A DNA stretch of 64,000 nucleotides from Diphasiastrum complanatum. Lineage: Eukaryota > Streptophyta > Lycopodiopsida > Lycopodiales > Lycopodiaceae. A program made the translations under genes and the position numbers. How positions within the stretch are numbered: position 1 is the stretch's first letter; every line of letters begins with the position of its first letter. Of this stretch, positions 1 to 64,000 are shown one piece after another. The stretch covers positions 1,559,314 through 1,623,313 of the forward strand of contig CM055112.1 in the NCBI GenBank assembly GCA_029204225.1. The letters run 5' to 3'. Below the pieces are notes generated by a model. That model was given only the letters and a program-made list of their open reading frames with translations. It was not told the DNA's origin and ran no database searches.

Positions 1-1776
<1,776 letters not shown>

Positions 1777-1871
1777 CATCAACAATAGACTATTTCACAT
1801 TGGAGCAATAAACGAACACATGACAAAGTCATGTCACAAAAGTCACTAATAAAATTTATATCTATTCCCCT

Positions 1872-1939
1872 AGCTACCCCCCCCCCCACCACACAAACAC
1901 ACACGTGCACGCGCATGTGCATACACATACACATACACA
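1872..1939. repeat. C-run followed by CA/TG-rich microsatellite
   Basis: A run of C followed by imperfect CA, CG and CATA dinucleotide and tetranucleotide repeats, about 45 bases before the first LTR. Confidence 0.8.
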
Positions 1940-1984
1940 AAACAAGAAAATGAAGATTAGTTTTTGTCCACTGCATAGCTTTGT

Positions 1985-2793
1985 TGTTGAATTTCACACG
2001 TGTGGATTGTCCACTACATGTACTTGTGATCTCCTAAGATGTGTAGATGCACCAAGATCAAGACTAGATTGAGATTCAAGATCTATCTTTGATTCTATGG
2101 CAAAAACACACTACTACATGCATTCAATCACTTCCAACTCTCACTCACACGTGTGGGAAGTGTTCCAAAAGTATTCTAAGTAAAAACAAGCTGCTCTCCT
2201 CGGGTAGAGAGAGAAAAACCATCAAGAGCTCTCGGGTAGAGAGAGAAAGCTAGAAATTCAATGACACTCAAAATCCACTCAATCTCAAAATCAATTAGAT
2301 CCAAAAGGAGGAGTACAATGATACTAATAGATTCATGAGCTACTACTATGCTTAACTATGATTGGATCACACTTTGCCACCTCTTAATCCTATTGGACCA
2401 TTGATCCATGCACCTCTAAATTCTATTGGACTATATTCAAGCACACCTCAATTTTCTATTGGACCTCACAAGGTTCCACCTCTAAATCCTATTGGACCTC
2501 TTAAGCTTCATCAAACAAAAGCATGACACTTGTCTACACTCTAATTGGCACAAGTTTGGCTCAATATTGGCATTACAAGTGGAAATGGATAATGTGCCAT
2601 CTATGCCAAATTTGACCCTATCAACATCCTACACCTAAATGCTTGACTATGAAATTCTATGAGACCCCTATATCAAACATTTTGATTTACTTTACAATTC
2701 TCCACACGTGGGAACATCCTCCACACATGTGAGATTCACTTACAAACTTCTATCATAAAAAATACCAAGCTAGGATTTTGCCAATTTCTCACA
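1985..2793 (-). repeat. Element A LTR (3' LTR)
   Basis: An 809-bp direct repeat beginning TG and ending CA. It contains two copies of the palindrome CACACGTGTG (1995-2004, 2146-2155). It is adjacent to the polypurine tract at 2794-2807 read on the minus strand. Confidence 0.95.
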
Positions 2794-2919
2794 CTCCTCC
2801 TCAAAAAGTAGCTTGGAAAGGTACTAGATCACTTGAGAAGTTTGTAAATCTTTTTGAGTGGATCCTTTGGTATGCATAGGAAGTGAAGATCAGCCAAGGG
2901 ATCCATCATAGCAGCACCC

Positions 2920-5493
2920 TCACCATATCCATGATAAGATCTCTTTGGTAGAGATCTCTTGCCAATGTCTTTGAAGAGTGCTCCACCAATATGCCACTAT
3001 TATCATGGGCTTCCTCCATGCTTGATGATGATTTTTGCCTTGAAAGTTCCACTTGCATGATGAATGCACCATAAATAGAGAAATCTGAGGCTTCCAAGCC
3101 TCATAAGGATCATGGAGATCAAGATCATAAGATGTGAAACAATGATGATTATCAAGATTATGCTTTCTAGCTTGACTAGTCCACATACAATGAACTATAT
3201 CCATGATGGATCTAATCTTGATATCAAAGACTATCTTGATCTTTTTTAGGCTAGTTACTCTCTCAAGGATGTAAGTGTCCACTTTGGATGCTTCACTTAA
3301 TCTCAAGAGGAGTTTACAATTTGCCTCAAAACATGTGAAAACATGATTTTCAAAAAAGTGAGTACCAAGCTCAATCTTGTTCTTACTAGAACCAAGAGTA
3401 TACTTTTGACAATACAATATCTTGCTTTCAAAAAGTATTGGAAACACATCTAAGTCAATAATGACAAGAAACATGTCCATACCATAAGCATCATACATAA
3501 CTAGTATAGCTTTTCTTGAACTTTGAGATCCAAAAAATTCAATGAAGCAGGATAGCATTTCAAGCAAAGGAAGAGAAGCATATATGAATGTGTTGTAGTA
3601 GATACAACATGAAAGATGCCCCTCTTTGCCATGTAAGGTGAGCCATAAAGACTCGGCCATGCATCTTGAAGATCTTCTTGAAATCATATGAAGAAGAAAC
3701 TCCTCCTCACACATTGGCCCCATCATAACTTGAATACCTTCAAAAAGGATAACTTGTGATGCTTCTTGAGAAGCCTTGATCTCGGCCACTTCCAAGATTG
3801 AATCTTCATGCAATATGACATCTCTATTCACCATCACATTTGAAATAGAGAGTGTAAAGACACTAAAGGCCTCCTTGATGGATGAGTATCCAATCATGAT
3901 CCATGAGCTTGGATCATCCTTCCTTCTTGTTTCCAAGGGAATATATGCAAAGCAAGCACTACCAAGTTCACTAAGGTGATCAACCTTAGGCTTCATCTTG
4001 AATAAAACTTCATATGGTGCTATTCCTTCAAGAGCTCCAATACTCCTCAAAGCTTTGATCTTCAATGAGAATTTCTTCTCAACATATGCTTTGAATAATA
4101 AGGAATAATCATACACCATAATACTTGAAGAGAGAAGATATGTGCATCTTGTGTAATCCTCCTCCTTTGAAATATTGGAAATATAAGAAACATCAAGAGA
4201 GTTTTCACTCTCACTTGGATCAAATTTGTAGATGCCTTCAAATCTTGATCCATATGCAAGGATCTCACCATCCTTCTTAATCACACAATTGTCAATATTG
4301 AAATTGACATCAAAGCCACTATCAAGAAGTTGGCCAACACTTAAGATGTTCTTTGTAAGCTTTGGGACAAAAAGAACATTGTTGAGAAAGAGATCTTTAG
4401 AAGATGCAAGCTTCAAGGGAATAATCCCTACTCCTTCAATATTGCACTCATGCTTACTTGCAAAGTATATGGTCTTCTTGACTCCATCATAAGGCATAAT
4501 AGATGAAAAAAAGTGCTTGGAGCCACACATATGTGAAGATGCTCCACTATCAATATACCATGAGTCATCCTTGTTGAAGGTGGAAGAGGAGAAGCTTGAT
4601 GCCAAAAGAGAGCCTTCTCCATCACTTGCAATATAGTCTTCTTTCTCATTGGTGATGTTGGCTTGATTGAGTTGATTCTTCTTCTTGAAGCAATTGGTGG
4701 CATAATGGCCTTTCTTGCCACAATAAAAGCACTTGATCATCTTCTTCTTGAGATTTGAATTAGAAGCATGAGAGGTATCCTCCTCCTCTCCATCTTGGTC
4801 TTTAGCTTTGTCATTAGAGAAATGATGGTGTTGCTTCTTACTCCTCTCTTTGTGCTTGGCAAATAGAACTTTGCCATCATCATGATTGAGTGATAGCTTG
4901 TCCATCATCAAGAGTTTGTACTCTTGTCTTGATTCTTCAGAAATAAGCACACTTTGAAGGGCCTCCAAACTTGGTAGCTCCTCCTTAATAGCATAGGATT
5001 GGACAAGGTTGTCATATTCATCTCTCAACCCATTGAGAATGACTTGTACTAGCTCACTTTGATTGATTGAGTCACCAATACATGCAAGCTCTCTATGAAT
5101 ATCCTTGACTCTCAAAACATAATTAGATGCACTCTCATCACTCTTTTGACTACTTTGGAATATTTGATTTCTAAGAGTGAGGAGCCTAGAGGTGTTCTTA
5201 GCCTCATAGATGGACTTGAGACAATCCCAAGCTTCCTTGGATGTAGAACAATCACCAATCTCCCTCAATATCTCATTAGAGACATTCATCTTAATGTAGT
5301 GGAGAGCCATCCTAGCTCTCTTCTTGTATTTTTGTACTTCTTGAAGGACTTGAGGCTCCTCCTCAATCCCAAGTACAATGTCCATCACATCTTGGAGTAT
5401 CAAGATGGACTCCATCCTCAACTTCCATATTGAATAATTGGAAGTAGACAATCTCTCACTTGGTTGCAACAAGTATGAACTCATTGAAGTCAT
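2920..5493 (-). CDS. Collapsed Ty1/copia polyprotein (gag-protease plus remnants)
   Basis: An 857-aa uninterrupted ORF. Residues 1-200 are a copia gag (UBN2-type) domain with the SNYSIWKLRME start motif. A CX2CX4HX4C zinc knuckle spans C255-C268. The protease active site WYIDSGASSHM has its Asp at 315. After about residue 430 the protein no longer follows the family: the HHCC finger is absent, the integrase core is cut to a stub around 465-485 (KIKALRS without the following catalytic Asp), then the post-integrase region resumes (APYEVLF, PSSWIMIGYS). No YVDD reverse transcriptase box is present. A weak RNase H-tail resemblance (KNKIELGTHFFENHV) appears later. The usual length is about 1300 aa. 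Gag and protease are probably functional, while the rest looks like in-frame deletions joined without a stop. The alternative is captured host sequence in the C-terminal half. Confidence 0.85.
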   Translation of the reverse strand: MTSMSSYLLQPSERLSTSNYSIWKLRMESILILQDVMDIVLGIEEEPQVLQEVQKYKKRARMALHYIKMNVSNEILREIGDCSTSKEAWDCLKSIYEAKNTSRLLTLRNQIFQSSQKSDESASNYVLRVKDIHRELACIGDSINQSELVQVILNGLRDEYDNLVQSYAIKEELPSLEALQSVLISEESRQEYKLLMMDKLSLNHDDGKVLFAKHKERSKKQHHHFSNDKAKDQDGEEEDTSHASNSNLKKKMIKCFYCGKKGHYATNCFKKKNQLNQANITNEKEDYIASDGEGSLLASSFSSSTFNKDDSWYIDSGASSHMCGSKHFFSSIMPYDGVKKTIYFASKHECNIEGVGIIPLKLASSKDLFLNNVLFVPKLTKNILSVGQLLDSGFDVNFNIDNCVIKKDGEILAYGSRFEGIYKFDPSESENSLDVSYISNISKEEDYTRCTYLLSSSIMVYDYSLLFKAYVEKKFSLKIKALRSIGALEGIAPYEVLFKMKPKVDHLSELGSACFAYIPLETRRKDDPSSWIMIGYSSIKEAFSVFTLSISNVMVNRDVILHEDSILEVAEIKASQEASQVILFEGIQVMMGPMCEEEFLLHMISRRSSRCMAESLWLTLHGKEGHLSCCIYYNTFIYASLPLLEMLSCFIEFFGSQSSRKAILVMYDAYGMDMFLVIIDLDVFPILFESKILYCQKYTLGSSKNKIELGTHFFENHVFTCFEANCKLLLRLSEASKVDTYILERVTSLKKIKIVFDIKIRSIMDIVHCMWTSQARKHNLDNHHCFTSYDLDLHDPYEAWKPQISLFMVHSSCKWNFQGKNHHQAWRKPMIIVAYWWSTLQRHWQEISTKEILSWIW

Positions 5494-6238
5494 GTAAAGT
5501 GGAGATAAATAAAAGTGATGAACAAAAAATGTTGCTTCTCTCTCACTATAGGATCCAATAATGGTGTGCTACCATCTCCTATGCAAGATCTTGCAACAAA
5601 CTGTGAGATGATTCTCACTAGCTATCTCAATCTCTCCAAAACTAGATCTACTTCACATCAAATGATGGAGTATGGGAAAAGTTAGGATCAAACACTCTTA
5701 GCACGTGTGAAATACACTAAGAAACCAAATTTGACTCAAATACAATGATATTGCATGAAACAAAATGGCTAAGATCTCAAAACAATGCCTAGATCACATA
5801 TAGATGAGATTGGTAAGCATTCAACTGTGATTTTGGATCAAACAAGCAATCTTTTGACCAAACCAAATGTGTCCACCCAGGTCTAGGTGCCCTACCTAAC
5901 CCTCTTCAAAAGCTTATAACTTTTGATTGGCTCAACCAAATGGAATGAAACTGATTGCATCAGAAACTAGACAAAAATAGCTTCAAAACAAGCTATCTAG
6001 CAAGATTTTTGGATCAAACATGAAAGAGAACTCCCAAACTGAAATTGGATGTTCCTCACACGTGTCTGAGCACCTGATTCCGTACAGTACCAGGTCAGAC
6101 CCAATCAATGTCCTTTTGATCTCTTTTGATCCAAAATTGAACAAGATAGCTAGGAAAATGGGCCTTGACAATTTCTAGCTCAAGATTGATGAATAGTTTT
6201 CACTCAAATGGATCAAAATGCATGGTAATCTTAGGTAG

Positions 6239-6250
6239 GCTCTGATACCA
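6239..6250 (-). promoter_or_regulatory. Primer-binding site, element A
   Basis: The minus strand reads TGGTATCAGAGC immediately inside the 5' LTR. This is the standard complement of plant initiator-Met tRNA 3' end used by copia elements. Confidence 0.95.
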
Positions 6251-7059
6251 TGTTGAATTTCACACGTGTGGATTGTCCACTACATGTACTTGTGATCTCC
6301 TAAGATGTGTAGATGCACCAAGATCAAGACTAGATTGAGATTCAAGATCTATCTTTGATTCTATGGCAAAAACACACTACTACATGCATTCAATCACTTC
6401 CAACTCTCACTCACACGTGTGGGAAGTGTTCCAAAAGTATTCTAAGTAAAAACAAGCTGCTCTCCTCGGGTAGAGAGAGAAAAACCATCAAGAGCTCTCG
6501 GGTAGAGAGAGAAAGCTAGAAATTCAATGACACTCAAAATCCACTCAATCTCAAAATCAATTAGATCCAAAAGGAGGAGTACAATGATACTAATAGATTC
6601 ATGAGCTACTACTATGCTTAACTATGATTGGATCACACTTTGCCACCTCTTAATCCTATTGGACCATTGATCCATGCACCTCTAAATTCTATTGGACTAT
6701 ATTCAAGCACACCTCAATTTTCTATTGGACCTCACAAGGTTCCACCTCTAAATCCTATTGGACCTCTTAAGCTTCATCAAACAAAAGCATGACACTTGTC
6801 TACACTCTAATTGGCACAAGTTTGGCTCAATATTGGCATTACAAGTGGAAATGGATAATGTGCCATCTATGCCAAATTTGACCCTATCAACATCCTACAC
6901 CTAAATGCTTGACTATGAAATTCTATGAGACCCCTATATCAAACATTTTGATTTACTTTACAATTCTCCACACGTGGGAACATCCTCCACACATGTGAGA
7001 TTCACTTACAAACTTCTATCATAAAAAATACCAAGCTAGGATTTTGCCAATTTCTCACA
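6251..7059 (-). repeat. Element A LTR (5' LTR)
   Basis: Same length and, by eye, the same sequence as 1985-2793. It is followed by the TTTGT target-site copy at 7060-7064. Transcription of the element should start in this LTR and run toward lower coordinates. Confidence 0.95.
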
Positions 7060-7197
7060 TTTGTGATTTCACAAGCTGGTGAATCCATCCGTCACCCAAG
7101 GCTCAGTTATAAGTGTATGATTGTTGTCTTGAGCATTTCCCATCATTCACCCTCTCTTCTATACCCAAAACAATCGGGTCACATGGGATATGATGGT

Positions 7198-7269
7198 TGT
7201 AACTATCTGTCCATGAGAGTATGTAACTATCCGTCCATGGGAGCATGTAACTATCTGTCCATACTTAAT
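7198..7269. repeat. Three 24-bp tandem repeats
   Basis: Units begin TGTAACTATCTGTCCATG at 7198, 7222 and 7246 with few mismatches. They are in an otherwise featureless stretch just outside element A. Confidence 0.85.
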
Positions 7270-10200
7270 GCCCATCAAGTGTGATTAAGATATTTGGCAC
7301 CTGATCATGGCTCTCAAGATATGAAAACAAATGATGGCCTTTAGGATGAAACAAATGATAGATCACTCAAGCATATGAAAACAAATGATGGCCCTAGTTA
7401 AGAGTAGCCAAATTTTTGCACAACCGGGCCACATGAATGGTTATTTTGAGTACCGAGGTAGACCATAGTAATGAACCAGGAACATCTGATCCACCCTTGC
7501 CATTTCACATATTCATTTTTTGCTATTGATCATGATCCCATACCAAAGGATGTGTTGTACCAAGAAATACCAGCAATCCATCACTCATGATAGCTTGGCA
7601 TTGGTCCTTATCTTCAAAATGACTCATTGATTGATTGAATTTGAAAAATCCTAAGTTTTGGACATTCACCTAGCTCAAAGTTTATGCTTGAAATGTAGCT
7701 TTGGTCTAGTAGTACATGACACTCATTACTCCACACAACTCATTGAGGGTTTTAGTTTTACCAATCTCAAGTTCAATAGATTTAGATTGCCCTTATCAGG
7801 GAGCTTAGTTTTGAACCCTACATACGTTATCGGTAAAGTTGATATATAGCTCAAATTTGATGTCTATCATGCCAAACAGTTCAAATTTGGTCCTTGTGTT
7901 GGGAAAATGAGCATTCAGATGGCTTATATTTAACACCTTATCAATGTAGCTCAAATTCAAGGTGTATCCCTCGAGGTAGCTTGAGTTTGATGTATACATT
8001 GCAAGATAGCTCAAATCTATGCTACATTATTTATTGAGCGAGGATAATTGACCAATCATGAATTTAGTATCTTGGGATTATTCGAGATTGGCCCCTTGTT
8101 GATGGAATTGAACCTGATGACTCGAGATTGAACAAATATGATCTCTTTAATGCGAGATGGACCAATATTGGCTCTAATTACTCAAGCTTGCACATTGACT
8201 GACCAAATTCAAGGATTGTGAAATTTATAGAATTGAAATAGCTCATTTTTTAAGCCTATAAGTTGAGATAACCCATATTTGATTCCTAACAAGCGGTTTT
8301 GGTCCTTCTAACTCACAATTGATAATTGAAATTGGACCAATCTTGACTTTACTACATTCAGATTGCCCTATTAGTGAAATTGTATTTCAAAGCCAACAAT
8401 GACGCGTGTTATGTAGAGTGGGAGAGTGATGGAAAAATCATCTATGATAAATTATAGTTCAAACCAATAGTGCGGCTTAGATTCAATACGTCCTTCAATC
8501 ACTGATGCACACGCTACCAAGGTTGTCTGCTATGATGTAGACCCCATCGAGCAACTATCACTATGCCTACCCTCATTTCAAGAACTTTAGAAAGACATTC
8601 CTTTGAATTTAGAGTTGGGTTTAGAATTAAGATTTGCCAGAATCCAACCTTCCTTGTCTCGACCCTTTTTGTGCACGAATCTGCAATCTGATTGTCCATG
8701 ATGTCAAGGACCTCATGCATTGTTAAGCATGTCTTTTCACCATACAACCTAGCAAGGTATGGAATTCCATCAAAGACAACGCCCAACATGTAGATGCTCA
8801 CACTCAGGCCTTGGCAGTCTGATTGTCAAAGGGAGAAAACCCAAGGTAAGGTGGCTCAAGTTACCCAACTCAACAAAGTTTCTTGAATTTCACATGTGAA
8901 GGTCGAGTGTGTGGGCAGCCCTTAGATGAGGTTTTTAGATTACAGTTTAGGTGGTGGTTCGTCACCGCCGATGACATTGTGAGTTCATTAAACCTTATCA
9001 TTTAGAGGAAGGAGAAGTCATAATAAAATCTCTATAGGTGAATTTGTGGAAGGATCATTGGGCACATGAACAGTAGGACCCATAGGTGTTCGAGAGCAAG
9101 GACCATGAAACAAGGGAGGAAAGCTTGCTAGGTGTGAAAAAAGAGGTGAAAACTTGAGAACGGCCAGTATGGTCAACAATTTGTGATGGAAGCAAGCAAG
9201 GAGAGTTTGTGGAAGAAGAGATGTGTGCAACAAGTGTAGCCAACTCGCATGAGGAAGTTGCCACATGAGCAAAATCAGCAATCGACGACATAGAATTATG
9301 GCCAGAAGCAACAAACGATCCATGAAGGTAGCTCACAAGAGATGTATTTGAGGTAGGATCAATCGAGAGGGTAGGAGGGAGGCTGAGAGTAACCTGATGT
9401 CGCTCTCAACCACACCATTGCTACTGTGTGAAGGCATTCCTGGTGATGCACATGGGTTGCTATCTCCCGCTACCATCATTATCTGCTCCAACTCGTTCTT
9501 TGTAATTTTCCTTGTAGTTGAAAACTCTAATTGGCTTTTTGGTTTTCAAGGGGAGGCTCAAACTTGACCAAAAAAAAAAAAAAATTAGATGCCAATGTCA
9601 ACGCAGGGCCAAGTTCCAACAACCCTTCCAATCCTATGAATGGCTCAACGGCAGCATTGAAATGAACCAAAAAAATTTCACGCTCACTTCACTCTTTCCC
9701 TCCTCTTGATTCGTCTTCCTCTGTTTGATCACTCACTTCTTCTGCTTCATATTTCTCTATTTGATCACTCACTTCTTCCATAGATCCTTCCCTTGCCGCA
9801 TCTCTATACCCTTCGTTGTCTTCTCTTTCTTCTGATAGCATGGCTCAAGGTTTTCTCTCAAGGCTAGGTCATGGCCTCCATCTTGCCGGCAGCTCCCTTG
9901 GGTTGGCTTCACTAGGAGCACATTTAGGGTGTTTGGCAGCATACCCTACGTAGCTTTCTGCTTATACGCGACTTACAGTAGCTACTTTGTATGATGCAGG
10001 AACCAGTTCAACCTCACAAGTAGCGGAAAACCTAGGATCCTCTATTTCGTCTTATGCAGGTGTACATATGGGAGCAGCTCTTGCAGAAAGGGCTCAAATT
10101 GTCCGAGCTCTTTGCTACTTATTACAATCGATAAAAGTCAGATTGCAAATTGAACGTTGTTTGTGTTATGATGTTTTTTGTACAGACCATGTCTGATATA

Positions 10201-10982
10201 CAGTTCTTTGTCTACAATGTTTGAAGTCTTTAGTCATCACACATTTCTTTGGTTTGACAATCAAATAGTTTTTGACTGCATTAGAAATTTTCTGGACTAT
10301 GTATCTTTGATGAAAATTTCTAATGGTATCTTTGTTGTGCTTTTCTTGTCTTCTTCACAGTCCAGACTATGACACTTGTAGTTTTCTTTAGGTCTTGGAT
10401 GAGATTTTCTTGTTTACATTTGGAGTATTATCACCTGTCTGCAAACAGTTTAGCATAGTCAAGATACTCACTAATTCTTGAAATGTCATATTGTTGTTAT
10501 GTGTGAGTTGTGCAGAATTATTTTCTGAAGAAAATTGTGGTTCTCCACACCTTCTTACCAAGAGCACTAGGATTTTTTTGAAATAGGTAGTATTAGAAGT
10601 AGATATGTTTTTGTAGATAAAAAATTGTCGCAAGTGCTTTTAGAGTTTGGATTGGAGCTATAGCATGGTCCTATGCTTTTCAGTTGAAGATTGGATTGTG
10701 TGGTGCATATTTGTTGAGGAAGAGCATTGACCAATTGCTAGCATTTGAGGCATTTGTCATTGAATTTAGCGACTTCATGTTTAACATATGAAGTTTTTCC
10801 TTGAGATTATACACTTTACTCTTGGCAGTCTCTCTTGCTATAGCTCCAACAACAAAAGCTAACTTCTTCTGATACTATTTTAAATATTGAAGCTGAGTTA
10901 CAATGTATTTTTTATATTTTCATTTTGGTCAAGTTCCGGAATGGAATGTGTTCCAATAATTGCATACGATTGAGACACGTGT
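7270..10982. other. Long stretch without recognisable gene
   Basis: No confident gene. Weak degenerate repetition of TAGCTCAAATTTGATGT-like phrases occurs at about 7845-8020. A minus-strand frame at 9055-9336 and a plus-strand frame at 9987-10196 have fairly protein-like composition but match nothing I recognise. A short A-run lies at 9570-9583. I see no RNA gene. Confidence 0.5.
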
Positions 10983-11231
10983 GCTTATGATGATGAAGAA
11001 GCTGCAACAAAGGCATATAACCTAGCTGCATTGAATTATTGGGGCCTAGAAACAGTTATAAGCTTTTCTATGAGACTTTGATTTAAACGTCACAATTTTG
11101 AACTTTAACTCCATTCAAAGCATAATTAAAGTTTCTAATTTGCCTGCATGCTATCAACAGGCGGTCGATTATACAAGAGAAATAGAGGAAATGCCACGTG
11201 TCTCAGAGGAGTAATACTTGGTTTCATTAAG
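10983..11231 (+). pseudogene. AP2/ERF (WRI1/AIL-type) transcription factor exon remnants
   Basis: Two adjacent exon-like pieces match the end of the first AP2 domain and the inter-domain linker of WRI1/AINTEGUMENTA-like proteins. The first (about 10983-11060) reads [20 protein letters not shown], the C-terminal half of an AP2 DNA-binding domain. The second (11161-11231), preceded by a good acceptor (CAACAG) and followed by an AG|GT donor, reads DYTREIEEMPRVSEE, then a TAA stop at 11212-11214, then YLVSLR, which is the WRI1 linker. The donor of the first exon appears mutated (AT where GT is expected). No exon for the start of the domain or for the second AP2 domain is visible nearby. This is a fragment of a nuclear transcription factor gene, now broken. 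Confidence 0.75.
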
Positions 11232-12529
11232 GTGTGAATAAACTCTGGCTTTGTAGGTTTCTGGAACCATTAAGCTTATTGTAGGAAATAATGTGTAATG
11301 TCTCAATATACAACTGTTAAACTGTCTTTTGGATGATATGCTTCAGAGCTTGAATGGAATACATTTTGATTATTACTCTAGAAAAGCAATGGTTTCTCAA
11401 GGGGTTTTTCCAAGTACTGAGGTGTTGCTCTATATACAAATTATACCTTTCTGTCATAAGTATTATGACGTAAGAATATAATTCACGCTTCTTATTAAAA
11501 AATGCTTAGCATAAATCTACAAGCATGTCCCTCTTTTATAATATTTTCAAGTCCAAAAATAACTTTGTTGAAATAAAAAATGAATTTTCATAGTTGATCT
11601 ATATATAAGTAATATGACTAACTAATGAGAACTCTAAAATCTCAGCTTAATTATAAGCTTTCATATTGCTAGTACATCCATCTAATTCTTATAATAAGTA
11701 AGTACTTGATTACATGTATCTTTTTGGAAATGACAATCTTGTCTTTGATAGAGAAAGACTCCTATTATATTTTGTTATTTGTTAATCTAGTTTTGAAAAT
11801 GCAGCTTCTTGTTAGTTACAATATGATGACATCTAACACAACTATCACGAATACAAAATTTACTTCAAAAAACTAAATTTTGTAAACTTTTTTTTTTAAA
11901 GATGTTAAACAAATCATGTCTTATGTCATTGAAATGAACTAAAAATAATAAAAAATGATGATCCTTTGACTATGAACTTTTGTATCTTAGTTTCAATACA
12001 ATATATGCCTACAATTAGCACCACAAGACAAACCATTAATTAATCTGTATTTTGAAATTCCAACAAATCATGAAACTACTACACAATCTCAATAATTCAA
12101 TTATCAATGTCGCATACGATGCACTCTTTAGAATTTTTATTTCACTTGAATCATGACAAAATTGTGTAGCTAGTTCTCCTAAATAATGATGATGTATAGG
12201 AATATGCTTTGGTCTTAGAATGAAATCTATGATTCAAATGTCAAAGCTTTATAGCTCTCTTTGTCACCAAGTACGCATGTTGGGTGATCTTGAAAATTTT
12301 TCAAAATGAGAATTGTGCATGAAAACAACACTAAAGTGCTCCAAGTTATATATAGAAAGAAATGAAAAAGCTGAAGGTAATTCAAGATTGACTTAACCAA
12401 GTAAGTTAACTACCTTAATTTTTAGGTTATTACTAGCAAAGAAGAGGGGTTTGAGAGAGAGAAAGAGATGTGTGTTTGTATGCGATGGATGCAGGTTTAG
12501 GGTTCTGAGAGCTCAACAAAAAAATTTGT
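11232..12529. other. AT-rich DNA without recognised gene
   Basis: No frame with coding character. This could be former intron or flank of the AP2 gene fragment, but no further AP2 exon was found. Confidence 0.5.
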
Positions 12530-12579
12530 GTGTGCGTGTATATGTATGTGTGTTTGCACATTGTGTGTGCATGTGTACA

Positions 12580-12612
<33 letters not shown>

Positions 12613-12768
12613 TGTGTGTGCATGTGTGATGATGTGTTGTGTGTGTGTATTGTGTGTATGTGTGTGTGTTGTGTGTGTGGGTGCGTGTGTATATGTATGC
12701 GTATGTGTTGTGCGTGCATGTGGTGTGTGTACACGTGTGTATGTGTATGTGTGTGTATGTGTATGTGT

Positions 12769-12805
<37 letters not shown>

Positions 12806-12868
12806 GTGTGTGCAAGTCTGTATACGTGTATGTGTGCGCGAGTGTGTGTATGTGCATGTGTTGTGTGT
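12530..12868. repeat. TG/TATG compound microsatellite
   Basis: About 340 bases of imperfect TG repeats with TATG, TGCG and TGTTG interruptions. The long Cys-Val and His-Thr frames on both strands are artefacts of the repeat. Confidence 0.95.
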
Positions 12869-13002
12869 ATTTTTTTTTTAACCTAACAAATCTAAACAAA
12901 ACTACACATTATTACCAGAATACCAAACGTACAAATATCAAAGTAAATCAAATTTGTATAAAGTCATCACAGTCAAACATATCATATTGACCAAGCCTAA
13001 CA

Positions 13003-13426
13003 ACCAGCAAAAGCTTACCTGCATCCATCCACAAAAACCCCTGTTGGTTACACTCCCACTCAAACTCCTCCCCAACCTTTTCCTCTTCATACCTCTTCCC
13101 ACTCTTCTCGTGATCGCCTTCAAACTCCTCCCCAAATCATTCCCATTGTAGTCAACTCCCCCACTCCTCTGAACACTCCCTTTGCCACCTCTCCATCAGC
13201 TAACGTCTTGCCATCCTATGACATAGATGCGGAGAAGCACATAGTGGAGAATGATCGTGGTGGTCGCGTCATCACTCGCATGAGGCAACTCACGCATGTG
13301 GTCTTCAACAAAGACATTTTCAAGGACTGGCGCAAACAAAGTGATGAGGAAAAAAATTATGTCATTGACCAATTGTATAGAGAATTTTCAATCCCCTCCG
13401 TTGATTTGGAATTTGACCGAATATGA
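13003..13426 (+). pseudogene. CACTA (En/Spm) TNPA/Ptta-like fragment
   Basis: An open frame of about 140 codons begins after a TAA near 13000 and is extremely proline/serine-rich (TPPQPFP, QTPPQIIP) for its first half. It then becomes charged: GGRVITRMRQLTHVVF, FKDWRKQSDEEKNYVIDQL. The W-K-x-x-x-x-E-K spacing after a proline-rich lead resembles the plant transposase (Ptta/En/Spm, transposase_24) proteins that bind CACTA subterminal repeats. It ends at a stop at 13424-13426 without the usual downstream helices, so it is partial. The family assignment is by pattern only. Confidence 0.4.
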
Positions 13427-13776
13427 ATAGGAAAATGCATTGGAAGATTGATGAGCCACTGCAATGTAAGAAAAATAGTAATTATTCTTCCATAGAGAAT
13501 ACGATTAAAGTTTGAATAAGTTAAACAATATTAGTGTCTTCAATCGGGTTTATATCTGATCTATGTACTAATAGAACAAGTTTTGCTTTAATTGAATTTG
13601 CATGCGAAAATAATATATGGAATTAAGAGACAACTTAAGAAGACACTTTTAGACAATAAGATACTATTGATCAAAAACAAATTTTTGTAGTTCTGAATCT
13701 GAATCAGTATACATCTCTTGATGTCTTATCTCGTTGTTGTGTCTCTGATTGAATGAGTTGGTTACAATGAGTAGTG

Positions 13777-14407
13777 TGTGAAAGATTCAACTAGTTTCAT
13801 CACATTTTGCAATATTTCCATATTTGGCATATTGAGGCCAAAACTTGTTTTAGACTTAGAGGTTGACTTTTCAAAGTTCATTAGTCTAAATTTCATTTAA
13901 ATAAACACTTTTTGAAAGTGTGGGAAAGATAGAATGCAAGTTTGAGTAGATTCAATTTGACTAAGACCCAAAATTGGTAGGGTTAGCATTTTGGTGGGAA
14001 AGCCAAGTGGCGAAATAGGGTTTGGACCTGCTATAAAAGGACGTAACTTGTGGAGAGAGTCATCTTCTCTCTTCTCTATCTCATTTCATGCTTATACATG
14101 GTTCTCTTGGGTTCTACTATCCATTGGTGCACTATCTTGGTGATTGCTTGCAATTCTATGTGTAGAATGATCTATATTTGCTATTTTTGGATCCACACGT
14201 GTGAAATACAGTAGCTTGCTGGTTTTGTACGGACAAAAATAGTACATAATCATTTCATTCAAGTATGATCAAGTTCTATTAGTGTTTGCATCTCAAATTG
14301 TGTGTAGATGCTGATTTTTCTACATTGGTGAAATTGGTATTGTATTTCTCTTTCTAATCAAAGATCATTCAAGTAGATTGGATCTTAAGGATCTAAAATC
14401 TTTCACA
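13777..14407 (+). repeat. Element B 5' LTR (family B)
   Basis: It begins TGTGAAAGATTC and ends CA directly against a primer-binding site at 14408. It carries a TATA box (CTATAAAAGG, 14031-14040) followed within 25-40 bases by a CT-rich leader, and the palindrome CACACGTGTG at 14194-14203. Related copies lie at 19850-20345, 25048-25323 and 25662-26236. Confidence 0.85.
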
Positions 14408-14419
14408 TGGTATCAGAGC
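14408..14419 (+). promoter_or_regulatory. Primer-binding site, element B
   Basis: TGGTATCAGAGC immediately follows the LTR, matching initiator-Met tRNA priming in copia elements. Confidence 0.95.
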
Positions 14420-15002
14420 TTGTGTTTCAGGTTATGAAGGAGGAAATCAGATCTATCAATGATTTGGTGAAGATATCAAGTCTAGAGCATGCTAGAGAGG
14501 ATTCTACACCAAAATCGGATTTTTTGCTTTTGTAGATTGGATCTTTTGTAGATCAAAACACTAAATAGGTCAATATACTTGCTCAATTCCGATTTTTGAA
14601 TTCACATGCTGGATTTGGCCGATTTTTGGATCATTGGTTCAGCCTAAGTGGTGGCTTATAGATTGCATATCAAATTTTCAGCATTTGCATGTAGATTTGG
14701 AATAGTCAATTTTTTGTGATTTTGTCAAAACCCTAATTTTGATTGGATCTCTAGATAGTGAGGTTGCTGGACTTCATTTGAGTGTGTTTCAATCTTAGGA
14801 AGTGGCAAAAGTCATTAGATTGAGGATAGATCATAGGTTGATCAAGATTCCATGATTCTATGTGTTGATTTGCTTGGATAAGTGCTAGAAGAGAATTTGT
14901 GAGGTAGTTTCTTGGTGATTTCTTTTGAAAGCATTTGTTGTTGTTCAAAGGAGTGCTTTGTGCATTGAAACAGACTGAAAGAGAATATCAGGTCATGGCT
15001 AC

Positions 15003-17457
15003 ATGGCAACCTCAATTGGAGTCATGTTGGAAGCCAGTGATAGGCTTACCTCAAGTAACTATTCATTATGGAAAGTGAGGATGGAGTGACTTCTTGAGAT
15101 GAATGATGTTTTGGATATTGCTGTAGGTTTGGAGGAGAGACCAGCAACACAACAAGATCAATTGAGGTATGACAAGAGGGCCAAGAAGGCTCTACACATG
15201 ATAAAGATGAATGTTACTAATGAGCTTCTCAAGGAAGTTGGTAAGTGCACATCATCTTTGGAAGCTTGGAATTCATTGAAGAAGCCTTATGAATCCAAGT
15301 CTACTTCTAGAGTGTTGACTCTAAGAAGGCAAATCTTTTCTTTTTTGCAAAAGAATGAAGAAAGTCCAAGTACTTTTGTTTTGAGAATGAAAGCATTAAA
15401 TGATGAGTTAGCTTGCATAGATGAAAGCATTAAGGAAGGAGAGCTTATTCAAGTGATTCTTAATGGCTTGTTGGATGCTCATGCTAACATTGTTCAAAGT
15501 ATTGCTATTCAAAAGACTTTGCTAAGTTTGATGGATCTTCAAGAGATCTTGATCAATGAGGAATATAGGCTTCAAGCAAGAGGTGGATCTACATCGACAC
15601 TTCAAGAGGATGCCATGTTCACAAAGAGCAATTCAAGGGCAAAACCAAAAGCAAGTGGTCTAAAGGGGAAGATCAAGTGGATGCTTCTTCAAGTGGCAAA
15701 AAGAAGGATAGATCAAAGCTCAAGTGCTTCTATTGTGGCATCAAAGGACAAGAAGAAGAGAGATCAAGGAGACAAGCAAGGTAATCTTACTCTTGATGAG
15801 GATGGTTTGGATGTGCAAGATGCAAATGATGATGCTTTTGTGATTTCTTCATGTATGCTTGCTAATGATGGAGATCTAGATCCTTGGTGGATTGATAGTG
15901 GAGCAAGTTCACACATGACCTTTCACAAAGAGTACTTCACTTCTTTGTTGGCATATGGAGATGACAAGAGGGTGATCTACACGGCCAATGATGGTGAGTG
16001 TGCAATCAAAAGGATTGGCACAATTCCTATGTCTCTCTCTAGAAATAGGAATGTTCATTTGGAGGATGTCTTGTTTATTCCATCTATTACCAAGAATTTG
16101 CTTAGTGTGAGTCAAATGCTAAGTAAGGTCTTCAAGGTGGAGTTTGATGGAGATGCTTGTTTGATCAAAAGGAAGGATGTCTTGATTGGAAAAGGTAAAA
16201 GGCAAGGGAAGTTGTTCAAACTTGATGCTTGTGTTATTGCTAACCAAGTTGGATGTGTTGCAAGGGAGCAAATTTCTATTCAAGAGGTTTGGCACAAAAG
16301 GATGGGACACCTCAACTTCAAGTCATTGGAGGTAATGGCAAGGAAGAAGGTTGTGATTGGTCTTCCAAGTTCCTTAAGTAATGACAAGCATGTTTGTGAG
16401 TCTTGTGCTTTGTCTAAGTCACATAGACTACCTTATACTAGATCTATTTCTAGATCTACAAAGCCTTTTCAACTTGTACATTCGGATATTCATGGATTTA
16501 CTACAATTAGCAATAGTGGAGCTAAGATGTATGTAACATTCATTGATGATTTTAGTATATTTTGTTGGATCTATCTACTAAAGAGCAAGGATGAAGTGTA
16601 TGATGTCTTTGTCAAGTTCAAGAATGCAAGGGAGAACCAATTCTCCACAAAGATCAAGTGCTTGAGAGGTGACAATGGTGGTGAGTACATATCTAACAAG
16701 TTCAAGGCCTTTTGTGATGAGCATGGGATCAAGAGGGAGTATGCAACATCAAGGACCCCACAACAAAATGGAGTGGCTGAAAGGAAGAATAGAACTTTAT
16801 GTGAAAGTGCTAAAGCTATGAGGTTAAGTGCTAATCTTGACAAACCATTTTGGGATCAAGCTTTGTTGTGTGCCAATTTCTTGTGCAATAGGTGGTCGAG
16901 TGCTATTTTGGATGGAAGGACACCTTCTGAGATGCTATTCAAGAGGAGGCCGAGTGTCAACTTTCTAAGAACCTTTGGATGCACATGATATGTCAACATT
17001 ACTCTTGATGATAGGACCAAGGAGGATCCATCTTCAAGAAGAGGTATTTTTGTTGGATATAGTGAGGTGAATAAAGCGTACAAGGTTTACATTCCTTCTA
17101 CTAACAAAGTGATTGTTGGTAGAGATGTCATTTTTCATGAGGGAAACATTCCAAAGGTGTCTTCAAGCATGATTGATGGTAAAGTAGATGGTTCTAACAT
17201 TCTTGATGTTGATGAGAAGGATCCTACTTTGGATGGTGGTGATGATGGACCTTCATCAAGTCAAAAGCCAAGGAGAACATCAAGAGAAAGACAAGTACCT
17301 TCAAGTCTCACATATGATCAAAAGGGTAAGCAAGTAGTTTCTGGAAATTATGTTGCTTTCCTAACCTCTTTGGATGAGCCTACAAGTGTAGATCAAGCAA
17401 GGAAAGAAGAGGAGTGGATCCAACCAATGGATCTTGAGTATCGATCTCTTATGAAGA
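15003..17457 (+). pseudogene. Copia B gag-protease-integrase, truncated before RT
   Basis: The reading frame starts at ATG 15003, aligned with the start of the intact element D polyprotein. It is broken by TGA at 15087-15089 and again at 16986-16988, after which the same frame resumes. Gag is clear. The zinc knuckle survives only as CFYCGIKG near 15730 in a shifted frame and lacks its His and last Cys. The protease motif WWIDSGASSHM, the HHCC finger (WHKRMGH, CESC) and integrase with its Asp-Asp-Glu triad (HSDIH, RGDNGGEY, AERKNR) are present. Homology stops at the very start of reverse transcriptase (EEWIQPMDLEYRSLMKN). RT and RNase H are missing, so the element cannot move unaided. Confidence 0.9.
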
Positions 17458-18334
17458 ATGGAACATCTTTTGGAGGATCTTCTTGTGTACATGGAACTAT
17501 GCAAGTGGATGGATGTTATCTTGCTGTATCTTCCTCTTTGCTTACTCCTTGCAAAATCAAATGTGGTGAGTTCAAGGAAAAAAGGGAAAGTGGAGGATGG
17601 AGGTTTTCTGAGTATTGGATGCAAGATAATATCTCTCTCTCTATCTCTTTTCCTCACTCTCTCGTTCTCTTACATTATAGTATCAATTTCAATGTGATTG
17701 CAGTTTGGTTTTTTTGACTTCATATTTTCTATGTAGGTTTATATTGAAACAAAGGAGTCGGCGGATCCACACAATTTTTTTAAGATAACAGGCAAGTCGG
17801 AAAGGCCATCGAAATAGACGAATATATAGGATTTGTTATTCCGATGGCTTATTTTCTATGAGGATACCGTAGATCTAGAGTCTTTTGCTGTAGATCCAGA
17901 CCTACAAAGGGTCGGAATGCCTATTGGAATATCACGATCTGTGGGATTTGTTAAATCAGCGGCTATTCCGATGCCAAATCCTCTATTCATCAACTGAATA
18001 TCCAATTTTGGGTGCACATACAGGATTCCATATGATCTTTATTGTTCTTTGTGTAAAATTAGATTGTTAGGTTTATTTTTTTGTGGTAACAAACTTAACA
18101 AACTACAATACTGGTTTTTGTTTTGCATTAGAAAAAATTTGAGCACAAAAGAGGCCTTTCAAAAAAATATTTTTTATTTTTTCTCTCAAAAGTTTCTTCC
18201 ACATGGACCAATCAAAACACTCAAATTTGAAATCTAGGTAACGTAGCTCCTTTAAATTCATATTTTTTTCTTTTTCAAAGAACTGTATCTTTGAGTCAGG
18301 GACAACCTATAAATAAGCCATTTTATTTGTAGTA

Positions 18335-18670
18335 ATGCAATTCAGCAAAAAAACGGTATAACTTTTAAACAGCAGCTCAGATTGAGACGATTACAGTGCC
18401 ATCAAAAAGCCCTCATCGAGAACTTTTCAATGACACCCAACATGACCCAGTTTCAAACTACAAAGAAAAAGTTATGGCCAGTCAAAGGTTTGATCGATCA
18501 CCACGCAGCTGACCAAGTGTTGACCAACCATAACTTCTTCACCGTAGCTCAAAATTGGGTCATGTTGGGTGTCATTGAAAAGCTCTTGTTGAGGGCTTTC
18601 AAATGGCACCGTAATCGTCTAATCTGAGGTGTCGTTCAAAAGTTATGATTTTTTTCAGCCACAGACTACA
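18335..18670. repeat. ~335-bp imperfect foldback (long hairpin)
   Basis: The left arm (about 18335-18500) is matched by the reverse complement of the right arm (about 18511-18670). For example TCAATGACACCCAACATGAC on the left pairs with GTCATGTTGGGTGTCATTGA on the right, and AAAGCCCTCA pairs with TGAGGGCTTT. The loop is very short and centred near GATCGATC. No transposase or terminal duplication was identified. Confidence 0.85.
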
Positions 18671-19229
18671 CTATGCACATATTAGCTAACCATCAAAGTA
18701 TGTGTGGGAAGGACTACGGGTAGAAAAGGATTTTATTTTAGTATTTTACATTGCCAAAATATTGTCATCCTACGTGACCATCCTTATAGGGCCTTTCCAA
18801 GGCCAAATTTTCTCTAATGCATTTTTCATTGTTGATTTCTAGGCCGATCACCATCAGAACAGTTGAGGCGCACATTTTGTAGCAGATCCTAGGTACTAAC
18901 AGGGTCCGAATACACGATGTTGTTTTGAATAGTGTACCCGTGTCTATTCCAACGGCTATTCTGACCTCTCCTTACATTTTTTTTGAGCTTTCAAATGACA
19001 AATCTGTGAATTTTATGATACATTTGAAAATCTTATGTTTTGGTTTTTAGTAGAATTTTCAATTATGATGAGTAGTTCTATGATTTCCCCATAAGGCAAT
19101 AGTTGTATGAGTTTTTGTAATGAAATTATTTTGTAGGTTTTTATGCTGATTTTTAGGCTCAAACATCATCCAAGCAGCTGACCAACACAATTAATAACAA
19201 GTCTAGGTACTTGTATAATTTTGTAACAG

Positions 19230-19740
19230 TCTGTCTCCTATTTTTTGTTGAAGATCCACATTCTGTAGTGTAAGACTACATTCAATTTTATTTACATCAA
19301 CTGGGGTGGGAATACGTGGAGGTTGGAACAGACCTCAAAATATGTGGATCAATTTAAGGCAACATACCATACTTATTCCAAGGTGCATTCCGACCTCTGC
19401 TCATAATTTTTTACATTTCAGAAACAGATTTCCGATACACATTAGCAAGTTGTGCCTAAACAATGCTAGATTGTTACCACCTCATAAATGCTAGATTGTA
19501 TACCTTTGCTCATAAATTTTTACATAAATGTTTGTCTCCTATTTTTATTGTAGATGCACGTTTTGTAGTGTGGGACTACATTCAGTTTTATTTTACATTA
19601 GGATTTATGATAATATATCTCACATTTTAAAAACAAATCTATACTTTTATCGATGAGTCTGTTGATAATGGGTAAGATTTAGTGGAGGTCAATATAGACC
19701 TCAAAATATGTGGATTTGTTTAAGGCAGTATACCATCTCT
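19230..19740. repeat. Direct duplication, two diverged copies
   Basis: Phrases GTCTCCTATTTTT, TGTAGTG..GACTACATTCA and ACCTCAAAATATGTGGAT occur in the same order at about 19230-19370 and 19525-19730. The second copy holds an extra ~60 bases. Confidence 0.7.
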
Positions 19741-19849
19741 TATTCTGCTAACTCTACCCAAAATTCACCTAAGAACACTCTAAAAAAGCAAAAACAACTA
19801 AGAAAGCAACTAAAAAAACAAAGTTATATTAGTTTAAAATGCATTTGAA

Positions 19850-20345
19850 TAAACACTTTTGGAATGTGTGGGGAATGTAGAAGTCGTGTTTGAGTGGATT
19901 CAGATTTGAATGTAGGGTACATTCAATCTAGTTCGAAAAATAGTAGGATTTACATTTTGGAGGGAAACCACGTGGCAATTTAGGTCTAGGACCTGTTATA
20001 AAAGGATATAACTCATGGTAAGAGAAATAATTCTCTCTCTCTTATCTCATTCATGCTTATACATAGTTCTCTTGGGTTCTATTATCCATTGGTGCACTAT
20101 ATTTGTGACATCTTGCAATTCTATGTGTAAACTGATCAATAATTGTTATTTTTAGATCCACACGTGTGAAATAAAGTAGCTTAATATTATTGTATAGACA
20201 AAAACAATACTTTGTGTTCTGGTTCATGTTTGATCAAGATCTAGTAGAGTTTGCATCTCATTTTTTGTGTAGATGCTAATTTTTTCACATTGGCAAGATT
20301 GGTGGAGTTAATTGTTTTCTAACTAAAGATCAAAGGGATATTTTT
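19850..20345 (+). repeat. Diverged family B LTR
   Basis: It aligns over most of its length with 13850-14350: TTATAAAAGG TATA box, CT-rich leader, CATGCTTATACAT, CACACGTGTG (20159-20168). There are many substitutions and indels. It may be the 3' LTR of element B, but it differs far more than expected for LTRs of one insertion, so it could be a separate older copy. Confidence 0.75.
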
Positions 20346-20349
20346 GGAT

Positions 20350-22300
20350 CTTACTATAGGGCTAAGGGTCAATATGACCATTTGTGACATGTACTGGGCC
20401 AAGAGCCAATGTAATTATTAAATGTTGAAAGTGTAATTGTGTTTAGGAGTTGTAGATTGTAAGTTGATTATTACGAAGTGGATAGGCACAATTAGTTAGA
20501 TGTGTAAGAAGGAAGTGTCGCTGTAAGTAGAATGTTATGTTAAGTCATACTCAAGGCGAAGTTGAATGGTCAGCAATCAATTGTAGGAGTAATGTTTGTG
20601 GTCTTCGACAGGAAGCTGAACAGACCGTAAGTGACTATAGTATCCTCAATTACGGTGCTAAACAAGAAGATGGAACGGCAATTTATGGTCATTACAATGA
20701 AGGGCGATAGGAAATTGTGGTGTTTTCACAGGAAGATAAATAGGGAATCTGAAGCCAAAAGGGGGGCTTTTGAATATTGGACTATTCAGGCAGTAGCGTA
20801 TTCAGGAGACTAAGGGTGAGAGCCGACTACTGGTTATATTTAGTTCAGTCTTTGTGTGAGTTGCAAGCAGCAAGAGAGTGTTACTTTGCTTAAGACCTTT
20901 TGAGCAACTAGCATGTAGGCATTGAATATTGTGTATCAGCTGTTACTTCTGAAATTGACTATTACACTTTTATATGTCGGGTGTTGTGAGCATGGTTGTT
21001 AGATATTTTCATAGAATCTAATTAATTATCGTATGAACAGTAGTTTGCAATGGTTTACCTCTGTTTAATTGGTATAATGCTATTGGATAGATATTGTTGT
21101 TGTTATTGTTATTGGATTCTAGTTAAGTTTGAGGGTTCCATTGTCGAAATTAAGAATTGGGAGTTAAGGGATTAAAACACACCCCTAACACCTTTTTGGT
21201 TCCATTGTCGGGACCATTTCTTTTTGGTAGCATATTTTGGAGTGGGATGAATTTGAATTGTGGGTAGAGTTAGCAGAGGAGGAAGTGGAGTTGCCTCTAA
21301 TGTCTAGAGGTGCTGGCTATTCGGATTTGGAAAAATCTATGATTCTATATGGAATGGAGGCTATTTCAATAGGCCACCGTACTCAGGTGGCTATATTCTA
21401 GTGTTTTAAAGGTAAGAAGCACGATGATCCCGACATGCACATTCACCTGTTTTTGGCAGTTTGTTAGGCGAATCCTGAAGTGGAGGACATTCAAAAATTG
21501 GAATTATTTCCCACATTGAAAGGAAATGCCTTACAGTGGTCTCACAGAATGGATTGCAAGAGTCTCGGAGCTGGGATGAATTGGAAAGGGCATTCCTTGA
21601 AAGGTATCGGAAGGAACATGAGGATGAAGAAATACTAGACAAATTGCAGGCAACCAAGCAGAAATGAAAGAAAGACGTATTATCTTATGTTCAACATTTC
21701 CAGGTTCTGAAAAATAGATTATAGGAATTACTCGCAAATGCAAAACACAGTAAGTATTTCCATCATGGATTACATAAGGTTCTTCGACGGGGAACTACTT
21801 CATTACAGGGTCAGGGCCTGGAACATATTGTGGATGCTGCAAGACAACTGGAGAAAGAAGACACTCATAAGAAGTACCGGCAATAGCGTCAACATCATCG
21901 GCAAGATGACTAGTCTGATTTTGACTCAAATACAGGTACAGAATCAGATGATTCCTCGAGTTCGGATGAGAGTTTCTCTTCTTTGCGTGATGGAAAATGG
22001 TCAAAGAAGAATAAGCAAAAGGTGAAAGCTAGTGAGCCATTACCAACAGTGACGAAAGAGTCTGTTACTATGGAGTTTCGCGAAGGGAATGTCTGGTTTT
22101 GCCAACATTGCAATCAAGAAGACATTATATTAATGAATTTCCTAATAGTACTCGGTATTGTGTGATTTGTAATGCATATAACCACTGGACAAATGACTGT
22201 AAAAGACTACAACCGGTAAGATCCGTTGGCGCATTTGCAGTCCAAGCACACCAACTTCAACAACTGCAAATGCAACAGCCTCAACATTAGCAACCACCGC
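20350..22300 (+). mobile_element. Ty3/gypsy 5' end remnant (LTR, PBS-like site, gag)
   Basis: An LTR-like stretch (about 20350-21190) shares TTGCTTAAGACCTTTTGAGCA with 38960-39530. It is followed by GGTTCCATTGTCGGGACC near 21199, a decayed likeness of the Asp-tRNA primer site used by Athila/Tat-type gypsy elements. A decayed gag comes next. No pol follows. Boundaries are approximate. Confidence 0.6.
21400..22300 (+). pseudogene. Ty3/gypsy gag, multiple frameshifts
   Basis: Pieces of a gypsy gag (retrotrans_gag) appear in successive frames. A DDPDMHIHLF region (about 21420-21460) is followed by KLELFPTLKGNALQW (about 21497-21540), then FLERYRKEHEDEE (about 21593-21632). A Ser/Asp-rich linker precedes a CX2CX4HX4C zinc knuckle reading CVICNAYNHWTNDC (about 22160-22200). 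The gag packages the RNA into virus-like particles in intact relatives. At least three frame changes and several stops make it non-functional. Protease and polymerase are absent. Confidence 0.75.
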
Positions 22301-22823
22301 TACAAGAGATGCCGCCACAAATACAGACATATCAAGGCTCTTATCAGCAAGGGAATCCGATACAATCACAGCCATTTCAACAACAAGTGTGTTATTGTTG
22401 CGCTAGCATCTCAAAGGGCACTGGGACTTGAGCGGTTTTCCCAACATGCTCTTAAATCTAACATTCATCCATCGTGCACTTACATAAAAGCCAACTTAGA
22501 AACGTAACAAGCTTAACCATTCAGACTTGAGAAAATTGGAATTCCAACCAACCTGAAAGTCGACTCAGAATCTATCCCCAAAAGGTAACCAAAGGCAAAG
22601 ACAAGCCACACATGAAACCCAAGGCAGAGTGGTCGCCAAACTGACCAAATGGCATAGCAACGAGCCACACGTCGGCGATGTGGACCCTTAGGTGTCGATG
22701 ATGCAAAAATGTTGTAGTAAGGGTCCTTCCACTTGGACCAGTCCCGGAGGCAAAACTGAAATGGAAATCATCCCCAAGGATCAATTTTATCAAATTTGGA
22801 AGAGGTTACATTCATTCATAGAC

Positions 22824-22925
22824 TGACTGGTCTCGGGGCCACCAACACGTGCTGGGCATAGTGCTTGGCTTGTGCTTGTAGAGGGAGCTAAGACTTGGCA
22901 ACTAGATTCCTGGCACTAGCTGATG
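22824..22925 (-). repeat. Gypsy LTR fragment, same family as 33819-34308
   Basis: It starts TGACTGGTCTCGGGGCCACC and matches the first ~100 bases of the complete gypsy LTR at 33819, including CCAACACGTGCTGGGCAT. It then breaks off into unrelated sequence. Confidence 0.85.
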
Positions 22926-22949
22926 TCAAATTTTAGAGTTTAAGGACTG

Positions 22950-23576
22950 AATTTGATCTACAAATGATTGGTGGCTTGGGATCTTGATCTATATCAAGAC
23001 TAGCTTCCAAATCTAGCTTCTATTTGACAATCTTTGTGATTCCAAGCAAGAACAATCAAGAAATGATGATCCATGGCTTCACACGTGTGAAGTACAACTA
23101 CAGTATGGCATGATAACAAAGAAATAGTTTACTTGTGATTTACTAAGCATTCATCCACAAAAAAAGTGCTTAAGAGAGTGAAAACACCAAGATTGCTTCA
23201 ACCAATGTTTCTCATCATTAGGTTCACAATGGATCCATCATGGATCAAGTACACAATCACCATAATTTCTCTCTAAGCTACATCCAGCATGTGTGGGATA
23301 GCTCATTGTACTTATCCATATCCACTTTGGAAAAGATCTATCAAGTTTGCCACATCATCCATTGGTGGTTTGTGTTGACCTTCTAGATTCCTACAATCTA
23401 GGACCTAACTCCTATAATTTCAGAGATGTCATATTTGACTCAAATGAAAGCTAATAAAAATGGATCTAAATATTAAAAGTGTCATTTCACATGTGTGGAT
23501 AGGTCCTCACACGTGTGGATCCACATAGATGTCAAATACATCAAAAAAACCATGTGAAATTTGCTAAATTCTAACA
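22950..23576 (-). repeat. Copia C LTR (3' LTR)
   Basis: The inner edge is clear: the minus strand reads a purine-rich tract ending GAGGAG, then TGTTAGAATTTAGC. The outer edge is uncertain. It contains CACACGTGTG at 23080-23089 and 23508-23517. Bases 23124-23419 recur inverted at 25324-25620. Confidence 0.7.
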
Positions 23577-23580
23577 CTCC

Positions 23581-25010
23581 TCAATTTTTACAAGATACAT
23601 CTATAGTACATTTATCTACAACTCCTAAAGCTGATCTTAACTTGGTAAATGAAGCCTTTGGCAAGGCTTTAGTGAGCAGATCAGCAAGGCAATCTGAAGA
23701 AGACACATGATGTAGCTTGATTTGCTTTGCTTGAACCTTTTCCCTTTCAAAATGGTGAGCAATCTCTATGTGCTTGCTCCTTGCATGGAATGTGGGATTG
23801 GTTGCTAATGTTTGGCTTGATTGGTTGTCACAGTATATTATTGGTTGCTCCTCAGCCTCCATGACTTGCAACTCCATCAAAAGCCTTTTCAACCATAAGA
23901 TCTCCTTTGTTGTTGATGTTAGTGTTGTATTTGGACTCGGTTGAAGATAGAGAAATAGTATCTTGCTTTTTGGAAATCCAAGACACTATGCCATTGCAAA
24001 GAAAGGTAACAAAAGCACTTGTGGACCTCCTATCCACTTTATCACCTGCAAAATCAGCATCCGAATATGCCCCATAGATTAGATCCATCATACAAAATGC
24101 AAAATTTCTTGGTGGCCCAGATGTACCTCAACACCCTTTTTGCATTTTTCCAATGACAAACCAATGAATTTTGCATAGATTGGCATAGTTTACCCACACT
24201 CTAACTTAGATTAGGCCTAGTTATAGTAAGATAGATCAAAGATCCTACAAGTCTTCTATATATTGTGATGTCCTCAAAGGATGCTTCATCATCACTATTA
24301 GAAACTTTTACATTTTGCTCCATAGGAGTTTCTACTCTTTTACAATCTTTCATTTCAAACTTTTCTAAAATAGAAGAAGCCTATTTGGATTCACAAATAA
24401 AACTCAAATCTTTGCTTCTTGAAACTTCTATTCCCAATATGAAATGAAGATTACCATGATCCACCATCTTAAACTCTTTAGAAAATGCTTCACTTCTTGT
24501 ATACCATCATGATCATTTCCACGAAGGATAATGTCATCTACATACAAAATGAGAATGATGATTTTACCATCATTGAATCTTAAGTACAAAGAAGGATCAT
24601 AAGCACTTACAACAAATCTTATAGAGTTCAAGAAAGCATTCAACCTAGAATAGCAAGATCTAGGTGCTTGCTTAAGCCCATAAGGGCTTCTTAGCAACAA
24701 ACACACTTTCTCTTCTTGATTTTCTTTGATGAAGCCCTTGGGTTGCCTCATGAAGATCTCCTCTTCCAAATAACCATTGGGAAATGCATTAGTCACGAGC
24801 AAAAGTTTCATCAAAATCTACTCCCTTGGTTTGCAAGAACCCATTTGCCACTAGCCTTGCCTTGTGTTTGTTGATGCTCCCATTTTAATTGTACTTCAAT
24901 CTATAGATCCATTTGCACTTAAGTGGTTTTCTTCCATGAGGGAGATCCACAAGCTTCCATGTATGATTCTCCAGAAGAGCATCACACTCCTTTTGCATGT
25001 TATCCCTCCA
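23581..25010 (-). pseudogene. Copia C reverse transcriptase-RNase H remnant
   Basis: Minus-strand frames give, in order, RT (from about 25005: LPHGRKPLKCKW; NAFPNGYLEEEIFM; YGLKQAPRS; LYVDDIILRG), the RT-RNase H connection around 24430-24100, and RNase H (DADFAGDKVDRRSTSAF; SLSSTESKY; IYCDNQSSQT; ARSKHIEIAHHF; LADLLTKALP). Frameshifts and stops separate the pieces at about 24428, 24100 and 23870. Gag, protease and integrase are missing: homology ends at 25010, next to a rearranged junction. It cannot encode an active enzyme. Confidence 0.9.
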
Positions 25011-25020
25011 ATTATTTAAT

Positions 25021-25348
25021 ACAATCTAGGACCTAACTCCTATAATTGTCAATATTACGCCAAAATGCATTTTAGACTTAGATGAAAGTTATTTTTTTCA
25101 GAGTTCATTTGAATTACCACTATTGGAAAGTGTGGGAAAGCTAGGAGGTCGAGTTTGGACACATTCAAATTTGAATGTTAGATGCATTGAATCTAGTCAC
25201 ACTGTTGATAAGGTTTTTGATATGGAGGAAAAGCACAAAATTATTGATAAGACATGGACCTGCTATAAAAGGATGTAAACTCGTGAAGAAAGAGATTCTC
25301 TCTCTCTCTCTCTCTCCCTCTCTCATTAGGAGTTAGGTCCTAGATTGT
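25021..25348. repeat. Family B LTR piece framed by inverted copies of an LTR C segment
   Basis: ACAATCTAGGACCTAACTCC at 25021 is mirrored by its reverse complement starting at 25324. Between them lies 25048-25323, a direct copy of 25709-25985, the TATA and CT-run part of LTR family B. The arms match 23393-23419 in the copia C LTR. Confidence 0.85.
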
Positions 25349-25620
25349 AGGAATCTAGAAGGTCAACACAAACCACCAATGGATGATGTGGCAAACTTGA
25401 TAGATCTTATCCAAAGTGGATATGGATAAGTACAATGAGCTATCCCACACGTGCTGGATGCAGCTTAGAGAGAAATAATGGTGATTGTGTACTTGATCCA
25501 TGATGGATCCATTGTGAACCTAATGATGAGAAACATTGGTTTGTGAAGCAATCTTGGTGTTTTCACTGTCTTAAGCACTTTTTCTGTGGATGAAAGCTTA
25601 GTAAATCATAAGTAAACTAT
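25324..25620 (+). repeat. Inverted copy of copia C LTR segment
   Basis: Reverse complement of 23124-23419, sharing long phrases such as GATCCATGATGGATCCATTG. Together with the LTR at 22950-23576 it forms a large inverted repeat around the copia C coding remnant. Confidence 0.85.
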
Positions 25621-25661
25621 AGGTGCTTTGATGATAAAGTGGCCTGGCCGTCTCCTGCCAT

Positions 25662-25970
25662 TGTGAGAAAGTTCAACTAGTTTACTCAAGTTTAGTCATA
25701 TTTTGGTTAATTGTCAATATTAGGCCAAAATGCATTTTAGACTTAGAGATAAACTTTATGAAAGTTATTTTTTTCAGAGTTCATTTGAATTACCACTATT
25801 GGAAAGTGTGGGAAAGCTAGGAGGTCGAGTTTGGACACATTCAAATTTGAATGCTAGATGCATTGAATCTAGTGACATTGTTGATAAGGTTTTTGATATG
25901 AAAGAAAAGCACAAAATTATTTATGAGACATGGACCTGCTATAAAAGGATGTAAACTCGTGAAGAAAAAG

Positions 25971-26040
<70 letters not shown>

Positions 26041-26236
26041 CATGCTTATACATGAGTTCTCTTGGGTTCATCTATCCAATGGTGCACTATCTTGATGATA
26101 TCTTGCAATCTTGTGTGTAGAATTCTCATATTTTGCTATTTTTGGATCCACACGTGGGAAGTATAGTAGGGTATTATTATTGTATGGACAAAAACTTCAT
26201 TTTATCATATATTTGATATTTTATCAAGTCTCTTAC
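25662..26236 (+). repeat. Family B LTR, 3'-truncated solo copy
   Basis: It starts TGTGAGAAAGTTCAAC like the element B LTR, holds GCTATAAAAGG followed by a long (TC)n, and a CACACGTGGG motif near 26149. Homology fades after about 26236 with no primer-binding site, so it is a truncated solo LTR. Confidence 0.8.
25973..26036. repeat. (TC)n microsatellite, 32 units
   Basis: A perfect run located about 30 bases downstream of the family B LTR TATA box. The equivalent position is a shorter CT-rich tract in the other copies. Confidence 0.97.
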
Positions 26237-26421
26237 ATGTGTGTCTCATAGGCAGTCTCATTGAGAGAATTGTGTTTCTTTAATGGAGTTTGCTTAATAT
26301 AATGATAACATTCTACTATAGGTTATAGTCTATTTATATTTATGTGTGGTTTAGATCTCCAGTTAATGTGGAGACTAAATCTATTAAGAGTCTAAAAAGT
26401 TGACAATATCCTAAATGATAT

Positions 26422-26960
26422 ATGCAAGAGATGTTGCAATTAGAACATAAAAGTATCTGTATTGCTCAAGATAGAGCTAAGCGTTGTGCTAATTTTAAGA
26501 GGTCTTCCAGAGATTTTAAAGTTAATGATTGGGCATATTTAGAAATTTTAAAGATTCTTGGGCATTATAAATTCTCTACTAGATATTGTGGACCATTTCG
26601 GATTATAAAAAAATTGGATCATAAGATTACGAACTTGACCTACAAGACAAGTCTACTGCTCATCCAATGTTTCATATAAGTTGATTAAAATTATTTATAC
26701 ATTAAGGTGATACAGTTGGATTTGACGAAGATCTTACTCATTTGGAGGATATATCACTTAGTGTACCTTAAAAAATAGAAAAAATCCTCAGAATTAGCAA
26801 AAAGCAATTGAAAATTTTCTATCTCTAAGTGCTTGATTCAATGGAAAGCATGCACTTAGAATGGTGATTCACACAAAAGGTTCAAAAGGATAAAAAAGGA
26901 TTTTCCTAGGTTTCACTTCTAAGGACACAAATAATTCAAGGAAAGAATTATGTTACATGC
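26422..26960 (+). pseudogene. Ty3/gypsy integrase C-terminus and chromodomain remnant
   Basis: The frame 26422-26679 reads LEHKSICIAQDRAKRCANFK, SRDFKVNDWAYLEI, YKFSTRYCGPFRIIKKLDHK, the typical gypsy integrase C-terminal region that ends in a beta-barrel. Two shifted frames continue with HPMFHIS and then a chromodomain-like stretch (KIEKILRISKKQLKN, then IQWKA). Chromodomains of chromoviruses guide integration to modified chromatin. Stops and frameshifts after 26680 make it non-functional, and upstream polymerase is missing. Confidence 0.8.
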
Positions 26961-27009
26961 ATTTCTGGTAGAAGGCTATTCATAGTACCTCGACATGGAT
27001 ATTTAGCAC

Positions 27010-27500
27010 TGTAGTGTATGAATGTAGTGTATGAATTTATTATTTATGTCTCATTATTTTGAACTGGGCCAGAAATGTAATTAGTAACCTTTTGAGGGCC
27101 CATGCAATCTGATTAGGGCATGTGGAACAATGCATGGTGTTTTGACGACTATATGCATGTAGAGGGATATCAATAGCAATTAAATATGAGTTTAGTAAAG
27201 GATCAAGGTTCTAGAGGGAGTATTCCTAGGCTCTTGAGGTCTATATATACCTATACAAGCTTTACCTACTGCGCTTTCAAATTCCGGTATTCAATTGTGA
27301 GAAACTTCTCTTCTTTTGTATTCAATCACCATGGCTCGACGGTTATGCTGATTGAGGTTTGATCTTCATTTTCTCTTTGGTTGGGTGGTTTGGCTCCATA
27401 GCCCTCCTTTTGCCATTTGCAATAGGACCTTAAGGATCTACATTGACAATCTTTACAATAATGATTTTATTTTGCTGCATAGTCTATATAGTCCATGTGT
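27010..27500 (+). repeat. Possible gypsy LTR following the chromodomain
   Basis: This lies where a 3' LTR would be expected. It contains a TATA-like CTATATATACC (about 27240-27250) and ACTGGGCCAGAAATGTAATTAG, a phrase echoed near 20376 in the other gypsy LTR-like stretch. Ends were not defined. Confidence 0.4.
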
Positions 27501-28446
27501 AGGTGATCAAAGAGACGTCTCTTGACATAGCCCGTATGAAGGTGTTTGAGATTCAGAAGCATAGACCGAGGAGAACACAAGATCAAATCAAAAGCTGAAG
27601 CTGGCACGTGAAGTGGGAGTAGTGACAACATTGTCAAAATAATAATAGTTCTAAACTAAATAAGATCATTTCATATGATGTTAGTTGCATGTATAAATTT
27701 GTGAATGCTCCATTAAGTGGAAGTCTTAATAACAACAATGTGCGCAGTCACACATGACTAAATAACTACTTAAAGTGAGAGGGTCCCCAAACTTCACATG
27801 AGTGTTCTACCACTCATCTCTCTCTCTCTAATGTCTCTCTATGGAATGGTTAGTTTGCCCTTCTCTAAAAACATCAATAAAGATCGCTTAAAGTCGTGCC
27901 TCCACCATCAAATTCATGTTTGGCTGCATGTATGTGCAAAAACAAAACTTTAAGATCGATAAGATTTGTCCTCGCTTTCTTATTGGAACTTTGACCATGA
28001 TGGAGAACCAAGACTCAAGAGAAGTGTATTGACGGGGTTTGGGTTCCCCTTCTGTATTTGTACCGAACCGTATAGAAATGTCTGATTTCGTATGGACGGC
28101 TGATTATTTGATGGCAGATGGCTGGCTTTCGCTTTTCAAGCTGTAGGGTCTAGGGAACACAAAAACCAAATGATCTTATTTGGCTTTCAAAATAGTCATT
28201 GTGTGCTGCTCGCAGGTACAAGAGAGGCGAAGCTGTCCAGCTTCTCGGTTTCTGATTTCGGGTTGGAATTTGAGAAATAAAGAGCAGTCCTGAATCGGGC
28301 AATATATAGAGTGTGGGAATCGGGACACTAAAGAGGTCCCAGTGAAATTGAAGCTTTCCAGAAGAATGATCACAAAATATTAGACTTGACCTTGTGAATG
28401 TCGCAAAACTAATACATGGGTTTCTGGATTAAGGCACTGCATGTAC
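27500..28446. other. No gene recognised
   Basis: No coding signal or repeat could be assigned. If the neighbouring transporter gene is intact this would be its first large intron, but no further exon is visible. Confidence 0.5.
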
Positions 28447-28881
28447 CAAGAACAAAGCGGGCTAAATCGCGAAAACGAATTATTCGATGGCCACGAGCTT
28501 CGGTGTCTTCCAGGACCTTGGAAATGAGCGTGTAAGAATAAAAGGTGATGGCTGCTGCCAATACAATGGCCACTGTTCCTGGACCCCATCCCAGGCCTGT
28601 AAATGCGAAGGGAAGGCTCAGCAGAGCTGGTGCTGCAATGGATGTGGTCAAATGGTACCCTGCATGCAGCCAAGTCCCTGCATTTGCACATACAAACAAA
28701 AACATTATCATCAAGATCAAGCCCGCAAAGAGAAAGAAGGGAAAGGAAGGGAGGGTTTAGGGGGGGTTTGTACCTTTGGATTCCAATACGAACACAGCAC
28801 CTGCATCCACTCTTCCTGATGTTTCATGTCGATCAGAACTAGTCTGTTTGTTTGCATGTTCAGAAAGACGGGTATTTCGCT
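28447..28881 (-). CDS. GAT1-like amino-acid/GABA transporter, 5' exons (partial)
   Basis: Two minus-strand exons match the N-terminus of plant AAAP-family GABA transporter 1 proteins. Exon one (28774 to about 28881) ends VDAGAVFVLESK at a donor (AAAG|GTACAA). Exon two (28447-28677) follows acceptor AATGCAG and reads GTWLHAGYHLTTSIAAPALL, then the first membrane helices (SLPFAFTGLGWGPG, VTFYSYTL-like FYSYTLISKVLE) and RFRDLARFVLG. It ends at CTTG|GTACAT. Frame and splice phase join perfectly. These proteins import GABA or amino acids at the plasma membrane with protons. No start codon lies in frame before the stop near 28882, so an upstream exon is expected. A GA-rich, GC-richer stretch at 29465-29610 is a candidate 5' leader. 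Later exons are not found in the 28 kb downstream, so this is either a gene with a giant intron or a fragment. Confidence 0.8.
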
Positions 28882-29610
28882 TTCACTTGAATCAATGGCT
28901 ACCACCATCTTGTTCCTGCTATCAAACTAACACCGGTGTAAAATACTTAGCTCACTTACAAAAGCAAGCAACTATTCTGGGCACTTGGGTTGCTTCATAA
29001 CACCAGCATTCTGATCTATAATCTGCCCAGCCTTCACAGCTATCTCTCAATGGAAGCAGCAGCATCTATGCAAAAAAAGTAACAACCCAAAAAACCTGCT
29101 ACTTAACAGAACAGTAGCACAAGCACAGAGACTAATACAACAAAATTTACAAGCAGAAAACACTTGGAGATCAGTTATTAGAAGGACCCGGATATAGGCA
29201 GATAATAAAAGGGCATAACTCACAGAAATAATTTTACAAACATGTGTCACATCTAACAGTGTGTGTGAGAATTAACAGCAAAAGGGGTGAGGTTTCTTCC
29301 AAATACAAGGAAAATGGACTGTACTATGCAAATTCAACTATAGCTTTCAGTTTCTTATGTAGTGAGTAGGAATTTGACTGAGTGTAGCACAGGCAATGCC
29401 GTGTGCCTGTCTCTTTCTGCTCAATAATTCTGATGTGCACTGCATTATATCTTGGCAAATACAAGACAGACAAAGCGAAGGATCCCATGGATCTTTGAGA
29501 TACAACCGATCGCCAGATCCTCTGCTATCTCTCAGATTCTAGAATCTCTTCTGTCTCTATCGCTCTCGCTTCCTTCTCTCCTTCCCTGGTCGTGCTGCAG
29601 CTGCTGACTA

Positions 29611-32409
29611 CAGCGCTAGCGGGTGCTGACGACAGTGACAGCGAGGGGGATATGACCCCACGGGCCACGAGCCCACTAAATTGGGGCCGCCTCTTGTTTT
29701 GCTACACTCATGATGGTCTTGTTTTGCTAAACTCATGATGGTCATGGCAGCCAATGAGTCTCATGTTAGCCATCACCATTTTACATTGGTGATTCCTTGA
29801 GAGCACCTACAACATCTCTTTAGCACCCACCAACCTATCCTGCCCTTAGCTATTGTCAAGGCAATGGCACTCATAGAGCACGTGAAGGTTGGTGGATGCT
29901 CTTAAAGAGCCACCATAGTTGGATGTTAGAAATCAGAGCCCATGACTACCCTACCAACTATACTTGCCTACATGCTCATCTAGACTAGTTGTGTAAACCT
30001 TTCAAGCCAAGCTTGAAACACTGAATAGTAGTGTTGTAAAGTTAGTTACAAGTGCAAGCTTTACTCTCGGCGCCACTGGCGCTAGCATTGTTTTCGGCAC
30101 CAGCAACAACAATGTTGTTCCCGCGTATTTGATGTCAGCGTCACTATCAACATCGCTTGACTAGAATCCAGCCAGTGCCAAGTCCCTATGGCTCAAAAAC
30201 TTTGATCGGATCTAGCAAAATCTAGAGAGCTCGGATCAATGTGCATTCACCTATCTCACACGATCTAGGTATGCTTAAAGGAAGCTTGGGGATCAATACA
30301 TTTTAGAGAGAGAATAACGTGCTTTTCCAACTTGGTCTTAGCACTTGCTATGAGGGCAAGTGGCGAATCCCACCATAACTATCGGGGGATGCGGGTTGTG
30401 ACTCAAGGCAACTCAGGGCGAGCCCAAGTCTCAGCTCCCCTTGCTGGAATGTTGTCGTAGCATTCACCTTGGCATGCCAGCACCCCGGAGACTAGGGTCG
30501 ATCACACACATCAAATGTAATACCCTGAGTCACAGTACCTGCCAGTCACGCAACTCATATCCCGATTCCCACACTCTTATCAATATACTTTGTGGCTACC
30601 AGCAAGTAACACATCAATAAAGTGATGCTTGATTTATGCTTAATCTATCACCTGGATTGAGCTTGCAATGCCAAATACAATAGGAAAAGGTCAATATCCC
30701 AACTAATGGGCAGATTTGGCATTGCACATAGAAACAGCTTCAATTAGATCAAAAGCTTGATATTGAATGTGCTCATTCTTTCTGGCTGCAACATTGTGCA
30801 TGGATCAATATCCTTTTCCATTTGAATCAAAACCAACAAACCAAGAAGCATTACCTAGGGCATAATTAAGGGCCCCTTGTTTTTCTACAAACTTGAATGG
30901 GTCTACTTTTTAGGCCTCTGCCCTCAAAATATGTATTCTCATGGATGGAGTTTTGAAAATACATAAGGCTCGAAGATGAAATTTTAAAAACATGTAGGCC
31001 TCATGGATGGAATCATTCACGAAAATTTCAAAACTATGTTCATAGATTTTCTTTTTAAATTTCTTGACACACATTATGTATGATAATGCATGTTTGATGG
31101 CCCATGGTAAGGATACAATGGCATATCCAATTGTCTTGTCGTGGTATCATGGCTCCATGGCTCGACAAGAGCACTCACCATTATATTCTTGCAATGGGCC
31201 TTCAAACATAATGGAGTTTTATCCTATTTAATCCAATGAATAGAAATGGAGCTGAAATTGGAGTAGCCAATAAGAATCCGGAGTAGCTGAGTATGGTGGA
31301 CATAAGAAAAAACTCTCAATGACAATGGGCCTCCAAACATTCATTATCTAGTCCATACATAAAAACTAAATATTTTTCCATATGTGTTAGGGACTATTTG
31401 CTAGGGATTGAGCTAAGATGTCAACCTGCATAAGAAGCAATTAACTATGAGAAAAGAGCATTGTTGGCATCCCACACATCAATATTTGTCAAAACTAGTC
31501 AACAACCTAGAATGCAACAATCTAGAGCATAAAAGCCACATCAAACATGGATTAATCACTTTAAGCATGACCTGAAACTTGTTCCCTATTGTAGTTTATA
31601 ACTATAAGAGATTACAAATTACAAGAAATGTATCAACATTAATATTAGATATCTGAAACAATTTGGATGTTTGTAAGTATGAAAGGAAAATTCATGGTCT
31701 ACCAACTATATCAAGATATGATTTAAAACATCCAAAATAATTGATTTCTATTGATCCATGTGGATGTAGGAGTGGAAAAAATTAATAAAAGACTTAGATG
31801 ATTCCAAATCAAGTGGTATGTTTAAAATGAGTCAAAATTAAGTTACTAAAATCAGAATATCTCTTCAACCTTGAGCCATGGGTTCAATTTTTTAGAGATG
31901 TCTTCTAAATTTGCAATTTGGATGAAGTTGACCTAATCTACATTTTGAGGACTCACTACAATAGTTGCTATGAATTTTGATGACATTTCTGACATGAAAT
32001 CATATGATAATTATATTTCAAATCAATCTAGGCATTGAAAAATGAGTCAAAATAAGGCTGTTGGAGTCTAACAGTTATATACATGTAGGGTTTTGACAAC
32101 TCACAAGGATACAGCTACCATGTCACGTGCCAACCTAAGCATTAAAACATCTAATCCATTCATAAACATTAAATTACAATGGAAATACAAGAAATCAAGA
32201 AAATACTCAAGAGATCAAGAAGATAGATAAAGATAGCAAAACTTCACCAAAATAGACAAAGTAAGAGTCCATTATTGATCATTCATAAGATAAGGCCTGA
32301 AACTAGAGCATGATCAAAGCTCTCATGTGATTGTAGGCACATGTACCACAAACTCCATCAAGAAAGCTCTCAAAGAGAAACTTCAAGATCACCAAAAGTT
32401 CAAAAATCA
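29611..32409. other. No gene recognised
   Basis: A moderately GC-rich stretch (30330-30560) differs in composition from its surroundings and may be part of an unrecognised LTR. The rest is AT-rich without coding signal. I see no terminal repeats or RNA genes. Confidence 0.5.
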
Positions 32410-32740
32410 CACTACAACATTCTGGGGGATTTATGACCCTATTACCAAGGCTTTTATGAAGATTTTATTTTTTTTTGAAAAAACATCATATACCTCAGTA
32501 TAAACCCTGAGTATGCCTCGGAACAAGATCCTCGATAATTGCCTTGGTAATCGAGGCTTCTTCACCTCGTTTTTGCGTTGTTTATAACACGCGTATACCG
32601 AGAGATACACCGCGACCCCTCGATATATCCCTCCTAACAAGCTATTGGTGACCCTCTCTATTCCGAGGATTATACCGAGGGGTATCCCTTGGTATATCTC
32701 TATCAAAAGTTTACCCTGTTCCGAGGGTTTAAAATCAGAA
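32410..32740. repeat. CACTA terminus with subterminal CCGAGG repeats
   Basis: After CACTACAAC, motifs such as TGCCTCGG, ATCGAGG, CCTCGATA, TTCCGAGG, TACCGAGGGGTATC and TTCCGAGGG recur in both orientations about every 20-40 bases. Such arrays are where TNPA-type proteins bind in CACTA elements. Confidence 0.65.
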
Positions 32741-33004
32741 ACTTTTTTTTAGGGCAGAATGGAGCCAGTCCATTCTACCCTAAAAATGGACTCCATCCGA
32801 CATCAGGAGTCTTTTGCACCACTTCTTATGAAGTTGGTAAGCAAAATCATTTGTTCATTCATTATTGTTAATAAAAAAAATTGCAAAATTTATTTGAGTT
32901 ACATTTTAAGCACCTAAAAATTGATGAGGGAAACTTAAATTCAACGAAAATATATTCATACATAAATGTTCCAAGTACAAAAATATGTCAAATTGGATTA
33001 TTGA

Positions 33005-33815
33005 AATATACCTAATTATAATTAGATCCAGCTAAGTCGTCCTCATCCTGGCCATTGACGTCGCAATCGGACTCATGTGCCTATGATGCATGGGATTGAG
33101 ACTGTGATACCTGCATCCAATGAAGATGATTCAGTTATCTGAGAAATGTGATGAGATTGAAAGTCAGACCACATGAATGTAGTGAGGTTAAAGTATATCT
33201 TGAAGCCCCATATACCTCAGATCTAGAATATCCATCCGAATCAAGGCACAAGGAAGACTTGAAGTTTGTGAAGAAAGGATTCCCTGAAAATTCAGACCGT
33301 GTCAAACAATAATGGGAGGCTGCTAAGAAGCTACAGGCGACTTTAGGAACCATCTCACCTTGGCAGTGGTGGCCAAGGTTCTCCCATGGACATCGTTATA
33401 ACCTTGTCAAATGGCTCCATTCTATCCTAAACCTGGACTACATACAATTGAAGATCCATGTAGAGGACTTCATAAGTTAAACAAAATTATATATATTGAT
33501 ACATAAATGTTCGCATTACAAATATATATAAGAATGAAACACCTAATTATTAGATCCAATTGCATCATCCCCGTCTTGGCCATGGTCATCAGACTTATGT
33601 AACTACCATGCATGAGACTGGGACTGCGATACCTGCATGCAACGAAGATGTGTAAATTTTGTAAGTGATGTTGTTAGAGTGTCCGTCCAAATGAATGTGG
33701 TGAATTCAAAATATATGTTGAAACCATAATACATACCTCAGAATATCCATCCCAATCAATTCTCATTTCTTGTCTCTCCAATAATTCGAGTAATAATTGC
33801 AAGTTGTTGATATAA
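33005..33815 (-). pseudogene. Tandemly duplicated 3' exons of the CACTA gene
   Basis: Two related blocks (33005-33360 and 33540-33815) each read, on the minus strand, an exon ending in a DxDGYS-like motif before GAG|GTAT donors, then a last exon beginning VSQSQSHA and ending in an acidic tail (SDDHGQDGDDAIGSNN in one, ESDCDVNGQDEDD in the other) and a stop. Each copy also has one internal in-frame stop (TAG) in the last exon. Function is unknown. The acidic tail and position next to the CACTA terminus suggest the C-terminus of the element-encoded protein. Copies have diverged noticeably, so the duplication is old. Confidence 0.55.
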
Positions 33816-33818
33816 GAC

Positions 33819-34308
33819 TGAACGGTCTCGGGGCCACCAACACGTGCTGGGCATTGTGCTTGGCTCGTGCTGGTAGAGGGAGCTGAGACCTGGCGACTGG
33901 ATTCCTAGCGCTGGTTGAGCTGCCCAAGTTTCTATCTGCCAGACTCCCCCTATAGTTCTGTTGTGATTCGGCGCACCCCCTCTGTTATGAAACATACTGC
34001 TTTCTGGTAAAGCACGCTTTTTGGAACTTAGTTTTTATTTTGCTGATTAAGCCTGGCAAGGCTGGCAGAATTAGTCTGGCTCCTGGACATGGGTCCCGGG
34101 AGCCGTCCCGGTGGCAGAATCAACTTGCTTCCTGACTAGGCCATGACTCGAGCTCCAAAGCTAGCTCATGACTTGTGACTACTTGACTGGCTCACCACAG
34201 GTCGGAGGCTCAGTCCTTGACGTTCTAACTTGCTCTGGGACCTTAGGGAGTGTCACCCCTTAGAGTCTTACAGGGCACATTGGGTGCACCTGAGTCAACT
34301 TTACAACA
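33819..34308 (-). repeat. Ty3/gypsy LTR, complete, 490 bp
   Basis: Begins TGAACGGTCTCGG and ends TTTACAACA. Next to it the minus strand reads a purine-rich tract (AAACGAGGGGAGGA) as expected for the 3' LTR of a minus-strand element. It is GC-richer than surrounding DNA. A fragment of the same LTR lies at 22824. Confidence 0.85.
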
Positions 34309-34744
34309 TCCTCCCCTCGTTTGAAAAAGCTGATGTCCTCATCAGGGCCAAACTAGACCTAGGACGTATGGCACGGGCTTAATTCACCGGCCTTAACAAC
34401 TTTGAATTAACAAATACATTGGTAGTAGCACAGGAAAAGTGTAGATAAAGTTCACTTACGTAAAACCTGTGTAAAGCTGCAAGTGATTTATTGACAAACT
34501 TAAGAAAGATACCGGGAAGTTCCTTGAACTTCATAATGGCCATGAATGTTTATGTAGGAGGCATGCCGCCAGGTAGTGCTTTGTGTGCCGATCTGGGAAA
34601 ACGGCTATTGCGTTGGTTCTTCTGCAGATAATCTGCTAGTACTTTAGGGGCTCCCTCCTTAAGTTTGTTTTTGTACTCCCAAGAAGCCTCAATAAGTGGA
34701 GCCCGTAGCCACTTCACTAGATATTCACGTTGAACGCCAGTTCA

Positions 34745-35435
34745 CTTTCTATGTGTCAATATTTGTTCTGGTACAAGCTACCTCTTCGTATCATCAAGTG
34801 TCATTGGTGGGTGACGGAGTTCGTGTTGCCGATCAAATCGCTCATCTGGTTTGTACCGTTTGAGTAATGAGATATGAAACACATTGTGTATATCTAAGCT
34901 GGATGGCAGCGCTAATCGGTAAGCCACTGGGTTGATCTTCTTGGTGACATAATATGGTCCCGCATAAGGTCGAGCAAACTTATGAGAAAAACCTTTTGGT
35001 AACGCAATGTTCTTTGTGTTCAGCCGTACTTGATCACCTTCCTCGAATTCCAGTTCTCGTCGATGTGGGTTTACATCAGCTGCCATACTCCTTTGTGACT
35101 GCTCTAAAAATACCTTCACCTCTGTCAGCTTTTTGTGCCACTCATTGATGAATTCCTCCACAGTGGGTACTGGTGTTTCTTGCACGCCTGTAAGAAAAGA
35201 GCTTGGAACAATCGGTAGCCGACCATTGCTTATCTCGAAGGGTGCCCTTCCAGTAGATCTGTTCACTTGGTTGTTATGTGCAAACTCGAGAATATCCAAG
35301 TAGTTGACCCAATCGGATTGGTCCCAAGCGACATAATTTCGTAAATATTGTTCAATCTGTCGATTGACTCATTCTGTTTGCCCATCTGTCTGAGGGTGAT
35401 ATGCAATGCTGAAATTCTGAAATTAGCCTCTTACT
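34745..35435 (-). pseudogene. Ty3/gypsy integrase end with chromodomain start
   Basis: Minus-strand frame from about 35435: YHPQTDGQTE, an in-frame TGA where Arg is expected, then VNRQIEQYLRNYV, LEFAHNNQ, the integrase core end. The following open frame to 34778 carries the integrase C-terminal domain (YAGPYYVTKKINPVAYRLAL) and the FHISLLKRY motif that leads into a chromodomain. It is one of the better preserved gypsy pieces. The upstream polymerase is cut off by an LTR A fragment at 35438. Confidence 0.88.
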
Positions 35436-35437
35436 CT

Positions 35438-35588
35438 ATTTTGGCTCAATAGTGGCATTACAAGTGGAAATGCATAATTTGCATCTATGCCAAATTTATT
35501 TCTATCAACATCCTACACCTAGATGCTTGATGTAAAAAACATAAGACCCCTATATCTAACATAGATAATCTTTTTCAATTCTTCACAA
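35438..35588 (-). repeat. Fragment of an element A-type LTR
   Basis: It aligns with the inner third of the element A LTR (TTGGCTCAATATTGGCATTAC; CATCCTACACCTAAATGC; GACCCCTATATC) with several differences. It directly truncates the gypsy integrase. Confidence 0.85.
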
Positions 35589-35879
35589 TGCCCTGTAAAT
35601 AATTATGGGCATATAGAAAGATAGAGACAATGGAAAAAAGCATCCATTGTCATATACAAGACGCACATGTACATTCTCAGAAAATGAGAAATATATTGAT
35701 ATTTATGAGAGCTTTTACAAATATTGTATCATGATTGCTCTATTATCTGAACAATTCCGCCCAAATCTTTGCATTTGATTTTCTCTTCATGTCTTTTACG
35801 TATTTGCACAAACATACATCAATCAAATTATAGTTAGTGATCCAAATATTGACAAAAAGGATAATGAATACAAATTAAT

Positions 35880-37034
35880 ATACAAATTCATAGATTTCAC
35901 ATACCAATTTTCCATCCAATATAAAGCTGAAATATTCAGGGATATCTTGCTGTAAAAGTGTCAGTTCCGTTCTAATGTAGAATAAGGTCCAGTCCTGCTC
36001 AACCTCAATATTAGTAAGTAGCTCCCCATTTGCCATGATATCAATGCCTATACGATCAGTGTGTCCAATGTTGTCTAGATCTTGATCTAATGGGACCCAA
36101 GTACCATTGTGTTCTTTCCATCTCTGATAATAAAACACCATAAGAAATATCTGCAGTGGATCTTATATCCCAACCTTTGTCCATGAATTACAATAGAAAA
36201 TCATCTGATAGATTTTTACAAACAAACAATGTGGGAGTTCGATGCACCTCCATGTTTGAAAAAGAGCTGACAAACAATGACACTGGAACAAACCAGCTTA
36301 AGTGCACATTTTTTGATCTAGTACTAGTTTTGAGTAACTTCTGTACATCATTATATAGCTTGGAATGAAAACATTTTATTATATTGTCATTGACTGCAAT
36401 CCACCACACGTTATCTTGAAAATTAGATAGAGGTATAGACTCTAGTTTTTCCATTCCTCCATTTCTGTCTGGAATATACATAGCATCATGAAAAAATATT
36501 TCAGAATCTGCAAATTCTTTTGTTGTTCGTCCTCTATCTTGCAATTTGCCAATTTATGAATGGATGACATCTATAATACCTGAAAGAGATGCCACAGGTT
36601 CCCATTCATGTATATTTGAAGGATATAGATCTGCAATACAAAATCATAATACGCTCCGATTCATATATATGATTACGTTTTAAAAATGACAAGCAACCCA
36701 AAAAATTAAGATACTTACAATTACACTTTCAAAAATAATGTGGATTTACAGCCTCCACATTTAGTTCTGAATGCATATAAACATATTGAATAAGCACCTC
36801 TGAAATGGTTTGTCCTCTTGAAGAAGCTTTGAAATCAATAATCCGCCCTTTCCAATAAGATCTATATGTATACTTGGCCTCTTTCTTTTGGTGAAAAGCC
36901 CCTCTCGCCGATGGATGCATTAGTACCCAAGAAGCCTTATGATATTCATGAGCAATCCATGTGCCATCGTCTTCCCTCTCATTATAAAAAATTGCAGAGC
37001 ATATCAAGGATCTCGGTCTTCTTCTCATCACCAT
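35880..37034 (-). pseudogene. Multi-exon coding remnant, possible ubiquitin-like domain
   Basis: Three protein-like blocks on the minus strand. Block one (37034-36729) reads WKGRIIDFKASSRGQT, QYVYMHSELNVEAVNPHYF. Block two (36632-36188) follows an acceptor TTGCAG and contains WWIAVNDNIIKCF, SWFVPVSLFVSSFSNMEVHR, with one in-frame TAA near its start. Block three (about 36145-35880), after CACTGCAG, reads RIGIDIMANGELLTNIEVEQ, DWTLFYIRTELTLLQQ, PEYFSFILDG. The last block has the beta-strand, beta-strand, helix and DG pattern of ubiquitin-like folds. I do not recognise the protein. Its place between a CACTA end and duplicated 3' exons suggests it is the element's own gene. Confidence 0.5.
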
Positions 37035-37979
37035 AGCTTGAAGAGTTCACGTTTGAACTTGTCAATATCAGAGTCCAAAGTATAATAGGCGCCAAACCTA
37101 TTTGTGAGTCCCAAGATAATTTTAACTTGAGGTTAACCCAAGCAGTTTAGTCAACTAGTCGTTGCGCTTGCCAGCCAATAGTATGCTTCCAATCTACTGG
37201 ACCGGAAATTCAAATTTGCCCAAACATGAATTGTGTTTTCCGGGTCAGGAGAGTTATGTTACATAGAAGCCACTATGTCAAGAACCAATTGGGCCACATG
37301 GACATAAATAGTGAGGAAAAAAAAAACTCGTAAGAAATGGCCCCTCTAAGTTTGAGAACTCCTGTAATGTGCGCTCGTTCCCTATATCTACACCACTTAC
37401 GCTTCAATACAACCACCAAGTTTTTCAGGAGAAAACAGAGAGAATTTGAGTTTTCAAGTTTTTCCTTCTCTCTGCTTTCATAAGTCTTCTACTTGTTGAG
37501 TACTTCTGTTTCTGACAGTTGGTAAGCCTCACCTTGTCGGATATGTGCTTGTGAATGTAACTCTGGTCTCTGGTCAGACACTCCTTTAGCCTTGATATTA
37601 TTGTATGAGAGCAATCGTAAATTCATTGCTAATAGTGTCTTAAAACTCATTGATTATTTGATTGTCTGTGCGATTGAATAATTGATTGCTTGGAACTTAA
37701 TTGTGATGTTAACATTCGGAATCATTGTTACATTACACTGACATATATCCAGACTTGCACATCCTAAAGCTTGCTCTGTGTTGTTGTAAATCAATGCTCT
37801 GAAATTTGCATATAGATACTCGTGCAGTTTAACTTAGTAGTCAGTCGTTCTTTTGAATGAGCACTATCTGTTGTTGAGGACAGATTGTTGGACTATATTT
37901 GGATTGTACTGAGCCATTTGCATATTTCTCTGCCTTGGTTTATCTGATGCAATAGACCTCGCTTGTCTGACAAACTTTA
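37035..37979. other. No gene recognised; may include 5' half of an LTR
   Basis: The downstream 550 bases are clearly LTR family E. How far that LTR extends leftward could not be decided because the 5' part does not visibly align with the copy at 54673. Confidence 0.45.
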
Positions 37980-38027
37980 TTAGGTGCATAGACCAATATA
38001 TCGGTTTGGCCGATAAGTTGGATACAC

Positions 38028-38106
<79 letters not shown>

Positions 38107-38530
38107 CACTATTTAGAACCTTGGCAATTGTCTTGAATTTGCTAGTAGAATCATGCGCTTATCAACGCAATTGTATTGTGGTATGATCGTTGTATTTACA
38201 ACTTCATTATACAGATTCGTTGTTGTTCTACACCTTCGCATTCTTGTTGATGATAACTCTCATTTATCTCACACAAACATTATTAAGAAGAGAATTGTAT
38301 GGTTGTCTCTGACACCTGAATTAATTCTGCATTCTCTTCATATCAGGTTATCAATATTAGAGAATTGCATGGCTATCTCAGATGCCTAATTTCTTTTGCA
38401 ATCTCTCTTTCACGATAGTCTATGACTCCTACACTAATAATCTGATTTCACACACAAAGAACTGCTCGTAACTCCATTCTCTAAGTAATCCACGGTCCTG
38501 GTTATAATAATTTTTTTGTTTTTTTTCCAA
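37980..38530 (+). repeat. LTR family E, 3' part
   Basis: It matches 55500-55920 in order: GA microsatellite, TTTAGAACC/TGT, GCTTATCA, GAGAATTGCATGGCTATC, GATGCCTAAT, AGTCTATGACTCCTAC, TAATCCACGGTCCTG. It is followed by a primer-binding site at 38537. Confidence 0.8.
38029..38106. repeat. (GA)n microsatellite inside LTR E
   Basis: Interrupted once near 38090. It occupies the same place in the LTR as the shorter run at 55545-55574. Confidence 0.95.
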
Positions 38531-38536
38531 TAGAAG

Positions 38537-38548
38537 TGGTATCAAAGC
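38537..38548 (+). promoter_or_regulatory. Primer-binding site of a copia E element
   Basis: TGGTATCAAAGC is one mismatch from the initiator-Met tRNA primer site. The internal region after it (to about 38950) has no recognisable gag. Confidence 0.8.
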
Positions 38549-38959
38549 TGATATCTAATTCCGCCCATAGAGTGATATCAGTGCTTGCGGGAATAGATGG
38601 CATCCAAGGAGACCCTTGTGACCCTCGACTTTGGGACTCAACCCATGGTATAATTTCTAAGGGCTACGATAGCCAACCAATGAATTTCAATATGTGACTC
38701 ACCGACTTCGTCATGATTAGACCTCCCTACCTCAAAGTGCACCAAACCCAAGAGAAATCTCTCTTCCCTTGATCTTGAACGTTGGGATATTGTGGCCTTT
38801 TTCAAATGAAGGATTCCCCTAACTAAAGGCCAAGATCACTACCAATTTCCAAATTTCTCTTCTCTAGTAATGGCTTGGTAGGATCATTATTCAAACAACT
38901 GTGTTTTGCCATGCAAGGCCAAAATGTTAAGAAGGCCTTCATATATATTTATGAATGGA

Positions 38960-39530
38960 AAAGATCATACCATTAGGAATAAGGAAAAGTCATTTTCGGG
39001 TTTGTTATTTAGACAATCAAAGAGTCATTCTCAGACTTGGTTACGATTAATCGACCACAAGTGACCGCGAACAAAACAGTTATGATACGTTGTGGGGTTA
39101 CGAAGCTTGTTTGTGGAAAGCTGAGTTTGTGTATAAATAGGACAACTTTAGCCGAAGTAGGGACTACTAATTATTGAACATCATTTCGTTTACATTTGAT
39201 GATAATGGGTCAAAGCCTGTCTATCATTATGCAATGATTTACATACTCTATTGTTTGCACTGTAGGCAACAAGAAGCATATGCCTTGCTTAAGACCTTTT
39301 GAGCAGTAGCAACTAGAGGCTGTAATGTGCTCTGTATTGTGTAGAGCTATAATTGTTGTATCATAGTTTTATTCTAATCATGGTGTTGTTGGGTTGTTGT
39401 CTATAAAAAACTATTTATTTCTCCATTGCGGTTAATCTTTATTGCATATTGTAGGGTGGTTGTTATATGAATTTGGTTATGACGATGTACTTTAAAATCC
39501 TGTAATGGATACGTAGTTAAGCATTTATTT
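38960..39530 (+). repeat. Ty3/gypsy LTR remnant
   Basis: Shares TTGCTTAAGACCTTTTGAGCA and the following TATTGTGTA context with the gypsy LTR-like stretch at 20870-20940. It holds a TATA-like GTATAAATAGG near 39130. It ends by junction with a broken copia RT at 39545. Confidence 0.5.
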
Positions 39531-39544
39531 TATCCCCTATAGTT

Positions 39545-40139
39545 TCCACAAAAAAGAATGTCATCCACATAAAGTACAAGAATGATCACATCATATCTAT
39601 CAACTTGAAGTACAAAGATGGATCATATTCACTAAGAGTAAAATCTAGTGAGAGAAAAAAAAGTATTAATTTGAGAATACCAAAATTTTGAAGCATGCTT
39701 GAGACCATACAAGCTTTTGAAACGTAGGAAAACCTTATCCTCTTGACCTTGCATGATAAATCCCTCAAGTTGGTGCATGTAAATCTCCTCCTCAAGGTAA
39801 CCATTGAGAAAAGCATTAGTCACATCCATTTGATACATAAACCAATTGAAAAAAGATGCTAAGGCAATTAAAATTATGATGCTAGTCATTTTTGTCACGG
39901 GAGCAAAGGTTTTATTATAATCTAGACCTTTGACTTGAGCATATCCCTTTGCACAAAGCCTGGCTTTATACTTGTTGATAGAACCATCTTCATTGTATTT
40001 GTTTCTAAACAAACTGAGCTTAATTGACTTTGTGACTAGTTCTACATATGCACAGTGGTTCCGGAAACTCTAAACACTCATTTACAACCAATTTTATTTT
40101 TGTTTGGTGGAAGATCAACCAATTTCCAAGTATGATTTA
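39545..40139 (-). pseudogene. Old copia RT, right-hand exon of a split element
   Basis: Minus-strand RT: NHTWKLVDLPPNKNK then TGA in place of Trp, a short unrelated insert near 40020-40080, INKYKARLCAKGYAQ, QMDVTNAFLNGYLEEEIYM, YGLKHASKFWYS, and in another frame LVLYVDDILF followed by a stop. It ends abruptly at 39545. Element D was inserted at 40139 within this gene. The other half continues at 46570. A decayed, immobile copy. Confidence 0.88.
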
Positions 40140-40794
40140 TGTGAAAAATACAGATCCTAAGTGGATCTAAACTCCAAGATCATTGGCTTGAATGCTTGCA
40201 CTCCAAACTACATAAGCTAGGAATTGGCAACACATTCTATGCTACCTAGAATGCAAAGAACTTGATCAAAAAGCATTTATCACAAATGGAAACTTCCATA
40301 AACATCAAGTGCGGCCCAAAATAACATTATACAGTCCATAATACATCAGCCTACCACTTTTGGAAAGCACCTAAGATCATACACAATAGCTTGAAGACAA
40401 TACACACAACAATGCTCTCAATGGAGGAAGAAACAATGACAATGATCTATTGATCTCAATGAAGCATACAAAAGGTTTCTCCAACCTGTTCTCCACGACT
40501 TCCCTACTATTTATGGATGAGGAAGATGACTCTCTCTCCTCTCTCTAGAAGGTACTTGACCCTAGATATTCCCTATATAGGAAAAATAGCTAAAAATGGC
40601 TTATATGACCAAAATACATCAAAATGGTCTCATTTTGAAGGGTATGAAGTTTGACACTTCATCATACTGAAAAAATACAGTAAATAAAAACATTGTGGCC
40701 TGGTTCACACGTGTGAAACTCCAGAACCAAAACTATTTACAATTTTAGCCAATTTAGGCCTCAAACTAGCTAGGAAATGTTGACAATTTTCACA
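40140..40794 (-). repeat. Element D 3' LTR
   Basis: Begins TGTGAAAAATACAG and ends TTTTCACA. Contains CACACGTGTG at 40706-40715. Has one extra A (GGAAACTTCC) compared with the other LTR. Confidence 0.97.
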
Positions 40795-43700
40795 CTCCCT
40801 CTTCAACATTGGATGCTAGTTTCAACATAGTCTTTGAGCACATTCCAAGATTAGATCTATGCATTAAATATAGGTCCTTTCCCAATGGTTTGGTGAAGAT
40901 ATCAGCCACACACTCCTTTGAAGAGACATGTTGAAGCTCCACCTCTTTGGCAATGACTTGATCTCTCACAAAATGGTGAGCAATCTCAATGTGCTTGCTC
41001 CTTGCATGAAAAACAGGATTGCTTGCCAAGCTTTGGGCTGAAAGGTTATCACAAAGTATGATTGGAGTCTTCTCTGGTTCCAGCAAGTGAAGATCCAATA
41101 ACATCCTCTTGATCCAAAGAATCTCCTTGGTGCATGTTGTTAATGCCTTGTACTCGGCTTCGGTGGAAGATAGAGAGATAGTTGGTTGCTTCTTTGATAG
41201 CCATGAGACCACTCCATCTCCAAGATAGATTGCAAAGGCACTTGTTGACTTCCTATCCATTTGATCACCTGCAAAATCTGAATCTGAAAATCCACAAAGG
41301 TTAGGTGTAGTACCTCCATACAAGATGCCAAAATCTCTAGATCCCGAGATGTATCTAAGTACTCTCTTTCCTAGCTTCCAATGAGCCTCACTAGGATCTT
41401 GCATAAATTGACTTAGTTTACCAACCACAAAGCTTAGATCAGGTCTTGTGATGGTTAACCATATAAGAGATCCTATTAGCTTTCTATAGAGAGTAATGTC
41501 CTTGAAGGATCTTTCATTGCTTCTTGTAGTTAGCTTTACATTTGATTCCATAGGAGTAGAAACAACTTTACAATCTTCCATATGAAACCTTTTTAGAATA
41601 GAGTTAACATACTTTTCTTGACATATGAATGTAGATTTAGAAGTTCTAATAATCTCTATTCCTAAGATATAATGAAGTTTACCAAGATCTTGAATTTCAA
41701 ACTCTCTTTTGAGTGCCATCTTGATTTCATCTATATCTAGATTGTTACCACCACTTAAGATAATGTCATCAACATAGATCAAAAGTAAAGTGATATCATT
41801 TTCATTCAATCTAAAGTAGAGAGAATGATCATACTCACTCATAACAAATTTTTGAGAAAGTAAGAAGGAATTGAGCTTAGCATACCAACTCCTTGGTGCT
41901 TGCTTTAGCCCATACAAACTCTTTTGGAGATAGCACACATGATTAGGCTCATCATGTGAAACATAGCCCTCGGGTTGCTCCATGTAAATATCTTCTTCAA
42001 GATCACCATTCAAGAAGGCATTAGTAACATCCATTTGCCACATATCCCAATCATAAAGAGTTGCAAGAGAGATTAGGATTCGAATAGTTACCATCTTTGC
42101 CACGGGTGCAAAGGTCTCATCATAGTCAATACCATATTCTTGAGCATACCCCTTTGCCACCAACCTTGCCTTGTACTTGTTGATTGATCCATCTTGATTT
42201 GTCTTGATCTTGAAGATCCACTTACAACCAATTGCCTTCTTGTCCTTTGGAAGCTTTACCAACCTCCATGTGTTGCTTTTGATGAGTGCTTGATGCTCAT
42301 GATCCATGGCTTGGATCCATTCCTTCTTTTGAATTGCTTCACCTACACAAGTTGGTTCATCAAAAGAGGTAAGAAAAGCAAAGTTAGAGTTGTCCACCAC
42401 TTGCTTTCCTTTTTCATCATAGGTTAGCCTTGATGGCTTAGCCCTTTGCCTTTGAGTCTTCCTTGAAGTTTGCTTTGGAGTGGCATCTCCATCTTCATCC
42501 AAGACATCTTGCACATCATGATGATTAGTAGGCACATCAACATCAACATCAACAACATTGGAAACATTCTCTTCATGAAAGATGACATCCCTACTTATGA
42601 CAACTTTCTTTGTAGAAGGAATGTACACTTTGTAAGCCTTGCTTACTTCACTATAGCCAACAAACACACCCTTCTTTGATGAAGGATCTTCTTTAGTTCT
42701 ATCATCAAGTGTGATATTGACAAAACATGTACATCCAAAGATCCTACAATGCTTGACACTCGGCCTTCTACCATAAAGAACCTCATGAGGAGTTTTACCA
42801 TCCAAGGAAGCACTTGTCCATCTATTACATAGATAGTTAGCACATGCTAAAGCTTCCCCCCAAAAAGACTTAGCAAGATTAGCATGTAGTCTCATTGCCT
42901 TGGCACATTCACAAAGGGTTCTATTCTTCCTCTCGGCCACTCCATTATGTTGTGGAGTCCTAGGACTAGACATCTCCCTCTTAATCCCATGTGCTATACA
43001 AAAGTCTTTGAACCTATTTGAGGTGTATTCCCCTCCATTATCAGATCTTAAGCATTTGATCTTTGTATTGAATTGGTTTTCCATTTCATTCTTGAACTTG
43101 ACAAATGCAGCAAACACTTCATCCTTACTTTTAAGAAGATAGATCCAAGTATACCTACTAAAGTCATCAATGAAAGTTGCATACATCTTTGCCCCACCAT
43201 TGCTAGTTGTACTAGAAGAATGAATATCAGAATGCACAAGTTGAAAAGCTTCTTTAGATCTAGAAGTAGATCTAGAATAAGCAAGTCTATGAGATTTGGA
43301 CAAGGCACAATGTTCACAAACACTATTGTTTGCAACAAGACTTTTAGGGAGACCAAGAACAAGCTCTTTCTTTGCCATTACCTCCAAAGATTTGAAGTTG
43401 GGATGTCCCAACCTCTTGTGCCAAACTTCTTGGTTTGTCAATTGCTCCCTAGCCATACATCCTTCATGATTAGAGATCACACATGCATCAAGCTTGAAAA
43501 GTTTACCATGCCTCCTACCTTGAGCAATCAAGGATCCACATTTACTTATCAAACATGCATCTCCAATGAACTCCACATCAAGTCCTTTGTCAATCATTTG
43601 ACTTACACTAAGCAAATTCTTAGTGATTGAAGGAATGTACAAAACATTTTCAAGATTTGCTTTCCTATTTGTTGAAAGGGAAATAGGAATAGTGCCTATG

Positions 43701-44743
43701 CCTTTGATGTCACATTGACCATCATTTGCAGTGTAGATGATGTCACCTTCTCTCTCATAAGACAATAAGGATGTAAAGTATTCCTTATGTCTTGTCATGT
43801 GAGATGAGGCTCCACTATCAATCCACCAAGGATCATTATCATCTATGTTGGCTAACAAACTTGAAGTCATAACAAGTGATTCACATGTGTTATGTTCTTC
43901 CTCATCTATTGTAAGATTTCCTTGCCTCTCTCCTTGCTCTCTTTTCTTCTTATAACATTCATTTGCAAAATGACCTTTTATCCCACAATAAAAGCACTTG
44001 AACTTTGACTTATTGTTCTTAGTAGAAGAGGAAGAGGAAGAGTGATCATCATGATCAAAGTTACCACCTTTGGACCATTTCCCTTTGCCTTTACCTTTGC
44101 CCTTGAATTTGTCTTTTGTGAAGAAAGCCTCTTCACCTCCACCTTGCAAGGATGCACCATCAAGCTTTGATTGCAACCTATGTTCTTCAGCCAATAAGAT
44201 TTCTTGCAAGTCAACCACACTTGGCAAGACTCTTTGAATGGCAAAACTTTGCACAAGGTTAGCATGTTCATTTAGCAAACCATTCAACATAACTTGGACT
44301 ATTTCACCATCTTTTATGTTCTCATCAATGCATGCTAAATCATCACTTAGGGACTTAACTCTCAAGATAAATGCATGAGCACTTTCACCCTCTCTTTGCC
44401 TACTAGAAAATATTTGTCTCCTTAGGGTCAATACCCTAGATGTGGACTTTGATTCAAAGAGCTTCTTTAAGGCATTCCATGCCTCACTTGCACTTTGACA
44501 CTTTCCAACTTCCTTGAGAAGTTCATTTGTAACATTCATTTTAATGATATGAAGAGCCCTTTTGGCCTTCTTATCAAACCTTTGTTGCTCTTGAAGTGTG
44601 AGAGGTCTCTCTTCAATTTCTGCAACTATGTCCATGAGTTCATTCAACTCAAGTAAGGACTCCATCCTCACTTTCCAAGTAGAGTAGTTTGATGAACTCA
44701 ACCTTTCACTAGACTCTAGCATGATCCCACCATTGGAAGCCAT
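40790..44743 (-). CDS. Intact Ty1/copia Gag-Pol polyprotein
   Basis: 1317 aa in one frame. Gag spans about 1-230 with UBN2 homology (SNYSTWKVRMESLL; LTLRRQIFSS). A Gly-Lys-rich stretch precedes the zinc knuckle CFYCGIKGHFANEC (C250-C263). Protease WWIDSGASSHM has Asp309. The integrase zinc finger has WHKRLGH (441-447) and CEHC (476-479). The integrase triad Asp506, Asp568, Glu604 keeps the DD35E spacing. Reverse transcriptase has QMDVTNAFLNG (Asp905) and YVDD (990-993). RNase H has Asp1154/Asp1156, Glu1195/Glu1197 and Asp1232 and ends VADIFTKPLG. All catalytic residues expected for the family are present. It would make virus-like particles, copy its RNA into DNA and integrate it. The start ATG is the first in frame and matches the related elements. 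Confidence 0.97.
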   Translation of the reverse strand: MASNGGIMLESSERLSSSNYSTWKVRMESLLELNELMDIVAEIEERPLTLQEQQRFDKKAKRALHIIKMNVTNELLKEVGKCQSASEAWNALKKLFESKSTSRVLTLRRQIFSSRQREGESAHAFILRVKSLSDDLACIDENIKDGEIVQVMLNGLLNEHANLVQSFAIQRVLPSVVDLQEILLAEEHRLQSKLDGASLQGGGEEAFFTKDKFKGKGKGKGKWSKGGNFDHDDHSSSSSSTKNNKSKFKCFYCGIKGHFANECYKKKREQGERQGNLTIDEEEHNTCESLVMTSSLLANIDDNDPWWIDSGASSHMTRHKEYFTSLLSYEREGDIIYTANDGQCDIKGIGTIPISLSTNRKANLENVLYIPSITKNLLSVSQMIDKGLDVEFIGDACLISKCGSLIAQGRRHGKLFKLDACVISNHEGCMAREQLTNQEVWHKRLGHPNFKSLEVMAKKELVLGLPKSLVANNSVCEHCALSKSHRLAYSRSTSRSKEAFQLVHSDIHSSSTTSNGGAKMYATFIDDFSRYTWIYLLKSKDEVFAAFVKFKNEMENQFNTKIKCLRSDNGGEYTSNRFKDFCIAHGIKREMSSPRTPQHNGVAERKNRTLCECAKAMRLHANLAKSFWGEALACANYLCNRWTSASLDGKTPHEVLYGRRPSVKHCRIFGCTCFVNITLDDRTKEDPSSKKGVFVGYSEVSKAYKVYIPSTKKVVISRDVIFHEENVSNVVDVDVDVPTNHHDVQDVLDEDGDATPKQTSRKTQRQRAKPSRLTYDEKGKQVVDNSNFAFLTSFDEPTCVGEAIQKKEWIQAMDHEHQALIKSNTWRLVKLPKDKKAIGCKWIFKIKTNQDGSINKYKARLVAKGYAQEYGIDYDETFAPVAKMVTIRILISLATLYDWDMWQMDVTNAFLNGDLEEDIYMEQPEGYVSHDEPNHVCYLQKSLYGLKQAPRSWYAKLNSFLLSQKFVMSEYDHSLYFRLNENDITLLLIYVDDIILSGGNNLDIDEIKMALKREFEIQDLGKLHYILGIEIIRTSKSTFICQEKYVNSILKRFHMEDCKVVSTPMESNVKLTTRSNERSFKDITLYRKLIGSLIWLTITRPDLSFVVGKLSQFMQDPSEAHWKLGKRVLRYISGSRDFGILYGGTTPNLCGFSDSDFAGDQMDRKSTSAFAIYLGDGVVSWLSKKQPTISLSSTEAEYKALTTCTKEILWIKRMLLDLHLLEPEKTPIILCDNLSAQSLASNPVFHARSKHIEIAHHFVRDQVIAKEVELQHVSSKECVADIFTKPLGKDLYLMHRSNLGMCSKTMLKLASNVEEGV

Positions 44744-45903
44744 GATTCTAATGTTTTTTCAACTTTTAGGTTTTGTCCTAAAGCACTTAGCACTCACTTT
44801 TCTCTCAACAAATGATAGATAAAGAGATCTATGAAGATTTAGGACCCTAAAACACTTCTATCTTGAACCTAGATGGTTTCCAAGCATAGAAAGGAAGATT
44901 GAAACACATGCAACACTTTGCACACACTAAGAATGGATTACAAAATCAAACCAACCTGAACACACTCTTGCTTAAGCTCTCAAACTTTCCAGCAAGTGAC
45001 CAAATCAAGTTATGGTGTGAAGAGTTACTTGCATTCTTAGAAAATACCCAAAACTAGGATGCCAAGATTACCTAGTAATGAACAAACTTGATCAACATAT
45101 GATCAACACACTAAGATATTGATTCAACCTGTAAAACCACATGTAAACCACACTTCTAAAAGTTTATAAAATCCAGCAAGTGATAAATACAAGATTTAGA
45201 GGTGAATGAATGAGCACACTTAGTGAATCACAAGACTAGCTTCACTATCTTGTCAAATCTTGGTGTTTAGATGTAGATCTAAGATCACTTCACATGAGAA
45301 TGTTCCTCAACCTGTTAAGAACCTGAAAACACACTTGCATAATGGTTAACACCTTCCAGCAAATGCTCCAATCAAATTACATAAGGAGAGTTACTTACAT
45401 GCTCAACAAAGTACACCAAAAATTATGCCAAAATTGATGACAATCTTTACAATATGCTCTTCACAATGGAGCTTACAATATGTTCACCCAAAAAAGGGGA
45501 TCTTTCATCCAAATGGGAGCTTTGCTCAGCCTTTAGGAGAATTACAACTCACTCAAAAGAGCATTTGTCATCCACTTAAGGAGAAGTTTCATCCACTTAA
45601 GGAGAGTGTTCATCCAAGAATGGAGATTGTCAACAATAGGATTGAAAAGAACATTGTTAGTATTGAATATGCACAAGCCTCACAATCACAAATGATTAGG
45701 TGTTATGATCTGATCCAAAATAGTTTCTTTTCAGCCTCTAATCTTCAATAGACCTGAAATATGCTTTTGATCCACAAGTTCAACTCACAAAACAAAGGTT
45801 AGTAAGATTTGATCAACAAAGCAATGCAAAATCATGCTAGAACTTGATCAAACATCCAAATATCACCAAAAATGGAATACTTACTGTAAATAGAAGCCAA
45901 CCA
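44744..45903 (-). other. Element D untranslated leader
   Basis: About 1.16 kb between the primer site and the polyprotein start, long for copia. It holds no ORF of note on the coding strand. At about 45565-45615 CATCCACTTAAGGAGA occurs twice in tandem. The packaging signal would be expected here. Confidence 0.7.
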
Positions 45904-45915
45904 GCTCTGATACCA
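45904..45915 (-). promoter_or_regulatory. Primer-binding site, element D
   Basis: Minus strand TGGTATCAGAGC abuts the 5' LTR, as in elements A and B. Confidence 0.95.
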
Positions 45916-46569
45916 TGTGAAAAATACAGATCCTAAGTGGATCTAAACTCCAAGATCATTGGCTTGAATGCTTGCACTCCAAACTACATAAGCTAGGAAT
46001 TGGCAACACATTCTATGCTACCTAGAATGCAAAGAACTTGATCAAAAAGCATTTATCACAAATGGAACTTCCATAAACATCAAGTGCGGCCCAAAATAAC
46101 ATTATACAGTCCATAATACATCAGCCTACCACTTTTGGAAAGCACCTAAGATCATACACAATAGCTTGAAGACAATACACACAACAATGCTCTCAATGGA
46201 GGAAGAAACAATGACAATGATCTATTGATCTCAATGAAGCATACAAAAGGTTTCTCCAACCTGTTCTCCACGACTTCCCTACTATTTATGGATGAGGAAG
46301 ATGACTCTCTCTCCTCTCTCTAGAAGGTACTTGACCCTAGATATTCCCTATATAGGAAAAATAGCTAAAAATGGCTTATATGACCAAAATACATCAAAAT
46401 GGTCTCATTTTGAAGGGTATGAAGTTTGACACTTCATCATACTGAAAAAATACAGTAAATAAAAACATTGTGGCCTGGTTCACACGTGTGAAACTCCAGA
46501 ACCAAAACTATTTACAATTTTAGCCAATTTAGGCCTCAAACTAGCTAGGAAATGTTGACAATTTTCACA
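45916..46569 (-). repeat. Element D 5' LTR
   Basis: 654 bp, same sequence as 40140-40794 except for a single A deletion. CACACGTGTG at 46481-46490. Confidence 0.97.
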
Positions 46570-46850
46570 ATTTAAAATCAATGTTTAAAACTCCAAAGAC
46601 ACGACCTCATGCCAAATCTCTGATTCTAATGCATCTTTCACACACGAAGGCTCATCAAAGGAGATGAAAAGTGCATTACCAATCTTGGCTTGCTCCCCTT
46701 TGTCAACATAAGTTAGCCTAAGTTCCTCGGCCTTATAACTTAAAGATTTGCTTGGAGTCTTGGATTGAGAAAATTGCTCCTCAAGCCTCGACCCCTCTCC
46801 ATCATCCTCTTGAAAAATAGGTAGCTTCATGGATCCAACATCAATTAATT
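46570..46850 (-). pseudogene. Old copia RT, left-hand part of the split element
   Basis: Minus-strand LTYVDKGEQAKIGNALF, SFDEPSCVKDALESEIWHEV, the region just before and at the start of copia RT. It stops at the target site of element D and is continued by 40139-39545, which confirms that one older element was interrupted. An in-frame TAA lies near 46590. Confidence 0.88.
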
Positions 46851-48104
46851 AAGCCTAGTGAGCATTTTCCTAATTAGGTTTATTTTCCTTGACTAGCATT
46901 GATGTCCCTTTGAATAGTGTTGTCACATTAATGCCATATGCAGGTGCTCAATACAATTGGGATAATTGACATTCTCTATGTCGTCACCAATGGAGAATGC
47001 AAATATATGGTTTAAATTCCAATTCTTGTTCTTTGGAAGAGAGTTGCAAAGAAAAATTGTTTCGAAAGTGCATCGTATGTATATCGATGGGTGTTAAAAA
47101 ATACATGAAAACATCGTTGCATATATAGATAATTCTATTTTTTACTCTTCATTAACTAATTGTGACTTTGAAGAATGCACCAATGGAAAAGTGTTAAAAT
47201 TGAATCCATCTTCAAATCAATATAGATCGTTTTTAGGAGGAGTGTTAAAATTGAAAAACAATCCATATTGATTTCTTGGCTTGCTACAAATGTTGTACCA
47301 TGCAAGTATGTAGCCCATTAATGCAAAATGCCAAGTTTGGACTACATAGAACTCGAGCTACATGGTTATGTATTATCTAGTTTGATAAATGCAACTTGCA
47401 TATAGTTTGTAGACATAGAATTAGCATGATTATGCTTGTAGAAGCTCGTGGCAGCTCACATGCATTAATTGTAAGTGATCCATAGTGACATGCAAGGCAT
47501 GCACAAAGTTTAATGGACACATGCATGATGATTTGGACATTTCTAGTTAGAACTAGTACACTTGTAAAAAGTTGGTAGAATTTCATGCATGACAAGTGAC
47601 AAATGGCACATAGACTCTAGATGTCACTTTAGATGTCATTTTGGAATGGATAGATATGGTTCTACCTCGAGCTACCTCAATCTCCATAAATATGTGTAGC
47701 TCTCCACACAATCAATAATGTAGAACCAAAGTTTTGTAGCTATCTCATGCTTGGTTGGATCTAAACTGTTTTTCTTGTTATCTCTCTAGCTTTCTCTCTC
47801 TAACTCGTGTTGAAGCTAATGCTAAAACACTGTAATCTTGTACTTTTAATCATTATTTGATTCATTGCTATCATAGTCTATTGATTAGCATGCTAGATTG
47901 TGAATTAGCCATATCTTCTGAACAATCTAGAATCAGGGTACTGTGCCAATCACAAAGCTTAATCAAGATCATTCACTCTTGTGAACATTTCCTACATGTG
48001 TGAATTCTGGAATTTTCAGCAAAAAGAAGATTGTGAAAAGCTACATATATAATATTTTGTGCGATTAAACCTATTAAATGTGGTGAAAAGCTATTAATCA
48101 AAGC
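46851..48104. other. Possible copia LTR and unassigned DNA
   Basis: At 47230-47240 TTAGGAGGAG is followed by TGTTAAAATTG, which looks like a polypurine tract and LTR start of a plus-strand copia element whose LTR might run to about 48010. A second matching LTR was not found, so this is tentative. No gene in the remainder. Confidence 0.35.
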
Positions 48105-49728
48105 TCGGTTGATGTCCTTGGAACTTTTTTGAGACCACTCGTGGATGAATTGGAGTATCTTTTTGTAAGTGGAATTGAGCTATATTACGACTATCCTCCC
48201 GACAACAAGCATTGTCATCTTTGTGCCATGTTGATAATGGTAATAGGAGATCCTCCTGCCCAGCGTAATTGGTCTCCTCAAAGATAGTGGCAAGGCTCTT
48301 TGTTGTCGAGATAAAGCTCAAGCTACCTTTGAAAATAGTCATGAAAAATGTATTATATGGTGGAAACAGATATCAAACCAGATATCCTCCAACCAAGCAG
48401 CTAATTTCTGAAATGGTAGAGGTCTTATCTAGATCAAAGAGGCCATGTCGCCAAATTGAAAAAGAAGAAATACTAAGAGGTGCTACACTATCAGGAGAGT
48501 CAACTCTTCAGAGGTTGTATGAACCGTATGGCTTCAATCTATCAATAGATTTTGTTTATGATGTTATGCACATCTTTTTCTTGAAGTTGTTTTGCAGATT
48601 TATATCATCTTTCTTCAAGGAATCAACAAATGATATGAAAAAAATCATCAATGTAGCAGTTTCAGAGGTGTTCAAGTCTACCCCCACCTCACTCCGCTAT
48701 GGACGTTGGCCACATGCGCCAAGGAAGTATCATGGAAACTTCAAAGCATAGGAGAATCAAAAGTTTATACAATGGTGCTTGCCTCACGTCCTGGGTGTTG
48801 TGACTAGTGTTCCCAGATCTTTCTATGACCTAGGTCTTCTATTAATTGATATTGCACAATTTTTCTACAACTACAGTCATGACATAGGATGGTCAAACAA
48901 GGATATAGAAATAGCCAAACGTTTGTTGCTTTCTTGGACGTTCCACAATGAGGAATCCTAAGGAAAATATTCATCTCTGTTGGAGCATATAGCAGGTTTG
49001 AGTTTCATTTTGATTTTCATATAAACGATGTGCATTTTTTGGTCTACACCTCTTATCTCCTTGTTAACAATGCAGGCAGCGGAGAAATTTTTTACGACAT
49101 TTATCGACCTGACATGCATGATGTTTTTTGGTGCATGCTTTTGAGCGAGAGTTATCTAGTTATGTGAATATTTCTACCAATAACCTAAGTATTGAATTAT
49201 CATTTTCTCAATATTATAGAAGGCAACTTTTCACTCTAGTTCTTGAGATGATCGAAAATGACAAAGATGGTCTAATCTCCTTTGAAATAATGCTCTTGGA
49301 ATTCCATACTTGTTTGATTCTCCCATAAGGATACGCAAATGAAAGTGTCCAATCCTCCATATATATGACATGGCATGAGCATGGAATTCTACAAGTTTCA
49401 TCTATTGCGAAGGCCAAAGAAGTCTGAAAATCACGTATTGCCTATAGTCAAAATTATACATGTAAGAGTCTTTTGGAAGACAAAGGGATTTCGATTACAA
49501 AGAGAAAAGAACAATATCGAGCTCCAAAGAAGGAGGAAGTCCAATACGTAGAGCATTTTTGGTGTATTGAAAGGAATCAAGGGCAATTTAGACGAGTTAC
49601 AATTTATAGGAAAGTATTTTTGCGAGGAGTTTTTGCATTGCAACACAAGGGAGAGTGCATGCTTTTCTTTGGTGCTAAGTACTACAAGCAACAAATTGTA
49701 GTTCAAGATAGTGAAAAAAGTCGCTGAG
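48105..49728 (+). pseudogene. CACTA TNP2-type transposase remnant
   Basis: Begins LGTFLRPLVDELEYLF, then IVIGDPPAQ-like GDPPAQRNW, the TNP2/transposase_21 pattern. A frameshift near 48280 leads to YGGNRYQTRYPPTKQLISEM, LRGATLSGESTLQRLYEPYG and VYDVMHIFFLKLF (DxMH motif of the transposase domain), then RYGRWPHAPRKYHGNFKA with TAG at 48749, WCLPHVLGVV, LLLIDIAQFFYNYS, TAA at 48959. An 80-bp GT-AG intron (48996-49075) interrupts SLLEHIAG|SGEIFYDIY. After another frameshift FERELSSYVNIST, LSFSQYYRRQLF, and later VEHFWCIERNQGQF, the C-terminal region. The enzyme cuts and joins CACTA ends. Frameshifts and two stops make it non-functional. It converges on the histone-like gene, whose end lies about 95 bp away. 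Confidence 0.75.
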
Positions 49729-49821
49729 CTAACTTCAATCAGAAAACGTATAATAAATTAGTTGTGCACTTTAAAAAAACAAATCATATTACCTATCAGA
49801 TACTAGATGAAAAATACTTAC

Positions 49822-51135
49822 TTCTACATCAACAATCTCCATGTGGCTATTTACAGTGGCCCCATCTGGCCTTGGCAAAAATGGCAACATTCTGCTGTAC
49901 ATCATGTCCATTTCGGCATGGGTAGACTTCAAGGAATTCATATTTAAACAGATGGGATTAATGATCCTATCTGAATCTTCCCTAAGGGATAATTAGTTAA
50001 ATTGAAAGAATTACAAAACTTATTAAAAATATGTGACTTGAATATATTCTATGTAATCACTTACTTTTGGCAGTATGGAATAATAAAGACTTTGGTCTCC
50101 GAGGTTGTATGGAGAAGATACTTTGCCGCCTTAGTTGGACTATGAAGGTTGTGTGCAAAAAAGGACATCACAACTCCAATATCCTTAGTATCATCGCATT
50201 TACATCTATTTACAAAATACATCAAACCAGCCTCCACAACTGGATTAGATATATCTGATGTCTTCTCCTTCAAGGCATTTCAAAAGTCTTTATTGTGTGA
50301 TTTACATAATCAATTGAACTTAGACAAAAAGAAAATTGACCTCCTAACTTATCAATCTCTTTGGCAACATACTCATCAAAAACTATATACCTCTCAGAAT
50401 CCAAAAATGAATCTTTCGGATCAACAAGAATCTTACACAAAGATCCTTATAAAAATCACCTATTAAAGTTATATCTAGATCCGATATTATTTGATCTACA
50501 GTAGAGGTCATATCCTCATTATTGTGGGATGGAATGGAGGGAATGGAAGAGGAACTACTTGAATAGTTAGGGGTGGTGGGAGGAGAAGAATGCATTGCAG
50601 ACTGGTGTGATGGTCCAACCAAAGGACGAGAGATATGAGGGGGGGATGGTGATTCGCTAGATACGACCCTTTGCCTGGCAGGCCTAGTGGGCTTGGTCTG
50701 TTTTCTCTTTCTTCGTTGAGGAACACGCCCTCTCTCTATAGGTGGTGGCCTAGAGGTGAAGCCACTCTTAAGACCTGATCGTATGTACTCCTTAGCCTCA
50801 TGACAAGATGCATGTCATGAGGCATGAGGGTAACTCTCTTGGCGTGCACTGTGCAAAGCTTAGAGTCCTCAAAAAATTCAACTTGAAAGTCCCCATAGGC
50901 AGTATGGAGGGCTTCCATCATCATGTGAGAGTGACTTTGTCACTAATCTCACAGGCCTATAGAATGGAGCATGGGGAATCAGAAGATTCGTTGTCCTCTG
51001 TAGTCTTATGATATCCCTTAACCATGATCTGCTAGGCCGACCTACTCTTCTACTAGTGCCCACTGCCCTTTGTACATGAGGACGAGGAGGCGGGGCAAAT
51101 GTGGTAAGATGTGTTGTCTGCTTGGTATGGGCCAT
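49822..51135 (-). pseudogene. Histone H3/CENH3-like fold fused to Ulp1-like region
   Basis: ATG at 51135 opens MAHTKQTT, like histone H3 MARTKQTA. The H3 core follows: alphaN/alpha1 as RPSRSWLRDIIRLQ, TTNLLIPHAPFYRPVR; after a frameshift near 50948, alpha2-alpha3 as MEALHTAYGDFQVEFFEDSK, LCTVHAKRVTLMPHDMHL. TTNLLIP and VTLM are CENH3-like; canonical H3 has STELLIR and VTIM. A frameshift near 50795 leads, with no stop, into a linker (RPPPIERGRVPQRRKRKQ, then Ser/Pro-rich) open to about 50440. Two more frameshifts lead to VFDEYVAKEIDKLGG, VVEAGLMYFVN, TKVFIIPYCQ, an 83-bp intron (49982-50064) and NMNSLKSTHAEMDMMYSRML, ending at a donor by 49822. The last part resembles Ulp1/C48 proteases but lacks the catalytic His-Trp. 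Histone fold is secure; CENH3 origin, fusion and protease are inference. The whole H3 core is intronless. Confidence 0.75.
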
Positions 51136-51399
51136 TTCAACCTAAGATATCGTTATAGCATGCCAATCAGAGAGAACAGAGCATATCAGACAGGGGAGAC
51201 GCATGATGACGATATGCGAGATGGCATATCACTATGACGCGCGGAGGGGGAAGCTTTACTAGTATCAAACTCTCTGGGCACGTGGTGGCAGTATGCGGAT
51301 AGCGAGGTTGGCAAGTGAACGTAGAATCCTGAGGAGCTCTAGAGAACCAAGAAATCCGAAATGGAAATATGAGCTCAAAACATCCTTTTATACCTGTAG

Positions 51400-51690
51400 A
51401 ACGTCCCATCATTCTCACACGTGTGATCTGACACCTGCACCCCCGCACGTGTGGCCACACGCATCATCACACAGACCTGCCACGTGTAAGGATATCAATG
51501 GTCTCATCAATCATACGGCTGGCATGCACGTGCGAGGACACGTGTCTTGATCTGGGCCACACACATGTAATGGGACGACTAGCTTGTACAATCATACAGT
51601 TGGCATGCACGTGCGAGAACACGTGTCAAGATTCGATTTGTACATGTGTCATGCTAATGATTTGGCCATTGTTTCCACACATGTGACAAT
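51400..51690. promoter_or_regulatory. Array of CACGTG-type motifs in a divergent intergenic region
   Basis: Between the histone-like gene and the gene starting at 51982. Motifs include CACACGTGTG (51416-51425), GCACGTGTGG, CCACGTGTAA, two copies of GCATGCACGTGCGAG followed by ACACGTGTC, and CACATGTG variants. The two long copies form an 81-bp tandem repeat (51509-51670). A TATA-like CTATATATATGAG at about 51743 points to the downstream gene. CACGTG is the G-box bound by bHLH and bZIP factors. In a CACTA context the array could instead be subterminal binding sites. Confidence 0.6.
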
Positions 51691-51981
51691 TTTTACCGCA
51701 CGTTACCGAAACATGTCTACGGTTCAGATGCTCTGTATTACACTATATATATGAGTGTCGTTTTTCGAGATCAGTTTTGCATATTGAGTCTAGGAGACCA
51801 ACCTGCTCTAAAATCAGTACATACAATATTGCTACCACGTGCCCAAAACTGACACTTCCATAGTCGCACTGCTCCCCTGGTGCATACTTCTGATATCCAA
51901 AATTGTGTGTAGTGCATATCGCCATCACACGCCCAAGTTTACACTGTTTATGTCCCATCCTAACCGGCACCTCATATCGAT

Positions 51982-53520
51982 ATGGCCTCCTCTTCTGCTA
52001 GTTAGATCTATGATATAGCTCTTAGTTCTTTCCTTGTTGATGTTGAAGTTAGCGACAGACAGGCCCTTTTTTTGTCCTATTTCGATTTTTAGTTTGACAT
52101 AGAGAGATTTGTTATTGAGCATAGGGAAGCTTTTCCCAAACTGTACAAGGATTTTTATGAGTGATTGCAACAGGGTACCCTTCTGATGGATGGCCTGAGA
52201 TTTGTGCATTTCACATATTTGGCTCATGCTCAGCCTAGTGCCAAGCAAAGGTATGATCGTAAGTTTACCAAACTTATCGATCTGTTTAAATGTGTCATAC
52301 CCTATGAGGAACACAATCGAGTATGTCGCTTCATTCAGGAGGGCATGGCCTTCATGTTTTTCTTATCTGCTCTTATCCCTGACGAGGCAGAATCTTCTGG
52401 GTCATCTATGATTGGTTTGCCTGCCCCCACTACTCGTGTGGCTTCAAAGGTTTCCATTATTGATGAGGTTTTAGGATATGCAAAGGAGGCCAGGCAAGCA
52501 CAACAATATGATCCTGCCAAGGCTCGTTCTTTATCTATCTCTCCCTTATCTACCGTGAGCCAGATGGACCAGAGCAGAACCCTGATGGACCTCCCTTTGT
52601 ACCATATGGATGATATGGCATTCTTGTCCATTAGCGACATCAGAGACGTAATGGATCTCAGAGAGGATGAGATATTATCTCTTTTGTCAAGGATGATTTC
52701 TGAATTTAGTGATTTTATTGACTTTGATGATAATGACCTCATAGATGGCATCGACTATGAGGACCAAGAAGAATGGGCAAGTGGCACAGATGCCCTTCAA
52801 AGGATGTTATCTGAGAGCAGGGCATATGAGGCTAATATGCCGAGTGAGGAGGAGTTTTTGGCATTTCAGAAAAGGTATCTGCCACCTCCCATATATACTA
52901 TTCCAGCTGACCAGCAATCGACCATTATTGCTGGTCACAATTTAGAAGTTGCTGGTGTGATCCAAGCTGATGAGGAGGATCTGGTAAGTACACCTTCTCA
53001 CAAAAATCATTTACCATTTAACGTGTAACTGATGATTGATCTGCTAGTTTGACTAACACTTGATTATGTGTTGTAGGAAATCGTTGAAATTGATGCCTTT
53101 GCTAGCAGGCATGGAGGATTGAGAGAAAGACAAGGCGGGAGACCAAAGGATGCCTTATTGGCTCATTATTTGAAACATTTTGTAAATAACAAAATTTGTA
53201 TTCTTAACGAAAGGTTTTTTGTTAATGCAGGAACCTTGATCATGGCCATCAAGGCCCTATCTTATTTTGCCCAAGGGCATAAATATCCAAAAAATACATA
53301 TAAAATCATTTTTGTCAAAAGAGATGTTGCTCTTAAAATGTTCAATAAAGTGCCAGAAAATGTTCCTATGAGATCATCTGCTCTGGCAATTCTACCAGGA
53401 TATATAGATTTGAGCAAAAGGCGATCCACTCGATTTTTGGATCCGTATGATGGGAAAAAGTTCTTTCATGACCACACAGCAAAAATTGTCCTTAGAGACA
53501 ATGAGAAAAGAATGATTTAT
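51982..53520 (+). pseudogene. Unrecognised two-exon gene, divergent from histone-like gene
   Basis: ATG 51982 opens MASSSAS, then TAG (52003), TAG (52090) and TGA (52162), each in frame. From 52165 the frame stays open to 52983 (FVHFTYLAHAQPSAKQRYDR; NRVCRFIQEGMAFMFF; a very acidic region EFSDFIDFDDNDLID; QKRYLPPPIYTIPADQQ). A GT-AG intron of 93 bp (52984-53076) keeps the frame into exon two: EIVEIDAFASRHGGLRERQG, GRPKDALLAHYLKHF, AIKALSYFAQGHKYPKNTYK, FLDPYDGKKFFHDHTAK. It is cut at about 53520 by a copia fragment. I recognise no family. Two of the stops (TAG at 52090, TGA at 52162) fit C-to-T decay of CAG and CGA codons. Its head-to-head position suggests it belongs to the same element as the transposase and histone-like gene. 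Confidence 0.6.
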
Positions 53521-53521
53521 G

Positions 53522-54655
53522 CAAATTGCACAAGGCACTATACGGTCTGAAGCAAGCTTCAAGGGCCTGGTATGATAGAATAAATCATTTCTTGTTGCAG
53601 TACGACTTTACCTCCTGCACCGCAGATTCAAATGTGTATCTAAAATCGAAGGGGCCAAGCTATCTATAATAGCATTATATGTTGATGATTCCCTAATCAT
53701 CAGCAATTCAAATCAGTTGCTACAAGAAACTAAGTCCTTACTCTCATTAGAGTTTGAGATGATTGATTTAGGCCCAATCCATTACCTAATTGGAATGGAG
53801 ATTCATAGAGATCACGCGAGCAGAAGGGTCACCATAAGCCAACAATCCTACTTAATTAATGTACTTCAAAGATATGGCATGGAGGATTGCAAGCCCATAG
53901 ACACTCCTATGGATCCAAGATACAAACTATCCAAAGACATGTGCCCCAGAACAAATGCAGATCAGCAAAAAATGCGTAATTAGCTTTATCAATCTATCAT
54001 AGGTTCTCTCATGTATTCTATGATTTGCACACAACCTGATCTAGCATATGCTGTAAGCACGCTATCACAATTCATGTCCAATCCAAGCCTGCAACACTGG
54101 AAAGCTCTACAAAGAGTTTTGAAATACATTCAATCCTCAAAGGACTATGTCTTGAGTTACAACGGGAATACAGAAGCCGCACTCTCTTTGATTACCTACT
54201 AATTCAGATTGGGCAAGAGACATAGATACCAGAAAATCCACCTTTTGTTACATTTGCTTTCTTGAAGGAGGACCCATTTCATGGAATAGCAGAGATACAT
54301 TTCATTATCCTCTATGCAATCAGAATATGTCGCAGCTACGTCAACAATGAAGGAGATTTTATGGCTTAGAAAACTACTACAGGATCTGAGATTCACAAAT
54401 TGGTCCAACTAAACTCCAGTGTGACAATCAGAGTTGTATAGCTCTGTCATTGAACTGACGAACTCACACAAGGACCAAACATGTAGAAGTTCAACTTCAT
54501 TTTCTCAAAGAGAAGGTTCAGAATGAAGATGTTGCACTAAGTTACTATCACACCGATAGTATGCTGGCTGGCATTATGACAAAATCATTGCCAAGGGACA
54601 AACATTCTACTTTAGTAGAATTGTTAAATCTCAATTTGAGTCCAAATTCATAGCA
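53522..54655 (+). pseudogene. Copia E reverse transcriptase-RNase H remnant
   Basis: Starts KLHKALYGLKQASRAWYD, then ALYVDDSLIIS, FEMIDLGPIHYLIGMEIHRD, YGMEDCKPIDTPMD, GSLMYSMICTQPDLAYAVST in two frames, and RNase H pieces (SMQSEYVAATSTMKEILW) in shifted frames up to 54650. Several stops and frameshifts. It is followed directly by a purine tract (AAGGGGGAG) and LTR E. The upstream half is replaced by the unrelated gene ending at 53520. Confidence 0.88.
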
Positions 54656-54672
54656 GCAAGCTTAAGGGGGAG

Positions 54673-55540
54673 TGTTGGAATTCTAATCTTCTCCTACTCA
54701 TCCCTTCGCCCTCCTTCTACTCTCAAGAATTCTATCTCTCCAAATTCGTCTGCAGAATTACATGCAAAGTTGAATAAGGTAGAACCGCAAAGTCATCACC
54801 AGATTACGGTCTGACAGAAGGGAACCGTTAAAACAACGTTTATAGAGAAGCACGACAAACCACAAACTGCAAAACCACAGGGAGTCGTTAAAAATTGTAG
54901 ATTTCTATCTACGAGCACTTGCGAAATCATCAATGGCAACGAAAGTAAAATCTTGTTGACCACCACAAGTGACCTTCTTACGACCTCCTACGAATGACCA
55001 GAGTCAACTCTCCTCAACTATTTAAATGTAAGCAACCTACTTATGATTATCAACGAAGTCGACCAGCAACAACAATTTGCGAGTTCCTATGAAGTTAATT
55101 GACAACGGTTGACCCATCTCATTGTTTAGCTCCGTAAGTTATCACTTACGGTCATCAACGAAGGAAGCAAACGATCACCTACAAAGCAAAACGATCAACA
55201 ACTGATGGAACAACCAGCGGATGTTCAAACGATTATGGATAGACTACGGCCATCACGGCCTACATCTTTGCAATATGACGCATACGGCGGATACGTTACT
55301 CTGTACTTCTCCTCCTTCACGACGCTCTAATAACGGATCTATGGATCTTGTTTAAACGGTTGTTAATCATCTTGTAAACTATAATTACAGTAAATCAAAA
55401 GACTCTGACAACTATAAATATGTATTTAAGCGAAAAGAAGGGGTGATAGATATGCGTTGTTGAGTTGAACAACCTGTATGCATAGAGTAATCAAATGACC
55501 AAAAAGTCTTAAGTAACTAGCTCCTTAGACTTAGTGATTT

Positions 55541-55579
<39 letters not shown>

Positions 55580-55920
55580 GAACTGTAGCTATTGTTTTGA
55601 ATCTGTAAGTAGGAATACACGCTTATCAGCGTTTATTGTGTTCCGATTCTCTTTTCTATATATACGGATTCGCTACTGTTCAATCTTTATGTTCTTTATT
55701 GAATGTAATTGTCTCTCTCACTATCTTGCACACAAACATGCTTATCAGAGACAGAGGATTGCATGGCTATCCAAGATGCCTAATGCTTCGCAATCCTTTT
55801 GTTACGGTAGTCTCAGACTCCTACTTTGATAACCCAAAAGGGATAGCAAGGTTTTGATTCTGTTCCTAGTCAATCCACGTTCCTGAAATTGCAGTTACTA
55901 TTGTGTTTATTATTTTCTTA
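54673..55920 (+). repeat. Copia E LTR, about 1.25 kb
   Basis: Begins TGTTGGAATTCTAATC right after the polypurine tract 54664-54672. TATA-like CTATAAATATG near 55404, a GA run at 55545-55574, and a 3' part shared with 37980-38530. The 3' edge is set by a poor primer-site-like TGGTAGAGGCATC near 55925. Confidence 0.75.
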
Positions 55921-56059
55921 CTGTTGGTAGAGGCATCATTTTACATCATAATCGCCTCTCATGTTATGCTTCTGTCATGTTCGTTGCAATCGTAATCCAT
56001 CGTAGACCAAGCATTTCACATCATACACCAACACAGGTATCTTTTAGTCAGTGAACGTT

Positions 56060-56330
56060 TGACCATCACCTTCGGGTCTTCAGTCCTCGAATCTTTAATC
56101 TTTGTGTCCGGGCAGCTCCCTTGTATTTCTACAGACTTGAGCTCAAAAGCTACATACATGACCAGAATCAAGACAATGAGGGATGAACTGCAGTTTATTG
56201 GTGAGCACATACGTGATGTAGAGCTGGTGCACAATGCATTGTGTGGCATTGCATAATCTTATCAGATGTTGTAAGTGGAATAGCATCAAGAGAGAGATTG
56301 CCAACCTTTAACGATGTTAGAAATTTTTCC
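56060..56330 (+). pseudogene. Copia gag (UBN2) fragment
   Basis: TYMTRIKTMRDELQFIGEHI, RDVELVHNALCGIA, stop, then GIASRERLPTFNDV in a shifted frame: the central part of a copia gag. It lies downstream of LTR E in the same direction, so it may belong to a second element sharing that LTR. Confidence 0.7.
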
Positions 56331-57222
56331 GACAAGGGATTGGTCCCACCAGAAAGCCCCAGTGAGTGAAAGGGCCCACACTGCCCTTATGTGAGTGATA
56401 GGATCTATTACCACTTCCAACCCTGAGGGTTGTCCTAATCACCCCGTACTCCCAATCAATGAGACTTTTCCAGGCTCTCAGAAGTATGATTGCAAGGATA
56501 TCGACTATTGAGTCCTCAAAGTTCTTCTCAATGTGGTAGAAGTGAGAGAATGACTTCCCGTCATTCTATGAGGTCAGTAGAATATAAAACCATCCTTAGA
56601 ATCAAGTACTAGCTGAACCTTAGATATGGTAAGTAGCAATTCAAAAGAGCAATAAAATGGTTACATCTCTTTTTCGTTCATAGTCGAGGATAGGTAAAAT
56701 AAACGGTTCACGAGATCTAAGGATTTCCCCTAGACGTTCAGCACCAAAGATTGACACAATACGTTGAATGTAAGCAATTTTCTTCCCATTAAGTATTTTA
56801 ATACTCAAGTATGGTGATTGTACATAGGGAATATTTTGATCAACTGGTAAATTTGGTCTAAACATCTCATAGACAATCTCCTTTCAGAAATGATAATTAA
56901 CTAAAGTCTTTTTTAGAATCCACAAATAATCATAGATGCAAATGAGTAGCCGTAACAGGAAAACTAAAGTCACTATACACATTGATAGTCAGATTTCATT
57001 CATAGAATTCTAGGATGCATAGGAGTGAAATACGTACCATCAAAATGTTAAATCACCAAATGCTTAACCGGAGAAATCTCAGTCATGGGTGTAGTTGCAG
57101 AACTGCTATCACTCAGTAGTATGGATAATGGATCATAGGTACGTGGTCTCCAACTGTAAACACTTCAGTTCTACAGTCAGAAAGTATCGTATGACAGTCT
57201 CTTCTGGACTAGCTCTCAAAAC
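56331..57222. other. No gene recognised
   Basis: No coding signal. Probably decayed internal sequence of copia E, but not alignable by eye. Confidence 0.45.
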
Positions 57223-57885
57223 TGATGTGAACGTTGAACAATTCGGATGGATTTCAGATATGATTGCTGGTCACTGCCAACTGTATCATTCCTTCAATCC
57301 TCCAGAATGTAGACAGACATTGTTGATCTACGTTTTTTGATTAACACAACATTCAACAGAATTCAACCAGTGTGTGGAATTGATAAAATGAGTGAATGAG
57401 ATACACAAACGATGCAGACAACAATTCATTCAAGATTAGACAAGATACGAGTGATATGTGCATAATAGCTATAGTATCATCTATAGATCTTCTTGTTTTC
57501 TTGCGATGTATGACAGACCCACACAACATGTCGGCGTGACAGAAATGGCGCTCTCCCACGAGTAATGTCTCGCTTACTAGTTGACTTGTTGGATCTCTGT
57601 GGATCCTACTTACAAAACTTGTCTCGCTCACATGCGGACTTCAATTCTATGTTCTATTTGTGTGTCTTGCTTACTAGCATTAGACATCTTGTATTTTGCA
57701 TCAACTAGAAGGTATATAGTCACGTTGTGTAACTTCTAGATTAGAGTGATTAAACATCTACAACTACTCATGAATTACAAGAGTGGCGGATTAGCCATGA
57801 CTTAGAGTGCCTCACGTCTTTTCGTCAGAGTGAGGGCTGAAAGCTAGCAAAGCTTTGGTGATAGAAACGTTTTGTTTCTTCAGCT
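57223..57885 (-). repeat. Element F 3' LTR
   Basis: The outer edge is defined by the match to 62086-62165. The inner edge is approximate, next to the end of RNase H at 57891. A purine-rich GAGAGAGAGCTGAAG lies near 57890 on the minus strand. Confidence 0.7.
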
Positions 57886-57890
57886 CTCTC

Positions 57891-60800
57891 TCAAAGCATG
57901 ATAGCTTGATGACTCCAAGACTTCTCCTCTCTCTCAAAAAGACTTTTGTCTAGGGCTTTTGTGAAAATATTAGCAACCATGTCTTTCGTCCCAATGAAGG
58001 TGGTCTGCAGCATCTTCTTTCCAATCAGATCTCTGATCAAGTGGTACTTAATCGTGATGTGTTTCGTCCTTGAGTGGAACACAGGATCTTTCATTAGATG
58101 TATTGCAAATGTATTGTCCATCTACAAAATCAGAGGCTCACTCTTTGTTTCACCTAGTTTGTCAAGGAACCGTTTGAGCCAAATGATTCCATTAGCCATC
58201 TTTGCTGATGCAACGTACTCTGCTTCGCAAGATGATTGAGCCACAAAGGTCTGTTTCTTGTTGACCCAGAGAATTGCCGCTCCTGACGCGATGGTCCATC
58301 CTTCTGAGACACTTTTACAATCATCCTTGAGGGATGCCCAACTAGCATCACTGTAGGAAAGCATATGGAACCATGCATCACGACATTAACACAAGTCATA
58401 ATCTCTCGTTAATTGATGATATTGCAAAATTTGTTTTGCAATCTTTCAATGTGTCAAGCCAGGATTCGTCCAAAATTGGCTCATCCTGAACACTGCATAA
58501 GCAATGTCAGAACATGTGTTGTCTGCAAGGTACATCAACGAACCTATCAGCTTCCTGTAAGGGGTGAGTTGCATTAGTTCTCTCTCTTCTTTAGTCCTCG
58601 GACAATCATCGTTCGTGAATACCATTTCTACGAGCATTGGAGTATTCGATCCTTTGCAATTTAGCATCCCGAAATCCTCTAGGATTTTCTGGGTGTATCT
58701 GGACTGATGAAGTTACAATTTACCTCTCTCATAGTCCCTATCAATCTGCAAGCCAAGGTAACACCTGGCTTCTCCTAGATCCACAATCTCAAAATGTTTC
58801 AAGATGTCTTCCTTCACTTCAACAATCAAGTATCAGAGTGTCGTCCACATACATAGCCACAATGATAATTTTCCCATCTATGATTCTCACATATATATTG
58901 AAATCAGCCATCAGTCGCTTGAATTCTAATGATTTTAGGACTTGATCTTTCTTTTTGTACCATTGTCGAGCTGATTGTTTCAGACCGTAGATACTTCTAT
59001 ACATTCTGCATGCATAATCAGGAAGTGAATTCGAGACGTCTCATGGAGGTTGATCCATTTAGACCTCTTCGTCTAATTCACCATGCAAGAAGGTTGTCTT
59101 CTCATCCACAATGTGGATCCTGAGGTCATAAGCAGTTCCATATGCAAATAACAATCGTAGGGACAAATGTTTCATGACAGGAGAGAAGGTTGCAGAGTAG
59201 TCAATACCATATCTTTGAGAAAATCCCTTCGCTACCAATCTTGCCTTGTATTTTGAGACATTTCCATCTGGTCCATACTTGAGCTTGAATATCCATTTGT
59301 ATTTAACAGCCTTGCGCTTATGTGGTAATGGCTGCAACGTCCATACCTGGTTCTTCCTCATGGATTCCATCTCCTCGTTCATGGCTTGGATCCATTTGTC
59401 CTTCTCTGGAAATTCAATTGCTTCCTCAAAAGTTTGTGGGTCGCCACTGAATCCACGGAACTCTTTTGATGTGGAAGTTGTGCTGCTTGGCACATATCTT
59501 GCTGGCGCTCTTTGTTGTCTTGTTGACCTTCTAGATGATCCTTCTGGGACAGCAATGCCTTTTCCTTTGTCTGCTCTACTAGGTCTGAACCACCTTGGTT
59601 TATAGGTACTGTAGCAGAAGGTTGCCTCTCGAATCTTTTATCTTCTGATTCGTCACTCGAATGCAAAGAGCCTCGAAAATCTTCGTTTTCGTGTTCATCT
59701 TCCGCTCCCTCTATCACTAGTGGCAAATCATAGTACTATCTTTCCAGAACCTCATAGTTGATAGGACCATCATTGGTGATTGTCCTACTCTCATCAAATC
59801 TGACATCTCTCACTCTTTTCACAGTGTTCGTGTCTAGCATGTGGACTTTGTAGTATCACGAAATATTGCCATATCCTACTAGAAAAACTTGTTCAACTTT
59901 CTCATCAAGCTTCTTTTGAAGCTTATTAGGAATATGTGTAAGTTACACAACCAAAGATTTTGATGTGAGACAGGTTGGGCTTTCTACCCCACCATAATTC
60001 GTGTGGTTTTGTATGAGGGACACCAAACTTTCCTGTCATGTTTTGGATGTACGCAGTTGTAGCTATTGCTTCAGCCCACAGTATTCTTAGAACTTTTGAG
60101 TAGGCCATCATGCATCTGACAGCTTCCATCAGGGTCCTATTCTTTCTTTTTACAACACCGTTGTGCTATGGTGTGTAAGCTGCAATCCTTTTGTGAATGA
60201 TACCACGATTATTACAGAAGTCAATGAAGTGATTCAAGATATATTCACCACCTCAATCTGTCCTGATCTGCTTCATCTTGTTGTCAGTGCATCTCTCTGT
60301 CCAATTCATGTACTCTGTGAATTTGTCAAGTGCTTCTGATTTGTTTTGAGTCATATGTCAGAATGTACTAACTCCAGAATCCTGGTTGTCCTATAGGAGT
60401 CTTTGACAAATGGAGTGTGTGACATCTTACCCTTCAGACATGCATCACAGGTGGTCAAACTGGTTGCATTCGAGATGCTGACCCCTGTTATTGCTCCATG
60501 ATGGCTTGCTTGGTAAAGTGCCATTGAGTTCATGTGGCATAGTCTCTTGTGCCACAGAGTGTCTAGCGAATCATCATGAGTCTCATGCACTTGATCTGCA
60601 AGCATGTGTACCTTCAGGTGATATAGATTATCTTTTCTTTCGCCTTGAGTGATCAGGGTACTAGTACTGGCATCAATCACGTTGCATGCTTCATCAGAAA
60701 ACGTCACACGCATCCATTCATCAGCTATTCTTCCCACAAAAAGCAAGTCTTGCTGCAGTGTAGGCATGAACAGAACGTCTTTGAGTCATCTGTCTCTGCC

Positions 60801-61978
60801 ATTGCTGTTGAGTCATAGTGAACCAATATCGTTCACTTAATGTTTTGATCCATCTCCAAGAACTATGAATCTTGATGGATTTGCACTTCGGAAATCATAC
60901 ATAATTTGTCTTGATTTCATGAAGTAAGAGGTAGCTCTTGAGTCTAGGATCACCTCATGTGTGTCAGGCGTTGACGCTGCACACACGTCTGCACAAATGT
61001 AGGCAGTCGAACAATTTCTGTTTGATCTCTCTTTGACCATTTTTTAACTCTCTGGCTCCTCGACATAGGACAAACTATTACTGTTCTCCTGTATGTTCTA
61101 TGCTGATTTGTTTTTTGAGTTCAGACGATAGACCATGGCTACATGACCTTTCTTGTGGCAGTGGATACACTCAATCTTTGGATTGAGCCAGCACATATCG
61201 ACTGTGTGCCCATCACGTCTGCATCTCACGTAGGTCTTCTTTTCTCCACTTTGCTGTTTCGACCTCCCTTTGTTCTTCCACTTGCCTTTGCTAGTTCCCT
61301 CTGCTTGGTGATCATGATCATGCCTTTGATTTGACTCCCTCTTAGGCTTGAATTGTTTCTTGGTCCTTTCTTTATTGTCATAGAGGGCTTGATGAGAACC
61401 ATCCTCGTGATCAAGGTGCTTTCTAGCCTCAACTTTCTCTCGAATCTCGACAATTGCCTTTTCGAGGGTCATTGTAGGATCTTTCGCGAGCAGGGTTCTG
61501 GTTGTCTAGAAAGATCTAGGTAAGGCTCTCAACAAGTAAGTGAGCTGTTTCTCTACCGACACTGCGTTCTCTGCTCTAGAGTTGTGTAGTGACAAGAATA
61601 GATCCTTCATCTTCCTTACAAAAGAAGTGGGATCTTTGCCACCCACTACAGGTTCGTTGATCTTTCAACATCATTATTTGATTGCGTGATTTCGTTTGAA
61701 ATCTCATGAGCAGTGTATCCTACATCTCCTTTGCTTTGGAGAGTGTAGCCAGGTCAAGCGTGAGACTATCTTCAATGGATGATGATAGCAAGGCTACTAC
61801 TCCATTCACGTAGTCCTTTGTCTGATGTTGTAGGCATCTCCTCTGTGCCATCCACCCAGGGTAATAAATCTTCACCCTTTAATATCAGCGATGTCTTAAC
61901 TTTCCATGCTAGAAAGTTAGATCCCAACGAATCCAAAATTGTACATATCTTGGATTGTATGCTACTAATTGAAGCCAT
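57891..61978 (-). pseudogene. Copia F gag-pol, many frameshifts
   Basis: In minus-strand order: gag start MASISSIQSKICTILDSLGS (61978), gag with two imperfect zinc knuckles (VRCRRDGHTVDMCW lacks its first Cys; CIHCHKKGHVAMV lacks its last) to 61098, protease with Gly changed to Arg (ILDSRATS, about 60930), HHCC region WHKRLCHMNSMAL and CDACLKGK (60767-60351), integrase end AEAIATTAYIQNM (60129-59926), RT (VKYKWIFKLKYGPDGNVSKY, 59493-59059; MYRSIYGLKQSARQWY, 59004-58819 with MYVDD), and RNase H (SYSDASWASLKDDCK; SSCEAEYVASA; RTKHITIKYHLI; NIFTKALDKS). Key residues are lost in protease and zinc knuckles. Non-functional. Confidence 0.9.
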
Positions 61979-62072
61979 TGAAGTGTGTTCTCTTTGTTGA
62001 TGATCGTTTGTTTGAATGCTTGGCCTCCTGGATCTGATAGCTTTTCGGCTATGTCAGACTATGACAAAGTAG

Positions 62073-62084
62073 GCTCTGATACCA
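62073..62084 (-). promoter_or_regulatory. Primer-binding site, element F
   Basis: Minus strand TGGTATCAGAGC, one base inside the LTR edge at 62086. Confidence 0.9.
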
Positions 62085-62165
62085 CTGATGCGAACGTTGA
62101 ACAATTCGGATGGATTTCAGGTATGATTGCTGGTCATTGCCAATTGTATCATTTCTACAATGTAG

Positions 62166-62989
62166 TATAGCCCTACCGCCTGTCAACAAGGGTTAGATCA
62201 CTGGATAGGTACCTAACTATGCATAGATGCTATTTTTAGTTAGTTTCCTACTTCCTCCCTTCACTCTATTCACCACTAACACTACTCTCCCTTAACTCTA
62301 CTCCTCTACACTAACATTCTTCATGATTTTGGGTGAAGGGAAAGGATAGAAAAGAAGAGGAAGAGAGAAGAGAAGAGAGAAAGAGAGAGATGAGATGGAG
62401 GTTAGCTCAAATGCTCCAAGTCATTGCTTATGGAGGAATTTTAAATAATCACAAACAAAATGCATGGAAGAAATGGAAATAACAAACAATCACAATAATA
62501 GCATAAGCAAGAGTGATTACCAAATGAGGATGCTCGAGCTCTCAAAATGATAGAGTCTCTTTCTCTCTATTAAGCATGAAAATAGTGTACAAATGGTGCC
62601 TATTTATAAAATGGGGAAGGCCCTTGCCCCTCAATCCTATTGGCTAATATTCACATTGATCCTATCTATTCATCTTGGACTCAACTTGATCCAAGGGTCC
62701 ATAGAAAGTACATTGAAATTCACAAGATTCATGTGAGTCCCAATTCGGACCCATCTCTAAAAAGTAATCTCTAAGTTTAAAAATGACTTTGGGTCTCTAG
62801 TTTTATTTTAATCCCAAGGCCCAAGTCAATTTTATTTTATTTACACTTAAGCTTGCGTGCTCATTGGGCTATGGGCTTACGCACGTAGGATGCCATGCCC
62901 TTGCAACACATTTTATTGGACAATTTTATTTATTTACACTTTGTTGGAAATACCCCCAACAGGACCCGCGGCCTAAAGTAGTGCCGGTC
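62166..62989. other. No gene recognised; purine-rich tract
   Basis: A GA-rich tract at 62335-62400 (AAGAAGAGGAAGAGAGAAG) is low complexity. The rest shows no coding signal. Confidence 0.5.
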
Positions 62990-63602
62990 CCTCGACACTC
63001 GACCGATTTAGTAAAGCGTCCTCTTTGCCCACCTCTGGTGGATCAGGTAGCCCGTAACGTCTTCCATGAAGTTGAGACGGTCCAGTTTCTTCGAGTCCTT
63101 GCGTGTGTGGAAGGACTTGTGGACTCCTGTCAGCCATTCTTGATTGACCCATGCTTGGAATCGGCGTGTCCAGGGATCTCCAAGGAAGGTAGCTCAGTAA
63201 TATACACGAGCAACTCGCAGCTGATCTTCGACTTTGTTGGAAGCTAGCGCCTTATTAGGATCAAAGAATATTGAGGGAAGAAAATCATCCCATTTGGTTT
63301 CGATGCCCATTATGTTCTAAGTCTCGGACGTAAGTGGCTGTCGCGCAGACTATTGGATCAGGGCAGTTGATATAATGATTCGCGAACGTGGTGAGAGCCC
63401 TTTTGGCATCTACATCCGTAGTCCACCCGTATTCTGATGGAATGATCGGCCAATTAAAATTTTGAAGTGTGATCTTGTCCAGAGGGGTGCTGCATTCCGC
63501 CCATTTGGATCGTCGTGTACATGGCAGGAAGTGCGTGTTCACCCGTACTTGTTGCGGACTTGTCACATAGGCCTTGGTGGCCGTTGAGTCTCTTTCAAAC
63601 AA
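62990..63602 (-). pseudogene. Unrecognised coding remnant
   Basis: The minus strand is protein-like and GC-richer than its surroundings. The first frame (63602-63285) reads WAECSTPLDKITLQNFNWPI, WTTDVDAKRALTTFANHYIN. A frameshift near 63300 continues as MGIETKWDDFLPSIFFDPNK, VEDQLRVARVYY, stop, ATFLGDPWTRRFQAWVNQEW, LTGVHKSFHTRKDSKKLDRL, NFMEDVTGYLIHQRWAKRTL. Two stops and one frame change. No family recognised. It could be a gag-like or accessory protein of another element. Confidence 0.4.
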
Positions 63603-63661
63603 CTACTGACAGCACTCTGGTTGTGGTTGGAAGGTGGGTAGTGCTTGCATCTCCTTGCCCT

Positions 63662-63967
63662 TTATTGTCTAAGCTGAAAACGATATTTGTCAGCCGCCTC
63701 TTGATGACTCGTGGGGATACCTTGATAGAAATTCGTTAATTTTCTCCTCCACGGACTTTGGTCTTTGGAAGGCCCGACTGGTAGATATCGTGCGCGAACC
63801 TCTGGATGATGTAGCTTGGCTTTGGCTGGTATCTGCGCCTTGGCCCTGGTCTCGCGTCTCAGCACCCGTATCTGTTGGCTCTTGGCCTTCGGACCTTTGA
63901 TCTTGACTAAATCCCCCTGCTGCTTGCTGGCTTTAGTCCTGGCTTGTACTGGCCTATGCAGCGTCAA
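63662..63967 (-). CDS. Hypothetical basic protein, weak
   Basis: A 101-codon frame very rich in Lys, Arg and Gln (KASKQQGDLVKIKGPKAKSQ). It lies directly upstream of the preceding remnant on the same strand and may be its N-terminal part. Composition could equally be chance. No motif recognised. Confidence 0.25.
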   Translation of the reverse strand: MTLHRPVQARTKASKQQGDLVKIKGPKAKSQQIRVLRRETRAKAQIPAKAKLHHPEVRARYLPVGPSKDQSPWRRKLTNFYQGIPTSHQEAADKYRFQLRQ

Positions 63968-64000
63968 AAATAGGTGGTGGTGGAATCACCATGGGGGTGG

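Follow-up and report, generated by a model that had tools for sequence, protein, structure and literature searches.

A decayed plant DNA transposon in Diphasiastrum complanatum with a gene joining a histone H3 fold to a C48/Ulp1-like domain

Few proteins are as conserved and as tightly controlled as histone H3. In the openly licensed literature we found one close precedent for the element described here, a hAT transposon of the fungus Pyrenophora tritici-repentis which carries an H3-like gene, H3L (Manning et al. 2013, PMC3538342). The fungal element is a DNA transposon with terminal inverted repeats and a divergent H3-like gene fitting neither H3 nor CenH3, as is the case here. It has a hAT transposase, 5.6- and 2.3-kb forms and 26 nearly identical H3L genes, with no protease domain; the present element shows a RAG1/Transib fold, a length of about 9 kb, a C48 fusion, five families, far more candidates and a selection signal. 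A second parallel comes from the Vandal MULEs of plants and their Kaonashi/VANC (KIU) genes: some VANC genes carry Ulp1 domains, and VANC proteins counter silencing (PMC13317346). As here, a plant DNA transposon has captured a Ulp1 domain within an accessory gene, but its transposase is Mutator-like and there is no histone part. Transib-like proteins have also been reported in plants (PMC9435367).

The copy in the window

The stretch analysed (64,000 nt of Diphasiastrum complanatum, hereafter the window) holds a decayed copy of a DNA transposon of about 9 kb, in which the histone-protease gene is real but dead (Table 1). A previous sequence-only reading had placed an H3 start, MAHTKQTT, on the minus strand, and this start, at 51135, is genuine. 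The N-terminal half of the histone matched PF00125 with E=3.5e-5 (24.5 bits, slightly below the 26.4 cut-off) and the C-terminal half, in a different frame, with E=7.2e-12 (46.1 bits); histone H3 chains were the top matches of both halves in a PDB sequence search. The basic RRKRK linker and its Ser/Pro stretch are likewise present, in the open frame 50383-50814. This frame does join the histone end and the linker locally, as had been proposed, but it does not extend over the gene, which carries frameshifts and a stop. Compared codon by codon with a full-frame relative, the window copy is short of 7 and 4 bp in codons 75-80 and of one base each in codons 129, 243 and 287; a shift at 165-166 is compensated, and codon 292 is a stop.

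Exon 1 runs to 50065 (GT at 50064) and exon 2 to 49822 (GT at 49821), as read from the sequence, and the latter is where the earlier reading had begun the locus. The spliced, protease-like blocks noted there exist as remains only: exon 2 has lost about 38 bp, including its acceptor and the codons for His-Trp, and the match to the element stops at 49723, within exon 3 and ahead of the catalytic Cys. PF02902 gave no match in any scanned window frame downstream of the histone, and an Rfam search at the gathering threshold gave none either. A lone pseudogene of a host H3 gene was considered and is disfavoured by the terminal repeats, the copy number and the shared neighbours.

Table 1. Coordinates of element features in the window
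Feature	Position	Strand	Evidence or remark
H3-like CDS, tail and first half of fold	50925..51135	-	ATG at 51135; PF00125 E=3.5e-5
H3-like CDS, second half of fold	50787..50939	-	shifted frame, 11 bp gone before; PF00125, codon comparison
Basic and Ser/Pro linker	50440..50770	-	open frame 50383-50814
Region before C48 core, remainder of exon 1	50065..50439	-	frameshifted; IIPYCQ at GT donor; alignment to full-frame copies
Exon 2 remnant, C48-like domain	49822..49985	-	lacks His-Trp block
Main transposon piece	49723..53517	-	element 6829 down to 3003 of copy E14; blastn 82-92% identity
Partner gene, part 1	51964..52797	+	head to head with H3 gene; 82% protein identity to another copy's gene
Partner gene, part 2	53077..53547	+	85% over 149 aa to L018; 41% over 132 aa to family B
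Right-end element piece	35587..37369	+	element 7220-9063; 91-95% identity to several copies
Right-hand gene, fragmented	35950..37046	-	tblastn 84-88%

The element has a four-gene layout (transposase, partner gene, the gene joining H3 fold and C48/Ulp1-like domain, right-hand gene), and its terminal repeats sit at sharp ends common to the copies. At least five copies align as far as 53517, beyond which the window continues with copia-like sequence. By tblastn, the partner gene and the right-hand gene were found within the window and the transposase was not. The right terminal inverted repeat ends at 37369, in a piece that runs counter to the H3 piece. The opposed pieces would be explained by a roughly 14-kb inversion (35587-49722) whose two breakpoints lie within the element; the alternative is two separate copies. 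In copy L013 an internal segment of about 2.9 kb is also inverted. The partner gene has no Pfam match, and its product has strongly acidic stretches at its end (in several copies FIDFDDDDLIDGIDYED) that could suit a histone-binding protein.

Near-identical copies of 48886-54051, with the same lesions, lie elsewhere on C21, the window's own sequence: L002, near 19.48 Mb, is 99.1% identical over 3429 bp, and L003, near 1.71 Mb, is 99.7-100% identical in two pieces, with 50824-52558 absent. The window also contains a copia-type retrotransposon (40139-46569; long ORF 40790-44758) with direct repeats at 40139-40590 and 45915-46365, 5.8 kb apart, and, at 1985-6826, a retrotransposon-like gene (2920-5568) flanked by identical direct repeats 4266 bp apart.

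Full-frame relatives, families and transposase class

The 1.74-Gb genome was searched with the linker frame, which gave 1987 first-look candidates; 150 were scored and all of them matched. Most copies are broken, a stop-free frame of at least 350 aa being present in 14 of the 150 (counted from the search listing). Twelve places were read, 9.9 kb each. Exon 1 (364 codons) carries no stop or shift in L012, L013, L015 and L017, and only mutually cancelling shifts in L009, L010 and L016. Joining the exons of copy E15 yields a 518-aa protein matching both PF00125 (3.4e-20) and PF02902 (22.7 bits, for a cut-off of 20.7). The same two domains were found in joined L012 (8.8e-21; 24.8 bits) and in joined L056, a family B copy (1e-27; 42.2 bits, E 1.1e-10), that is, in all three spliced copies tried. 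The earlier proposal of a transposon gene uniting an H3 fold with a Ulp1/C48-like domain is borne out by these matches, and copies joining the two parts do occur in the same genome. A genome-wide PF02902 search (3 matches among 150 scored) missed the fusion copies because the profile was searched exon by exon. Some small contigs duplicate chromosomal places, as shown by L009, L010 and L011 with 99.7-99.8% identity over 9.3-9.9 kb that extends into the flanks, so the copy numbers may include alternative haplotypes.

No annotated H3-C48 fusion was found by a one-sequence search (10 matches, none with PF02902 listed as a domain) or by a profile built from three families (2 matches), an absence that weighs little because plant transposon proteins often go unannotated and the search needs shared words.

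A genome-wide PF00125 search gave 6325 first-look candidates, and the 150 scored contained 153 matches, all those listed exceeding the cut-off. Canonical-H3-level scores (about 164 bits) were obtained for 13, three of which were read (L058-L060); most other matches scored 95-110 bits. Among 17 further places read (L044-L057, L061-L063), L062 is a canonical H3 exon and the others fall into four families besides the window's family A. Family B (L051, L052, L056) has H3 and C48; family C (L057) has H3 and linker, the stretch read ending short of C48; family D (L044-L050, L053-L055, and L063 with its N-terminal part only) has a long poly-proline N-terminus followed by a terminal H3, and no C48; family E is represented by L061. 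PF00125 E-values are 3.4e-20 for family A, 1e-27 for B and 7e-30 for D.

The family B element (L084, L056, L085) carries the family A genes in identical order, with a transposase 65-69% identical to P0012, a partner gene at 36-41% and a right-hand gene at 50-66%. Family C has the partner gene and the transposase N-terminus. The partner gene is also present at 10 of 11 family D places and in family E; it lies head to head with H3 in the first three families and tail to tail with it in the other two. The proteins of A, B and C share 32-37% identity and keep the same architecture.

A relative of the transposase has the RAG1/Transib fold by fold comparison with a list holding no CACTA structure, so that kinship with the CACTA group may be compatible with this result. 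Pfam and PDB sequence searches gave nothing on the identity of the transposase, and no TNP2-type transposase (CACTA/EnSpm) was found with Pfam in the pieces or in eight relatives. RAG1/Transib elements have CACxxTG-type ends and a 5-bp target-site duplication; CACTA/EnSpm elements have CACTA ends and a 3-bp duplication. Here the ends begin CATTA and a target-site duplication was seen in none of the five copies with both ends read (of 11 further copies checked, two gave both ends and are among the five; the others gave one end or none), and these ends fit neither pattern. The element also differs from RAG1-like/Transib transposons in its lack of a Pfam match and in its extra genes, including the histone fusion. 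In L014, a second transposase gene of the same kind, about 67% similar, lies at 80-1696, right past the copy's right end; it probably belongs to another element family.

Affinity of the histone and selection on its fold

Identity to host H3 over the fold ranges from 40 of 88 positions (A) to 49 of 88 (B, D). Of the H3-H3' contacts 3-6 of 6 are retained, and of the loop DNA contacts 6-8 of 12. Plant CENH3 has a longer loop 1 than canonical H3; loop 1 is of canonical length in A, C, D and E, and one residue longer in B. The histone had been described as of centromeric type. This is not supported, the transposon histones forming a weakly supported group of their own and family A having a loop 1 of H3 length. 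The TNLLIP and VTLM sequences cited as CENH3 marks are indeed shared with CENH3 but are weak evidence. Compared with plant CENH3 sequences, the likeness consists of LLIP, VTLM and, in family A, a helix 2 starting with Trp; the differences are the H3-length loop 1 (A, C, D, E), the separate tree group and the attached C48.

A 32-row tree sets the transposon histones apart from both the H3 and the CENH3 groups, though weakly (69/56; one change in 90% of bootstrap trees), and P0010 (Babesia), an ungrouped row, falls among them. Topology tests, with eight divergent rows left out, gave AU p=0.034 when family A was constrained with CENH3-type rows, p=0.011 when it was constrained with canonical H3, and p=0.077 when all transposon histones were constrained with canonical H3. 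Because canonical H3 rows stand apart from the transposon and CENH3-type rows together (99/96, unrooted tree), the transposon histones may descend from a CENH3; the CENH3 label is, on these alignments, not justified. Host CENH3 was not found among 150 scored of 5543 candidates obtained with a CENH3-fragment query: 13 places scored at canonical H3 level and 137 lower, and those of the lower ones that were read are transposon copies.

Selection was estimated on 33 non-redundant family A copies out of 40 aligned (L003, L005, L010, L011, L029, L037 and the window were dropped). NG86 omega was 0.22 for the H3 fold, 0.86 for the tail, 0.68 for the linker and 0.64 for the C part. Simulating neutrality with three mutation spectra gave the fold values of 0.65-0.86 and lower 2.5% limits of 0.41-0.56; the other three parts fell inside their neutral ranges. 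The low fold omega results from a high pS (0.197, compared with 0.08-0.11 elsewhere), pN being similar to that of other parts, and variants were therefore split by sharing. Fold singletons are random-like (23 synonymous to 61 non-synonymous; 28% expected), in contrast to variants common to at least five copies (20 to 5; Fisher p=3.7e-6). The contrast persists when CpG/CHG-like sites are set aside (shared 14:1, singletons 14:41, p=2.4e-6), and it is absent in the tail, linker and C part (p=0.48, 0.44 and 0.20, respectively); these p-values are guides only, as copies are related and sites not fully independent. The mutation pattern indicates that dead copies decay neutrally and that the lineages that moved have preserved the H3 fold under purifying selection. 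No selection was seen on linker and C part within family A.

Upstream, element positions 4501-5400, the interval between the partner gene and the H3 gene, are 14-19% divergent, compared with 3-9% in most other segments of the element (E14, E15 and others). Together with the high fold pS, this suggests that promoter and H3 either predate the sequence around them or have been exchanged between copies; the divergence of the interval itself could reflect either fast evolution or exchange of a promoter cassette.

Possible roles of the fusion protein

We give an even chance to a model in which a RAG1/Transib-type element of about 9 kb with four genes encodes an H3-C48 fusion that enters chromatin and acts as an anti-silencing factor. 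The protein would enter as an H3 substitute, or as H3-H4, and would probably be deposited over the element itself. H3K9 methylation is a main heterochromatin mark in plants. The tail K4 position is Lys in all 30 family A copies having that codon, and the K9 position is Leu in 29 of 30 and Ile in one; families B (MDRRKQTRRD) and C (MARTESTARA) also lack K9. Replacement of K9 by Leu would preclude H3K9 methylation on the element's histone, so that nucleosomes containing it could not receive the mark there. The K4/K9 pattern cannot be called selected, because tail omega is 0.86. By analogy with VANC genes, a K9-less H3 encoded by the element might serve as a natural anti-silencing device.

The C48-like part would trim SUMO conjugates, or merely bind them or dock. 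Its residues were scored in 18 family A rows, which include the window and the near-copies E09-E11. The catalytic Asp position is Asn in all 18. Ten rows keep His-Trp, which three lack as a block (window, L002, L004), and 15 keep Cys; in family B both His-Trp and Cys are present, again with Asn at the Asp position. The His-Asp-Cys triad is thus incomplete in both families. Peptidase activity appears doubtful, and with Asn in place of the catalytic Asp the domain may only bind or dock; binding is a possible function.

Several findings run counter to the anti-silencing model: tail, linker and C part give no selection signal within family A; family D has neither a C48 part nor an H3-like N-terminus; only about half to two thirds of DNA contacts are kept (6-8/12); and target-site duplications are absent (0/5), unlike in RAG1/Transib elements. 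Partial loss of these contacts, with H3-H3' and fold residues mostly kept (3-6/6), would suit a decoy that occupies H3 chaperones, H4 or a histone-modifying enzyme outside nucleosomes and so weakens silencing or DNA-damage control. This seems unlikely to us; against it, the DNA-touching RVT of loop 2 and Arg of loop 1 are kept in all five families. Equally improbable is a role in targeting, partly proposed in the earlier reading, in which the H3 fold would anchor the transposition machinery to certain chromatin, such as newly assembled or centromeric nucleosomes, and steer insertion. The H3 gene does accompany the transposase in A and B, and the transposase N-terminus adjoins H3 in C, but A and D copies lie on many chromosomes with no clustering seen by chromosomal position, and a grouping of family A with CENH3-type rows was disfavoured in the topology test.

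That the H3 piece is a functionless hitch-hiking fragment, as in many Pack-type elements, we consider very improbable. Plant DNA transposons commonly capture genes (PMC13317346), and the broken state of most scored copies agrees with this reading. The contrast between shared and singleton variants, confined to the H3 fold, disfavours chance or passive capture, as does an architecture conserved across families at 32-37% identity.

Returning to the anti-silencing model, its broader form can be put forward more tentatively: a superfamily of RAG1/Transib-fold plant transposons may encode its own H3 variants (at least five families), placing K9-less nucleosomes on the element and evading H3K9-based silencing, with a SUMO-protease-like arm added in at least two families. 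If true, this would be a mobile element bringing its own chromatin. A lineage of transposons with an H3 of its own, diversified and, judging by the mutations, preserved within one plant genome, would offer a direct test of mobile DNA overriding silencing, and supplies natural H3s that differ widely in tail and in attached domain. It also bears on the origin of odd H3 variants.

A separate observation concerns P0007, a 312-aa H3-like protein of Ceratopteris richardii whose N-terminus is much extended; it belongs to a 22-sequence cluster and might be a multi-copy histone too.
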